Source: Stentor roeselii
Lineage: Eukaryota > Ciliophora > Heterotrichea > Heterotrichida > Stentoridae
NCBI GenBank assembly: GCA_006503475.1
Contig: RSEH01000175.1
Coordinates: 36,366 to 100,365 of the forward strand
DNA length: 64,000 nucleotides
Direction of reading: 5' to 3'
Numbering within the stretch: the stretch's first letter is position 1; each line of letters starts with the position of its first letter. The position numbers were made by a program, and so were the translations under genes. Positions 1 to 64,000 of the stretch are shown piece by piece. The notes below the pieces were generated by a model. That model had not been told where the DNA came from. It saw only the letters and a program-made list of their open reading frames with translations, and ran no database searches.

Positions 1-283
1 AAATACTCATAAGGGTAGTTAAAGTAGAAGTAAATATCTCCTGATGAACTTACAATCAGCAAAATCAAAGTTATTTTCAATAAAAACATTTGTATTGCCT
101 GATGAAAAACTAGAAGTGTTGCACTAATCAACCATGTTGAGATGAGCCAAAAGGCGAAAGGAAATGATTGACTAAATAATTCTTACCAGTAGTATTCTGC
201 ATAAAGAACAAACTCAACAAACCAGAGCAGTAACCAGAATGTCAAAAAGTTCCTAAGTCTAAATAAATTTACGTGAGGCACAT
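1..283 (-). CDS. Partial multi-pass membrane protein, TB2/DP1/HVA22-like
   Basis: The gene reads leftward from ATG 283-281 and runs off the window at position 1. The frame opens only if two tiny introns are removed: 259-272 (14 nt) and 172-186 (15 nt, GTAAGAATTATTTAG). The spliced start is MCLTLRNFLTFWLLLW, followed by further hydrophobic stretches (FWLISTWLISATLLVF, MFLLKITLILLI). The pattern FLTFW, an acidic residue, then a PFAFWL block resembles the TB2/DP1/HVA22 (REEP/Yop1) hairpin domain, which shapes tubular ER; a clearer member lies at 29134-29556. An in-frame TGA lies upstream of this ATG with no other Met, so this is the best start. It follows the gene at 314-3055 on the same strand by 30 bp. 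The family call is tentative; that it is a spliced membrane-protein gene is more secure. Confidence 0.45.
259..272 (-). other. Candidate 14-nt intron
   Basis: On the minus strand this is GTAAATTTATTTAG, 14 nt. Removing it joins ATG TGC CTC AC to A CTT AGG AAC and opens the frame of the partial membrane protein; leaving it in gives a stop four codons after the ATG. The same 14-mer is removed at 47308-47321. The A before the acceptor keeps the usual five-base distance to the final G; the missing base is on the donor side. A one-base assembly error in a normal 15-nt intron would look the same. Confidence 0.5.
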
Positions 284-313
284 TTTCTTACGTAAGCTAT
301 TTATTCATATTAA

Positions 314-3055
314 TTAAACCGATGTATAAGTCTCAATTCTCGTCCTAAGCTTAGCAAGTTTCTTTTTGTTTGAAACTAAAGCATTTATTCCTTGAATCCA
401 CTGCTTGAATGTTATGTAGTCTTTTGCTATCACTTCTATTTGTTCATGTGACTTTAAAACAATGTTAAATGGGTAAAACATTCCGCCTTTTGACTGCTGA
501 ACTGCTGGAAGAAATACTGGAACCTGTTCACCTTCTGTGAAGTCTAACTCTTCATGGCCTTGTGACTGAAGCAGGGCTAGAGTTACTTTGGATACTTTTG
601 GATTGCAAAGTTGTTCAGTGTTGATTCTTAGGTCAAAACCGGGTTTCATCGGATGTTTCATTTCAATCTTTTCAAGAGACTTATGCAAAAAAATCTGTCT
701 CAAAGAGAACCCACAAGACTCAGGTGGCAAGTCTGCCAACGGGTCAAACTTTCTACTTTTATCAGAAATTTTTTTATAAAGTTCAGCTCCTTCTAACAAA
801 GGCATAATCCTTTCATAAAATGTTCTATCAACCTGACTTGCATTTTCCAGTCTGATCCTAAAATACTTCTTATTAACAATTCGATTTCTAGGCACTTGTA
901 CCCCTCTTCCAAGTAATTTCTGTGAAAATTCCAGATAATTCCCTTCAATGATTCCTCCTTCATCAGGAGCTTTGAATCCACTTCCCAAATATTCTTCCAA
1001 AGGACTTTTACAATTATCAATAGTTAAAGCACTAGCAACATCCCACTGATCAAGTTTCCTCAATTTCTGTTCATATTCTCCAATAAACCCGAGTTCTTTT
1101 TCAATTTCCTTGATAGCCTGTTCAAGTTCAATTTGCTGTTTACGAATAGAGACCTCTTCCTGTTCAATATTACTGATAATACTTGATATATTTGAATCAA
1201 AGTCCTTTAAATCTTTCGCAGCTCTTTCAACTCGAGCAGTGGCTTCAACGACTTTAAAGTTCATTTCATAAAGTTTCATTTCTTCAGGGTTTTTCGAGGT
1301 TTTTCTTAAATCTTGTAAAGAGCTGAGCATCTCAGCTCTTTTTCTTTCCAGTATCTTTTCAACCTCACTACTCAAGGCGAACTCTTCATTTGTGACTGAA
1401 GTAAGACTGGCCTTTAACCCTTCAGCTTCATTGCGAACCCTCTGAAGACTTTCCTTATAATTCAAAAAGTCTTCAGCGGAAACAGATTTTTCATCATTTT
1501 TCGCTGAAAACTTTTCATCCCAGGTCTGAATCGTTTCTTTCAGCATGTAAAGCTGGGCCTTTGAAGGACTAGGCACCAGGCCCAAGACTTTTAAAGACTC
1601 GCCCAGTCGAGTTTCTTCTTGTTGGAAGGAATCAAGTTGTTTTTCTAGTAAAAGTCGATCTTCAAGAAGTCCAGGTTTTGATGAAAGGGCTGAAATTATT
1701 TCATTGTTGAATTGGTCTTGTTCTGCTAGCTTCCGTGCAAGGTTTAAGTCAGAGAGGAACCCTTCTCGTTTTTCTAGAAGAGTAAGAAAGACTGTCATTA
1801 AACTTTCTAGTTTTTTGTGGTCTTTGTAGTTAATTGATGAGAATTGTGATTTGAACTCTTGCATTATGATTGAGTCTTGTACAACTTTTTCTAGGGTCGA
1901 AGAGGTGGAAAGAAGACTTGATGCTGAGTATTTCCAGGCTTTTATAGAAGCTACTCGAAGTTGGAAGATTTTTTCTGTTGTTTTAAAGGATCCTGGTTTA
2001 AGGTCACGGGAAAGGACAGGATTTGACTGGATTATTAAAAGTTCAGAAGATTGAGCAGACCATGAAGCTCTTAACCTTGCCTCTTCTTTTTCCATTACTT
2101 TTAACTGAATTCTTAAAATTTCTTCTTCAATGTTGAACCCTTCAACTGAGCTAACTTCTAAAACGACTTTTTCAATCGGGTCTGTTTTAAAAGTCTTTAC
2201 TTTTTCTTTCACTGCTTCTTCAACATTTCGAAGTTCTTCAAAACCTGGGCTTGCCAGGCACATTTTAACCATTTCATTTGAACATTGATTGATTTTCATG
2301 CGAGTTTTTTCGATTTGTTGGTCAATTGACTCGGTTTTCAGCTTGTTTAAAGCTAAACTACTGAGAACTGGGTCTTTTTGCTTCTTGAGCTTTAACATTT
2401 TTAAGATAAAGTCGTCTTCAGGCTCGTTGTATTCCAGTTCTTCTGCGAATTCGTATTCGATTAACTCGATTTGGGTCTCAAGGTTCTCTCGTTGCATGAT
2501 TGTCTCGGCTTTTGCTGCTGAACGGGAAATGATGTCTTCTAAAATCATCTTTAAAGTGTTTTCCATCCTTTCTTGCTCTTGTTGAAGACTTTTTAGAGTC
2601 TCGGATAAACTGCTGTGCTTTGATGCGATTTGAGAAAGTTGGTTCTCGATTGAGTTTGAACCGTTTTCGTAGAGGGTTGGATCGATTGAGACTCCGTAGA
2701 GACGGTCGTAGTTTTCAGAGAAGACTTGATACTCCTTGTTCACTCTTTCCAGTTCTTTCTCATAAACAGCAACCTGAGTCTGGTACTTGCCTCTTAAAGC
2801 TCTACTTTTATGTGTAGACTGTTTTTTCTGTGCAAGACTCTGCAATTTCTTCTGAATAGCATTAACAGCCGCAGTCATTTCATCCTTTTTCTGCTGATTC
2901 TGCGCCTTGACACTTGTCAGTTTTTGAATCAATGTATCCTTTTCACTGAGCTTAGAAGGAGAAGCTGGATTTTCAGGCACTGAGGCAAAAATTTGTTGTT
3001 TGATTTGATCGATCTCGATTTTGAGTGACTGAACTTTGCTCATTGGGTTCAACAT
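314..3055 (-). CDS. Long coiled-coil protein with C-terminal PH-like domain
   Basis: An uninterrupted 913-codon frame ending in TAA. Residues about 5-690 are rich in Glu, Lys, Leu and Gln with heptad character, indicating extended coiled coils. The last 200 residues are globular and end in a stretch (around FYPFNIVLKSHEQIEVIAK then FKQWIQGINALV) resembling the last strands and the Trp-containing helix of a pleckstrin homology domain. Inference: a membrane- or cytoskeleton-associated scaffold. The start MLNPMSKV at 3055 is six bases from the start of the divergent gene at 3062; a second Met four codons in (3043) could be used instead. No specific family is recognised. Confidence 0.8.
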   Translation of the reverse strand: MLNPMSKVQSLKIEIDQIKQQIFASVPENPASPSKLSEKDTLIQKLTSVKAQNQQKKDEMTAAVNAIQKKLQSLAQKKQSTHKSRALRGKYQTQVAVYEKELERVNKEYQVFSENYDRLYGVSIDPTLYENGSNSIENQLSQIASKHSSLSETLKSLQQEQERMENTLKMILEDIISRSAAKAETIMQRENLETQIELIEYEFAEELEYNEPEDDFILKMLKLKKQKDPVLSSLALNKLKTESIDQQIEKTRMKINQCSNEMVKMCLASPGFEELRNVEEAVKEKVKTFKTDPIEKVVLEVSSVEGFNIEEEILRIQLKVMEKEEARLRASWSAQSSELLIIQSNPVLSRDLKPGSFKTTEKIFQLRVASIKAWKYSASSLLSTSSTLEKVVQDSIIMQEFKSQFSSINYKDHKKLESLMTVFLTLLEKREGFLSDLNLARKLAEQDQFNNEIISALSSKPGLLEDRLLLEKQLDSFQQEETRLGESLKVLGLVPSPSKAQLYMLKETIQTWDEKFSAKNDEKSVSAEDFLNYKESLQRVRNEAEGLKASLTSVTNEEFALSSEVEKILERKRAEMLSSLQDLRKTSKNPEEMKLYEMNFKVVEATARVERAAKDLKDFDSNISSIISNIEQEEVSIRKQQIELEQAIKEIEKELGFIGEYEQKLRKLDQWDVASALTIDNCKSPLEEYLGSGFKAPDEGGIIEGNYLEFSQKLLGRGVQVPRNRIVNKKYFRIRLENASQVDRTFYERIMPLLEGAELYKKISDKSRKFDPLADLPPESCGFSLRQIFLHKSLEKIEMKHPMKPGFDLRINTEQLCNPKVSKVTLALLQSQGHEELDFTEGEQVPVFLPAVQQSKGGMFYPFNIVLKSHEQIEVIAKDYITFKQWIQGINALVSNKKKLAKLRTRIETYTSV

Positions 3056-3061
3056 TATTAT

Positions 3062-3337
3062 ATGAAAGTCAAGGTGTTTTCTTTAAGTAGGACAGAGAGA
3101 AAGGCAGGCCCAGTAAAGGAATTTGAGTATTCTAAAGAAAATTTTAAAAGATTGGCTAAAGAACTCAGCAGAAGTGAGTGCTTTGTTTATATTGACCTTA
3201 GTGGAGACTTGAGAATTATTGAAAGTTTTGAAGAGGTAGAGAAAATCGTTCGTGAATTAAGGAGTGTGGGACAGCAAAGTCTCGTTCTTATGAAGGAGGA
3301 TTTGGAAAAGTTTACTTTTTACTCGAATTCTTATTGA
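3062..3337 (+). CDS. Small conserved-looking protein of unknown function
   Basis: A 91-codon frame ending in TGA, the only TGA stop among the well-defined genes here. The product begins MKVKVFSLSRTERKAGPV and has an alternating charged/hydrophobic pattern that suggests a small alpha/beta fold. No signal peptide, membrane segment or known motif is seen. It lies head-to-head with the coiled-coil gene, with six bases between the start codons, and is followed by about 145 bp before the cNMP-binding gene. The next Met is near residue 77, so the start is not in doubt if the gene is real. It is on the lower size limit, but the tight divergent placement favours a real gene. Confidence 0.6.
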   Translation: MKVKVFSLSRTERKAGPVKEFEYSKENFKRLAKELSRSECFVYIDLSGDLRIIESFEEVEKIVRELRSVGQQSLVLMKEDLEKFTFYSNSY

Positions 3338-3482
3338 AAATTGCAGCCTTAGATTAAATTAACTGGATTTACTAATGATTAAGTAAGTAATAGGGTTGGA
3401 ATGCAAGTCTTAACACATCCACCTCTTAATACCTAGCACCCAAATAATAAATTCCCCACCAGCCTTCAACATATTTATAATA

Positions 3483-5376
3483 ATGCTGAGTCAAAAGCCT
3501 CAAGCCCTTCACAACCTAATCAACACCCTCCAGCTGCCTCCCCGCCTTCGTACCTCAAGCGACTTATCCGAGCTAATGGAAGCAACACGCGAAAGTGAAT
3601 TTTTCAAACGAATCTTAAAAGAGCTTCATTCAACTGACCTCCACCGAATCTGTTGCATGAACATGACACTAGAAGAAGCCTCAAAGCAATCCTCAATTTA
3701 CTCCATAGGCGATTCTTCTCAATGTTTATACATCGTGTTAAACGCCTCAGTAGTTCTAGACATTCCAAAACGTTTAAAAACATCGATAAGCATCCCTAAA
3801 GAGTTCCAACCGACGATCAAATCATTGAAACAAGCAGTGACTTCCGAGTCATTCTCCCACCTCGACGCCGACGAGCAGTCTTTAAAGTCCTTATTCGACG
3901 ACCTGATTTCCTGGGACTCTAAAATAATTGAAGACCTTCACATGTGCAGAAATCGTGACATGTCAGAAACAATTAACCCTGGAGAGTCTTTTGGCATTTT
4001 AGGAGTCTTTTCAGATAGACCTAGAAGTCACTCGGCAGTCGCTTCAGATAAGACTTTTCTTGCAGTTCTCACTCGAGCAGGTTTAAAGAAGTCACTTCAA
4101 AGTTACAATGAAAAGAAAATCAATGACAGAATTGAGTTTCTTCATAATTTGCCTCTTTTCGCTGCTTGGTCAAGAGTTTCTATTTCTAAGTTCTTGGACT
4201 TGATTTCACATGCGACTTACAAAGCAAGTCAAAAAGTATTCAAAGAAGGGGAAAATGCTGATTTCGCTATTTTTGTAATGAGTGGGGAAGTTAAATTAAC
4301 CAAAGCTCAAATCACGAATAAAAGAGTTATCGAGTCGGCGGAATTTGTTTCTAGTCCTGCAGGGCCTTTGAGACTTGGAAAGGCCAGAGAAATGATTGTT
4401 TCGAATCAGTTGCAACTTGTTGTGAAAGGAAAAAATGCGATTATTGGCTTTGATGATTTGACAAGCAAGGCTTTGATTAGGACTTATAGCTGCTTTTGTT
4501 ATAGCTCGAGGGCAGAGGTCTTAGTTGTTCCCAAACAGGTTTTTATTGATCGGGTCAATCGCCCTGAAAATTTGAACTATATTAAGGCTAAAACTTCTTC
4601 GGAAAATCTTTGGCTTAATGAAAGGGTTAAGGAAATCAACTCTGCTGATTTAAATATTGGTAGAATTGTGGATAATTCTCAGAGGGAACATTTTGAGGAG
4701 GTTCTCAGTTTACAGGAGGGAACTGGAAGTCTTAAACCTAGGCCCAAAACGAATGCGAGTAGGGCAAGGTTTAATAATTCTCAAATTGTTGTGAGAAGGA
4801 ACAGCATGACAGACCATCGAGTATTAAGTCCTCCAAGCACAACCTTCCATAAGCACCGTAACAGTTTCGCGATATCAAAGCCCTTAAAGCCAGTTCCAAA
4901 GCGTCCACTAAGTCGTTTACCTCCTCCAAACTTCCTATCAAGTTTCCGCAAGAAAAAATACGGAGAGCCCTTAGACCCGCCTTTCTTCACCTACTGTAAT
5001 TTTAATAAAAGTCACTAAAATGGTCGATCAGCCCAAAGCTTACTTCCGCAGAGCAGGTTTCGCTTTGCTTAAAGGATTTAACTGGACATACCTTCAATCA
5101 ACGACTCACATAATAATCGGTCGAAAGCCTTCAGCCTCTTCTTCCCAATGGCTAGTCGACTTAGACCTTGGTCCTTCAAAGTTCGTGGCAAGACAACACG
5201 CGTTAATAGTTTACAACTTTTCATCCTCCAGGTTTGAAATTCGATGTTTGACGCAGAAAGGACGGATTAAGGTAAATGGAAAGATTTACAAGTTTCAAGA
5301 CGGTGCCATTCCTTTAAAGCATAAGTCAGTCATTTCTATTCACAAGACAAGCTTTTTATTCATTTTGCCTAACTAA
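3483..5376 (+). CDS. Cyclic-nucleotide-binding plus FHA domain protein, spliced
   Basis: Exons 3483-4995 and 5012-5376 join through a 16-nt intron into 625 codons. Two cyclic nucleotide-binding-like segments are visible: one around SIYSIGDSSQCLYIVLNASV continuing to NPGESFGILGVFSDRPRS, and a second around VFKEGENADFAIFVMSGEVK. Neither shows the full PKA-type phosphate-binding cassette (FGELALxxxxxRAA); the first is closest. A Ser/Arg/Pro-rich linker follows, then a C-terminal FHA fold with IIIGRK, RQHALIVY and KVNGK in the expected order, predicting phosphothreonine binding. Unspliced, the window would hold two genes one base apart (511 and 118 codons); the splice consensus and reading through FTKMVDQPKAYFRRAG favour one protein. 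The stop TAA abuts the stop of the convergent FYVE gene. Confidence 0.72.
4996..5011 (+). other. 16-nt intron joining cNMP and FHA frames
   Basis: GTAATTTTAATAAAAG, 16 nt. Removing it shifts frame by one and joins TAC T to TC ACT AAA ATG, linking the frame from 3483 to that ending at 5376. Heterotrichs are known to have 15- and 16-nt introns. The acceptor here is AAG rather than TAG or CAG, so support is moderate. Confidence 0.6.
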
Positions 5377-5970
5377 TTATTTACTTGATAGTAAAGAATC
5401 TGATCGCATGAAAGAGTCAGAGTCAGTCCTTTTGATCACTGATTCACTTTCCTCTGTTTTTATTCGGTTTATTGGAGAAATGCAGTCTTCACAAATACGC
5501 TTTTCTTTTATATAACCTAAAAAGTTGAGAAGGGTTAAAAATCTGCAGCATTCAGAACAAAACTGCTCTCCACAGAAATGGCAGTGAAAAGATCTTCGAA
5601 AGTAAAAGTTTTTCGAACATTTCAAACATTTTGAAGAATTTTTCACCTCAGGTCGCATTGAAAGAGCTAAAAAACTCTTCCATGTTAAAAAATCGTTCAA
5701 ATCATCTAAAGTCAGAGTCCATTTTCGTGAATTGTTGAGAGCTAAAACGATTTCCATCTGAATAGGGTCAACCTGGTAGTACTTCACATCACTTTCAGGG
5801 TACTCTAGTTTGACCTGCTCGTTTAAAACAGTTAAAATTCCATCTTTTAAGCAAAACATCTGAAAATCTTCAGAAACTTGTCCTTCCTTTTCAGTCTTTC
5901 TTCGAATTCTTAGCTGAAGGTCTTGGGACTTGTTGAGTCTTTTATAGTGATTCAGATGATTGTTTCCCAT
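5377..5970 (-). CDS. PH-like plus FYVE-type zinc finger protein
   Basis: A 197-codon frame. Residues about 10-105 (KEGQVSEDFQMFCLKDGILTV through WTLTLDDLNDFLTWKSFLAL) look like a PH domain ending in a Trp-containing helix. Residues about 113-165 hold a FYVE-like finger: CLKC, FYFRRSFHCHFCGEQFCSECC, then RICEDC, giving eight Cys-type zinc ligands and a basic RRSFHCHFCG segment in place of the canonical R(R/K)HHCR motif. FYVE fingers bind PtdIns3P on endosomes; the altered basic motif makes lipid specificity uncertain. The tail is Ser/Asp-rich. The stop TAA directly abuts the stop of the convergent gene at 5376; the start lies 32 bp from the divergent HEAT gene. Confidence 0.8.
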   Translation of the reverse strand: MGNNHLNHYKRLNKSQDLQLRIRRKTEKEGQVSEDFQMFCLKDGILTVLNEQVKLEYPESDVKYYQVDPIQMEIVLALNNSRKWTLTLDDLNDFLTWKSFLALSMRPEVKNSSKCLKCSKNFYFRRSFHCHFCGEQFCSECCRFLTLLNFLGYIKEKRICEDCISPINRIKTEESESVIKRTDSDSFMRSDSLLSSK

Positions 5971-6002
5971 TCAATTATTCAATTTTCTTATATTCAACAA
6001 AG

Positions 6003-8543
6003 ATGCACTGTGACTTCATTCCTCCTGAAGATGACTTCAAAAATTTCAGCAAACAAGAAACTATTCAGTCGAAATTTTCTACTCCTTATAAAAGCAGCCC
6101 TTTCAAAACTCCGACTCGCACTCGACCCGCTAGTCAAGACTTGTCAGAGTCTTTTTTGAATTCGCTTCGGGTTCATAGCACTTCGAAGAAAATACTTAAA
6201 AATGTTTTGGAGCAGGAGTGGTCGGTTAATTCTTACTCCAAGAGCAAAAAACTTAAAATTTTAAAGAAAAATATTTCGAAATCGTCGAAAAATGAGGATT
6301 TAGATGAACGGATCCCCAGTCCAGACAGAAAACTCGTAAAGAAATTCGGTAACTACCGTCTAGAAAGTAACCCATTCGAAGAATACCTCGAAAAATTCTC
6401 AAATCACCTAGAAAACGTGAAAAACTGTGAATTTAACGGTTTAGAAGATCTCAACCCAGACGAACAAATGTTAAAATTACTATCCTACACAAAGAGTCCA
6501 TGTCGAGACCTGAAATACGGTGCAATTTTTTCCGTCTTTTTAATGATATCTGAGAATCCTTCTGAAACCCTTACAAGTTTAGTCCTAGAGACTGTTCTAG
6601 AACAACTAGAGACCTGGCAAGATGAAGACGACGAGTACCTCGAGTCAGTTTTATACCTAATCGGCTTTATCGGTACAACTCGTGCATCAATATTAAAAAT
6701 CCACAAAATCGTTGAGATTCTTATCCACGACGAGACTTCTGACATGGAAAAGATTCACCAAGCGTCTTTTTCCTGTTTATTTAATTTAGGAGTTGAAGGC
6801 ATCAAGTGTCTTGTTGACTTGGCATTGAGTGGAAGTCAATACTTGAAGCTCTGGATACTTCAAAGGCTTCTTTTAACTGAATTGATTCAGATCTCAGTTA
6901 TTGTCCCGGCTCTTATTCAGGATTTTCTTCATTCTCCGGGACAGGGACGTGCTTTGGCCCTTGCGGCTTTAAACCGAATGCTGGTCGTTGTAGGCCAAAG
7001 CAACTTTTTAGACCTTTTCCTTGACTCTCTTGTGAAATTTGATGAAAAAACATTCATCGCGTGTGTTGTTCGGTATTTTGGACTTCCAGGAGAACGTGCT
7101 TTGCATCTCTTAGTGAAAAAATCTGAACCTGCTGTTAAAATCGCAGCACTTCAGGCTTTGTCCTTGAAATTCAATGACCTTGGACAACAGATTCGCCTGG
7201 TTATCTGTGAAAATTCAGTTGAATCTGATGAAAACCTTCTTCCTGGAACATTTTGGAAGTACTCTGGTCCGGTTAAGTCGGCTTTTGAAACTTGTACTGA
7301 AAAGTCAAGACTTGAAGTTAATTCTCGTGATTTTTTAGCCATTTTGCAGAGATGGGTTAGGACTCGAACTAATGAAAATAAAGAAAGTGTGTTTCCGAAG
7401 ATACCGAAAGTTGGCAAGATGTTAAAAGACTCACAACTTTTCGACTTTTCCGAAAGATTTCGTATGAGAAACAATGTTTTATCAGTTTGTTCAGCAGTTT
7501 CTGACAATTCCAAAGATGTAAGAAAAACCGCTGTTTTTTTATTAGGACAAATGGAAATTCCTGATGATTTAAAAGTTTCAAAGTATATAAAAATCGCTTT
7601 GCAAGATACTGATAGTCTAGTAAGAGCCACAGCAGCAATGGTTTCTTCTCAACTTTGTATAACTTCTAAAGGAACTTTAGAACTTCTGCTAAAACTGCTA
7701 AAAGACAACTATCCCCAAGTAAGAAGCGCGGCCTGTGCCGCGCTTAGAGTAGTCGGCCAACAAAGTCCTAAAAGAGTTTTACCAGTTTTAATGAAACTTG
7801 TCAGAGAAGGAAGTGTAAGTCGTCAAGTTGTAGCTGAGAGCATCGTAGGACTTGGCAGTGATGGGCAGGTCTTACTCATCGATCTTCTTTTCAAGGAACC
7901 CCTCGGGAACCTAGGGCTTAGAACCTGCATCATTCGTGCTTTAGGAACTGCTGAAGTCCACACCAATGGAATCGACTTTGTAATTGAAAATCTTTTTAAA
8001 CTTGCCCAAGAAAGTACCCCTGCCGTTAGAAAAGCTGCATTGTTATCATTAAGAGAAATAAACATGCAAGCTAAGGATAAACTTGTTTATATGAAACCTG
8101 TGACACTTTTACCTTTATTTTTAAAACACTTGAAAGACCCTTCGAAGGAAATCAGGATTATTTGTCTTAAGGCTATTGTTGAACTGGGACCACAGGGAGA
8201 ACTGGTCTTGCTTGAAGCTTTTAGAAAGGACTCGAATTTTATCATCAGGGCACAGGCGGCGAAGGGACTTGGAATGGCAGGAGTCAGACATTTTAAAACT
8301 TTGATACTTGGACTTCATGATAATCATTTTTATGTCAGAAAAAATTCTGATAAAACTATCAGCAATTGTTTTTCTGTTGATTCTATTGTTAATGAGTTTG
8401 TTGCAAGTCCCATGCAAGCTCAGACTATTAAATGTGCGATAAAGGAAGTGCTGGCTTTACCTTATAAGATTTCTGATGCATGTGAAAAAATCTTAAGAGA
8501 TGTGCTTGAAGAGTTAAGTGTTGCGGAGAGATGCGGATATTAA
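6003..8543 (+). CDS. HEAT/ARM-repeat protein
   Basis: An 846-codon frame ending in TAA. The first about 130 residues are Ser/Lys/Phe-rich and probably disordered. From about residue 150 to 810 there are repeated two-helix units typical of HEAT repeats, clearest in the C-terminal half (DSLVRATAAMVSSQL, YPQVRSAACAALRVVG, TPAVRKAALLSLREI, SKEIRIICLKAIVELG, NFIIRAQAAKGLGMAG). Such solenoids are protein-binding scaffolds; ciliate members are often cilium- or basal-body-associated, but nothing here fixes the role. The start is the first Met after the divergent gap of 32 bp. No signal peptide or membrane segment. Confidence 0.85.
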   Translation: MHCDFIPPEDDFKNFSKQETIQSKFSTPYKSSPFKTPTRTRPASQDLSESFLNSLRVHSTSKKILKNVLEQEWSVNSYSKSKKLKILKKNISKSSKNEDLDERIPSPDRKLVKKFGNYRLESNPFEEYLEKFSNHLENVKNCEFNGLEDLNPDEQMLKLLSYTKSPCRDLKYGAIFSVFLMISENPSETLTSLVLETVLEQLETWQDEDDEYLESVLYLIGFIGTTRASILKIHKIVEILIHDETSDMEKIHQASFSCLFNLGVEGIKCLVDLALSGSQYLKLWILQRLLLTELIQISVIVPALIQDFLHSPGQGRALALAALNRMLVVVGQSNFLDLFLDSLVKFDEKTFIACVVRYFGLPGERALHLLVKKSEPAVKIAALQALSLKFNDLGQQIRLVICENSVESDENLLPGTFWKYSGPVKSAFETCTEKSRLEVNSRDFLAILQRWVRTRTNENKESVFPKIPKVGKMLKDSQLFDFSERFRMRNNVLSVCSAVSDNSKDVRKTAVFLLGQMEIPDDLKVSKYIKIALQDTDSLVRATAAMVSSQLCITSKGTLELLLKLLKDNYPQVRSAACAALRVVGQQSPKRVLPVLMKLVREGSVSRQVVAESIVGLGSDGQVLLIDLLFKEPLGNLGLRTCIIRALGTAEVHTNGIDFVIENLFKLAQESTPAVRKAALLSLREINMQAKDKLVYMKPVTLLPLFLKHLKDPSKEIRIICLKAIVELGPQGELVLLEAFRKDSNFIIRAQAAKGLGMAGVRHFKTLILGLHDNHFYVRKNSDKTISNCFSVDSIVNEFVASPMQAQTIKCAIKEVLALPYKISDACEKILRDVLEELSVAERCGY

Positions 8544-8648
8544 AAGTATTTAAATCTATTCATTGAGTTTTAATATTTTTATAATGAACACCTTATTAAA
8601 AACTTTAAAAATAAGTGAAAGTTTCAATAATCAAATAATTAAACTTTC

Positions 8649-9338
8649 TTAATTATTAGAAAATAACTTCCTCGGCTTTGGTGTCGAAGCTAAAAAGCGA
8701 TTCACAATAACTTCTTTACTAATAGCTTCATTCAACAAAGTAAAAGTATCAGGAAAAAGCTTTTTTTTATCCTTAAAACTTCTTGTTTTTGAAATCCTCT
8801 CTAATTTCTTCATAGAATTTTCATACATCCCTTCAACTCGTGATTGTTTTTCACAAAACATCTTTCCAGTGGGTGTTTCAATAACATGAAACTTAGGACT
8901 TTTATTGATTATTTGTTTAGTGTTCATCGGTTTAAGTCTTCTTAAAAGTTTTTTAAAAGCGACTCGATTTCTCTTTGCTTTTAAAGTAAGTGAATCGACT
9001 TGGTCCTCTTGTCTCAAATGAGACTCAACGAATTTAACATCAGTGTTGTAAGATTCGTGACTTGCCCATGGAAGCTTCGGAAGGTTGCAGATCAAAATTC
9101 CTCTTTTTAGTGAAGTGTGGTTTCTTTTCAAGCTTTCTAACTGAAAGTTCTTGAGTTTCTTCGCCTTTAGGATTTTGGATGAGTCGTTGTTGAAAGAGTT
9201 GTGAAGGGTTTGGAGCTCAAGATGTTTTATTGATCTTCTATCCAGGGTGTTGTAGTTTTTTTTAAATAGCTCTTCGACTTTTAGTTGAAGGAGTTTTCTT
9301 TTGAGGTCTTGATTTTCATATCTTGTTCTAATATTCAT
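8649..9338 (-). CDS. Basic protein of unknown function
   Basis: A 229-codon frame ending in TAA, beginning MNIRTRYENQDLKRK. The product is strongly basic, rich in Lys, Arg, Leu and Asn, with predicted helices in the first 60 residues. It has no membrane segment or zinc ligands. The C-terminus (FLASTPKPRKLFSNN) carries a TPKP motif that could be a proline-directed phosphosite. No family is recognised. It is convergent with the HEAT gene (105 bp between stops) and divergent from the hydrolase gene. Its length, clean frame and spacing support a real gene. Confidence 0.65.
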   Translation of the reverse strand: MNIRTRYENQDLKRKLLQLKVEELFKKNYNTLDRRSIKHLELQTLHNSFNNDSSKILKAKKLKNFQLESLKRNHTSLKRGILICNLPKLPWASHESYNTDVKFVESHLRQEDQVDSLTLKAKRNRVAFKKLLRRLKPMNTKQIINKSPKFHVIETPTGKMFCEKQSRVEGMYENSMKKLERISKTRSFKDKKKLFPDTFTLLNEAISKEVIVNRFLASTPKPRKLFSNN

Positions 9339-9443
9339 TGAATTACTTCGGTGAGTTAAAACATGATATTACATAGAGGTCGGTATTATGTATATAAGAA
9401 TATCTAGTAAATACATTTTATATTATTCTGGAACTAAGAGTTA

Positions 9444-9547
9444 ATATTGAGTAGTGGGCTGTTCTTTTGGAATACGAAATATTTTTTTAGATATAATATT
9501 GAGTGTGGACTGTTCTTATGGAATACGAAATATTTTTTTAGATATAA
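9444..9547 (+). repeat. Imperfect tandem duplication, 2 x 52 bp
   Basis: Two copies with a 52-bp period (9444-9495 and 9496-9547), each holding a TTGAG start, a CTGTTCTT block, GGAATACGAAAT and TTTTTTTAGATATAAT. They differ at a few positions and end eight bases before the ATG of the hydrolase gene. They therefore form its 5' leader or promoter. A frame through both copies is open (WNTKYFFRYN twice) but has only a TTG start. Confidence 0.85.
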
Positions 9548-9554
9548 TTTTGAT

Positions 9555-10457
9555 ATGTCTGATCATTTATTAAGAAAGGGGTTTGATATTCCAGGTCTTG
9601 AGTTCAACTTTCCTGAATTAGACTTTTTCCCTTTCACTACAAAAGACGGTCTAAAATTATTCACTTACAGGTACAGAAGTTCCAGCCCTCGATGCTTAGT
9701 AGTGAACTTCCACGGTGTCCATAGTTATTCAGCGAATCATGCCATCCTTGGCAAATACTTATCAGAAATCGGTTGTGAATTTGTAAGTATTGATCAAAGA
9801 GGTCACGGTCGAAGTGAAGGTATTCGAGGTTTGATCCCATCATTAGAGACTCTGATATCCGATAACTCTAAGTTTCTAGAAGAACTTTCATTATTTTACA
9901 GTAACCTACCCATTTACATCACTGGTGGAAGTTTAGGCGGAGCTCTTTGTTTCGCTCTGAGCTTTAAATACCCAGAGCTAGTGAAAGGAATAATCGCTTT
10001 AAATCCTGCAATCAGTGGTTTTATCAAATGTGAAAAGTTCCTCAGATGTCTTCTTTCATGTTTTTCAAAATGTTGTCCAGCACTGAAGTTATCCAAAAGG
10101 GATCCTCGAACTTTCTGTAAAAACGAGGAAATTATCAGATATTCATCAGAAAACACTTTGAATTACTCAGGAAAGGTTCGGCTTGGAACAGCGAGTACAA
10201 TCGGAAATTTAATGAATTATGTCAGGAGAAGGCCGCATTTGGTTAAATGTAATGTTTTGATTATAGTGGGATTGGAAGATACAATTGTTAATCCTAAGGA
10301 AACTGAGGAATTTTACTTAAGGTTATCAGTGAAATATAAAGATTTCTGGATTTACGATGATATTGAACATGCTATTGTTTATAGTCCGAAGATTTATCAG
10401 ATATGTGAAAGGATTGCAGGATGGATGTTGGAAATACTTAAGATATCGAAAGATTAG
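9555..10457 (+). CDS. Alpha/beta hydrolase, monoglyceride-lipase-like
   Basis: ATG 9555 gives 300 codons beginning MSDHLLRKGFDIPG; the frame is open further upstream but only through the duplicated leader and without an ATG. Hallmarks in order: the oxyanion strand VVNFHGVHSYS, SIDQRGHGRSEG, the nucleophile elbow TGGSLGGALC (GxSxG), the acidic residue in IVGLEDTIVNP and the catalytic His in IEHAIVYSP. This order and the RGHGRS motif match monoacylglycerol lipase / lysophospholipase (Hydrolase_4) enzymes, which cleave acyl glycerols. No signal peptide is obvious, so it is probably cytosolic or membrane-peripheral. The stop is TAG at 10455, 58 bp before the giant gene. Confidence 0.85.
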   Translation: MSDHLLRKGFDIPGLEFNFPELDFFPFTTKDGLKLFTYRYRSSSPRCLVVNFHGVHSYSANHAILGKYLSEIGCEFVSIDQRGHGRSEGIRGLIPSLETLISDNSKFLEELSLFYSNLPIYITGGSLGGALCFALSFKYPELVKGIIALNPAISGFIKCEKFLRCLLSCFSKCCPALKLSKRDPRTFCKNEEIIRYSSENTLNYSGKVRLGTASTIGNLMNYVRRRPHLVKCNVLIIVGLEDTIVNPKETEEFYLRLSVKYKDFWIYDDIEHAIVYSPKIYQICERIAGWMLEILKISKD

Positions 10458-10515
10458 GTTTTAAGAGTTTGATTGTACTTTTAATTTTTTTCTGGTGGCA
10501 ATGGTTTAAATAAAA

Positions 10516-13500
10516 ATGATAGGTATTCTGGTGATTTTAGCTTCTTTATCAGAAGTTAGGTCAAGTTATGTTTATTTCTATTCTTTCTCTTATGTATTCG
10601 TTAAATAGCCTTCAGATACCAGTGGGACCTTCTATGTTAATGCAAAACTCTATACTGGAGTGATTCCTATATGGTCAAGTGGGGTATGGATTACTTTGTC
10701 TCTATGGTCAAATAGTGCAATGACAGGAACCCTTTCGATGCAAACTGACGGTTGGGGCGAAGCTAAATTTACAGATGTGCGATCAGTTTACCGTGGAGAT
10801 TGGTACATGATGGCGTCATCTCCGGGATACGATACAGCTTACACAGCATGGTTCACAATAGCCACAGGAAACACCGCCTTTTCCAGCATATCATTTGCAT
10901 TAAGTCAATCAACAGTAGGCGAATACGTTTCCTTCTCAGTAACCACAACAGTAAAAGACAGTTCTGGCAACGCGATGTTGAATCCATGTCCAATGTCAAT
11001 AAGTGAGTCAGGAGGAAGTACTTTATACGGAAGTGCAACATCATTGACAATAACAGGTTCAACATCATTTACATTTTACTTTACCACAGCAGGTTCTAAG
11101 ACCTTATCAGCATCATGTTATACAACAGGTACCTACCCAATGACAGTAAGTAAGAATCAACTGACGATAACAAGTATTTCTCCAGTAATTTCTAAACAGC
11201 CTTCGAACAGTTTGACTCCATTTTCAGTGGAAGTAAGAGTTTATTACTACGGAACTACCACCTTAGTGACAAGCTACGGTCCTTACTCAGTGACTTTATC
11301 GTTAAATCCTTCAGGGACTTTGAGTGGGACATTGACTGGCACAACTTCTTCAGGGATTGTTTCCTTTTCTAACCTTTACATTTTAAGTAGAAATACTTTC
11401 ACAGTAGACGCTTCTTCTACAGACCTTCTAACAGGGAGCAGTTCAACGTTTTTCTGCACGAATTATGTGAAGACGATGAGTGTTTCTATTGACAATTCTT
11501 TACCTACAGTTCTTTTTAATCATGTTGTTACTGTTTTATTATATGGAGATGATGGAGCAGCTTTTACAGGTTCAGTCGCTGTGAGTATTTCGAGCACTTC
11601 TTTGACTGGTACTTTAAGTTTAACTACTTCGAGTGGAACAGCGACTTTTAGCTCTGTTTATTTCACGTTGTCTGGAAGTGAAATTATTACTGCTTCGGTT
11701 CCAGCTTCTAGTCCTTACTCTGCAGTTTCAGCGACTCATACTGTGACGGTTAACCAACCTAGACTAAAGATTACAGGAACTCTTGTAAGAGATATATAGC
11801 CTACTAATACGATTACTTCATTCTCTCCTACTGTCACTGTTTGGAACCATGCTGAAAATACTGTGTTAACGGTTAGAGGACCTTTTAGTATTACTCTTTC
11901 TTTCAGCCCTACTTGCACGGTTACTGGGACTCTCACTGCAAACACTGTTTCAGGAGTAGCTAGCTTTACTGGAATTACTGCAAAAACTGGAGGTACTTTT
12001 ACTCTTACAGCAGCATATGGAAGTTTTGTAAGTGGGACAGCTTCTATGACACTTTCAACATATGTCGGGAGTATCCAACTGAGTTCTTCGACAATGTCCC
12101 CGACTATGAATTTTGATTTTACAATTACAAGCACACTACTAGCAATCGACTCTAGTGTTTATACTCCAGTGATCACGGTAACACTTTCAGGAGTTGGACT
12201 GGCTGGAACAATTCAAGGGAACACTGTCTCAGGATCAGTTACCCTTACTGTGTATGGAACAACAGTTAATAGTGCCATGGTAATTACAGCGACTATTCCT
12301 GCATCTTCCCCATTTGTAGGAGTTAGTTCTTCAATTACTGTAAATGTTTTGATTATGATACTAAAGATCACATCTTTTACAGCAGTAAGAAATAAGTAGC
12401 CAACCACCACATTGACTCCATTATCACTTACAGTAGGAGTTTACGATAACTCAGGTGTCAATGCGGAAATAGTACGGGGTCCTTATTCAGTAAGTCTTTC
12501 CTTTTCTCCAACTGTTTCAGCAGTCGGAACAACATCATCAAGTACATCAAGTGGATTTTATACTTTTTCAGGAATTACATTAGCAAGTACAGGGTCATAT
12601 GTTGTTACAGTATCAAGTTCAGGAATAACATCAGCATCTACAGCAAGTTTTTCTTTGTCAACATATGTGAGTCAAATAACACTCTCATCCTCAAACTTGA
12701 CCCCAACAGTGAATTTTGCCCATACAATAACAGCGACATTGAAATCAGCAGATGGACTCACTTATACAGGAGCTTGCTCACTAACATGTTCAGCTCTTAA
12801 TCTTGGAGCAGGATCAGTGGCTGGATCAAATAACCTTGGAACGGCTACTTTTTCGATATACTTTACTATTGCAGGTGCAGTGACAATCACCGTTAGTGCT
12901 CCAGCCTTTAACGGATATTCAGCAGTAAGCGCTACAATAATTGAGACTGTTCAAGCTCCACTACTCAAGATCACTACTTTCACTGCAGTAATATCAAAAT
13001 AGCCCACAACTTCTTTAACAACTTTTTCGATAACAGTCGGTGTTTATGATAGTACTGGAGCGACTCTAGAGAATCTTCGAGGACCATATACGATAAGCTT
13101 AAGCCTCAGTCCTGTTGGCACTTTTTCTGCAACTGTTAGTGGTTCAACTTCATCTGGACAATTCACATTAACTGGACTCAGAATTCTTTCAGCTGGAACT
13201 TTTACATTAACTGCAAGTTCCACAAGTATGACATCAGCAACAAGTTCAAGTTTTACAGTGACAAATTATGTTTATTCAATGACTTTAGCTACTTCAACGA
13301 CTTCACCTTCAGTTAACTTTTCGTTTACAATAACTGCAACTTTGAAAGGAGAAGACAACAATGCATATATTGGGTCTTGTTCTCTATCACTATCTAGTAC
13401 TGGAGTTTCTGGAATAGTTTCTGCCTCGAATTCAGCCGGAACCGCAATATTCAGCATTTATTATTCATCTATTGGCTCTAAATCTATAACAGTAACAGCT

Positions 13501-16500
13501 CCAGTATCAGGTTCTTACCCGTCTGTTGCGGCTTCATTATCATCAGTGGTTGTTTTAATCCAAATCCTAAAAATTACTTCATTCACAGCTGTAATCTTTA
13601 CTTAGCCAGCAAACAGTCTTGTCTCCTTTTCATTAACAGTAGGTGTTTATGATAACTCAGGTGTAACAGTGGAAACACTCAGAGGACCATATTCTATTTC
13701 TCTCTCTTTAAGTCCTTCAGGTAGTTTTGCAGGTACAACTACATTGAACACAGCCTCCGGAACTGTAAATTTTTCTGGTCTACGAGTCTTATCAGCTGGA
13801 ACATTGACCATTGTTGCAGTAAGTACAGGAATCACTCAGGCATCAACTTCAGCATTTGTAAATATAAACTACGCATTTACTGTTACTTGCTCAACAAGTA
13901 ATGCAACCCCTTCAGTGAACTTTGACTTTACAATCACAGCAACTATAAAAGGTGAGGACAATAATATCTTCACAGGCACTTGCGCAGCAACCCTAACCGA
14001 AACATCAGGCCAAACCGTCTATGGAACCACAAGTCTTTCAAACACTTCAGGAACGCTAAATTTCGTAATCTACTTAGGCACTGCAGGAACTAAAATAATA
14101 AGAGTAACCTGCGCAGCTATAGGCAGCAGTCCCGCAGTTTACGGAGATGTATCAGTGAACATTCTTTCATTAACCCTAAAGATAACAAGTGTATCTCCAG
14201 TGGTATTCTCTAAATAGCCAACCAACTCTTTGATAGCATTTTCAGTTTCAGTAGGAGTTTATAACAACCCTGGAACAATTGTAGAAAGTTTAAGAGGGCC
14301 TTACACAGTTGCTTTAAGTTTGACTTCGACAGGGACTGTCTCAGGGACTTCTATTTTGGGGACTGTTTCGATTAATACTGCTTCTGGACTAGTCACTTTT
14401 TCTTCATTGAGGATCTTGTCGTTGGGGTCTTTTACTGTAACTGCAACTAGCGCTAATATAGTGACTGGGACTTATTCAGGGATTTCTACTGTCAACTATG
14501 CCTTTTCTATGACTCTTGTAAGTTCTATTGCTACTCCTACTAGATTTTTTGATTTTACTGTGACTGCTAGTATTAAGGGTGAAGATACTTTTGCATTTAT
14601 TGGGTCTTGTGCTGCTTATTTGACAGAAAATGGAGGGACTAGTATTTTAGGAACTACTAGTTTGACTACTACAACCGGCACAGCAGCATTCAGCATTTAC
14701 TTCACAGTCCTAGGAAGCAAAACAATAACCTGCACCTGCCCAGCAGTAGGTTCAAGTCCAGGTACAAGTGCAACAGTTTCAGTGACAGTTCTAATCCCAT
14801 ATCTAAAAGTGAGTCTTTTTTCCCCAATCGTAAAAAAAATATAGCCAACAACAAGTTTGACAACTTTTTCAATTTCAATTCAAGTCTACGACAATACAAG
14901 GACTTATTTAGAAAACGTTCACGGCCCTCATTCAATATCTTTAATCCTGGTACCAACAGGGACTCTTTATGGAACAACAGTTGCAAGTACTTCTGCAGGG
15001 ACAGCTTCATTCACAGGACTTCGAATTTTATCAGCTGGAAGTTTGAGTGTGCAGGCTTCTTGCACTAATATGATTTCAGCGACATCTGTACAGACTACTG
15101 TTGTGAATTATGCGTTTCAAGTCACTTTGGCTAGCAGTACTTTGAGTCCTTCGGTTAACTTTTTATTTACATTGACTGTTACTATTAAGGGGGAGGATTT
15201 GAATTTGTTTAAGGCCGCATGCACTGTCACACTCACCGGTACTAGCTTGGCTGGTGGACTTACTGGAACTACTTCTACTGGGTTGTTAACTTTGCAGCCT
15301 TATTTCACGGCTACTGGCAGTAAAACTATTACTGCTACATGTCCAGCATCAGGATCAAGTCCAGCAGTCTCAGGACAACTAACATTTAACGTCTTATTAC
15401 AAATGCTAAAAATCACCTCATTTACACCAGTATTATCCAATTAGCCAACCAACAGTCTATCACAATTTTCTCTAACATTAGGAATCTACGATAATTCAGG
15501 AGTCTCAGTTGAAAACAATGTAGGAATATATTCAATAACCTTAACAATAAGTCCAACTGCATCAGTTTCAGGTGTATGGAATGGAAACACAGCAAGTGGG
15601 GTTTTGACCTTATCAGGCTTAAGAATATTAGGAAGAGGAACATTTACATTATCAGTCATTTCTTCAGGACTAACTTCAGTAAGTACATCAAGCTTCAGTG
15701 TATATAACTACGTCTATACAATAACTTTAACCAGTTCAAGCTTGACACCCACAGCTTATTTCTCTTTCACAGTCACAGCTGTACTTAAAGGTGAGGATAG
15801 TCAAAGTTTCACTGGCACATGCGCTTTGACATTGTCTGAAACTTCGGGTTCTACTATCTTTGGAACGAGTTCTTCTACTGTTACTACTGGATCAAGTAGT
15901 TATTCTATTTACTTTTCTGCTATAGGAGTTAAAAATCTTAAAGCCTTTTGCCCCGCATCAGAGTTGAGCCCTAGTGTTGAAGGAACCCTGTCAATAACAG
16001 TTCAAAGTTTAATCCTCAAATTTATTTCATTAAACCCAACAGTAACATTCAAACAGCCTTCCACAAGTTTATCCTCATTTTCAGTAACATTAGGAGTCTA
16101 CAACAGTTTAGGAACAATAATCGAATCAACAAGAAGATCCTATCTGATAACTTTATCATTATCTGGAAGTGGAATATTTTCAGGTATCATTGAAGGTACA
16201 ACGACTTCAGGTCAACTTACCCTAAGTGGATTACGAGTGTTATCCTCCGGTTCATTCAGCCTATCAGCGAGTTGTCCAGATGCAACTTCAGCTATCTACG
16301 CGTCAACACTGACAGTGACCAATTACGTCTATTCAATGAGCCTCAGCACATCATCAGGAAGCTATTCAAGCAACTTTGAGTTCACTCTTGTCGTGACTCT
16401 TAAAGGTGAAGATCAAAACTTGTACCCAGGAAGCTGTCTCGTGACTTTAAGTGAACTTAATGGATCTACTTTATCTGGAACTAACTCGGGTTATGTTAAT

Positions 16501-19500
16501 GCTGGGACTGGGTATTTCAATTTGTGGTTCGTTGATTCGGGAAATAAAAGGGTACAGGCTTCGTGTTCTTCAACTGGAACTTCAATACCTGTTACTAGTT
16601 CTATTCAGCTTTCAATTCTTCAGAATATTTTGAAAGTTGTTGCGATTTCGCCGATTGTAAATTTTATGTAGCCTACTTCTAGTTCTGATGTTTTTTCGGT
16701 CACTGTCTCTGTTTATGATAATTCTGGAACAAATGTTGAAACTGTCAAAGGGCCTCATTCAATTTCAATTTATTTGCAACCTTCAGGTAATATGATTGGA
16801 ACACTTTCTAGAACAACATCTGCTGGATCTGCCGTTTTTTCTGGATTGCAAATAAAATCTCAGGGAATGTTTAATATTATTGCCTCGTCCACTGGAAAAG
16901 TGTCTGGTATGTCGATCAGCTTTTCAGTCGCTAATTCAATTGGATCTATTGTATTAACCTCTTCAACATTGAGCCCAACTTCAGGTTTCAGTTTCGAGGT
17001 CACTGCAACTATCAAAGGAGAAGATGGAAATTTATATGGCTCTGATGTTACCGTAGCTTTATCTGCCACATCTGGAGAGCTGATAAGAGGCTCATTATAC
17101 AAAATCACATCATCATCAGTTACAACTTTTCAAATTTCATTCATGAGTTCAGGTAACAAAGTCCTCCGAGCATCAGTAAGCAGTGTTTATACCGATTTAT
17201 CCCTTACAGTGCGTTCATCAGTTCTAAAAATCACTCTAAACCAATCAGTAATCCTTATTCAGCCAACAACTACCAGGACAAGTTTCCAATTAACAGTTCA
17301 AGTCAAAGATACTGTGAACGGTTCTGTTGAATCTGTGAACGGTCCTTATAGTATAAGTCTGGCGTTTTCTCCTTCAGCAGTGTATGAAGGGGTGTTGACA
17401 GGATTGACTCAAAGTGGTTCAGTCACTTTTTCTAACTTGAGGGTGTTGAGTGCAGGAACATTTTCAGTCATTGCAAGTTCAAGTGGTATCACTGCTGCTT
17501 CAGTCTCGATCGGTCCTTTAAGTACTTTTCCGTCTCGATTAGCTATGGTGACAAGTAGTTCTAATCCTAGTGTCAACTTTCCGTTTACATTGACAGTTAC
17601 AATTTACGCAGAAGACTCAACTCTCTATACAAGCCCTGCGACACTAACATTAACAAGTGACTCTCCATTTATAGGGTCAACAACGATAGAAAACACATCC
17701 GGAACAAATGTATTCACACTAAGATTCCAAAGTGCAGGTGGTAAATACTTGCAAGTGACTTCAGGGTCATTATCAACCAATATAATCGTGACAGTCCTTT
17801 CATTAGTTTTCAAGATTACCAGCTTTTCACCTGTATTTGACAAACAGCCCGCTCTTAGCACTACAAGTTTTTCAGTAACTGTTGGAGTTTTCGATAACTC
17901 TGGAACTATAGTGGAATCTTTGTATGGAGTTTATACTGCAGAACTGCTACTTGACCCAACTGGAAAAATTTTAGGAACTGTGAGCAAGTCTACAACTGCA
18001 GGATATGCTACTTTTACTGGACTTCGAGTATTGTCCTCTGGAAGCTTTTCATTAAAAGTGCAGTCTTCTGGGTTATTAAGTGTTTCGAGTGTTTCTAGTT
18101 CACAGTTCTTGGTGGCCAATTTTCCCTATTCCTTATCAATCGATTCATCATCCCAAACCCCATCAGTAAACTTTCCGATCACTCTTTCAATCTCAATATA
18201 CGGAGAAGACCAATCCCTCTTCCTCGGATCCTCATCCCTAACCTTATCAGACCCAACCAATACAATCCGAGGTCAACTAACATCATCATCAACAACCGGA
18301 AAATCATCCTTATTAATCTACTTTTCCTCATCAGGAAGTAAAACAATTCAATTAACAGTAAACTCAATCACATCAAGCCTTACCTTTTCAGTTCAACCAT
18401 TAAAGTTAAAACTCTCAAAACTTTCCCCTCTTGTATTTTTTATTCAGCCTTCTTTCACCCTGGACCCTTTCGAAGTCGAGGTCTGGGTGACTGACAATTC
18501 AGGGAATTCATTGGAAGGAACATACGGCAGTTACACAGTCAGCTTATCTTTAAGTCCTTCAGGAAGCTTGTCAGGTCCCGTCTCAGTCATCGCTGTTGCA
18601 GGCATTGCAAGGTTCACTAGTCTAAGAATTCTCTCAAATGGAAACTTTGCAATAGTCGCTTCTTGTTCAGGCTTTTCAAGTGTGAGCTCGAATGTGATGA
18701 GCATCACGAACACTGTTTACAGTTTGACAGGAAGCAGTAGTACTTTAAGACCATCGAGTTATTTTTCATTTGTTGTCACTGTTAATATTTTAAATGAAGC
18801 TGGAAGTAACTTTGTTGGGAATCGACTGGTTCAGGTTGTTGAAGTTGGAGGAAGCAGTGTTTTTGGAGTTAATAGTTTGAGTACAAGTAATGGACTTGCG
18901 AGTTTAAAGATTTACTTGAAGGATACAGGAAGTAAGACTTTAAGATGTGTTTGTTCGACTGTTACTTTTGATATTTCTATTGTGGTTGATTCTTCGGTTC
19001 TTAAAGTTGAGTTGATAACTGCGGGAGTAATTTTTATTCAGCCGAGTACGAGTAATGATGTTTTTTCTGTCAAGGTCTCAGTGTTTGATGCGGCAGGGAT
19101 TAACATGGAGGGGAATTATGGACCGCATTATATAAGTTTGGCGCTTTCGGGTTCTGGACTATTGAATTCGACACTTTCTCAGATGACTTCATCAGGAACT
19201 ACAACTTTTAATTATTTGAGAGTACTGTCATCAGGAGTATTCACTTTAACAGCTTCGACTATTAGTACTGGGATTTCTTCTGGTACTGTTCAACTCTCGG
19301 CAGTGAATAACTTTTTGTTTAAGGTCGAGGCGACAAGCGCCTCGATTGTTTCTATGTATTTCACCTTGACAGTGCAGATTAGATTACTTGGAGAAGACCT
19401 CCAACTTTTCTTGACTAGCACTTTAGTGACGATGACCAGTGCCTCGTCTTTCCAAGGCACAAGTCAACTTTCAATAACAAACGGGATCGGTACTTTTTCA

Positions 19501-22500
19501 ATATACTTTGAATCTGCAGGTTCCAAATCACTACAAATTTCATCAGGATCTATTTCCACAGATCTATCTATCGAAGTCCAGGCATGTCGACTAATGATAA
19601 CTTCATTTACTGCAGTAATTTTTAATCAGCCATCAAATAGTGAGATGACCTTTTCCTTAACAGTGAGCGTCTTTGATCAAGCTGCTTCGATGATTGAACA
19701 AACTCGCGGTGTTCATTCAATTTCTTTGAAGTTAGTCCCTGATGGGCAAATTGTTGGAAATGTCCAGGGTGTTACTTCTGCTGGGGTTATAACCTTTACT
19801 GGGCTTAGAGTCACTAGTGCTGGAATGTTTAGTATTTTGGCTGAAAGGACTGGGTTCTTAAGTGATTCTACTGCTCAGTTTAATGTGGTGAATTTTCCTT
19901 TTCAATTGCAAACTGTTAGTGACTCGAATCGGGTTAGCTGCTTTTTTGAGTTTTATTTTCAAGTCGTTGTTTTTGCGGAAGATGGCAGAAGGTTTTTATC
20001 GTCGGTTAATGTTTATATTGACCAGATTGCCTCGATGACATCGACTAGTGGAAGTTATAATGTTGTTACAAATGATGGGTCAGCAGATTTCACAGTATTA
20101 TTCTCAACAAGCGGAACCAAAACACTAACATCTCGAGTAAATTCAATCCTCATATCCCTCCAACTTGAAGTAACAAACCTAAAGTTAAAATTCGAGACCC
20201 AGCCATTATCAGTACCCTCTAATCAGGCCTTACAAAGCACAGATATTTTTTCAATATCAATCTCAATCTACGACGATACTTTATCGACAATCGAATCTCA
20301 AAGGTCTCAATTCGAAGTATCCCTTTCCCTAAGCAACAACGGAGTATTCTTCGGAACAACCACGTCTTACACGTCTTCAGGACAAGCGACTTTCACAGGT
20401 CTTCGCATCTTATCAGGTGGTTCTTTCATCATAACAGTCTTCAGTTCCAGCTCTGAAGTGACCTCTGCGCAGACCTCTTCAATTTCAGTGCAAAACTTTG
20501 TTTATTCCATAAGCCACTCGAGTCCTTCAACTGTTTCTGTCAATTTTGAGTTCACTTTAACTGTTTTCGTCAAAGGAGAAGATGGACTTCCTTTTAATGA
20601 TTTTGCGAATATTGTTGTTACTGGTGTTAGTGGATTAGAAGGAATGGTTAGTCAAGAGACTAGTGTTGGAAGTGCAGATTTTTTACTTTATTTTACGAGG
20701 TCGGGAAATTTTGAGTTTTGGATTAGCTGTTATGGAAAAAGTCAACAGGTTTCTGTTGTGGCTTTGAAGAATTCTTTGAGGATTGTGAGTGTGGTGCCGA
20801 GTGTAATTTTTAAGTAGGTGTTGACTAGTGCAGATACTTTTACAGTAACAGTAGAAGTGCGAAACAATGAAGGTACACTAAAAGAAAGCCTAAGAGGACC
20901 CTACACAATATCTCTCTCCCTCGAACCTCAAGGCACTCTATCAGGTGTATCATCCATAACCACTTCACAAGGAATCGCCATCTTCTCAAACCTTCGAATC
21001 CTAAGCCAAGGAGTCTTTTCCCTCAAGGCCTCATCGCCAGACTCCCTGTCATCAATCTCCTCCTCAATCTCAAATACAAACTCCTTATTCACTCTAGTCC
21101 TCTCAGCCTTCACATTAACCCCCAGCCAAAACTTCGACCTTCAAATATCAGTTGAACTTCATTCAGAAGACGCCCTTCTTTTCACCCAATCATCAACAAT
21201 AACAGTCTCCGAGAGCTCAAATCAACCATTTTCAGGGTTAACTTCAAAGACAACATCAACAGGTTTAACAACTTTTTCATTATCATTCTCAACCCTCGGA
21301 GTGAAGTCACTTCTCTTCGAATGCAACTCAATTCAAGAGTCGTTAACAATAACAGTTGTTTCATTGAAATTACAGATCTTGTCAGTTTCGCCTTATGTAA
21401 AAATTAAATAGCCCAGGACTAGTCTTGAGACTTTTGATGTGGAAGTTGGAGTTTATGATAATGATTTAGGGACTTTAGAGAGTAGTCAAAGTTATGTGAT
21501 TAACTTGCAAACTGAACCTGCTGGAGTCTTATCTGATAGTCAATCTGTTTCTACTGTTAATGGAAAAGCGAGATTCTTGGGGATTAGGGTCTTGTCTGCT
21601 GGAAAATTTAAGATTAAGGCTTTTTGTTCTGCTGCTTCACCGGCTTTGTCTTTGGAATTTCAGGTTGTGAATTTTCTTCATGTTATTGAAAGTAAGGATA
21701 GTAGTCCGAGCGTCTCGGCTGGGTTTTGGATTGATCTTGGATTTTGGCTTAAGGGTGAAGACTTGCAAAGTTTTAGTGGTGAGGTGAGTGTTAGTTTGAA
21801 TTGTGAGCAGAACTTTCTAGGGGATAGATTGAAGAGTTGTAGTCTTGGGGAGTGCTTGTTTAGGGTTAAGTTTTTGACTTCGGGAAGCAAGTCCATGTCA
21901 ATCACTTCAGGTTCAATAAGTTCCACTCTAACAATAACAGTACTCCAAAAAAAACTTCAATTTGGCTCCTTACTCCTTGTAATTTCTAATCAGCCCAGTC
22001 AAAGCACTCAACTATTCCAAGTGCAAGTACTAATAAAAGACAACAACGGAATCACCTTAGAATCTGAAGGAAACAACTACGAAATAATTCTCTCATTATC
22101 CAGTCCAGGTCTTTTATCAGGTCTTTCATCAAAGTTAGCTTCATCAGGTTCAGTATTATTCGAAAACCTTCGCGTATTATCAAGTGGTTCATTTACTTTA
22201 ACAGCAAGTTTACCAGATACAATATCCTCAACATCCAATTCTTTTTCAGTAACAAACTTCCCTCACATCCTCGATCTTTCCTTTTCTCCTTCCCAAGTGA
22301 CAGCCTTCTTCGAGTTCACTTTAACAGCGACAGTGAAAGGAGAAGACTTTTCTTTATTCTCAGGTCTTTGCACAGTGAAAATTTCTGAATCAGAAGATTT
22401 AGAAGGGTCATTAGAAAACTCAGGAAATTCAGGAATATTCATTTTTTCACTGATGATAAAAAAATCAGGGAACAAGCAAATCCAAGTTTCAATCGGGTCG

Positions 22501-25500
22501 ATTTTTTCTTTAATCAATATTCAAGTTTCTCAGGCAGTGCTTAAATTAACTTCTCAAGTGCCAAGCGTATTTTTTACTTAGTCCTTGACGAGTACAGACG
22601 AGTTCTCAGTGACTATCGGGATCTACGACGCTTTAGGTGTTAATCTCGAGATTTCACAGAAAACCCATCAAGTCAATCTTTCTCTTTCATCATCTGGAAC
22701 CCTTCTCGGAGTTCTTTCTCTTCAAACCACGGCAGGAGTTGCTTTATTTTCAAATTTAAGAATCCTTACAAAAGGTCTCTTCAGTTTAATCGCGTCAAGT
22801 TCAGACATGGTGCCTTGTTCATCATCAGAAATCACTGTAGAAAGTACTTTATTTGCCCTTAGCTTGACAGTAAATCCTTCTTCTCCAACAATGAACTTTA
22901 ATTTCTTGGTGACTGTTGAAACTAGCACTGAAGACTTGAAGTTATTTTTAGAAACGGCTTCTGTGACTGTGAATATTTTGCAAAATGGACTTGTTATTGC
23001 TCAGAGCAATGTTTTGACTAGTTTTGGAAGTGGAAGTCTTTTGATGCATGTTGGAATTGGTGGAAGGATTGAAATTAAAGCGAGTTCTGGAAATGTTGAG
23101 AAAAGTGTCTTTGTTGATTTGATGAAACCGAAGTTGAAAATCGTGGAAATTAGTCCTTGGGTAATGATTATTTAGCCTTTATTTACTTCAGAGGTTTTTA
23201 GTGTTAGAGTCGCTGTTTATAACAGTGAAGTTAATAAGGTTGAATCTGAGTATGGACCTTATTCTGTTGTTTTATCGGTTGTGGGAGATGGGTTTGATGC
23301 TGCACTTGATGGAAATCCGATTTCGGTTAGTGTTGCAGGATTCGCTAGTTTTAATGCAATTAGGATTAAAAAACAGGGAACTGCTCGTGTAAAGGTATCA
23401 GCGGATTTACTTGAATCTGCTGAGTCTGAATTGATTACTATTAAAAATGTCCTACACTCATTTACAGTATCATCATCCGATCCAACCCCAAGTGTAAACT
23501 TTTACTTCTCCCTAACAGTGAGCCTAATGACAGAAGAAGGTACTTTATACGAGCCATCCACTCCTCTATCAATTCTCGATTCAACAAATACCTTAAAAGG
23601 TTCAAAGTCCTCCTCCTCATCCAAAGGCATCTCAATCTTCGACATATATTTCACCTCATCCGGTCTAAAAACACTCCAACTAAAAAGCCCAACAATAACA
23701 TTTCCCTATTCAATCGAAATTTTCCCTCTAAAGCTTCAACTATCGCCTCCAGTTCCACCAGTAATCTCTTCATAGCCACAATCAAGTAAAGACAAATTTT
23801 CAATAAAAGTATCAATTTTCGACAATTCCCTTCAATTCAAAGAAACTCGTTTCGGCGAATACGAAATAACCCTTTCACTTCCCAGTCCTTTCAAAATCTC
23901 AGGAATTTCTTCAAAAACAAGTAAAAACGGTGAAGTCGACTTCATCGACATAAGAATTCTTTCATCAGGTCTTTTTAATCTCCAAGCAGAAAGTCCAGGA
24001 CTTATTTCAGGATCAAGTATTGAGTTAGAAGTTTTCAACTTTCCATTTAAAATAACTCCGAAGCTTCCTGAAGGTAGATTCAGTCCTTTCTTCGATATTC
24101 AAGTCCAGGTGGAGGTCTTTGGAGAGGACTTGAATCTCTTCTCTCAAAGTGCGACTGTTCAGATCTCTGAAAAACGTGCTGAGAACTTTTTAGGTGATAA
24201 AAGTGTTCAAGTTGTAAACGGCAGAGGAACTGCGCAGTTTTACTTTACCAGTTCAGGAAGTAAGACTTTGAGATTTGATCTTGCAGGAGTCACTGGCAGT
24301 TGTGAGTTGAACATTGAGAAACTTGTGGTTAAAATCACTTCGGTTAGTCCTTTTGTAAGATTTATTTAGCCGAAAAGTAGTAGTGATGCTTTTGATGTGG
24401 TTGTTAAGGTCATGAATGTGCAGGAGGAGGATGTGGAAAGTATTAATGGAGCTTATCTTGTTACTTTGCAACTTAGTTCAAATGGAACTTTTTCAGGGAC
24501 TTTTACAGGAACTACTGTTTTCGGGTCGATTGAATTCAATGGACTTAGAATTTTGTCTAATGGAAATTTTTCTATTGTTCCTGTGTCTTCTGGGATTACA
24601 TCTAAACAATTTGATGGACTTTCTGTTAGGAATTCGGTTAAAAGACTTGACTTTTATTTACCGAGGAATGGAAAAGCTGGGTTTATGGTTGATTTGAAAG
24701 TTGAGGTTTTTGGAGATGATCTGATACTTTATAAGAATCTGGTTGAAGTGGAAATTTTTTCGAATTATTCTGCAGTTGGGGGAACTTTGGTTAAGGCGAC
24801 TAACTCTGGGTCTTTGAATTTTTCGATTTATTTTGATGAGGTTGGATTTTTCTCAGTTTCAGCGAAATGTGAAGGTTTTTATCAGTCCGGCTCCATAACA
24901 ATAACAAAAAACATAAACCCAGACCCTCTCTGCTACGACCCTAAATCCACAGAAAAATGTTTAACCTGCATAGAAAACGCAAAACCACAGAAAGGAAAAT
25001 GCGAGTGCATCGAGAACAGTCATTTTTCCGACACCTTAAAAACCTGTGTCTGCAATTCAGGTTATTCTCTAATCCAAGGATTCTGCATAAAATGCGGAAA
25101 CTACTTCAAAAAATCTGAAATCTCAGCAGAACTTCTCTCAGACTACAAGTCAATAAAAGTCTCATTCAACCGAACAGTTTCTCAAACAATTTTCCCATCA
25201 TGTGCCTCATTTATTTCCTTATCAACATGCGACAACTTCACCTGCATCTGGGAAAATTCAAGAGCCCTGCTGATCCAAGTCAACTGCGAACCTTTGCCTT
25301 CAACTGTAGAAGTCGACGCGGTTCTCATTCAAGCTTTTGGTTCTCTCTGCACTCAAGAAATCGAGCAGCTTAAACTTTCCTTAATCTTACCTAAAACTGT
25401 ATCACCTCCAAAAACCTGCCTTTCAGCCCCTGAGAGTTTTTTCACTAAATGTGGAGAAGGGTACTTGTCAGTATTTTCAAATTGCCCTGATCCTTATGTC

Positions 25501-28467
25501 AGCTATTCTTGGAAACTTAAAACAAGTCCTGAAAATCAAGACCTTCAAAATCGAGTTCTTTCTTTTAAGGAAAATTTTTTGAATATTTTGAGTTTTGAAC
25601 TGTTTGAAGGGACTTTTGTTTTTACTTTGGTTGCAAGACATCGACTTTTTAATTTAATGAGTCAGGATTCGAGGACTGTCAAGGTGTTTAATATGACCGG
25701 ATTCACTGTGGAAATGACTTCAGGGAACTTTGCGACTGTTAAAAGAAGTCAAAGTTTTAGAACTTCGACTGTTGTGAAAAGTTGTGGAGATGATGATTGG
25801 AGCTTTCAGTTGAAGTATCTTGGAAAGGAGAAAATTGATTTGAAATCTGTTGGGTTTTTTAGGGGAAATATTGAAATTCCACCTTTTGTTTTGGAAACTG
25901 GGAAGAATTATAGCTTTGGAATTGAGGTTAAGGGAAAGCAGGGAGGGAGTAGTTCTGCTGGGTTGAATTTATTTGTTTTGATGAGTGATTTGGTTGTTGA
26001 GTTTTCTAGGTCTTCTGGAGAAGTTTCGGTTGATTCTGAGTTTAGAATAAGTGCGATTGTTAGTGATCCTGATAACCCCAAAGAGTCTTTTACATATTCC
26101 TGGACCTGTCTTCAAGGTTCAGACATCTGCAAAGACAAAGACGGTTATTACCTAGTATGGAACCAAAACTCAAAAGACCTAATAATATCAAAAGGCAAAC
26201 TTATCCCAGAAAATCTTTATTTCATATCCCTATCCACATCAAGTCCCTCTAAAACTTCAACAAAAACCATCCAAATCAAAGGATCATCAAAATCCCCAGG
26301 TCAAGTTCTACTAAAACCCCTTTCATCCAAGATCAACCCAGGAGTCCTTTTCCGAATTTCAGCAGAAATCCAGTCAATCAAATCTCTAACATTCAACTGG
26401 AAACTTTCAAGTGAAGGACAAGAACTTCTTCTCGATTCAAGCTATTCTTATCTATCCCTTCCTCAAAATTTCCTGAAATTCGGAATTGTTTACACATTAA
26501 CTTTAGAAATTCTTGCAAAGACAGAAGGAATCTCATCATTTATTTTAATCAGTACAAATGATGCACCTTTTTGCAGTGGTATTGAAATAGAAGATAAGGA
26601 AAGTTACTCGGTTATCAATGGTTTTGGATGTTTTGATAAAGATCTGGATAATCCTCTTTTGTATCAGTTCAGTGTGAGTGGAGAAGGAAAAAGTGTTTAT
26701 TTAAATTCGCCTGTTTTAGCACCTTTGATTAAAAAACGACTTCCGGACTTTACTCAACAAGTCAAGGTCAAAGTTTGTGATTCACTTGGACTTTGCTCGG
26801 AGTTCAAAGAAAACTATAAAAAATCAAGGGTTTTAGAAGAGTTAAAAGATGCAGACTATTTACTACTTTTCTTGAATGAGATTAAAAATTATGATGATTT
26901 ACCTGTCAGTTTTATTAACTTTATTGGAAAAGTCACGGAATTTGGCACTTTTAAAGAAATTTTCTTATATTTTGAAGAGTACTTCAAGGAAGTCAGCAGA
27001 GATTCTTATAATCTTGACCTGCTTATCAGTTGTTTAGATATTTTTTTCTCGTGTGACAAGAACTTTATTTCAAAAACAGCGAATTTGACTTTTTCTTTGA
27101 TTTTTGACTTTCTTTCAGAGATGAAGACAGAAATCAGTGAATCTCAAGGCGAGTCTTTAATGGAATTTCTTTCAAATCTGAAAAATTCTTTAGAACTTCA
27201 AAAGATTTTCACCTTTTCTCATGAAATCACTAAACTATCTCTAAAAAACTCTTATCCAAACATGAAAACTATTCACACCTCAGAAGTCTTTCTCTTCACA
27301 TCTCGAGGTCATCAAAGTTTTTACTCAAGTAAAACTTTCTCAAATTCAATTCTTTCTCTAAACTTTCCTGAAATGAACGAATTTCCCTCTTCAGAAATTT
27401 TAGACATTGAGTTGATTTTCTTTGAGTTGAATGAAAAAATTTATATTTCTTTAAAGATTTATTCAGAGGTTGATTATGAGAACTATACTTTGAAGTTAAA
27501 CAACAGGTCGATGGCGAGTTTTTATTTAACAAGCCCGATTCAAGTGATTTTAAAGCGAGTTTCAAGTGATTCGATCAAAGACTGCATTGGACTGGGCAGT
27601 TCTGGCTGGGAACAAGAAATCTGCAGTTCAGACTCAGAAAAAATAAACATCTATTCATCAGGGTATCTCCAAATCTCCTACTACAGTACTTCGAGTCCCT
27701 TTTATCTTTACATAGAATGGGCAATCGGTTCAGTGATTTCTCTTTTAGGACTAACAACCCTTCTCTTTCTAAAACTTGACAAAGGAGAAGTTTCAGCGAC
27801 TCAAGATAAAAAAACCTTTTTCACGCTTTATCCTCTTTCAAGTCTGACCATCACTCAACCTCGACCATGGCGATTTCTGACTTCATTCAAACTACTTTCA
27901 ACAACTTCAAACTTACTTTTCCTTTGCTACTTGTTTTCTTATCTCTTTTCAGAAAAACTGCTAACAAAAGGCCAGGGTCAACAAATAGTTCCATTGATAT
28001 CCAGTGAGTTACTCAATATTTTTCTCACTTTCCTTAATTTCAAATTCCTGAAAAATTCAAAATTTTTCTGTATGACACTTTTCGTTCATCTTTTCATTTT
28101 CCTTTTAAATTGTGCAGGATTTGCTTATCTTTATCTCAGCTTTTCAGTACCTGAGGACTGGGTTGAGTTGTTTTTAGTTTCTTTTTCTGGAAGTTTGTTG
28201 ATTTTATCGCCGGGATCATCGTTTTTTTTCAGATTTTTCAGTCAAAATCGAATTTCAATGATTTCAGCACTGCCCAGGGTGCAATCAGGAAGTATTGTAG
28301 AAGACTTGAAGATTCTTAAAGAGAACTCGGAAGATGAGACCGTCTTTTGTGAACGGGATTCACCTTTAAAGGCCAAGCCGAAGACTTTAAGAGCTTTTAA
28401 AAGCCAAACGTCTAGAAAGGTGAATCGACCTGATTCGATCAACTCGAGCGTCACTTTAAATAAGTAG
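10516..28467 (+). CDS. Giant repeat-bearing surface protein, 25 exons, REJ-like and multi-TM C-terminus
   Basis: Reading from ATG 10516 to TAG 28467, one frame runs through 24 introns of 15 nt, giving about 5,863 residues. Exon 1 encodes a signal peptide (MIGILVILASLSEVRS). Exons 2-24 each encode one repeat of about 190-204 residues; exon 25 starts with the 24th. Each repeat holds two beta-sandwich halves, with hallmarks VGVYDNSGT, RGPYTVSLSLSPSG, FSGLRILSSG, then TPSVNFxFTITATIKGED, GTASFSIYFT and GSKTITATCP. After the repeats come a Cys-rich EGF-like region (about 24920-25110), a region resembling REJ/PKD modules of polycystin-1-like proteins, a Cys/Trp pair suggestive of a degenerate GPS site, about five hydrophobic segments (about 27700-28240) and a short basic tail. 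Inference: an adhesin or receptor at the cell surface. Without splicing it looks like 15 separate genes. Confidence 0.88.
10594..24369 (+). other. Array of 24 phase-0 15-nt introns
   Basis: Intron starts (each 15 nt): 10594, 11185, 11785, 12385, 12988, 13591, 14203, 14830, 15430, 16042, 16657, 17248, 17833, 18433, 19027, 19615, 20212, 20803, 21397, 21979, 22567, 23161, 23761, 24355. All begin GTA; 15 end TAG and nine end CAG. An A at intron position 10, the expected branch point, is present in 23 of 24 (the exception is 23761). Examples: GTAAGAGATATATAG, GTATTTTTTATTCAG. Fourteen of the TAG acceptors interrupt the long frames as apparent stops; the CAG introns are open and would be mistranslated as V...Q pentapeptides. 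Every intron is in phase 0 at the same place in the repeat, just after a strand of the LKITSFSP type. Confidence 0.92.
10609..24900 (+). repeat. 24 tandem protein-coding repeats, about 0.6 kb each
   Basis: Repeat units coincide with exons: 10609-11184, 11200-11784, 11800-12384 and so on to 23776-24354, with a 24th at the start of the last exon. Unit lengths are 567-612 bp, all multiples of three. The protein pattern is conserved but DNA identity between units is visibly low, with different synonymous codons, so the array is old rather than a recent satellite-like expansion. The first unit is the most divergent. Confidence 0.88.
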
Positions 28468-28477
28468 TTAGCCATAA

Positions 28478-29107
28478 ATGCAAAGTTTAAAAGCAAGAAC
28501 TATCGGAACTGACCTGCTGTTTTACTACTTGAAATACCAACAAATTGAAGAAGCTTCTACTATGCTTCAGAGAAGAGAAGTTGGGGTTAATGATCAGGAC
28601 GTTAATGGTAAAACTGCACTTCATGTCGCATGTGAAATGAATACTCCCAGTACGGTTAGACTTTTATTGTCGCATAGGGCGGACCCGAACATTCCGACAC
28701 ATTTAGACGTCGGTTACTACACTGCTTTACACAAGGCATGTGAAAAAGGCAACAAAGAAATAATCGAACTCCTTCTAAGAGCCGGAGCCGACATCAATGC
28801 CAGAAATAAAGTCGGCCAAACAGGTCTCCATATTCTGGTAAGACAGAAAAATGTAGAACTTGCCAAGTTTTTATTAACTGCTGGTGTTGACCCTGAAATC
28901 CGTGATACTGCCGGGTGCAATGCGAGTTTTTATGCGAAAACTGCAGGACTGAAGGAGTTGATAGAAGTTATGCCTGCTCCTGTGAGTATGAAGCCTGAAG
29001 AAGCAATGGATTATCATCTTTTTGTTAGGGCAGTTCTTGGATTCGACCCTAGCACTGCTGGGAAGAAGAAAAAGGGAAAGAAGGGGAAAAAGGGGAAAAA
29101 AAAATAG
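28478..29107 (+). CDS. Ankyrin-repeat protein with Lys/Gly-rich tail
   Basis: A 209-codon frame beginning MQSLKARTIGTDLLFYY, 10 bp after the giant gene. Residues about 45-150 hold three to four ankyrin repeats (GKTALHVACEMNTPSTVRLLLS, YYTALHKACEKGNKEIIELL, GQTGLHILVRQKNVELAKFLL). The tail is a run of Lys and Gly (KKKKGKKGKKGKKK), coded by purine-only sequence. Ankyrin repeats are protein-interaction modules; the basic tail could bind nucleic acid, tubulin or act as a nuclear signal. No enzymatic domain. The stop is TAG. Confidence 0.85.
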   Translation: MQSLKARTIGTDLLFYYLKYQQIEEASTMLQRREVGVNDQDVNGKTALHVACEMNTPSTVRLLLSHRADPNIPTHLDVGYYTALHKACEKGNKEIIELLLRAGADINARNKVGQTGLHILVRQKNVELAKFLLTAGVDPEIRDTAGCNASFYAKTAGLKELIEVMPAPVSMKPEEAMDYHLFVRAVLGFDPSTAGKKKKGKKGKKGKKK

Positions 29108-29133
29108 ATAGTTTATTTGTTGTTCGATATAAT

Positions 29134-29556
29134 ATGTACAGAATCATGGCGGAAGTTAATACTCGACTTGAGATACTTAATAATCAGACTAAGGCATTCA
29201 AGATACTTAAGAGGGTAGAAGCGAAAACTGGAATTGAAACTGGAAGCTCGGTTGTTATTTTAATGTCTTGTATCTTTTCACAGGTTCTTTTTGGATGCTA
29301 CTCGCAATTTATTTGTGAGGTGTACGCCCTAGCCTACCCAATATATGCAAGTCTATTCTCATCAGAAAAGTACTGGATGACATACTGGTTATTAAACTGC
29401 ATCACAACTCTCCTATTCTCCTTCCTCCCATCAGCAAACTTTTTCATCGCATTGAGGTTTCTTCTCCTAACCTACCTGATATCTCCAACAATAATGAAAT
29501 CCTCCGACCTTCACGATTTTCTGATCAAGAACGTTTATACATTACTAAAGCCTTAG
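29134..29556 (+). CDS. TB2/DP1/HVA22 (REEP/Yop1) family membrane protein
   Basis: A 140-codon frame with a Met at 29134 and another at 29146. The core CEVYALAYPIYASLFSSEK, YWMTYWLLNCITTLLFSF and LRFLLLTYLISP matches the TB2/DP1/HVA22 domain, with its YPxY motif, TYW and two hydrophobic hairpins. These proteins sit in the tubular ER and bend membranes. The loop between YPxY and TYW is shorter than in animal REEP5. It lies between the ankyrin gene (26 bp) and the convergent CHIP gene (10 bp between stops). Confidence 0.78.
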   Translation: MYRIMAEVNTRLEILNNQTKAFKILKRVEAKTGIETGSSVVILMSCIFSQVLFGCYSQFICEVYALAYPIYASLFSSEKYWMTYWLLNCITTLLFSFLPSANFFIALRFLLLTYLISPTIMKSSDLHDFLIKNVYTLLKP

Positions 29557-29566
29557 TTAAACTACA

Positions 29567-30430
29567 TTAAAACTGAATAGAGTTATAATCCTCATTACCA
29601 GTGCATTCAAAAGCCCAAGGGTTGCTATTTTTCATTTACCTTTCCATGAACTCATCAATAATTTTCTTCAAAGTAAGATTTTTAAAGATAAGTCCAGGTT
29701 CAACCCTATCCCTGTCTATCATTTACTTTGTAATAGGATCAACTGATCCATTAACATTGAAAAAAGCATGAAGACTATCCTTATCAAAAGAATTCCCAGA
29801 AGGTAAAATAACAGGATCACTGATAATCTTCTTACTAAGAGGGTCAATCATGAATTCAGGTATACTAAGTTCATTTTCACTTTCAAACAAAAGAACCCTG
29901 AGCTCTTCCAAGTTATTCCTTTTCTGTTCTTCAGGTACTTTCAAGTTATTTCTCTCAACACTTTGAATATACTGAAAAAGTTCTTCTTTTTCTTTTCCCT
30001 CAATTTCCTTTTTTTTATACCACAAGAGTTTTTTTCCTCTGGCGATGTAAACAAGGATATCTTTTTCAAAATTCCTTTTATTCTGACTTGAGCATAAAGA
30101 ATAAGCCCTAGTCAGTCTTTTGAGACCATTTTCAATGTTAACAAGGTTCTGGTCTTGTTTTCCAAGTTGCAACAAGGCCTGTCCACACAACATCTGAGCT
30201 TTGATGTTAAATTCATCCATTTCAATCGCGACAAGCGAGTCTTCAAAGCACTTTTTCCAGTCACCAAGTTTGCGAAAGCACTGAGCTCGATTGGAGTAAA
30301 GGATGTTGGGGTCGTTTGACTTGAGCTATGTGAAGACTACAATGGCTTGTGAGTAAAATTCGATTGCTGAGGAAAAGTTCTGCTTTTTGAACTCCTCGTT
30401 TCCTCTTTCTTTCAGAGACAATGCGTCCAT
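29567..30430 (-). CDS. STUB1-like: CHIP/STUB1-type TPR and U-box E3 ubiquitin ligase, three introns
   Basis: ATG 30430; introns 30326-30340 (GTAGTCTTCACATAG), 29712-29726 (GTAAATGATAGACAG) and 29625-29639 (GTAAATGAAAAATAG); TAA 29567. Spliced, it encodes 272 residues. Residues about 5-105 are three TPR motifs (KERGNEEFKKQNFSSAIEFY, SNRAQCFRKLGDWKKCFED, GQALLQLGKQ), the clamp that binds Hsp70/Hsp90 C-termini. A charged helical linker follows, then a U-box (about 190-255: FMIDPLSKKIISDPVILPSG, FDKDSLHAFF, DPITK then DRVEPGLIFKN) and the tail NPWAFE. The domain order and length match CHIP, which ubiquitinates chaperone-bound clients. Unspliced, it appears truncated at both ends with TAG and TAA in frame. 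Confidence 0.9.
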
Positions 30431-30442
30431 TTATTCGAGTTA

Positions 30443-30622
30443 CTAAGTATTGGGAGATGACTCGGGCTTCTTAGGATCTGTTGTGCGGTGGATTATTTTT
30501 TCGTTTGATTTAAACACTTCGAAGGCTTGACTTATCTTCTCAGAAGTCGGAATCGTGTATTCTTCTCGAAGTAACGCGCCTGTGTAACCTCCGATGATGA
30601 AACCTGCTATAAATGTAGCCAT
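30443..30622 (-). CDS. STMP1-like (DUF4535) single-pass microprotein
   Basis: ATG 30622 gives 59 codons ending in TAA, 12 bp upstream of the CHIP start. The product begins MATFIAGFIIGGYTGALLREE, a glycine-containing membrane helix, followed by YTIPTSEKISQAFEVFK and a hydrophilic tail. A short N-terminal helix, a Y-x-I-P motif and an amphipathic helix resemble short transmembrane mitochondrial protein 1, an inner-membrane microprotein. The frame is open upstream to 30793 but that extension overlaps the divergent gene at 30683 and is Asn/Lys-rich and unlike coding sequence. The identification rests on pattern only. Confidence 0.5.
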   Translation of the reverse strand: MATFIAGFIIGGYTGALLREEYTIPTSEKISQAFEVFKSNEKIIHRTTDPKKPESSPNT

Positions 30623-30682
30623 TATTATTGAGAGTGTTGTGAAGACACCTGTGAAAAGTTTAATTATTTCAGGATTTTTATA

Positions 30683-32788
30683 ATGAATAGGAAAGCGATT
30701 GTTATTTTTGTAGGGCTTCTCATGATTTATGTTGTGAATGTTTTTTTTATGACTGATGAACAGCTGAAACTTGAGGAGCAGTATCAAAATCAAACTGGAG
30801 GGTCTGTTGATGGGAATTTTACTGGGGAGTTGAATGGAACTGAGGATTCGAATGGAACTGAGGATTCGAATAAAGCTGAGGATTCGAATAAAGCTGAGGA
30901 TTCGAATAAAGCTGAGGATTCGAATAAATCTGAGGATTCTAAAAATTCTGAGGATTCTAAAAATTCTGAGGATTTATTGAACTCTGAAGATTTATTGAAC
31001 TCTGAGGATTCGAATAACTTTGAGGATTCTAAAAATTCTGAAGATTTATTGAACTCTGAGGATTCGAATAACTCTGAATTTGACGATTCTAGTGAATCTG
31101 ATAGTTCTTTTCAATCTGAGTCTCCTAGTTCTAATCAATTTCAATGTGAGAATGACCATTCAACAGTAAAAATCGATAAATATCTAAACGATTTAAAGAA
31201 TAAACCCTTGATATTCGAAAGTAATGATTTTTTTAAAGTTCCTGAAGATGAAAAAATCGTCAAACCTGCCTTGAATCTGATTTATTCTGAGAAAATTGAC
31301 AAATTCAAATCCTCTGTCACTTCTGAATTTTCAGAGAAATTTGAACAAGGAAAATTAATTATTTCGAACAAAGCTTGCGAAAATTTAAACTTCTACAAAG
31401 GAAGTGCTTTAGAAGACAACGACGAAAAAATCATTTTAAAGCATTTGGATAATTCAAAACTTGAGCTACTTCCTGGAGAGTATTCATTTATTAATTGTAC
31501 TTCAAAACCACAAGTTTTCTTTAGTTACCATCCACTAGCACCCAACCTGAAACCAAAAGACCCAAAAAAAACAACAAGAAACATCATCATTATCAGTCTT
31601 TCTTCTATTTCTCGAGCATCTGCTTTCAAAAGACTTCCAACTCTCATAAAATATCTCAACTCTTCCAAGGAATCCTGGTTTGACTTTGAATTAACTCAGA
31701 TATTTTCAGAAAACTCTTCAGAAAACGCTGAAATTTTACTATTCGGGCAAAGTCACAAGCTTTTATCAGCAGAAAAAAAAAATTCTTATCTTTTTCCGAA
31801 ACTTGGTCATGATTTTTTAACAGATCTTCAAACTTCTCAATCACTTCTCAAACATTTTTCAAATGAAAAGTTTAAAACATTCTTTTCTTATGAAGATTTT
31901 CCGGTTTCATTGAAAGAGCTGCTGAAAAATGATATCGATCAGGATTTTTCAATCTTTAAAAATTTGAAATCTGTTAAATTTTCGGGATTTGATGAAAAAT
32001 ATTCGAAATGGAAAGGTTTTGATGTAAGATTTGACTTGCTTCGGAATTTTTGGAATAATGAAAAAGATTCAAATAAATTCGCTTTTGTTCATTTTTCAGT
32101 AGCGAAAAAATATTCTGATAATTTGGAAAAGATTGATAAAGAAATCACGAAGTTTTTAATTCAGGTGAATGAAACTGTTGATCATAACAAGGATAAAGTC
32201 GTTGTTTTGATAATGAGTGATAATGGACTTAAGGTAGACTCAATGGAAAATACAACGATTGGGTATTTTGAGAGAAACTTGCCTATGAACTTCTTGTATC
32301 TCAATAAAAAAGCTGAAAATCATGTCAATTTAACGGCTTTGAAAAATAATACAAAAGTGGCTGTTAATCTATTCGATTTTTATAAAACTCTTAGGAGCTT
32401 TGCTGGGAATGATTATAATGATTTTCAATTTGAATTAGAAAACGTTTTTGATTTGACTAAAACTTTTGTTACGAGAAAAAAATGTGAGTTTCTTGATGAT
32501 GAAAATAAAATATGTCCTTATATCGAGTATAAAGATGAAAGTTCTAAAGATGTTAAAACAATAGTAGAAAAATTGATTAAAAATTATGGAAAAAAATGCA
32601 AAGATTTAAAAGTTGATAGAATTTTTGATGTGTTTTTCAATGATTTAAAGAATGATAAAAAGTTTTATGAAGTGTTTTGTAAGGATAATTCTGGAAGAGC
32701 ATTTGTGTTGAAAGAATCTGAATCGAATTATAAGCTAGTTGCTCTATTCAAAAACGAAAAAAACAAGATAATAAATTGCTTAATTTAG
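30683..32788 (+). CDS. DUF229-like type II membrane protein, probably catalytically inactive
   Basis: A 701-codon frame. Residues about 4-25 form a signal-anchor (IVIFVGLLMIYVVNVFFM). Residues about 50-135 are a low-complexity Asn/Ser/Glu/Asp stretch. The rest follows the DUF229 sulfatase/alkaline-phosphatase-like fold: NIIIISLSSISRASAFKRLP, VVVLIMSDNGLK and GYFERNLPMNFLYL. In active relatives, including the gene at 36908-39061, the first motif is VDSMSR and the second is GDHG; here the metal-binding Asp is Ser/Leu-replaced and the His is Asn. Inference: a lumenal or extracellular pseudoenzyme. It shares a 60-bp divergent promoter with the microprotein gene. Confidence 0.75.
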   Translation: MNRKAIVIFVGLLMIYVVNVFFMTDEQLKLEEQYQNQTGGSVDGNFTGELNGTEDSNGTEDSNKAEDSNKAEDSNKAEDSNKSEDSKNSEDSKNSEDLLNSEDLLNSEDSNNFEDSKNSEDLLNSEDSNNSEFDDSSESDSSFQSESPSSNQFQCENDHSTVKIDKYLNDLKNKPLIFESNDFFKVPEDEKIVKPALNLIYSEKIDKFKSSVTSEFSEKFEQGKLIISNKACENLNFYKGSALEDNDEKIILKHLDNSKLELLPGEYSFINCTSKPQVFFSYHPLAPNLKPKDPKKTTRNIIIISLSSISRASAFKRLPTLIKYLNSSKESWFDFELTQIFSENSSENAEILLFGQSHKLLSAEKKNSYLFPKLGHDFLTDLQTSQSLLKHFSNEKFKTFFSYEDFPVSLKELLKNDIDQDFSIFKNLKSVKFSGFDEKYSKWKGFDVRFDLLRNFWNNEKDSNKFAFVHFSVAKKYSDNLEKIDKEITKFLIQVNETVDHNKDKVVVLIMSDNGLKVDSMENTTIGYFERNLPMNFLYLNKKAENHVNLTALKNNTKVAVNLFDFYKTLRSFAGNDYNDFQFELENVFDLTKTFVTRKKCEFLDDENKICPYIEYKDESSKDVKTIVEKLIKNYGKKCKDLKVDRIFDVFFNDLKNDKKFYEVFCKDNSGRAFVLKESESNYKLVALFKNEKNKIINCLI
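30833..31078 (+). repeat. Coding minisatellite, 18-nt units
   Basis: Tandem units of 18 nt encoding NGTEDS, NKAEDS (three copies nearly identical in DNA), NKSEDS, KNSEDS, and LNSEDL variants. The DNA identity among neighbours (gattcgaataaagctgag repeated) shows recent slippage. All units keep the reading frame. It forms an acidic, flexible stalk between the membrane anchor and the DUF229 domain. Confidence 0.85.
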
Positions 32789-32850
32789 ATAGTTTGAAAT
32801 AGAGAAGTTATTTCCGATAACGATGATAGTTTATGAATCTCTTACAATAA

Positions 32851-34332
32851 ATGGGCAAATGTTGCAGCATCTCAGACAGCAGCAGTATAAAAGAAGTCTA
32901 CCCTGACTTTTCCCTTCAATCATTAATCCTACGTTTTTCAAACGACTCAGGCGAGAAGATTCCATTACCAGACTCCTGTTCAATAACCAAAGACATTTCA
33001 ATAAGCGAGCCATCCGAGGGTCGATTTTTCATAACAGGAGGAAAGTCATCTTCAGGTTTTTCCAAATCCTGTCTCGAAGTCCGTCTTCTCGACCGATCAA
33101 TAAAAACAAGATCTTCTTTAGACCAAGGAAGTCACAAAGGTTATAGTTTCGAGTATTCAGGTTTTCTTTACTATGTCTTCAGTGTGCTTGAAAAAAAAGA
33201 AAACAACTTCTTACTTCGTCTTTCTATCGACGGGAACTACTGGGAAAAGTTATTCCCGAAGCTTACTCTTGGAAGAGAACGAGTTTCTTTGCATTTGTTA
33301 AAAGAAGCTGGAGTCACTTTTTTTAAAGATTCTTTGTTTGTGGTTTCAGGGTTCATTCCTCGAGCTCATACTTTTTCTAACTCGATCTTCAAGTTAAACC
33401 TCGACTCTTTCATTATAGAAAATCTTGGAATCAAACTGGAAAGTCAGATAAAGAAGCCACTTTGCTTCTTCTTGAATGAAAATCTCATCATTTTTCATAA
33501 GAAAAACACTCTCAACTCAGATATCCTGAAAGTTGACTTGACTCAAAAAACCATTCAAAATGTGAAAGAACAGCAAAATTTCTGCCCCAAGCTTAGAACT
33601 CCAGTTTACAAACTTTCTGCTGATAAGGTCATCATCTGCACCACCCCGAAGGTAAAGTTTTCTCTAAGATTCAAAGAACTGTTAAGAAAACACGAAAAAA
33701 ACATATTAACCTGGAAAAGCCGAAGATGGGACTATATTTCTCTTGAAGCTAAAGAAACCCGAGTCGTTGAAATAGAACCTTTATTTCTTGAATTCAGTCC
33801 TCAGATCTTTGTTAATTATTCAACTTCGACTGTCCCTGTCATGTCATTACCTGGCACTTCTTCACATGAAAATAAGAAAAAGAAGGCAAAAGGCTCTGGA
33901 GACGATGACAGAAATTCTGTAACAAAACTTTCGTATTCTGATATGGGATTTGAAACTGGAAGAAATCAACTTGAAGAGAACCCGTTCAGGGAAAGTCAAG
34001 TTCCGACTGTAAAGCAAGAATGTTTTAAATCGAAAAGTCCTAACTTTGGCAAGGAAGATCATGGTTCATTTGGGAAGGATACAAGTAATGAGTTGGAAAA
34101 AGTAGAGAATTATGATGAAAATATGGTTTATTTCAGCTCTGATAGTGAAGATCATTTTAAACCGGGGACTGAAAGAGGGGTCATTGTGGATCGTAATGGA
34201 AAAATGGTCACTCCTGATCAAACATTTAAAGGAGATGGAAAAAATTTCGAGATCTTGCTGGATAGTCCGAATATTCCTTTCTCACTTGCTGGAAGTATTG
34301 ACTACGCTGAGCCGAAAAAGTTGAATAATTAA
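32851..34332 (+). CDS. Kelch-like protein with N-terminal acylation signal
   Basis: A 493-codon frame beginning MGKCCSISDSSS. Gly2 with Ser/Thr downstream fits N-myristoylation, and Cys4-Cys5 fit palmitoylation, predicting a membrane-bound protein without a transmembrane segment. Residues about 50-320 show weak kelch-type blades (RFFITGGKSSSGF, GYSFEYSGFLYYVFSVL, SLFVVSGFIPRAHTFSNSIFKLNL). The C-terminal 150 residues are Ser/Lys/Glu-rich and probably disordered. The propeller call is moderate because the paired Gly and Trp residues are mostly lost. The start is the first Met, 62 bp after the DUF229 gene. Confidence 0.65.
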   Translation: MGKCCSISDSSSIKEVYPDFSLQSLILRFSNDSGEKIPLPDSCSITKDISISEPSEGRFFITGGKSSSGFSKSCLEVRLLDRSIKTRSSLDQGSHKGYSFEYSGFLYYVFSVLEKKENNFLLRLSIDGNYWEKLFPKLTLGRERVSLHLLKEAGVTFFKDSLFVVSGFIPRAHTFSNSIFKLNLDSFIIENLGIKLESQIKKPLCFFLNENLIIFHKKNTLNSDILKVDLTQKTIQNVKEQQNFCPKLRTPVYKLSADKVIICTTPKVKFSLRFKELLRKHEKNILTWKSRRWDYISLEAKETRVVEIEPLFLEFSPQIFVNYSTSTVPVMSLPGTSSHENKKKKAKGSGDDDRNSVTKLSYSDMGFETGRNQLEENPFRESQVPTVKQECFKSKSPNFGKEDHGSFGKDTSNELEKVENYDENMVYFSSDSEDHFKPGTERGVIVDRNGKMVTPDQTFKGDGKNFEILLDSPNIPFSLAGSIDYAEPKKLNN

Positions 34333-34415
34333 TTATCTGGTTAGTTAATAAATCCTTCTTCACCTTGAAAGTTTTTTCAAAACTTGATAAAATCAACTCT
34401 TGAAAAATAGAGATA

Positions 34416-35030
34416 ATGGAAAATCGTCTGAAACTCTCAGTTCTTCTCACGAGTCCTTTAATCTCATCTCTAAGTCTTTCATTCAAATCTCAGTACTGGT
34501 CACCCCTGGCTTCAATATTCTGCTCTTTCCTTTTCCTACCACTAGGTCTATTCATATTAAAAACATCAAAGGACAGTCAGAGATCATCATTAAAGACTCT
34601 TTTAAAGTTCTTGATTTTAGGTTCTTTCAGCGGGTACCAAGCCTGTGTTTTTCAAGACTTTGACTTTGGAGCGATTTCTGGACTGTTGATGATCTCAAGT
34701 TTTAGTTCAATTTTTTTATCGCTAGGAATTTCCTGCTATTCTTTAACAAAAGGTGCAGAATTACGATACCCATGGTTATTTTCCTTTAGTTCATTAAGCG
34801 TATTTCAAGAGTTCATTGATACTTTCGCTGTGATAATCGTGTCAGAGTCTTGTGGATTCGGGATAAGCATTTACCTTGGATTTGCTTTTTTGTCGACTCG
34901 TTGGATTTACTCGAACTTTTACATGTTTTTCATTTGGACTGTTGGTTTTACTATTGTGGCCTGGTTGTTTTCTGATAAAATCACAGGTTTTATCCTAACA
35001 CGGCAGAAGCCGAATGTTTATAAATACTAA
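34416..35030 (+). CDS. Multi-pass membrane protein of unknown family
   Basis: A 204-codon frame beginning MENRLKLSVLLTSPL. At least six hydrophobic segments are visible (for example WSPLASIFCSFLFLPLGLFIL, LLKFLILGSFSGYQACVF, ISGLLMISSFSSIFLSLGI, FIDTFAVIIVSESCGFGISI, FYMFFIWTVGFTIVAWLF). Size and helix number recall the Bax-inhibitor-1/TMBIM family but its C-terminal Asp motif is not evident, so no family is assigned. It ends TAA, 42 bp from the convergent Cys-rich gene. Confidence 0.65.
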   Translation: MENRLKLSVLLTSPLISSLSLSFKSQYWSPLASIFCSFLFLPLGLFILKTSKDSQRSSLKTLLKFLILGSFSGYQACVFQDFDFGAISGLLMISSFSSIFLSLGISCYSLTKGAELRYPWLFSFSSLSVFQEFIDTFAVIIVSESCGFGISIYLGFAFLSTRWIYSNFYMFFIWTVGFTIVAWLFSDKITGFILTRQKPNVYKY

Positions 35031-35072
35031 AGTTAAGACTTATAAGAAATAACCTAATTCATCTAATCATTT

Positions 35073-36659
35073 TTAGTACCCCATTGGAATCTCTTCGACA
35101 TACCCAGGACAAGTGCATCCAATGACGCAATCATTGAAAACAGCGCAGATTTTCTCACAGTTGCATTTGTAAAAATTGAAATTGATTCCTTCGAAATAAG
35201 GAGTGAATAACTCGATAATTGGTTTACTCATCTCTGTGAATATTTTCAACTTTTCAAGAACTAAAGAAACTGGTAAGTTGAATGTAAATTCACAGCCTAA
35301 ATCAGGACATTTGAAAGAAAAAGGCTTGTTCATACATTCAAAGTTACCCTGGGAATACCAGTATAAAAAACCTGGAAATTTATGAGCGTTTTCTTGAAAA
35401 ATACATTCAAAACAAAAATTCTTCCTGCAACTTGTCACGACCTGTGATGGCCGATTTGGGTGATTTTTACATTTTTGAGTTACTTTTATCAAGGAGTACC
35501 TCTGACATCCTTCACAAGTACATCCTACAACATGAGGCATTCCATTCCTTCGACAATTAAAACAAGCAACAAAAGAATCTGAAGAATCCGGTTTTTTCAT
35601 TGGTCTGAAGTCTTTTTTGCAGTAAAAACAAGGAATAGTTTTTTTAGGTCCCGTAAAAAATTTTAAATAAATTCCGATACAGATTTCACATAAACAGATC
35701 ATTGGGATCTTCTGGATTTTTTCCCAAGATTGGGTGCAATCCTTGCAGTAGTAATTTTTAGAAGAGCATTCTTTGATATTTACTTCAAGTTTAGTCACAC
35801 CACATATTCCGCAGCTTCTTAAGTAAACTTTTCCATCGATGCATATGTTGCAGTTGCATAGGTAAATAGTAGTCATCTTCTTATTGCAGCAGTCTTGGCA
35901 GTATTTGTAATTTCCACAAACTGACTTATGAGCGATTTTTGTGAAATTATGGCATTGAGAACAAGTTGCTAGCCATAATTTTAGCTCTTGTTGAAGGTCT
36001 TTGTAAATGTTGCATCTTACGCAGTTGCAGTCGATCGAGACATTCATGAATTTGTCGATTTGTGGACATTGTTCTCGGCATATAAAGATGCTTTGAAGGC
36101 AGGTCGCTATCGAGTCACTCATGTATAAATTGCAGAATGAACAATATTCTCCTGTTTTCGAACTGGTGAAATTAGCGATGTGATAATCGTAGAGATCTAC
36201 ACAGTTTTTGCAGGATTTTATACTTTCTGGACATTTAATAAAGCATTTTCGGTGATATGAATGGAATAAAGAACATGTGATTTGGTCATTTGTAATGAAT
36301 GCTAAACAGTAAAGACAGTTTCCTTTGTGGGCATCACAAAAAACCGAGTAATAAGTAGGATCAATATTATTTCTATTAACATAATTGGAGCAGCCATTAA
36401 CTTTACATTTAATCCAGCGAATCAAGTGATTTGTATCGCATAACTCACATTTAAATGAGGCATTTAGGTTATAGTGTTGAGAACAATCTTGACAATAGTT
36501 TATAGCTTTTGGGCAAGACTGGAAGATTCCACATAGTAAGCAATGATCAGGTTCTATTGCATTAGGAAGATGCTCCATCAAACAAGGCTCACATCTAATG
36601 TAGTGATTTATGTCTTGAATTGAATGTTGATTCTGAAAATAGTTGGATTGATAATCCAT
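35073..36659 (-). CDS. Very Cys-rich protein with many CxxC zinc-ribbon-like motifs
   Basis: A 528-codon frame. CxxC pairs occur almost throughout (CEPC, CLLC, CQDC, CELC, CLYC, CKNC, CSFC, CRCN, CSQC, CQDCC, CICI, CGIC, CKDC, CEIC, CFYCKKDF, CFNC, CTCEGC, CFEC), with spacing that suggests repeated zinc ribbons or degenerate RING-like fingers. No His-Cys RING signature or IBR order could be assigned with confidence. No signal peptide or membrane segment, so it is likely cytosolic or nuclear. The frame is intact and the start is the first Met after the 248-bp AT-rich gap. Function unknown. Confidence 0.72.
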   Translation of the reverse strand: MDYQSNYFQNQHSIQDINHYIRCEPCLMEHLPNAIEPDHCLLCGIFQSCPKAINYCQDCSQHYNLNASFKCELCDTNHLIRWIKCKVNGCSNYVNRNNIDPTYYSVFCDAHKGNCLYCLAFITNDQITCSLFHSYHRKCFIKCPESIKSCKNCVDLYDYHIANFTSSKTGEYCSFCNLYMSDSIATCLQSIFICREQCPQIDKFMNVSIDCNCVRCNIYKDLQQELKLWLATCSQCHNFTKIAHKSVCGNYKYCQDCCNKKMTTIYLCNCNICIDGKVYLRSCGICGVTKLEVNIKECSSKNYYCKDCTQSWEKIQKIPMICLCEICIGIYLKFFTGPKKTIPCFYCKKDFRPMKKPDSSDSFVACFNCRRNGMPHVVGCTCEGCQRYSLIKVTQKCKNHPNRPSQVVTSCRKNFCFECIFQENAHKFPGFLYWYSQGNFECMNKPFSFKCPDLGCEFTFNLPVSLVLEKLKIFTEMSKPIIELFTPYFEGINFNFYKCNCEKICAVFNDCVIGCTCPGYVEEIPMGY

Positions 36660-36907
36660 ATTTTATAGACAAATGTTATAAAAACTAACTAGTTTGTAAA
36701 ATCTTTAACTTTAAACAGAGATCAAATATTAAATGACAAAATTTGAAAAATTTAGGAAGAATGACTATTCAAATAAGGCTTATTATTAAATATAAACAAA
36801 GAAATTTATCTAAGAATATTTTTCATTAGAATAATTTTTCTTTAAAATATTCAGCATCAACCTAATCACTTAACATGAAATTCCTTATTCATCTTTAACC
36901 CATTTAA

Positions 36908-39061
36908 CTACTTCCTGCACAAATAATTTAAATCATCAGGCAGACCTAAATCAAGAGCTTCTCCATCAATGAAAACGTTATATACCTTAAATTTGTTCCC
37001 TTGTATCTTGTTAATCCTATCCAAAATGCTAGTTCTCATAACGAGTTTCTTATTCAAATTCAATCCCTGCATAAGCGCTCTTTCATAATCATAAAATATG
37101 CAAAAGACCAAAACAAACTTTTTCCCTTCCACATCAACTTCAGCAAAGACTTTAACATCTTCATTAAAATCTTTGCTAACTTTATAACTTTCACTTCTAA
37201 GAACTTTTTTAAAAGTGATTTTTCCACATTTTTCAAAAAAATTCTTTTCTTTTACCACCTGGTTAATAATATCGATTCCATTTTTCACAAAGTCTTCAAA
37301 ACTTTTCGCATCTTTGATTTCTAAAAGATTCGTTTTGCAAACACAAGCATTTTTATCGATTCCAAGACTGAAACAATCCCTCTCATCTTTTGCGACTTCA
37401 TAAAATAAATTAACAGCAGGGTGTTGAAGTGTCTTTTTAAATTCCAAGATTTTACTGGAATCTGCAGGTTTTTCCTGATAAATCATCTGTGGCAAAAACT
37501 TTAAAGTTTCATACCAATCAAGCCGCGCAAGAAACTTGTCCTGGTTCATTTCCAACCCTTTATCAATTCCGACTCGATTCACAAAGGACTTGCTGGCGAT
37601 AACAAAATGCGCAGGTAAGAACTTTTCAACATAGCTATCAAGAGTCACTGCTTTAAAATACCTTCCATGGTCCCCCATAAGAACAATCATTGTTTCATCA
37701 GCTTCATTTTCTTCAAGTGCCCATTTCAAGTAGTTTTTCATCGGGTCGTCTAAAGTTTTAATTCTTGTGCAGGTCTCTTCATGTGCTGTGTTAATTACTA
37801 AAAAAGTAGCTCGATTATTTTTTTCATAGTTTTTCATGAAGTCTTTAGAGTATTTCAAGGAATAATCATGAGGCATCTTCCCTGCAATGCATTGAGCAGT
37901 TGTTGAAAATTCCACGAATTTCAACTCTTTTCCTGAAACTTTCCAAAAGGTTCCAAGGACGTGATCAGTCAAGACCTTTCGTCCTGTGGCAGCACTGATG
38001 AAATCATTGTAGCTTTCAGTTGAAAACATTGAAACAAATCCATGTTTTTCGAATTCAACCCAAAGAGCTGACTGGTTTTGATGACTGATAAATTTCGGTA
38101 AATCATTGATATCTCCATGTTTTCCGTTGACTTTCTTGAGGTAAGGGTCGAACCTTTCTCCTAGGAAGAGAGGTGACAAGTTTTGAACGGTTGTAGGAGC
38201 CTCAGCATTATTAAGTAAAAAATCATAAACAACATAATCCGAGTTAAGTTCTTGTTTCAGGTATTTTGCAGTGTTTTTCATATTTCTGTAGAAATTCTGT
38301 CGTGACATCGAGTCAACAACTAGCAGAATAAAGTTAAAATTTTTACTTTTTCCTGTATTTCCTTGATTTTTCATGATTTTTTCAGTGAGTTCCTTTGCCC
38401 TGGTAGCTGCTTTGGCTTTGTAAACGTTTCTGACCATTGCGAAATACCGAGTCCCACATTTTCCTAAAGCGAACTCAGCGCCGTCTAAAGCGACTGACTT
38501 TTTATTAACCCATCGATTGGGGTAGTCTCCACCTCCGATAAAGTTGTTATCTTCAGCTTTAGGAACGTAAATCAAAGGGTTCTGCTCGCAAGGAATCACG
38601 AAATTTTCTTCACGAATCACGTCTTCAGAAGGTCGAAGGCAGGAAAAAGGCTTCGAAATGAAGTACATCGAGTCTTCTTCTGGAAAGATTCCATAGCTTA
38701 AAAGTTCGCATTTCGTTGATTCTGAAACTTTTGGGGTTCGATGACGCTCGAGGTTAAAGAAATCTGAGGATTTTAGATGCTTTTTCAGAAGATTTGGATG
38801 GAATGAGGGAACTTCGCCTGTTAAGAGGGAAAGTTCTTCAATGGTTGAAAGGTTTTGATTGGGAGTAGTGGAAGAGTTGGAGTGAATAAAGGGTTCTTCT
38901 TTGTTGGGACTTTGAGAGTCGATTGGGGTGTTAGTCTGAAAAGTGCTTACCTGAAGAATCCCTTCGTCTGTGTTCTTTTGATAAAAGGCTAAAATAAAAA
39001 AGTTAAAAGAAAACACAAACAAGACTAGTAAAGCAATTAAAAGCTTGATTTGTGTTTTCAT
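36908..39061 (-). CDS. DUF229 sulfatase-fold type II membrane protein
   Basis: A 717-codon frame. Residues about 4-28 are a signal-anchor (LLIALLVLFVFSFNFFILAFY). After a Ser/Pro stem the DUF229 domain begins; key motifs are ILLVVDSMSRQNFYR (metal Asp and candidate Ser nucleophile), NLSPLFLGER, FWKVSG, and MIVLMGDHGRYFK (metal Asp/His), with FLPAHFV. This keeps the residues that the paralogue at 30683-32788 has lost, so an enzyme acting on a lumenal or extracellular substrate (phosphate, sulfate or phosphoglycan) is plausible; the substrate is not known for the family. Cys pairs in the C-terminal third (CVCK, CGK) may form disulfides. Confidence 0.8.
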   Translation of the reverse strand: MKTQIKLLIALLVLFVFSFNFFILAFYQKNTDEGILQVSTFQTNTPIDSQSPNKEEPFIHSNSSTTPNQNLSTIEELSLLTGEVPSFHPNLLKKHLKSSDFFNLERHRTPKVSESTKCELLSYGIFPEEDSMYFISKPFSCLRPSEDVIREENFVIPCEQNPLIYVPKAEDNNFIGGGDYPNRWVNKKSVALDGAEFALGKCGTRYFAMVRNVYKAKAATRAKELTEKIMKNQGNTGKSKNFNFILLVVDSMSRQNFYRNMKNTAKYLKQELNSDYVVYDFLLNNAEAPTTVQNLSPLFLGERFDPYLKKVNGKHGDINDLPKFISHQNQSALWVEFEKHGFVSMFSTESYNDFISAATGRKVLTDHVLGTFWKVSGKELKFVEFSTTAQCIAGKMPHDYSLKYSKDFMKNYEKNNRATFLVINTAHEETCTRIKTLDDPMKNYLKWALEENEADETMIVLMGDHGRYFKAVTLDSYVEKFLPAHFVIASKSFVNRVGIDKGLEMNQDKFLARLDWYETLKFLPQMIYQEKPADSSKILEFKKTLQHPAVNLFYEVAKDERDCFSLGIDKNACVCKTNLLEIKDAKSFEDFVKNGIDIINQVVKEKNFFEKCGKITFKKVLRSESYKVSKDFNEDVKVFAEVDVEGKKFVLVFCIFYDYERALMQGLNLNKKLVMRTSILDRINKIQGNKFKVYNVFIDGEALDLGLPDDLNYLCRK

Positions 39062-39159
39062 TTATTCGACATTAGAGAGAATATCAATTAGAATAACTGT
39101 TTATTCAATTCAAGAAAATATTCTCAGGGAAGAATGTGGATCAAGTTATTCATAATCAA

Positions 39160-40866
39160 TTAAATTAATTCATTGATGAAGGTATTCAAGTACTCTAAAA
39201 TGTCTTCGATACTTTGACTGACTCTCCATTTTTCTTCATCAACATCACTTAACTTCAAGTCAAGTTCTCTTTCTTTTTCAATTACAGAACTTTTCACATT
39301 TCTCATATCTTCAAGTTCATTTTCCAAGTTCTTCTCATTTTTTATAAGTCTTGCTTTAATCCTGCGATTTTCAGCTTTTAGGATTTTAATAGAGTTAACT
39401 TCATCCTGCCCTGCAATTTTCTTTAAAATTCTTTCTTGAGCGATTTCAACCATTTCTTCTTTTTCCGCAAGTCTCGTCTCTCGTTTCCTAAAAAATTCAT
39501 CTTTCGAGTACTTTTCATCATTTGTGTCTAAATGACTTGCAAGTCCCACTGAAAGGCTTCTGTCAGTCTTTAAAGTCGAGATTCCTGACCAAGTTTCTTT
39601 TTTTGATGGACTTGTTGAAATGTTTCCATTTAAAGGATTCGATCGAGGCAAACAAGGACTTTTGCAGTTATTTGAAAATTTATAGACTTTTTTTAAGCTG
39701 CTCATTAGATTTTTTGCGCTCGTTGCGGAAGATAGAGAAGAGTTTATCACGTTTATTGACTTTAAACTGGAAATTTTAGTCTTTAGACGGTAAATTTTAG
39801 TTGTTATTGAATCGGATTCGAGTGAAGAACATGATGCTAGCTGTCTTTCTAGAGATTTTAACTCGTTTTCGAAGAGTTTTATATCTGATGTTATTGTGGA
39901 AGCGCATTCTGAGGATTTTTTGGGCTTTTTTAGGATGGTTTCTAGAGATTTGCTTAGGAAGGTGATGAGATTTTGGATTTTTTCTTTTTGGGAATCGAGT
40001 TTTTCCTGTTCAAATTCGAGGTTTTCGAGTTCTTGGGCCATTGATACTCTTCGGGTTCTTATTCTGGAAATTTGGTTGTTTAGTAAGACTTCTTTTGTCA
40101 CGCATTCATTTTTCTTGTACTTAGTCTGTGCGATAATAAATTTGAGTTCTTCCTTCTGCCATTCAAGGTCATGCTTCAATTGAGCGAGTTCCATTTTACG
40201 TTTACTACTGTCTTTCACTTCAGAAGCTATAAGAAATTTCGATTTTTGATTAAGTTTCAAGCAACTTTCATTTAACCTAACAAGTTTGCACTGTTCAAAC
40301 TCTCTCTGCATGTCATATTCAATCTCTTGACAGAATTTCAAAATACTTTCAGGTAAAAAGCTATTTTTTTCATTCCATTGAAAATTCTCCATCATTTGCT
40401 GATCCAAAGACGCCAAATCTTCTTTGACCATCGCAGAGTCTGTTTCATTCAAAGAAAAAACAAATTCTTCCCCTGCCAATCCGACATTCCACGAAAAGCA
40501 CTGAAAATTTTCAACTTCCATCAAAATTTTCTCAATTTTTTTCGAGAACTCTTGAAGTTCAGCCAAAGAGCATTTAATATGATATGAAAGTTTTCCTTTC
40601 AAGAACTTAGCCACATTTTCAAGCGAGTCTTGAGGAATCTTATACCCCAATCGAAGTTCAAGTTCTTTCAAAAAGAACTGAAGAGCTTTTGTTTTGCATT
40701 CAGAATTCAGAAAATTTTCTATTTTTTCAGGTTTTTTTACTGTTTCGAGTCGGATTTTGTCATTAATTAACTTGGACCTTGAGAGTCTCGGGTTCACCAT
40801 TGTTGGGTTTAATGAAATTTGGGGCTCTTCGCAGGTTTTGAGGCTTTTCATTAGGTATGTGTCCAT
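39160..40866 (-). CDS. Coiled-coil protein
   Basis: A 568-codon frame ending in TAA. Coiled-coil character is strong at about residues 210-330 (LKHDLEWQKEELKFI, LENLEFEQEKLDSQKEKIQNL) and 450-550 (RLAEKEEMVEIAQERIL, RRIKARLIKNEKNLENELE). Between them is a Ser-rich linker with LKTDRSLSVG. The N-terminal 180 residues are helical and Phe/Leu-rich. A cytoskeletal or ciliary structural role is an inference. It is divergent from the LRR gene, with 68 bp between starts. Confidence 0.78.
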   Translation of the reverse strand: MDTYLMKSLKTCEEPQISLNPTMVNPRLSRSKLINDKIRLETVKKPEKIENFLNSECKTKALQFFLKELELRLGYKIPQDSLENVAKFLKGKLSYHIKCSLAELQEFSKKIEKILMEVENFQCFSWNVGLAGEEFVFSLNETDSAMVKEDLASLDQQMMENFQWNEKNSFLPESILKFCQEIEYDMQREFEQCKLVRLNESCLKLNQKSKFLIASEVKDSSKRKMELAQLKHDLEWQKEELKFIIAQTKYKKNECVTKEVLLNNQISRIRTRRVSMAQELENLEFEQEKLDSQKEKIQNLITFLSKSLETILKKPKKSSECASTITSDIKLFENELKSLERQLASCSSLESDSITTKIYRLKTKISSLKSINVINSSLSSATSAKNLMSSLKKVYKFSNNCKSPCLPRSNPLNGNISTSPSKKETWSGISTLKTDRSLSVGLASHLDTNDEKYSKDEFFRKRETRLAEKEEMVEIAQERILKKIAGQDEVNSIKILKAENRRIKARLIKNEKNLENELEDMRNVKSSVIEKERELDLKLSDVDEEKWRVSQSIEDILEYLNTFINELI

Positions 40867-40934
40867 AAATACGTATTATTTAACTATTGTTGATTTGAAT
40901 CTAAGGGATTAATAATTAATGCAGGGTTATAAAA

Positions 40935-41933
40935 ATGTCTTCTTTGAAAGAATTGAAAAAAATACTCAACCCGCAAGATTTAACTTTTATTGACTTGACC
41001 ACTTTTGATGATTTTTCTGGACTTCAGGACTTTAGGAATTTGGTTGAGGTCAAAATGACGAAAACTAGGATGCAGAGTCTTCCTTTTGATTTAAAAGATT
41101 TAAAAAAACTTGAAAAACTGATTCTCTGTCATAACACCTTACAAGAAATCTGTGAACTTCCGAGATCTATCCAGTTTTGTGACTTTTCTCATAACCATTT
41201 AACTATCCTACGCTTCGGAAGGCTGAAATACTTACAAGAACTTGATCTTTCTTACAACAGGATCTCAAATATCGATGCTTTATCGTCTCTTAGAGCTTTA
41301 ACTTACTTATACCTAAGCAACAACCAGGTTTCATGCATTGAAGCTTTATCAGACCTGGGCATTCTCGAGTTAGACATTTCAAATAATTTAATTCAAACCT
41401 ATACCGCCTTCTCAGCAGTTTTTCCTTCAGTTCAAATTCTAAAAATTTCAGGAAATCCCTGCACAAAATCAACTCTTCCATCATTTTTTCAAAACTTTAC
41501 CCTTCACCCTGAGCATCTCTTTTCTCGCAAGTCTTTGAAAATCGCAAAATCCAAGCTTTTGAAGACTTTAGTAATGACAAAATCAATAAAGTTATCAAAA
41601 AGCACAATCATTCAAAAACTTTCCACTGAACTTTCAGGTTTAAAGACCCGAAACAAGTCCTTAATAAAAAAAGTTGAAAAACTAGAAAAAACCGAGCAAG
41701 TAAATCGTTTAAAAAACAACGAAAAACTCGAAATTTCATTCAAGCCAAACATTTTAAACGAGCTTCAAAGAATGAGTTACGAGGACTGGTTAAGTTCTTT
41801 AACCCGTTACCAGTTCCTCCATTCTCTTTACTCCGGAAGTTCCATTCCCAAATTACGATCATCAGGAAAGCGTCTAGTTTCAAAACATTCAAAACTCCTC
41901 CAAGGTTTTTCCCGTATATTTAACGATCTTTAA
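40935..41933 (+). CDS. Leucine-rich-repeat protein with C-terminal coiled coil
   Basis: A 332-codon frame. Residues about 35-170 hold SDS22-like LRRs (NLVEVKMTKTRMQSLP, LEKLILCHNTLQEI, YLQELDLSYNRISNIDAL, ALTYLYLSNNQVSCIEAL, LELDISNNLIQ), closing with an LRR cap (VQILKISGNPC). Residues about 225-265 are a Lys/Glu coiled coil. SDS22-type LRR proteins of this length are common in ciliary and centrosomal complexes. Only three bases separate its TAA from the stop of the convergent HECT gene. Confidence 0.83.
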   Translation: MSSLKELKKILNPQDLTFIDLTTFDDFSGLQDFRNLVEVKMTKTRMQSLPFDLKDLKKLEKLILCHNTLQEICELPRSIQFCDFSHNHLTILRFGRLKYLQELDLSYNRISNIDALSSLRALTYLYLSNNQVSCIEALSDLGILELDISNNLIQTYTAFSAVFPSVQILKISGNPCTKSTLPSFFQNFTLHPEHLFSRKSLKIAKSKLLKTLVMTKSIKLSKSTIIQKLSTELSGLKTRNKSLIKKVEKLEKTEQVNRLKNNEKLEISFKPNILNELQRMSYEDWLSSLTRYQFLHSLYSGSSIPKLRSSGKRLVSKHSKLLQGFSRIFNDL

Positions 41934-41936
41934 CTA

Positions 41937-44789
41937 TTACCTAAATTCAAAACCAGCTCCACTCTTAATAGCAATAAGCAGTTTTTCTTTCATAACCTTC
42001 CAACTACTATAAGTGGGAATTCTCAAGATATTCATGCAGGTCTGAGCAGTGGGCAACTTTTCATCATCTCTGCTGATAGGCGACTTGCTGACTGTGAACT
42101 GCGGGTGAAGGTTTTTAAACCCTAAAAGAGGCGGCCGATGACAACTCGTAACGAACTTAAGAACCATTTTCCTTTCATCATTATTAAAACTTTCCATGCA
42201 CTTCCAGAAGTTTTTCACTGTAGAGTCAAAAGACGAGCAGTCAATATACCTCGTGTTGACTTTCAAGTCATTTAAATCGATTTCTTCACTAGTTCCTGAA
42301 ATAAGTCTCTGCATTTCACCTGCTGTGAAAGAAGCCAACCATGCACAGGGGACTAACTCGTTGAACCCTTTAAAAAAAGCGGAACATTGTGGGCGGATTT
42401 CTTGGTTTAACTTGTAATCGGCGAGTTTGTAGATGTATTCTAACTTGTTTTGACTTGTCACTGCGATTTCAGAGCCTTTTGGCTTTAAATCGTGCTCTGA
42501 ACCGTCGAGGTTGTTGACTGTGAAGGTCAGTGACAGGTCTTCGCAGTTGCCTTCGTAGTTCTTCAGGAACATTAGGTTGTTGTAGATTTCTTGGTCGAGA
42601 CTTTTCAGGTCTTCTAAGAAGTTGTGCTTGCCGGTCATCTTTTGTAAGAAGAATTCGGCGAACTTTGGCTCGATTGTTATACGCTCGAATATTGCTTTAC
42701 CGATTATTCGACCCACCAGCTGGAACATTGAAAGGTGAGTCATTCCGAAGAAGATTGAGGAGTTGCTGTTTGGGTATAGGCAGTGATCTTTTGTTGAACT
42801 GAAGAGGCCGTAGTCTGGTCTGAATACTTCTTGGCTTAGACTTGTCCAGAACTCTTTGAAGAGACCTCCAGCATCAAATCCATCCTCAACAGTTCCCGCT
42901 GAGTTGATAAACTGAACCTCAAGTCTTCCTCTCAAGTCATCAACATGCAAGAGCTGATTAATACTATCATCAAGAAACCGATCCCTTCTAACAATAATTC
43001 GAATTCCTCTGACCATCTGATAAGCTCCCTTGGTATCACTGATTTTCTGCATCAAAATATTAGCCCGTTGTTCAAAAGGAATAGCAAAAGGAAAATGATT
43101 CAAAACCCGAGAGACCAGATCATTTTGACTGACAATTCTAGCCAAGCTAGAGTCATCAAAAAAGAAATGTTCTTCAGGGATAAAAGCAAGTCTCAAGTTG
43201 AAATCATGTAAAAGTGTAAGTAAAGAAGTGACAGTCCTATAAATATTCTCTAAAAAATTCTCTTGTTTTCCATAAACAGCCAACAAATTACTGAACTTAA
43301 TACAAAAGTAAGTCATTTCTTGTAACTCACTTCTAGTGAATATAAAAGGAAATTCGCTGTCATTTGAAATCAGCAAATAGTTTTTAAATGAACTAGCGAA
43401 TAATGCAAGAGCATGTCCATAACTGTATACTTTTGAAGACCGGTCGTTAAGAGACTGCAGGTCCAGAAAGACCTGCAGCCCTGAGTAGCTGATAAGAAAA
43501 TCCCAAAGTTTATACAAGCAGTTCTTGTTAAAAGCCACTCCTCCTGTAATCCCAGCGACCACAAACTGAGCATCTTTACTATCCTGGCATTTTTCTAGAA
43601 AAATGTTGTAAATTTCACATAATGATAGAGCTGCCACTTCATTCAAGTCACTATCGAGATGAGAGTCACTTCCCAAAACTTTCATGAAAAGATTTGGAAT
43701 GTTTTTAGAATCTGTGAATAAAGAAATTTGCTTTCGAAGGGTTTTTAGGTTTTCTGATTCAGTGATTGTCGCATTTGAACTGCATTCTAAGACACTTGGA
43801 GTCAGGTTTCGAACGAGTCTTGTGCAGGTTGTTAGAAAGTGTGCAAGGTCTGATGGGCTCATTGAGGTGAAGAGCTTGTTTTGGAAGATCTCCCAAAGGT
43901 TACCGAAGAGAAAGATTTCTTTTTCATTGTATCTGGATGTTAGAGGCTTTAGAGCCAAGTTGCCGTAGTAGTAACTTTGGATCATTTCTTTCCATCGGAT
44001 TAGGAAAAAACCAGGATGATTTAGCAGAAACTTTGAAATTCTAGGGATTGATAAGATGTTTTCAACGATGAAGTTCTGAATCTCGACGAAGCCTTCATAT
44101 ACCATCTTCTTATCCAATAGTTTGAGCTGATTAGTATCAACTGAGTAGTAAAGATTATGAGTTATCACAATGAAATCTAACAGCGTCTTAATCCCTTCAT
44201 TCATCAAGTTTTGAGGACTCAACAAAATCTCCCTTTCCAAATGTCTTTGCACCGAACTGAGCAACTTCGACTGAGAACAAAGTTGCATGAGTAACAAAAA
44301 CATATAAAACTTTTCCACTTTTCCATGATTTTCCATCAAATTAACCAAGTACTTGCTAATATCTTTATTCCTTGAAAAGCATTCCGCATAACTGACTGCA
44401 ACAAAAACAAAAAGATTCCAGTTTTCAGGAGTTCCCAACAAGTTCAAAGTGATGTCATCAGAATCCAGACTATTCTGAATCCAATCTTTCAATTCAATCA
44501 CGAGTTTTCTGTTTTTCGCTATCTTACAACATCTGATCAGATGAATCAACTTGTTTAATGGAAGAGCCTTCAGCTTGTCACCTAAAATTTGTTTCAATTT
44601 CTTAAGATCCTGAAGTTTGCTCTCGACTGAAGACTGCATTTTAGAAGAAACTACCTGAGACGACAGAAATGACCGAAAGAGACCCTGGACTTGCAGAGCT
44701 GGTCTTTGGAATTTCTTTAAATCGATGGCTTTTTGAAGGTTGGTTTTGGCTTCTTCGACACCTTTCTTGCCGGGTCGTTCGTAGAACAT
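41937..44789 (-). CDS. UBE3C-like: HECT E3 ubiquitin ligase, UBE3C/Hul5-like
   Basis: A 950-codon frame. The N-terminus (AIDLKKFQRPALQVQGLFRSF) resembles the IQ-like helix of UBE3C. A helical region follows; the HECT domain covers about residues 600-950: VEDGFDAGGLFKEFW, the N-lobe FQLVGRIIGKAIFE, and the C-lobe HPQFTVSK, LPTAQTCMNILRIPTY with the catalytic Cys, ending SGAGFEFR. The ending matches the UBE3C type, where the last Phe is needed for activity. UBE3C/Hul5 binds proteasomes and extends chains on stalled substrates. With the CHIP gene nearby, the window holds two quality-control ligases, though not an operon. Confidence 0.9.
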   Translation of the reverse strand: MFYERPGKKGVEEAKTNLQKAIDLKKFQRPALQVQGLFRSFLSSQVVSSKMQSSVESKLQDLKKLKQILGDKLKALPLNKLIHLIRCCKIAKNRKLVIELKDWIQNSLDSDDITLNLLGTPENWNLFVFVAVSYAECFSRNKDISKYLVNLMENHGKVEKFYMFLLLMQLCSQSKLLSSVQRHLEREILLSPQNLMNEGIKTLLDFIVITHNLYYSVDTNQLKLLDKKMVYEGFVEIQNFIVENILSIPRISKFLLNHPGFFLIRWKEMIQSYYYGNLALKPLTSRYNEKEIFLFGNLWEIFQNKLFTSMSPSDLAHFLTTCTRLVRNLTPSVLECSSNATITESENLKTLRKQISLFTDSKNIPNLFMKVLGSDSHLDSDLNEVAALSLCEIYNIFLEKCQDSKDAQFVVAGITGGVAFNKNCLYKLWDFLISYSGLQVFLDLQSLNDRSSKVYSYGHALALFASSFKNYLLISNDSEFPFIFTRSELQEMTYFCIKFSNLLAVYGKQENFLENIYRTVTSLLTLLHDFNLRLAFIPEEHFFFDDSSLARIVSQNDLVSRVLNHFPFAIPFEQRANILMQKISDTKGAYQMVRGIRIIVRRDRFLDDSINQLLHVDDLRGRLEVQFINSAGTVEDGFDAGGLFKEFWTSLSQEVFRPDYGLFSSTKDHCLYPNSNSSIFFGMTHLSMFQLVGRIIGKAIFERITIEPKFAEFFLQKMTGKHNFLEDLKSLDQEIYNNLMFLKNYEGNCEDLSLTFTVNNLDGSEHDLKPKGSEIAVTSQNKLEYIYKLADYKLNQEIRPQCSAFFKGFNELVPCAWLASFTAGEMQRLISGTSEEIDLNDLKVNTRYIDCSSFDSTVKNFWKCMESFNNDERKMVLKFVTSCHRPPLLGFKNLHPQFTVSKSPISRDDEKLPTAQTCMNILRIPTYSSWKVMKEKLLIAIKSGAGFEFR

Positions 44790-44950
44790 CTTGAATGATT
44801 ATTGCCTTTTTGATAAGAAGATTAGGAATTCTAGTATTGTTTAAAGATTATTGAAGAATTGAATACTGAAAAATATAATGTATTTGGATAGGGTATGCTT
44901 AAAAGACTGTTGAAATGAAAAATTTGCAGAAATATTTAATTACACTACCT

Positions 44951-46873
44951 CTAATTACTCAAAAACTCAACCATTTCATCTCGAAAGGCGACATCATCAC
45001 TATCTTCATTATTGACAAGTCCCAAGTACTCACTATTATGAGTACTAATCGAAAGCTCTCCTTCCTCACTTTCCCTTCCAATAAAAATAAAAGACTTTCC
45101 AGTTTTCATAACATTCACTTTTTTCACCTTCAAGTCAACGAACTCAATCAACCCGGAGCATCCATAACTACTCCAACTGATCTCTCCAAACTCTTTCCTC
45201 AACTCACTGACTAAACTCGTTTCACTGACACTAAAAGTATTTTTTTCAACGACTTCAACAATAAAACTTTCAATTGAACTGACCTTAACTCGATGCAAAT
45301 TCAGAAAAGCTGAAGGATTTTTGCTTTGTTCAGGGAAAAGACTGACTTCAGGAAAGGCTTTAAGTAAATCTTTCAGTTTTTTAAAGCCGAGGTCGTTTAG
45401 CTTGAGATTGAACTTGAGTCTTCTCTTTAAATTTATAGGGATCTGGGCAAGGGGGACCCCTGCTGGTTTATTTTTAAGCATTTTGTTGATTTCTTGTCTG
45501 ATAATCGCGAGTCGCTCTTGTATCAGGTCTTCAGGCAAGGCGCTTTGTTGATTTTCGCTCCAGACAAGAAGAGTTTTTTGGTATCGAAGGATGTCGTCGT
45601 TTACTGCTGTCTGGATCATGAAGATCAACTTTCCGATCGACAACTTCTGAAGAACTTGTGGAGCAAAGTGCTTCACCATCAAGGCGCATCCGTATTTTCC
45701 GCCAGATAAAGAAGAATTCGTGTCTTTTTCGAAGAAACTTGATAAAAAATCGATGAAAACTCGCCATTCTTGACTTTTTTTTAACAAACTCAGGTCACCG
45801 AACTGGTCAGAACTCGCCCATTGTTCTCCTTTCGGGTACACTGCGAAAGACTTCTCTTCTTCATATAAAATCTGCTGAAACTGGAAAAGCGGCAGGTCCT
45901 GAGAAAATAATGAGAAATCTGGTTGGATCTTCACGTTTTGCATTTTTTGGATAAGTCCTGACCAGTCGTTTAAGTGAAATTTGATGGAAAAAATTTCACG
46001 AATTCGAGATTGAATCGCTTTTTCACAGGGAAACATTTCGTCAATCTTGAGAGATCTCAAAACACTTAAAAAGACTTTCGCGTTGATTTCTTCAACTTTT
46101 AGTCCGATTTGTTTGAGTTTGAACTGGTTGAATTCTTTAGAAACAATTAAAATATTTCCGAGTTTTTCCTGGTTTTCTATCATTTTTTCCACAGTTTTCA
46201 CGTCTAGCCTTGCAACAACTGCAAGTTCAGCAGCTGTTTGTTGGTATTCAAGAAGCAGCCTGCCTTCCAAGAACTTGTTAAGCAAGAACCTGATGATGAA
46301 AAAAGGGCCCAAAGGAGCGAAGCTGAAAGAAAATCGATCAAAAAGATAAAAACTTGCGAAGGTAGAAAAATCGCAAATCTTGTCTTTTCTGATCTCATCA
46401 GAAATAATGAAAAATTCACTCATTCCAAGTCTCATGTCATTTTCCAGGTCATTGAAAAACATTGAAGCAAACTGAAAAGGTCTGAAAATGACTGAAAAGT
46501 TGTTGCTGACCTGAAGAGCCTTCATGTTTCTTGAGTAAACTTTAATAGTTCCCATCTGGATGCTCATCTTCGCTAAGATCATTTGAATCTGCTGCAGGTC
46601 TAAAGCGCAAGCAAGGTCCAGGTAGATTATCGGCCTTGAAGTCGAAATCACTTGATGAGTCAGGTGCCGAATTACACATCGCGAACAATTCGCTTTTTCA
46701 CATGAACAACAGAAAAAAGAGGCAATTGTTCCACAAGCTTCGCAGATCTTTCTACGGTTATGAAGTCTTCGCTTGCCTCCATTGTGCAACTTCTGACTAC
46801 AAAAGTTGCAAAGGTTTTCTTCACATTCGAGGCAAACTTCACTTGCAAGGTTTTGACATTCTTCACACTTCAT
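44951..46873 (-). CDS. B-box zinc-finger protein with LOTUS (OST-HTH) domains
   Basis: A 640-codon frame. Residues 1-75 contain two B-box-like Cys/His clusters (CEECQN, CLECEENLCNFC, CEACGT, CCSCEKANCSRC and HLTHQ). Residues about 85-210 could be a degenerate NYN-type nuclease fold (IIYLDLACALDL; FFIISDEIRK) but acidic residues are few. A LOTUS domain is clear at about 465-525 (RQEINKMLKNKPAGVPLAQI, LNDLGFKKLKDLLKAFPEV) and a second likely at about 545-610 (FIVEVVEKNTFSVSET, YGCSGLIEFVDL). LOTUS domains occur in germ-granule and RNA-control proteins (Oskar, TDRD5/7, MARF1) and bind RNA or Vasa-type helicases. A B-box plus LOTUS order suggests an RNA-granule scaffold. Stop TAG. Confidence 0.72.
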   Translation of the reverse strand: MKCEECQNLASEVCLECEENLCNFCSQKLHNGGKRRLHNRRKICEACGTIASFFCCSCEKANCSRCVIRHLTHQVISTSRPIIYLDLACALDLQQIQMILAKMSIQMGTIKVYSRNMKALQVSNNFSVIFRPFQFASMFFNDLENDMRLGMSEFFIISDEIRKDKICDFSTFASFYLFDRFSFSFAPLGPFFIIRFLLNKFLEGRLLLEYQQTAAELAVVARLDVKTVEKMIENQEKLGNILIVSKEFNQFKLKQIGLKVEEINAKVFLSVLRSLKIDEMFPCEKAIQSRIREIFSIKFHLNDWSGLIQKMQNVKIQPDFSLFSQDLPLFQFQQILYEEEKSFAVYPKGEQWASSDQFGDLSLLKKSQEWRVFIDFLSSFFEKDTNSSLSGGKYGCALMVKHFAPQVLQKLSIGKLIFMIQTAVNDDILRYQKTLLVWSENQQSALPEDLIQERLAIIRQEINKMLKNKPAGVPLAQIPINLKRRLKFNLKLNDLGFKKLKDLLKAFPEVSLFPEQSKNPSAFLNLHRVKVSSIESFIVEVVEKNTFSVSETSLVSELRKEFGEISWSSYGCSGLIEFVDLKVKKVNVMKTGKSFIFIGRESEEGELSISTHNSEYLGLVNNEDSDDVAFRDEMVEFLSN

Positions 46874-46967
46874 TGTCAGTTAAATTTTAAATTCGGAGGT
46901 TAATGGAAGATTAAGTTTAGATAAAAATGATTAATTGATTAAATTTATTGAAGTTTAGAATAAATTC

Positions 46968-49900
46968 TTACAAAGATCTTGTGTCTTGTGTTTTATTCAT
47001 CATGTTTTCGAAGAAGGATTCTTTGAATTGAACTTCCTTTCGAGAGTCGAAGTTTACTTTAAGAGTTTCATCATTTTTGATGATATTTTTTAAACGATTT
47101 GATAAAAGCTGACGCTTTTTATGCACTTCCCAGCAGTTCTCAATGTGAGTCATCAACATGCCCACCAACTGCATGATTCCAAAAACCGAGCCGAGGACAG
47201 TGGAAGAAAACAAGAACCAAGTGAACTTCAGCTTTCTTTGAGTGACGAGAACATCAAGACTTGACACGAGTTTTAAAGTAATCCTTAGTGAAGGATGAGT
47301 GATTACGCTAAATAAATTTACTATTTTTGACTGTAAGTTGAACCTAAAGAATGACTTCCTGAATCAGAGATGTGGTAACCTGTTAATTTACTTGGCCATT
47401 TCGTGCTTTCTGAGAGGAATAATGATGGATTCATCACGAATTCAAATTGAGAAGGCTTGAAACCTCGGAATACTTCTGATGTGCTTGAAGGCTGTTGAAA
47501 GACGAAGATGCTGCTTGTTTTACCTGGAATTGAAGAGTCGCTGGTGATGTTCACTGTGATTATTGAACAGTAAGCCTCGTCTTCCAGGGAAATTATTGAA
47601 ATTGAAGACTGGTCAAGTACCTCACATTTCGAGTAAAAAATTCGAAGGCTGCAGATTTCTTCGTTTTTTTCAAGATTAAAGCGTTTTGACTGAAATTTCA
47701 AGTTTTCCTCAGTGACGAGAAACCTGAGTTCATTAACCGCACTGCATTTTCCGCCGTAGTAAAGCAGATTAACATTGATTTCAAGAAAATCAGTAAAAAT
47801 CTGCTCTTGAATGGTTTCTATCGGCACAAGTCCTTTAATTTCATAAATATTGTCCCTCAGGTAGATGATAAGCGAGCCTATCACCGAGTAACAGCAGATC
47901 AAAACAAAAGCCAAAGAAAAAAACCCTCCAATCTGAGTCTTCCTGTAAATAATCGGTTTGTTCAAATTATTCGGATGGAGCATCAAGAAAATATCGAATT
48001 TTATGATATATTCTCGGAATCTTTTAAATAAGATACAGGAAAAAAGTGCGAGAATTAAAACAGGAGGGACGAATATAACGATGTTATTTCCGATGTTTTT
48101 GTAGTCTGATTCGTAGTTTTCAGGCTGATTTGAAGACTTTCGCAGGTTTGAAGTACTTGGCTTCGGGGTGTGGGTTCCCATCATGCAAGTGTAACCTTGA
48201 GCACAGATTCTGCACTGGGTTGCTTCTAGATCGTCTGAGTATTTCCCGTATTCGCATGGAGAGCAGGAGATTGGAGATACTATTCCTTGGATGTTGGAAT
48301 ACTTTCCTTTGCCGCATGGAATGCAGGAGTTTTGATTTAAATAAGTTCCTTTTGGGCAGAATTCACAGGTTTCTTTTTTTAGTGCTTGACTACATGGAAT
48401 TGTAAAGTTATCACTTTCCTCAAAGGTAATCCTTATAAGATTATTCGAAAAGCACTTTTCAAAATATAAAGCATTATCAGTAAAACATCCTCCAAACAAA
48501 TAAAAAGACCTATTAAAATGAACAACTGACTGACTATGAGAGTAAAATGGCGATCTATAATAATTAAGTTCACCAGTATTCAAATCAATTTTCAAAATAC
48601 TATTCGAAGCAAAAAGTCCCCAATAAGACCCAAAAAACACCAGAGCATAATTTTCCAACCTGACAGCAGAAGAATAGCTCGTAACAGTAACAGAAAAAGT
48701 ATCTTTAATCTTCGAACTAACTTTACAGTAAAACAGACTACTTTGATTCCAAACCTGAACTTTAACCTTAAACAAATTCTGATTCATCGGATTAACTTCG
48801 CCTCCAAGAAAATTAACAAAAGTTTTTCCATTCAAGTCCTGATATTTAATACACTGATGATTCATAAGACTGACAGTTTCACTTCCAGTCCAAGTCACAG
48901 TAAAAAACTGTCCAAGTCTAGAGTTAAGAATAAACATTTGATCAGAAGTCCCTTCAGGGGTGAGTCCTCCAGTGAACAGAACTAAATACTTATCCAAAGC
49001 CACAAGGCAAGTCCCACTGCGAGGGCCAGGGACATCTCCAGAGACTTCCATGAGATCCCAGATATTTGCAATAAAACTGTAAAAGTAAAGCTCGTTATAC
49101 CAGCTCCTTCCTCTTCCTCCAAAAATAATAAATCCCATGTCGGAGTACTGAAGAAAAGCGAAACCGATTCGAGGTTCAGGAATTGTTCCACTCGGCGACA
49201 TGACTGTCCACTTCAGTGAATATAAGTCAAACCTCCAGAGATCGTTAAGACTAAATAAAAAATACGAAGAATCTTCTGTTTCTCCTCCGAAAACGTAAAG
49301 AAAATGACTGAAAATCGACATCGCATGGTTCTTTCGAGCTCGAGGACTGGTGTAAAATGGACTTAAACAAGTGATGTTTAAATCAGGGAATGTTATCTTC
49401 AGGATCTCGTTTGTGATCACCATTTCTTTCCGCCCACCTGAAAAAATCACTGAATCTTTCAGAAGGAGTAGCGAAGAGTACCCGCCTGGCCCTACGAAAT
49501 CTGAAAAACTTTGAACTTTCGTAGTTTTTGCTGTTTTCGGGTCAATTTCAAGCAAGTCTTCATTTGCGACGATTTCTGAAGGAGAAAATCCGCCAGCAAT
49601 GTAAAGTTTTGAGTTCATCGCGAAAAGATGATGACCTGATAGGATCAAAGCTGGATTTGTTTCATTTGTGTAGATCAAAGTCCAGGTTCCTGTTTCTAAG
49701 TCGTAAACTTTTAAAGCTGCACTGAAAATACTAAAAAGTCCGTATTTAGGGTGGATCTCGCATCCAAACATGTAAAGTTTTCCTTCCATATAAGCTAAAG
49801 ACTCAGAGGCTGAGGGGAAAGGAAGAGTCCCTTGTTGAGCAGGTTCTGAAAAAACTAGACTCCAGGTATCAAAACTGGTTAAATATTACAAAAAAAGCCT

Positions 49901-50383
49901 TTTTGACTCGCCATGTTCTGAAAAACCACCGTAAATCGCGATAAGTTCCTGTGAGTTGTACGTAAAAAGTACTGAAGCGAAGTAACAAAGTCCTGAAATT
50001 GAAGAGATTTCGTGGATTTTCCATTCTTTTGATGTCAGGTTGAAGGAAAAAATGTTGCTTATGAAGCCCTTTTCGTTGCAGCCGAGAAGAGAGAAAAGCA
50101 TTCGGTCTGAACGGATGAAAATCTTCGGTGAACCGACTGGAGAAGGGACGAAGTCTGATGTTGGAAGGATTTGTCCCCATTGTAATGAGGTGAGGCTGAA
50201 GGTGTAGAGCTTGTTGTCGTAGGTGTTAAGTACTGCGTTTTTCATCCCGAAGAAAATTATTCTTTGCTCTTCCTCGTCGTAGGCTGAACCTGATATGAAG
50301 AACATGTCGGGAGGGGATCTGGTTTCTGGAATCATTTCGAACTTCATGGAAAAAACACTCTTTAGAATGATCATGGTAAACAT
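46968..50383 (-). CDS. Kelch / Cys-rich / transmembrane receptor-like protein A
   Basis: Exons 50383-49890, 49874-49266, 49250-47322 and 47307-46968 (494, 609, 1929, 340 nt) give 1,123 residues. Introns: 49875-49889 (15 nt), 49251-49265 (15 nt, frame-neutral, hidden) and 47308-47321 (14 nt). The product has a short signal peptide (MFTMIILKSVFSM), kelch blades to about residue 620 (YVFGGETEDSS, DLWRFDLYSLKW, MGFIIFGGRGR, LYLFGGC), a GCC2/GCC3-like Cys-rich module (CEFCPKGTY, CIPCGKGKYS, CRICAQGYTC; about 665-725), two transmembrane segments (about 760-830), a second outer domain and a last transmembrane helix (WFLFSSTVLGSVFGIMQLVG). It is a tandem paralogue of the gene at 50401-53817; both run the same way. 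Inference: cell-surface or organelle-membrane receptor. Confidence 0.85.
47308..47321 (-). other. 14-nt intron, paralogue has 15 nt
   Basis: Minus-strand GTAAATTTATTTAG joins AAA TA to C GTA ATC. It sits exactly where the paralogous gene has the 15-nt intron GTAAAAATTAAACAG (50741-50755), and the downstream exons are both 340 nt. Without removal of 14 bases the frame breaks; the kept protein aligns (SLRITLKLVSSLDVLVTQRK against SLRINIRLLTASDALVTQRT). One base is missing between the donor and the branch-point A. Confidence 0.75.
49251..49265 (-). other. Hidden frame-neutral 15-nt intron
   Basis: Minus-strand GTATTTTTTATTTAG has no in-frame stop in this reading phase, so the frame stays open. 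The paralogue has an intron (52685-52699) at the same place, and removing this one turns EDSSYFLFSLNDLW into EDSSLNDLW, which aligns with EDLILGDLW. Exon lengths then agree exactly between paralogues. Confidence 0.8.
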
Positions 50384-50400
50384 CTTTATTATTAGTGGGA

Positions 50401-53400
50401 CTACATTTCTCTGAAATCTGTCTTTTGACTCACAATTTCCTCAAAATAAGATCTCTTACAACTAACCCCTTTGTAAGATTCAAAATTAACCTTCACCCTC
50501 TTGAATCCATCTAAAACTTCCTTAACCTTAAAAGACCCCTTCCTTCTTTTCATCTGTATTTCCCAATAACTTTCAAACAATGCCATTAAAGCTCCAAGAA
50601 ACTGCAAAATTCCAAAAACAGAGCCAAAAAGATTAGAAAAAAACAAGAACCAAGTGAATTTCAGAGTCCTTTGAGTAACCAACGCATCCGAAGCAGTAAG
50701 AAGTCTGATGTTGATTCTCAAAGACGGATATGAAATAAAACTGTTTAATTTTTACCTTGTCTGAGAATAAGCCGACCCGATTTTGTGCTGCCCTGAGTCA
50801 GAAATATGAAACCCGGTGCTTCGAGTAGGCCAGGAACGACTTTCAGAAATGAACAATGAAGGGTGAATGACGAACTCGAATACTGAAGGACTGGCTCCTC
50901 GGAAGACTTCATGGTTGCTTAAAGGTTTAAGCGATTTCAGAAGTCCACTCATTTCATCTGGAATCGATGAGTTGCTGGTGATATTCACTGAGATTATGGA
51001 GCAGTAAGCTTCATCGTCAAAGGAAATAATAGAAATTGAAGCCAGGTTTATGATTTGACAGTTGAAATATGTGATGTTTACATGACAGTTCTCTTCGAAT
51101 TTGGAGAGATCTACGATTTTAGATGAGAATTTCAGGTTTTGTTCTGTGAGAATCAACTTTGATTGATGCAAGTCATCTGACAAGCACTTGCCACCGTAGT
51201 ACCTGAGCGTCACGAAGACCATAAAGACCTCAGCAATGATTTCATCTTTAATGGTCTCAAGAGGCACAAGAGCTTTACTTTCTTTGATATTATCCATCAA
51301 GTACAAATAAAACGACCCAATTATCGAGTAGCAGGAAACAAACACAAAAATCAAAGTAAAAAATCCTCCAAAGCTGGTACTTCTGTACATAACTGGACCA
51401 TTCAACTGATTCGGATGCTGCATCATGAATAAGTCAATTTTTTTCATAAACACTCTGAACTTCTGGAAACAAAAAAATAACGAAAAAGCTAAAAAACATG
51501 CAGGGGCCAATGCAAAAGTGATCTTCACAGAAATGTCTTTGTATTCTGATTTGTAGTCCTGAGGCTGAATAGAAACTTCTTGAATCTCTGCAGAGTCCAG
51601 CTTGGGTCGCTGAGTTCCAATGAAACAAGTGAAGCCTTCCTCGCATTTTCTGCATTGCGTCGCTTGTAATTCGCTGGAATATGTTCCGAAGCCGCAAGGC
51701 AAACACGAAACTGAAGACATGAGTCCTTCAATATCGGAAAACTTTCCCTTTCCACATGGAACGCAAGAGTTGTTTATCAGAAAAGTTCCCTTTGGGCAGA
51801 ATTCGCAGGTTTCTGATATTAAAGCTGAACTGCAAGGAACTTTTAAATCTTCTTCAAAGTCAAGCTTTATTAAGCTGTTTGAATAGCACTTCTCGAAGTA
51901 AAGCTCGCCTTCTGTCATGCAACCGCCGAATAGAAAAAAGGATTTATTGAAATGGACCACGGTTTGACTGTGAATGAAGAGAGGAAACTCGTGTAAAGTG
52001 CTTTTAAAGGTCTTTAAGTTGAGTTCTAGAATGATGTTTGAGGCGTATAAACCGTAGAATGACCCGAAGAAGATTAAAGCTGTTTCAGAAAATGTGATGA
52101 TTGAGGAATGGCTGTAAGTGAAAAGTAGTTCAGTGTCGTATTCTTTTGATAAAACTTCAGCGTAAAAGGTTTCCTGTTTCAATGAAATCTCGATTTTGTA
52201 TTTGAAAATGTTTTGTCCAAGCTTTGATGTTTCACCTCCTAAGATCTTTATGTTCGATTGTGAATTTGAGTAGTTGTATCTGATGCATAAGTTATTAAAA
52301 ACTCTCACTGTTTCCCTCCCGACCCATTTCACTAAAGCAATTTTGTTTGTAAAAAAGTTGAATACATAGATTTCATCAGTACTTCCCGAAGGTGTCAGTC
52401 CTCCTATCAATAAAAGGTAAAATTCTGCAAATTTTTCAATGCAGGTCCCAAGTCTCGGCCCTGGCATTTGGCCTTCAAATTTCGTTGTAACCCATTCGTT
52501 AGCTTTAAAAGCATAGAAATAGATATCATTATACCATATGCTTCCCTTTCCTCCAAATATGAAGAATCCCGCATCAGCCTCCTGATAAAATCCAAAACCG
52601 ATGCGAGGTTGAGGAATGTCACCAGCTGGGTTCAAGCTGGTCCAAACGGAGGTTTTCAAGTCAAACCTCCAAAGATCACCTAATCTGCATAATTTTTACA
52701 TAAGATCCTCAGCCTCTCCTCCATAAATATATAAAAAGTAGGTAAAAAGAGCCATTGCATGATTTTTTCTCTTGCAAGGACAAATATAATCACGACTAAG
52801 TACATCAAGAGTCAAAGAAGGGAAGGTCACCCTGATGACCTCATTAGTTGATCGATCATCTGCCCTTCCACCAGCTAATATAAAAGACTGGTTGATGACT
52901 AAAAGTGAACTTAAAGACCGAACTGATAATAAATCTTTAAAAGTAAAAATCACTGTCGATTCAGCTGTTTTCGGATTGATTTCTAGTATATTGAAGTTTG
53001 ATATTCCTTTTTTTGGAAAATAACCTCCAACTAAGTAGATTTTTGAGTTTAAAGTGAATAGATTGTGAGAAGTGATTAATAAGCTTTGGTTTGCTTTATC
53101 AGAAGTGATTAAACTCCAAGTTTGGGAATTCAGGTCGTAGACTTTGAGTCCTGTTGAGTACGTGATGTTCACTTCATCTCTTGGATTCGATTGGTAACCG
53201 TAAAGATAAAGCTTACTGTTTAGGTAAGTTAAAGATTCGGAAGATGAAGGCTGTAAAACTTCACCTGATGTGCGGGGCTCGAAGAAAGAAAGTGACCAGA
53301 CGTCAAAACTTAATGAAACTTACAGGTAAAATTTTTTTGATAAACCTTTTGAGCTGAATCCTCCAAAAATTGCTATGAGATCTTTACCTTCATGAGTGAA

Positions 53401-53817
53401 ACTTGTTGAGGCACTGTAGCAAAGACCGGGAATTTTACAGTTGTCATGAGCTTTCCATACTTTAGAAGTGAGATTAAATGAAAAAATATCGTTTATGAAT
53501 CCTCTATCATTGCATCCTAGTATTGAAAGTAAAATCCTGTCTTTTCTAATGAAGAGTTGCGTCGAACCTAAAGGATTAGGTACGAAATTCGATTCAGGCA
53601 TGATGATTCCCCATTCCAAATTCAAAACATCAAAAGTATATAAACTACTATCATAAGTGTTTTGCACTGAATTTTTCATTCCAAAAAAAATAATCCTGTG
53701 TTCGACTTCATCATAAGCAGACCCTGCAATAAAAAACTCATCAGGAGGAGCATAAGCTTTAGGTATAACTTCAAATTTCAGTGCAAGTGCTAATCTAAAA
53801 ACTAAAATTCTAATCAT
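50401..53817 (-). CDS. Kelch / Cys-rich / transmembrane receptor-like protein B
   Basis: Exons 53817-53324, 53308-52700, 52684-50756 and 50740-50401 (494, 609, 1929, 340 nt) give 1,123 residues. Introns: 53309-53323 (GTAAGTTTCATTAAG), 52685-52699 (GTAAAAATTATGCAG), 50741-50755 (GTAAAAATTAAACAG). The start MIRILVFRLALAL at 53817 gives the same distance to KFEVIP as in paralogue A; an upstream Met at 53871 would touch the kinase gene and adds an unlikely hydrophobic run. Domains match paralogue A: signal peptide, kelch blades, Cys-rich module (CEFCPKGTF, CVPCGKGKFS, CRKCEEGFTC), two transmembrane helices, outer domain and a C-terminal helix (WFLFFSNLFGSVFGILQFLG). The first intron uses an AAG acceptor. 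Confidence 0.86.
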
Positions 53818-53871
53818 TATTAATAAAAGATTAAAAAACACAATCAATAAAAATCCTAATCCTAAAGCCAC

Positions 53872-55551
53872 TCAATAGTTAACCATAGTTTCCGGCCCTT
53901 CAAGAAACCTGAGACAATTATAAAAAGAAGGTCGCTGCTTTGGATTGATATGCAGCATATTTTTCAGCAAGTTTTTAATCCACATACTAGCACAAATGCT
54001 ATTAATCTCTGCTTGAAAGTTCGCATTCAAATTGGGATTATTCCACCCGCTATAATCCTTGAGTGTGAAAAGTTGAAGAATAGTGAGTCCTAAAGAAAAG
54101 ACATCAGCTTTGCCGATATTATAATGAGCTTCTTTTTCTCCAGCATCAACAGCTAAGAAGACCTCAGGAGCCAAATAACCTTTAGACCCTTGAATCAAAT
54201 TCATCTGGGTGAAGTTCAAACTGTCTTCAGGGCCTTCAATCTTGTCACTGACGCTGAAATCAATGATTTTTAGCTGAAGTGAATTATTTTTCTCTTGAAC
54301 AAGGATGTTGTGAGGCTTGATATCTCGATGCAAGATCCCTTCCATGAAAAGCCAGGAAAAGGTCCTGACCAGCTGGTCCACCCAAGTCTCCAGAGTCGTT
54401 TGAGGAATGATTTTTTGGTTTTTCTTTACCAGAGAAATGTACTCCATCAAGTTGTACTCACCCCCATCTTCAATCACGATCGAACAGCTGCTTTCATTTA
54501 GTTGAGCTCCGAAAAAACGGAGGAAAAGAGGCTGTTGGTCTACTTTTTGTGATAATTGGCCTAAAATATCAACTTCTTTCCTTATGTTCGTCAGTAGTGA
54601 TGAAGGGCAGTTGGTGTATTGTTTTATTATCGATTTTTCTTCCTTGTAAAAAACTCGAGAAGCTTCTACTTTTGCACCATCTCTGAATTCTTTAGTGTAA
54701 AAAGGGCTGGGGTTTGAGAAGGAAATCTTTGAAAAATCGATTGATGGAATTGGATTAGGTACTTTTGAACTTGATCTAGTTTTTTTTAGTTTTTTTACCT
54801 TTTCTTTGAGCAAGTTGATTTTTTTAAAGGTATCGACATGAAAATCTATTGTAAAACTTTTGAATTTTCGGTAAATTTGAATCAAATCAAATTCATCATG
54901 ATTATAGGAAATGTTGAACTGTTGTTTAACCCCTTCAATGTCATACTCATCATAGACCAGCCGAAGCAGAGCTCCGAGTTCCTGAAGAACGTACTCTGTC
55001 TGCTCTTCATCAAACCGAAGAAGAAATCTCATCAATTCGATGACTTCATGTAATGATTTCAAGCTGAATTCTTCATAAAGGGCAGAAATTTTAGAGTAAA
55101 GACTTTGCAAGAGTTTACTGCTGATAATTTTACAACATTCACTGAAATCGCTATCTTTGCTGTATTTTTCAAGGCATCTAGCCCACTCGAATAAAGTTTC
55201 ATTCTCGCTATTGAGGATCTCGATCTCTAAGCCTGTTGAATATTCTTCGATCGCCTTTGATTTGAAGTTTGGGTATGTGGTGATGAAGTAATCGACTGTT
55301 GGGAAGTATTTCACTCCGAAATTAGAGTTCAATGGAGCGTTTTGAGTTATTTTCACTATCATTAAACCTAGCAAAAACTTAATTGTCAGTGGAAGTTCAA
55401 GTGAATTGTCATATGCTTGTTTTATTTCTTGGATTGATGAGAAGAGTAGCTTTTCGAAAACTAGATTCGCAGAGGATGAGTGAAATTTTGATTCGGATTT
55501 CGCTTCTTCTTTGAAATTTTGTAAAGTTAATAGTACAAAGTCTTTTTCCAT
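53872..55551 (-). CDS. Divergent protein kinase, tandem paralogue 1
   Basis: A 559-codon frame. The N-terminal about 260 residues are helical and shared with the two kinases downstream in coordinates, with no known domain. The kinase domain occupies about residues 290-550: ASRVFYKEEKSIIKQY (probable ATP Lys), catalytic loop LHRDIKPHNILV, metal motif IIDFSVSD (DFS in place of DFG), QGSKGYLAPEV and KADVFSLGLTILQL. The glycine loop is degraded. HRD Asp and DFS Asp are kept, so activity is possible; DFS kinases are known to be active in some families. It is closest to protist-expanded serine/threonine kinases. Confidence 0.82.
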   Translation of the reverse strand: MEKDFVLLTLQNFKEEAKSESKFHSSSANLVFEKLLFSSIQEIKQAYDNSLELPLTIKFLLGLMIVKITQNAPLNSNFGVKYFPTVDYFITTYPNFKSKAIEEYSTGLEIEILNSENETLFEWARCLEKYSKDSDFSECCKIISSKLLQSLYSKISALYEEFSLKSLHEVIELMRFLLRFDEEQTEYVLQELGALLRLVYDEYDIEGVKQQFNISYNHDEFDLIQIYRKFKSFTIDFHVDTFKKINLLKEKVKKLKKTRSSSKVPNPIPSIDFSKISFSNPSPFYTKEFRDGAKVEASRVFYKEEKSIIKQYTNCPSSLLTNIRKEVDILGQLSQKVDQQPLFLRFFGAQLNESSCSIVIEDGGEYNLMEYISLVKKNQKIIPQTTLETWVDQLVRTFSWLFMEGILHRDIKPHNILVQEKNNSLQLKIIDFSVSDKIEGPEDSLNFTQMNLIQGSKGYLAPEVFLAVDAGEKEAHYNIGKADVFSLGLTILQLFTLKDYSGWNNPNLNANFQAEINSICASMWIKNLLKNMLHINPKQRPSFYNCLRFLEGPETMVNY

Positions 55552-55836
55552 TTATAGATTACTTATGTGTTACTTATAACTTAGTAGGTAAATTTTTTAG
55601 ATTATATGAAGTTTCTCAGAAAGTTAGACATATTCAGATTAGTTTAATGAAAAAAGAATAAACCTTAAATAGGCTTGAAATATTATGGATGATGGAAAAC
55701 ACTGAATATTTTAAAGGATTTTTTTTTGTAGTTTCGTTGATTAAGTTAGAAATTTATGAATTCTTTGAAGAAAATGTTTTGGTAATAAAGATTTTCTAAT
55801 ATCATTAAATCTTCAATTATCTATTAATTACTTATA
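55552..55836. other. Intergenic AT-rich spacer
   Basis: 285 bp between the start of kinase 1 and the end of the frameshifted kinase. It is very AT-rich and shows no ORF, repeat or recognisable RNA. It may include the 5' promoter of kinase 1 and the 3' end of kinase 2. Confidence 0.6.
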
Positions 55837-57500
55837 CTATTTTTGAATAGTTTCAAGGTTTATGAAACTTGAACATTTATTAAATGAAAACCTCTCTTTT
55901 CTATCCTTTTTCAGCATACCAAATATCAAACCTTTAACCCAATCTTCGCAATCTAATCCGATAACTTTATTCATCAAGGCCTGGTTCATTTCACTTCGAT
56001 TGAACCCAGTGAACTTATCAAGAGTGATTATCTGCAAAATAGTGAGCCCCAAAGAAAAGACATCAGCTTTACCTGGTTTACATTTAACAGAAGATAAACC
56101 TGAATTATGAGCATCTTCTAACTCAGGGGCAAGATATCCTTCTGTCCTTGAATAGGTATGATTTCAGTGTCACTGAAAGTGTTTTCAACATGATCACTCA
56201 TCTGGCTTATGCTAAAATCAATGATTCTGAGTTGAAATTCTTCGTCAATAACAATATTATGTGGTTTGATGTCACAATGATAAATTCTGTTATTCGATAG
56301 CCATGCGAAAGTTTCAATCAAATCAATAATCCAACATTTGTAGAGATGTGGTGGAACAAGCTTATGTTTTTGCTTAAGTTCTGCCAGATATTTCATTAAA
56401 TTCTTGCCTCCGTCTTGCATGTAAATTATAATTGTGTCATTTGAAATACTAAAACTCAGAAGTTTCAAGATCATTCGTTGGTTTTTACTTCTATTTGATA
56501 GATATATGTTGATATTTATTTCTGTCATTATTTCAGTTCTATTTGGGTCGTAATTTGGGTCGAAGTTGTAGTATTTTTTTACTATAATATACTTATCAAT
56601 ATACCATGCTCTATAAACTTTCACATCATACTTATAATGAACCTTTTTTTGATAAATATCAAAAGCTTCAACATAATATAGCTGCTGAGGGTCAATATTT
56701 TCGTTGTTAAAATATTCGTTAGTATATTGAACTTTTATTTTTTTCTGATGTTTTAAGTAAACTCTAAGTTTATCTTTTATATTTTCAAACATTTTATTAT
56801 TCAATTCGTCTAGTTTCTGCTTTACATCATTAAAAATATTCACTATTTGCACCACTTGATTACGCATAAGAATCCAAGTCTGCCCTTCAAGTTCAATTTC
56901 AATATCTCTTAAAATTGTTCTCGAAAAGTTATTCAAAAGCGAAATATTCTCTTCATCCAACTCAACTAAAACTTTCAACTCTCTTATCGACTTAATCCTT
57001 TTTTCCATCGATCTTTCAATCAAGTATTCCTTATAAGTTTTGAAACATTCAGAAATCAGGTTTAAAGTGACCCACTTGATACTGGAGGTCAAATCTTCTA
57101 CATTTTTATATTTAAGTAGTTTTTCAGCCCACAAGACAAGCATATCCGGGCTTTCATTTGAGATTTCTTTAGTGAGGATGAAAGAGTAAAACGTCCAAAA
57201 GGCTTCAGAATGTGGACTGGCTGCGAATGAATTAGTGAAGTATTCAAAGTATTGAAGTGGGACTTGGCTGCCATTCGGGAACTCCTGAGGAAATTTTAAA
57301 AGTATTAAGCAAGTAATGTAGATATGCACTTGGCTGAACGGGATAGTCTCGTATGCGTTGCTGAGAAAAGCAATGGAGCAAGTCGAGTAATCGTCGAATA
57401 TTTTTTGATACTCAAGGGGACAGCGTTGCTTGAACTCAAGTGCTTCTTTTAATAGAGCCTCTCGAGTGAAGAATCTGAAGTCTTTCTTTAGTAGATCCAT
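55837..57500 (-). pseudogene. Divergent protein kinase, tandem paralogue 2, one-base frameshift
   Basis: The frame from ATG 57500 keeps the family N-terminal region and the kinase N-lobe, HCDIKPHNIVI (HRD changed to HCD) and IIDFSISQ, but then reads off-frame and stops at 56118. Alignment with its paralogues places the break at 56146-56147, where CAA GG- ACA GAA lacks one base of the Gly codon in IQGTEGYLAPEL. The other frame continues correctly with KADVFSLGLTILQIITL to a TAG at 55837. Both halves look otherwise well preserved. It could be a young pseudogene, an assembly error or, less likely, a programmed frameshift. No GT..AG intron of 14-16 nt fits here. Confidence 0.75.
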
Positions 57501-57519
57501 AAATATAACTAGCTAAAAA

Positions 57520-59208
57520 TTAATAGTTTTGAAATGTATCCAGTGCAGGGAAGAAAGATGTGCAATGTTTGAATGAGGCTCGTTCTTTAGGATCAGCGAT
57601 CAGCATTTTTTTAAGCAAAAGCTTGACCCATGGATCGGAATTAATATTGTCAACCTCAGCGAGCAAGAAACGGTTAAATTGAATATTATTCCACCCGCTG
57701 TAGTCTTTAAAAGTATAAAGCTGCAAAATAGTCAAGCCAAGTGAAAAGACATCTGCTTTGCCTTGTTTGTAATAGGTTTTATTGTCTCCTCTGTCAACAG
57801 CTTCAAGTAATTCAGGAGCCATGTATCCTTTAGTGCCTTGTATCAGGTTGAATTCAGTGAATTGAAGAGTATATTCGGGTTCGGCTCGTTGATCACTGAC
57901 ACTGAAGTCGATGATTTTCAAGAAGGGAATTGGAGTGCTTTCTTTAATAACAATATTGTGAGGCTTGATGTCTTTATGAATGATTCCAACTGAATTCAAC
58001 CATGCAAAAGTTTCGATTAACACTTTTATCCAGATTTCTAAAGTTGTATTTGGGATGGTTTTATTACTTTGTCGAAGAAAGGAAATGTATTGCATTAGAT
58101 CTCGTTCTCCACCATCTTCGATCACTATAATACAGTTGTTGTCATTGAGTTCTGATCCATAAAAATTCAGGAAGAGACAATTTGGAGTCAAGCGATTTGC
58201 AAGATAAATCAAGATATTGACTTCGTTATTGATTCCTTTTAGAATTTCAGGTGTGCAGTTTAAGTAGTACTTCACTACCACATTTTTGCCCATGTAAGTT
58301 GCTCGATATGCCCTGACAAATGAACCGTTTTTCAAATCTTTTTCATAGATCGAGTTATTGCTGGTATAAATAATTTGATTAACGTCTAATTTACCAGAAA
58401 ATTTTTCAGGTATAAATGGTTTTTTTCGCTCAGGATAAGCATATGCACTAAGTTCTTGGTATTTTCGCTTATCTTCCTCTGTAAAAGAATCAACATATGT
58501 TTTAAATTGTTTCAAGTAGATCATGATTTCATCTTTCTTCGCTTTTTTTCCTTCTTCTGAAAGGGTTTCAATTGAACTGATAATGAAAATTTCACAGAAT
58601 TGGGAGAATAATCCCTGAACAAAAACTTTCACTAGTTCTTCGACCTCTCCTTTGAAATTTACTGAAAATTCCATGATTTTCATTGCTCTGCAGAAGCCGT
58701 TTGCTTCGAATTTCTCCCCAAGCATCCTTAATTCTGAGTAAAGTACTCGAATCATGTTGCACTTCAACCATTTGAAACATGCTTCAAGTTCCGTTCTCTG
58801 CCAATAGTCTTTCAAGTTTTCTGCCCATTTTAAAAGGATTTCTGATGAACATCCTGAAATTTCAAGAATTATTGCTCCTGAGTAGAAGTCAAGTAAGATT
58901 TGGGCTTCGTTTTGGTATTTTTTGCAAAAGTAATCAGCGAATGAAAAATAATGGACACCATTGCTGTTGGGGAGGGGAGCGCTTTTTGTGGCTTTCATTA
59001 AAATCATTGCCAGGAATAATTTTGGGGTTGCTTCCAACTGAAGGGAGTTTTGGAATGCTTCGTTTATTTGTTCAAGTGATGAGTCTTCACCTTGAGAAAT
59101 TACTTGTTTTATCTGGGGTGAGTGATAAGCCTGTTCAGTTAATGCTTGATTTTTCCAATCATTAAGGGTAAGGTATTCAAAATCTAGCTCCATTTCTATA
59201 TTTATCAT
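57520..59208 (-). CDS. Divergent protein kinase, tandem paralogue 3
   Basis: A 562-codon frame beginning MINIEMELDFEYLTL (an internal Met at residue 6 is an alternative). The N-terminal half matches the other two kinases (EAFQNSLQLEATPKLFLAMI). The kinase domain has RATYMGKNVVVKYY with the ATP Lys, NEVNILIYL with the C-helix Glu, IHKDIKPHNIVI, IIDFSVSDQ (DFS), QGTKGYMAPELL, KADVFSLGLTILQL and the late Arg in DPKERASF. It is the best preserved of the three and probably active. It lies 19 bp from the frameshifted paralogue on the same strand. Confidence 0.84.
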   Translation of the reverse strand: MINIEMELDFEYLTLNDWKNQALTEQAYHSPQIKQVISQGEDSSLEQINEAFQNSLQLEATPKLFLAMILMKATKSAPLPNSNGVHYFSFADYFCKKYQNEAQILLDFYSGAIILEISGCSSEILLKWAENLKDYWQRTELEACFKWLKCNMIRVLYSELRMLGEKFEANGFCRAMKIMEFSVNFKGEVEELVKVFVQGLFSQFCEIFIISSIETLSEEGKKAKKDEIMIYLKQFKTYVDSFTEEDKRKYQELSAYAYPERKKPFIPEKFSGKLDVNQIIYTSNNSIYEKDLKNGSFVRAYRATYMGKNVVVKYYLNCTPEILKGINNEVNILIYLANRLTPNCLFLNFYGSELNDNNCIIVIEDGGERDLMQYISFLRQSNKTIPNTTLEIWIKVLIETFAWLNSVGIIHKDIKPHNIVIKESTPIPFLKIIDFSVSDQRAEPEYTLQFTEFNLIQGTKGYMAPELLEAVDRGDNKTYYKQGKADVFSLGLTILQLYTFKDYSGWNNIQFNRFLLAEVDNINSDPWVKLLLKKMLIADPKERASFKHCTSFFPALDTFQNY

Positions 59209-59513
59209 TTTTTCTTAGACTTAATAGCAGTAACATTCAAAATATACTCTTAGAGGTGAAAGGCTTTGAAATTCAAGAATCTTTATTCACTATATCTTTT
59301 TATTCATCTTTCCACATGCAAGTAGTTATTCCTCTTCTAACATGATCCTAATAAAAAAATATTGAATCATAAATATCACCAACTTTCAGTCCCTATAAAG
59401 AAATATTATCTATTCATTTCCACTCTCTCTAAAAACTCAATATTTTCCCATCATCACTCTCTTTAAACTACTAAAAAGAAAAATCACCGAAATCATGAGT
59501 CCATCTAATAAAT
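59209..59513. other. Intergenic spacer
   Basis: 305 bp between divergent starts. It is AT-rich with T/C-rich runs before 59514. An out-of-frame ATG at 59494 overlaps the downstream start but its frame closes after 26 codons. No RNA gene or repeat is seen. Confidence 0.55.
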
Positions 59514-60005
59514 ATGCAGGATTCCAGACCAAACATCATGTTTCGAAAACAAAAAAACTACTCAGGTCGAAATAATACAACAGCTGAATCCGAATTCTCT
59601 CAACAGCAAGCCCGTCTCGAAGCCTTGAAAAACAAGCGAGAGCAAATCGCAGAGCATCGGCGAGTAACTCTCTATGGAAGTGAAGAAGAAAAAGCGAATT
59701 TCAAGTCAAAAGTTGGGAAAGACGCTCAGTTGCAGCTTTATATAAAAGAACAGAAGATTCTAGAAGAAAAGGAAAGAAACCAGAGGGAAAATGAGAAAAT
59801 GGAATCTCATCGAACAATGCTTATTGAGATGGAGAGACAGAGGGAAATCGAGAAGAAGATGAGACTTCGTGAAATACAAGAATCAAATAGAATAGCGGCT
59901 TTAACAAAGAAATCAATGTATCTGGAGAACAAAATTCAGGAGGATTCTAGAGACAGGGCGACTATTGTTGAGAATGTTAACAGGTTTACTCCGAATGTTT
60001 TTTAG
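59514..60005 (+). CDS. Short charged coiled-coil protein
   Basis: A 163-codon frame from MQDSRPNIMFRKQ, ending TAG. From about residue 30 to 150 it is a nearly continuous single helix rich in Glu, Arg, Lys and Gln (QQARLEALKNKREQIAEHRR, LYIKEQKILEEKERNQREN, MERQREIEKKMRLREIQE). It ends NVNRFTPNVF. The pattern resembles microtubule inner or axonemal proteins such as RIB43A-like filaments, but no diagnostic motif is found, so this is a suggestion only. It is divergent from kinase 3 and convergent with the coiled-coil gene at 60168-62057. Confidence 0.65.
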   Translation: MQDSRPNIMFRKQKNYSGRNNTTAESEFSQQQARLEALKNKREQIAEHRRVTLYGSEEEKANFKSKVGKDAQLQLYIKEQKILEEKERNQRENEKMESHRTMLIEMERQREIEKKMRLREIQESNRIAALTKKSMYLENKIQEDSRDRATIVENVNRFTPNVF

Positions 60006-60167
60006 ATAGTGATAATATCAGATAAGAAGTGCTTTGATTAAATTCATGATAATTGGTAGAAGAGATGTTGAATGACTGAGACCTGAAATAATTTAAAATG
60101 CAAATGTCACTGCAACTCGAAAAAAACACGACATAATAAAAACACTTCCTAATTCAATCTAATCTAC

Positions 60168-62057
60168 TTAAAGCGAAGTAAAAGGTCTTTCATTTCCTTT
60201 TTTAACAGGAGGAAAAGCCCTAGACTCATCCTCATCAACTCCAACATGAGGTGAGTTGATGCTTCCCTTTCCCCTTCCAGTGAGCATATCAGGTTGAACA
60301 GTAGCAAGCATCCTAGAAAAGCCAGGGCCGACCCTGGCAATACGATCAGCAGGGTCGCGATAAGGCATTTTATTCCAAGCATGATAAGGTGCGATTTTTC
60401 CCATGAGTTTTTCAAGGTCTTTCTGACAACTAGCACAAGACCACCCTCCAAGAGGCTTTCTTGCAAGCATAGCATCCTCTCCATCCTTGACAACTTTTAT
60501 TGTTTCACTTTCCCTAATCAACTTCTCCAAATACTTGAGAGCTCTTTTAGTCTCATTCTTATCAGCAAAGCGTTTGATGAACTCATCATACATTTCTTTA
60601 AGTTTGGCCAAAAGCATATCTTCCAATTCTTTCAACTTATCAAGTCCTGCCTTTTTATTAAGCAACTCTTCTAATTCTTTAAGTTTCTGCCAAGTGTCTC
60701 GAGAACTTTTATCAGTTTTTTCCTTGAGTTCTTTTGTTTCTTGCTGCATCTTTAAAATGATGTTGACGACCATGACCAAGTCGTAACCCGCTGGCATCGC
60801 GAGTTTCAAAAGAGCCTCTTCTAAAGCTCCGACTCTTTTCGACAGTGAAGTCAGCTTCGAAGCATCGAAAGAATCACTTGAAGACGACACGACTCTTGAG
60901 TTCATTGACCTTAAAAGCTCGTCCAGGTCTGACTTTAAAGCGCGTTTGCTGAGGGCTGACTCGAGAGCTCGCATTTTAGAAGCCAGGTCTTCAAGTCTCT
61001 GCATTAGGTCTGACAGTGAAAGCTGGAAGTCAGAAGAGGAAAGCTTCGAGTCCAGCTGTGACTCGAGGTTCGAAATCAAAGAACGAAGATGGTCGATTTC
61101 ACTGCTTGAGGCTGATTTTGAGTCTGAAGCTGGAACTGACGGGGCAGATTGGCGAGACTTGAGACTACGCAGTTCATTTTCCAGTGTCTTCAAATGATTT
61201 TCAGTCCTTTCTGCTGTCACTTTCGCTTTGGAAGAGCTTTCTTCAGCAGCACGAAGGCGAGCTTCAAGTTCTGAGAGTTTTTGAAGTAGGTCTTTAAGAC
61301 TGTCTGACAAGAAGTCAAGTTTCGAGTTGTCGACGACGACTTCTTGCACAGGAGCTTCGACTGGTTTGCTCATCTGTTCAAATTCTCCTCCGAGTCCTTG
61401 AATAGCTTTGAAAGCCTGGTTCATGTCCATTTCGAGCTTGTGGATTCTTTTTTCATGATCGTTGATCTTCCCATTAGACGCTTCGATTTTTTCTCTTGAC
61501 TCGAAAGCGTACTTCTGGTTTTTTTCCTGCTTTTCAGTGAGTCCTTCAATGTCACTTCGGAACCCGTCCATGAAGCGAGAATATTCTTTCAAAGCCTCTT
61601 CATGGGCGTCGACAAGTCGTTTCAGCTCTTCCCAGGCAGCCCTGTCGTTTTTCTGCAGCTCTTGAAGACTTTCAAGTTCAGCCAAGCGACTTTCAAGACC
61701 TTCTAACTTGGATAGTCTTGAGTCTGTCGTTTCTTTAAACTTTTCGGTGTCGGTTCGGAAGTCTTGAAGCGCTTCGACGTCTTTTTCTGTTTGAATTTGA
61801 GAAGAATTCAGAGATTTTATTGAAGTTTCAGCTGATGATAAGCGGCTTAGCAGGTCTTCTATCACTTGTGAAGGGTTTGACAGGCCTTGCAATTTTTCTG
61901 ACTGGGATTTGAAAAGAGACTCGTGGCGGCGCAGGGTCTGCAGGATGAACTCGAAAACGCTTTTGAAACCTTCTAAGTTGAAAGAGACGCTTAGGATTGC
62001 TTCGATTGATACTGGGTATTCCAGGTTCACTTCAAATTTTGTTTGGTCTAAGTCCAT
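60168..62057 (-). CDS. Coiled-coil protein with C-terminal CxxC motif, possibly DUF4795-like
   Basis: A 629-codon frame. Residues about 10-50 form a small globular start (FEVNLEYPVSIEAILSVSF). Residues about 55-540 are long coiled coil (TDSRLSKLEGLESRLAELES, LSELEARLRAAEESSSKAK, RTENHLKTLENELRSLKSRQ). The end is different: GGWSCASCQKDLEKLMG, then YHAWNKMPYRDP and GPGFSRML, with one CxxC. A long coil followed by a CxSC and a Pro/Gly-rich tail recalls DUF4795 proteins (QRICH2-type, flagellar). A ciliary role is inferred. TAA stop at 60168. Confidence 0.72.
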   Translation of the reverse strand: MDLDQTKFEVNLEYPVSIEAILSVSFNLEGFKSVFEFILQTLRRHESLFKSQSEKLQGLSNPSQVIEDLLSRLSSAETSIKSLNSSQIQTEKDVEALQDFRTDTEKFKETTDSRLSKLEGLESRLAELESLQELQKNDRAAWEELKRLVDAHEEALKEYSRFMDGFRSDIEGLTEKQEKNQKYAFESREKIEASNGKINDHEKRIHKLEMDMNQAFKAIQGLGGEFEQMSKPVEAPVQEVVVDNSKLDFLSDSLKDLLQKLSELEARLRAAEESSSKAKVTAERTENHLKTLENELRSLKSRQSAPSVPASDSKSASSSEIDHLRSLISNLESQLDSKLSSSDFQLSLSDLMQRLEDLASKMRALESALSKRALKSDLDELLRSMNSRVVSSSSDSFDASKLTSLSKRVGALEEALLKLAMPAGYDLVMVVNIILKMQQETKELKEKTDKSSRDTWQKLKELEELLNKKAGLDKLKELEDMLLAKLKEMYDEFIKRFADKNETKRALKYLEKLIRESETIKVVKDGEDAMLARKPLGGWSCASCQKDLEKLMGKIAPYHAWNKMPYRDPADRIARVGPGFSRMLATVQPDMLTGRGKGSINSPHVGVDEDESRAFPPVKKGNERPFTSL

Positions 62058-64000
62058 TTGTATTTAAGAAAGGAGAAAAAGGTTTGTTTTTAAGGGGTTG
62101 AGAAGAGGATAAGAGATATGGGGTTTGAAATGGATTTGCCTGAGGCTTGAATATATATGAATCATTATTGCTTATTTAAAAACCTTTAAGTTATTTAAAG
62201 ACATACAGTTTAAACTTTAAGTCTTAGTTTTGTGATTTAATTGAGCAACTTTTTTCATCTAGTCCTATTATAGAGAGGTCTTAAGAAATATTCCTACATT
62301 CTAAGAGTCACACTCATCAAAATAGGAGATTTTTTTAAATTATTTGAGAGAATATCTTTCCTTCGAGTATTTCTAATCAATCATCATATAAAATCGACTA
62401 TTCAAAATGCCAGAGATTACTAACTAATAGTAAACATCTAATAAAACCTGAAATAATCTGGTGAGTCACAAATCATAACAAGAGATCCTAGCTTCAATTT
62501 CAAACTTATTCGAATGGTCTAAATCCATCGAAAAGCAATAATTATTGTGTCATTCACATTTTTCTACTAGATCTCCAGTCATTTCATCTAATATAGTTGA
62601 ATTATCGTATTAACAAATAATTAAATTTTTATTAGCTGAAAATTTTGGATTATTTATGCAAGTACTATATATAAAGCCTTCAGAATACTTTCCTTCTAGG
62701 TCGATCACTCGGTAATCATGGTTCAATACTTGTGTGTATCTTGATTACCTGGATATTATCATTGTGAGATGTTGCATTATAAAGAAATAAAAGAAAGAGA
62801 TATTCAAGTGAATTACTTTCATTATTTTTAGAGGATTGGACGTGAGTGTGAAGTTCTTGATGGATAAAGTTTTTTTGAAAAAAATTCAAATATTTTTGAA
62901 ATTATTATAATATCCAATTAATATATATGAAAGATTTGACAGAACTGGAAATTTTGAAATAGGATAATTTCAGCTTTTAATATTATTTGTGTCGATTTTC
63001 ATTATAAGCTTTCATGTAGCCCCAGTTTGAATCAAAACTGACTAAATCATTTGTGCGTAAGTAAAGAGAGCTGAGCTAAGAAATAATTCAGTCTGCAGAT
63101 GATTATGAAAACTCGGTACCCTGTTATTTGCGCTTAACAATCATTTCTCGAAACTGAGTGCGAAAACTGAAAGAAAAAGTATTCCCTTTCAAGACTTGCC
63201 CATTTATTAAGGTTGCTGAAAGCGCCAATTTTCGACTTGTGACACCCGGATTTGGCTATAACTACAACCGTGATGTCTAAACCACCCTTTGAAGTTGATC
63301 TTTAAGTGTGCAAGTCTCCTGACCATAAAACTTTTTGGTATGGTCTTCATTAACGATATTTATAAAATAAATTTTGAACAAAGTTAGATTTGTATCACTA
63401 AAAGATATAATTAAATATTATCTCTAATTTTCATACCTAATCAAGATTAACAGATACAATTTTATGCATGGTAGTTAAAAGTAAATGGATTATTTTAATT
63501 TATTTAATCAAAAGAGGAACTTAGATTTTATCTAATATTAAAACTTTCTTTCTAATTTCAACAGTAAAAAAATCTTGTATATAATTGTGCCCCAAGAATT
63601 AAGTAGCAAATCTTTATTGTCTATCTAGTATCTACTCTCTGAGAAAACCAATCACCCTACAGAACTTTATAAACTATCATGAAGGTTGATCATATGAGTA
63701 CTCAATATGATGTTTGAAATAATCAATTTGAATGATAAATGTCTTCAAGTCATTCAAGTACTTAAAGTATATTAACACTCTTCTTCAAGAGATCCTGAAC
63801 AGTATTTAAAATGTAAAACAATCTTATCGAAAAATTTGTTTAAATTGATTCGACTATAATTAATTGAAAACTGACTAAATGACTATTTATAGCGATAAAT
63901 GTTTATAAATTCGTAAACCCTTATATTATTTAACTAAAACTACTAATTTAAGACCACTTGAAGCCTGAAGCAGTTCCACATTCTCCCAACTCGATCAAAA
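62058..64000. other. Gene-free stretch, 1.94 kb
   Basis: No ORF of useful length on either strand, even allowing 15-nt introns by eye. Most is AT-rich. Around 62990-63350 the base composition rises and becomes less biased, with a short hairpin (CAGTTT gaatca AAACTG at about 63023-63040). This could be an RNA gene, but it matches no snRNA, SRP, RNase P or tRNA signature I know. In a window where gaps are mostly under 300 bp this length is unusual. It may also hold the promoter of a gene beyond the window. Confidence 0.5.

Follow-up and report, generated by a model that had tools for sequence, protein, structure and literature searches.

A giant repeat gene with 24 putative 15-nt introns

The window, a stretch of 64,000 nt of the Stentor roeselii genome, carries on its + strand one gene that spans positions 10516-28467, from an ATG at 10516 to a stop TAG at 28465-28467. 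Its frame contains 24 boundary segments of the form GTA-N9-YAG, every one of 15 nt and in phase 0 (15 end in TAG and 9 in CAG). No in-frame TAA, TAG, or TGA was found in the whole gene frame outside these 15-mers and the final TAG. Removal of the 15-mers leaves 25 exons, each a multiple of three in length, and a spliced frame of 5863 sense codons. A first-pass annotation had listed 24 introns of exactly 15 nt, all in phase 0, and 25 exons with lengths in multiples of three, and our independent derivation arrived at the same figures.

Exon 1 (10516-10593, +; 78 nt) provides the start codon and a hydrophobic leader of 26 aa that is signal-peptide-like by eye. Exons 2 to 24 (10609-24354, +, introns between) hold one repeat each; these 23 exons measure 567-612 nt (189-204 aa) and encode two Ig-like domains apiece. 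Exon 25 (24370-28467, +; 4098 nt including the stop) encodes one more repeat, a Cys-rich stretch, a REJ-like domain, and C-terminal hydrophobic segments. The gene has 24 repeats, the 24th within the last exon, because the first 15-mer divides the leader exon from repeat 1. The REJ domain (PF02010; 26062-26805, +) was matched with an E value of 1.3e-12 and 47.5 bits (cut-off, 25) when 25900-26900 was searched alone, a score that depends on the cut: with the whole 1172-aa tail there was no match at E 0.01, and a further two cuts scored 20.6 and 17.5 bits. In a simple hydropathy scan, four Kyte-Doolittle peaks above 1.6, two of them overlapping, fell at 27721-28149 (+) and are likely to represent about three membrane helices. 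After splicing, the product would be a giant secreted or cell-surface protein of 5863 residues, with a putative adhesive role.

All 24 15-mers lie on the + strand. Those ending in TAG are introns 1 (10594-10608, GTATTCGTTAAATAG), 3 (11785-11799, GTAAGAGATATATAG), 4 (12385-12399, GTAAGAAATAAGTAG), 5 (12988-13002, GTAATATCAAAATAG), 6 (13591-13605, GTAATCTTTACTTAG), 7 (14203-14217, GTATTCTCTAAATAG), 8 (14830-14844, GTAAAAAAAATATAG), 9 (15430-15444, GTATTATCCAATTAG), 11 (16657-16671, GTAAATTTTATGTAG), 18 (20803-20817, GTAATTTTTAAGTAG), 19 (21397-21411, GTAAAAATTAAATAG), 21 (22567-22581, GTATTTTTTACTTAG), 22 (23161-23175, GTAATGATTATTTAG), 23 (23761-23775, GTAATCTCTTCATAG, the sole one without A at position 10), and 24 (24355-24369, GTAAGATTTATTTAG). 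Those ending in CAG, without an in-frame stop, are introns 2 (11185-11199, GTAATTTCTAAACAG), 10 (16042-16056, GTAACATTCAAACAG), 12 (17248-17262, GTAATCCTTATTCAG), 13 (17833-17847, GTATTTGACAAACAG), 14 (18433-18447, GTATTTTTTATTCAG), 15 (19027-19041, GTAATTTTTATTCAG), 16 (19615-19629, GTAATTTTTAATCAG), 17 (20212-20226, GTACCCTCTAATCAG), and 20 (21979-21993, GTAATTTCTAATCAG).

On either side of the gene, an alpha/beta hydrolase frame (in the interval 9447-10516) stops 58 nt upstream of the ATG at 10516, and an ankyrin-repeat frame begins after a 10-nt gap behind the stop codon (28467-28478). Among the window open frames longer than 600 nt under the standard code, 1 of 32 ends in TGA. At 53320-55551 (-), a single open frame has a Pkinase match (E 6.1e-30) and kelch-like matches (below cut-offs) separated by an in-frame TGA at 53872-53874, which would fit TGA as a Trp codon; two separate genes are the alternative.

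Predicted fold of the repeat and related proteins

The predicted structure of a single repeat consisted of two Ig-like domains (pLDDT 95.9). In a model with the pentapeptide of a 15-mer read through (residues 101-105), residues 100-104 alone fell under pLDDT 50. On these models, the intron site probably follows the opening strand of the first Ig-like domain instead of marking a domain border. The first-pass annotation had placed all introns at the same point of a repeat of roughly 195 residues. A single homologous site is indeed used, with the corrections that intron 1 parts the leader from repeat 1 and that each repeat is a pair of Ig-like domains.

The top ten PDB matches in a Foldseek search included intimin (6tpl; rank 1, E 1.5e-06), InvE, invasin (1cwv), and SbsC, and also complement C5 and GH2 glycosidases, with TM-scores of just 0.3-0.5. 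A profile search matched the repeat to S-layer chain 4uid (E 0.004). No tested repeat reached the Pfam gathering score of 34.9 for Big_1 (PF02369), the best scoring 20 bits, and Big_1 was matched at E <0.01 in 1 of 23 repeats. The repeats thus resemble bacterial Ig-like domains of the invasin, intimin, and S-layer type (Big_1 and SbsC) in their tandem beta-sandwich fold but differ in belonging to a eukaryotic gene with introns, in their sub-cut-off Big_1 scores, and in their low TM-scores. The gene also shares its plan with REJ-bearing receptors (polycystin-1 and the sea urchin receptor for egg jelly): an array of beta-sandwich repeats, a REJ domain above cut-off on the C-terminal side, and then hydrophobic segments. 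Polycystin-1 carries PKD repeats, where the window gene has two-domain Ig-like units instead. Polycystin-1 is described with 11 membrane helices in the part of PMC9672506 consulted, compared with about three suggested here by the hydropathy scan.

The 15-mers have the properties of heterotrich introns

There is little doubt that the 15-mers are ordinary heterotrich introns. All 24 begin with the codon GTA, compared with 80 of the 479 Val codons (17%) of the spliced coding sequence (p about 2e-19), and A occupies position 10 (A10) in 23 of 24. The intron middle is 85% AT, against 62% in the exons. When the codons of the exons were shuffled 500 times, phase-0 GTA-N9-YAG occurred on average 0.56 times per whole gene, with a maximum of 4. 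GTA and A10 are present in nine of nine CAG introns, and the CAG acceptors were not significantly clustered along the gene (9 runs, p 0.11). These nine stop-free introns could be retained without damage to the frame. Although every exon is 0-0, alternative skipping of exons is unlikely, given intron definition at 15 nt.

The same signals recur in 106 introns of the gene family described below. A10, which was no requirement of the scan, is present in 104. The 39 introns that end in CAG, without an in-frame stop, and the 67 that end in TAG are alike in A10 (39/39 and 65/67, respectively) and in AT content (0.849 and 0.847, respectively). Besides the acceptor TAG, TAA occurs in two of the 106 and TGA in three. 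No in-frame TAA, TAG, or TGA was found in 107 repeat exons of the family, taken as in-frame stretches of at most 760 nt between neighboring aligned boundaries.

Protein kinase genes of the same genome served as a control. In-frame stops were present in 12 of 135 scored protein-kinase matches (1346 candidates), and all 12 fall inside a 15-nt segment with a GTA start, A10, and an AG end. Removal of the segment joins GT|PFYMSPEIL or GT|AYYIAPEVI in three of the 12, which we take to be the end of the kinase activation loop. These kinases were picked by their in-frame stops and are biased to stop-bearing introns, so the control shows that 15-nt introns exist in this genome, not how frequent stop-free ones are.

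If the 15-mers were instead coding, with TAG read as glutamine through reassignment or readthrough, each would add a V-x-x-x-Q pentapeptide before a conserved proline. In favor of this, nine of the 24 already read as open codons, with CAG (Gln) as the last, TAG is reassigned in some ciliates, and an F-x-x-Q-P motif is frequent near the corresponding place of bacterial Ig-like repeats. Against this, the valine codon would be GTA 24 times in 24 and never any other, and the glutamine codon CAG nine times in nine, although the gene prefers CAA over CAG by 118 to 40. TAG is absent from ordinary coding sequence (none in the 107 repeat exons or in the window gene's coding sequence), and two family introns contain an in-frame TAA as well (three more contain TGA, probably Trp here). 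Such segments interrupt the activation-loop motif in kinase genes of the same genome, paralogue boundaries that lack them are mostly 15 nt shorter, and the pentapeptide region is the sole stretch of the model under pLDDT 50. We consider a coding role barely credible and infer that all 24 segments are spliced out.

Published heterotrich introns have the same form. In the sections consulted, PMC9505925 gives 92.81% of annotated Stentor introns as 15 nt and, across all Stentor introns, a position-10 branch-point A in 90.90%; PMC11441545 gives about 95% of heterotrich introns as 15 nt; and PMC9942806 describes the introns of Blepharisma stoltei as predominantly 15 and 16 bp (genome of 41 Mbp, 66% AT, UGA=Trp). 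In one of the two origins that the first-pass annotation offered, the introns diverged in sequence but never in length. Their letters are indeed saturated, but the uniform length is no riddle of this gene, 15 nt being the heterotrich norm in the portions of PMC9505925 and PMC11441545 covered.

Paralogous arrays contain boundaries with and without introns

At least 138 places in the genome match one repeat used as the query, and at least 28 match the C-terminal module. The family sample comprised the window and 11 further regions, part of those found, with 169 repeat matches in 12 strand-regions. Thirty-nine of the 169 were set aside (no alignable start or a score below 40), 29 of them in the divergent arrays C506a, C195, and C275. 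The 130 usable boundaries comprised 106 with in-frame GTA-N9-YAG, 2 with a variant (GTG...TAG in C432 and GTA...AAG in C490), and 22 with no intron. The first-pass statement that no repeat boundary lacks an intron therefore holds for the window gene but not for its paralogues. AAG 3' ends were seen on two 15-nt A10 segments, C490:104098 (GTAATTATCAAAAAG) and a kinase on C34 (GTAATCGTTAAAAAG), and are possible non-YAG acceptors.

Among intron boundaries with a measurable gap, 94 of 102 exceed the repeat profile by 15 or 18 nt. Of the 19 measurable boundaries without an intron, 13 lie at -3 to +6 nt relative to the profile and 6 at 15 nt or more; these six may hide unrecognized introns. Two boundaries without an intron, C201:50874 (support, 83) and C432:118318 (support, 85), sit within intron-bearing groups of the repeat tree and read like a spliced junction, e.g., tttactgca|ccagcg. 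They are most simply explained as clean intron losses. The intron is also missing from the last boundary of the arrays in C50, C490, C432, and C264, whose last repeats group together (support, 80), and the last repeat of C119, with its intron present, adjoins this group (support, 86). This pattern fits both an old loss and original absence. The last boundary reads LAFTIQPP in C50 and LVFTSSPP in C490, resembling the F-x-x-x-P with which bacterial Ig-like repeats start.

At C264:161105, 15 additional in-frame nucleotides without splice signals (ACGCTTTACACCGAA) stand where paralogues hold the intron, a possible case of an exonized former intron. The region C335:9900-17900 is a paralogue by its tail with another type of repeat, Cys-rich and LamG-like by eye, and is stop-free for 2666 codons. 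This gene (a 5184-aa open frame, 8 kb of it read) does not bear on intron loss at the site studied here, its array being a different repeat. Long repeat arrays without introns apparently exist alongside those with one intron per repeat.

The boundaries without an intron also bear on intronization, in which the 15-mers would once have been coding (V-x-x-x-Q before Pro) and then gained splice signals, the CAG forms perhaps still being partly retained. The CAG forms are open codons, and in many the intron plus the next codon reads V...QP. Composition and A10 are nevertheless the same in CAG and TAG forms, the AT content of 0.85 is unlike that of exons, and boundaries without an intron are mostly collinear with the spliced rather than the unspliced protein. 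We regard intronization as improbable and continue to treat the 15-mers as ordinary introns.

Probable amplification of the repeat together with its intron

The pair C195:24226 and C195:23554 is the only recent duplication among the arrays sampled, and the window gene has no equally young pair. Over the unit of 672 nt the two are 93.6% identical, and their introns agree at 14 of 15 letters; in this pair, the intron was copied along with its unit. On a quick tree of the 130 repeats, intron state required 14 changes, compared with a mean of 20.7 for shuffled labels (0 of 300 shuffles as low); label shuffles within arrays gave 19.25 changes, with 2 of 300 as low as the observed 14. The tree is unrooted and has little support (stars on 15 of its 127 inner branches), and gain is therefore not formally distinguished from loss. 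Across genes, repeats at matching array positions pair in the tree in several cases, both among C50, C490, and C432 and between C195 and C506, and arrays therefore appear to have been copied as whole genes as well.

Intron identity does not track exon identity (rho, -0.05; 5565 pairs among 106 introns), and the same holds for C88 alone (-0.05, p 0.63). Identity at four-fold sites was 0.35-0.37, the background level, in all classes below 60% protein identity. Because silent positions are saturated, the missing correlation does not argue against descent, and an intron tree is uninformative. Deeper duplications are thus beyond the reach of the intron letters. The first-pass annotation had proposed trees of the repeat exons and of the introns as a test of amplification with the intron in place; the repeat tree responded, with clustering of intron state, and the introns themselves gave no signal.

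The first-pass annotation had offered two origins, amplification of the unit as repeat plus intron or many insertions at the same site. Independent insertion into many repeats, for example at a proto-splice site, would account for the lack of a descent signal in the intron letters below 60% protein identity, for the 101 distinct sequences among 106 introns, and for the 14 or more changes of intron presence on the repeat tree. Unlike introns are, however, also what descent predicts when silent sites are equally saturated, intron state clusters on the tree beyond the shuffles, and the lone recent duplicate has its intron. Moreover, insertion would need about a hundred events at one codon boundary, while the 107 repeat exons contain only three in-frame GTA-N9-YAG, about the chance level set by the gene's codon shuffles. 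Repeated insertion is not needed to explain the array, and we rate it as quite unlikely, if slightly less so than intronization. Amplification of the repeat with its intron is instead supported by the C195 pair and by the clustering on the tree.

We are confident in an explanation in which the unit and an ordinary 15-nt intron were copied together, giving paralogous arrays with later losses or original absences. Each unit would be one exon plus one ordinary phase-0 heterotrich intron (GTA...A10...YAG). The protein would open with a leader, followed by 24 tandem units, each a pair of invasin-like Ig domains, then by a module that is Cys-rich and REJ-like, and finally by membrane helices. The ancestral unit presumably already held the intron, which would have had a single origin. 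Tandem duplication, probably by unequal crossing-over, would then copy unit and intron jointly, and whole-gene duplication would scatter arrays over the genome. Neutral change would saturate the intron letters, while a spliceosome adapted to tiny introns would preserve the length, GTA, A10, and YAG. Certain paralogue boundaries would later lose the intron cleanly or may never have had one. The first-pass annotation had judged 15 nt too short for exon shuffling by recombination within introns. Such recombination is not required: for a unit with 0-0 symmetry, unequal crossing-over at any point of the 600 nt would suffice for amplification.

Discussion

Exon-per-repeat genes are familiar from animals, titin and the collagens among them, and animal introns are far longer than 15 nt. 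By comparison, an intron of the window gene accounts for about 2.5% of its unit, and conservation within it hardly extends beyond the splice signals. The PTS domain of chicken Muc13 likewise has one exon per repeat in the part of PMC1552070 consulted. The tiny introns of heterotrichs, in the passages covered for Stentor coeruleus (PMC9505925), share with those of the window gene the length of 15 nt, GT...AG, A10, and AU-richness, and those covered for Blepharisma stoltei (PMC9942806) agree in length. These passages make no mention of once-per-repeat placement, whereas here one site of a repeat family holds an intron more than 100 times in a single genome. Our literature search found no report of once-per-repeat tiny introns among the matches listed (in one set, the best 15 of 6,212), with few subscription papers covered. 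Tiny introns and exon-per-repeat genes are each known; what appears new, among the matches listed, is to find both together, with the same site of a single repeat family occupied more than 100 times within a genome.

The stop-free introns offer a second contrast. In the part of PMC5014332 consulted, introns of 3n length in five other ciliate genera are rich in in-frame stops, whereas 39 of the 106 introns counted here are stop-free, with a CAG end. In a speculative reading, the introns would act as a regulated valve, with splicing efficiency governing how long the surface coat is and whether it is anchored, and with selection keeping the once-per-repeat placement. If any one of the 15 TAG introns were retained, the protein would end after whole repeats, because a phase-0 TAG acceptor is its own in-frame stop, and a soluble ladder of adhesive ectodomains without a membrane anchor would result. 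The nine CAG introns would be permissive, adding just a flexible five-residue hinge. We think such a valve improbable, on a par with intronization.

The mechanism is not exotic, but as a natural experiment on how introns are inherited and lost, and on how far stop-free 3n introns are tolerated, the gene is unusually clean. It also suggests that an exon-per-repeat plan does not require introns long enough to recombine. Introns are usually compared site by site between species; here, more than 100 homologous introns occupy a single site within one genome. With its variants, clean absences, and a possible exonized remnant, the family makes countable what an intron needs (GTA, A10, YAG, and length), the rate of clean loss, and the tolerance of stop-free 3n introns. 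The gene family is thus a natural laboratory for the spread, decay, and disappearance of introns.
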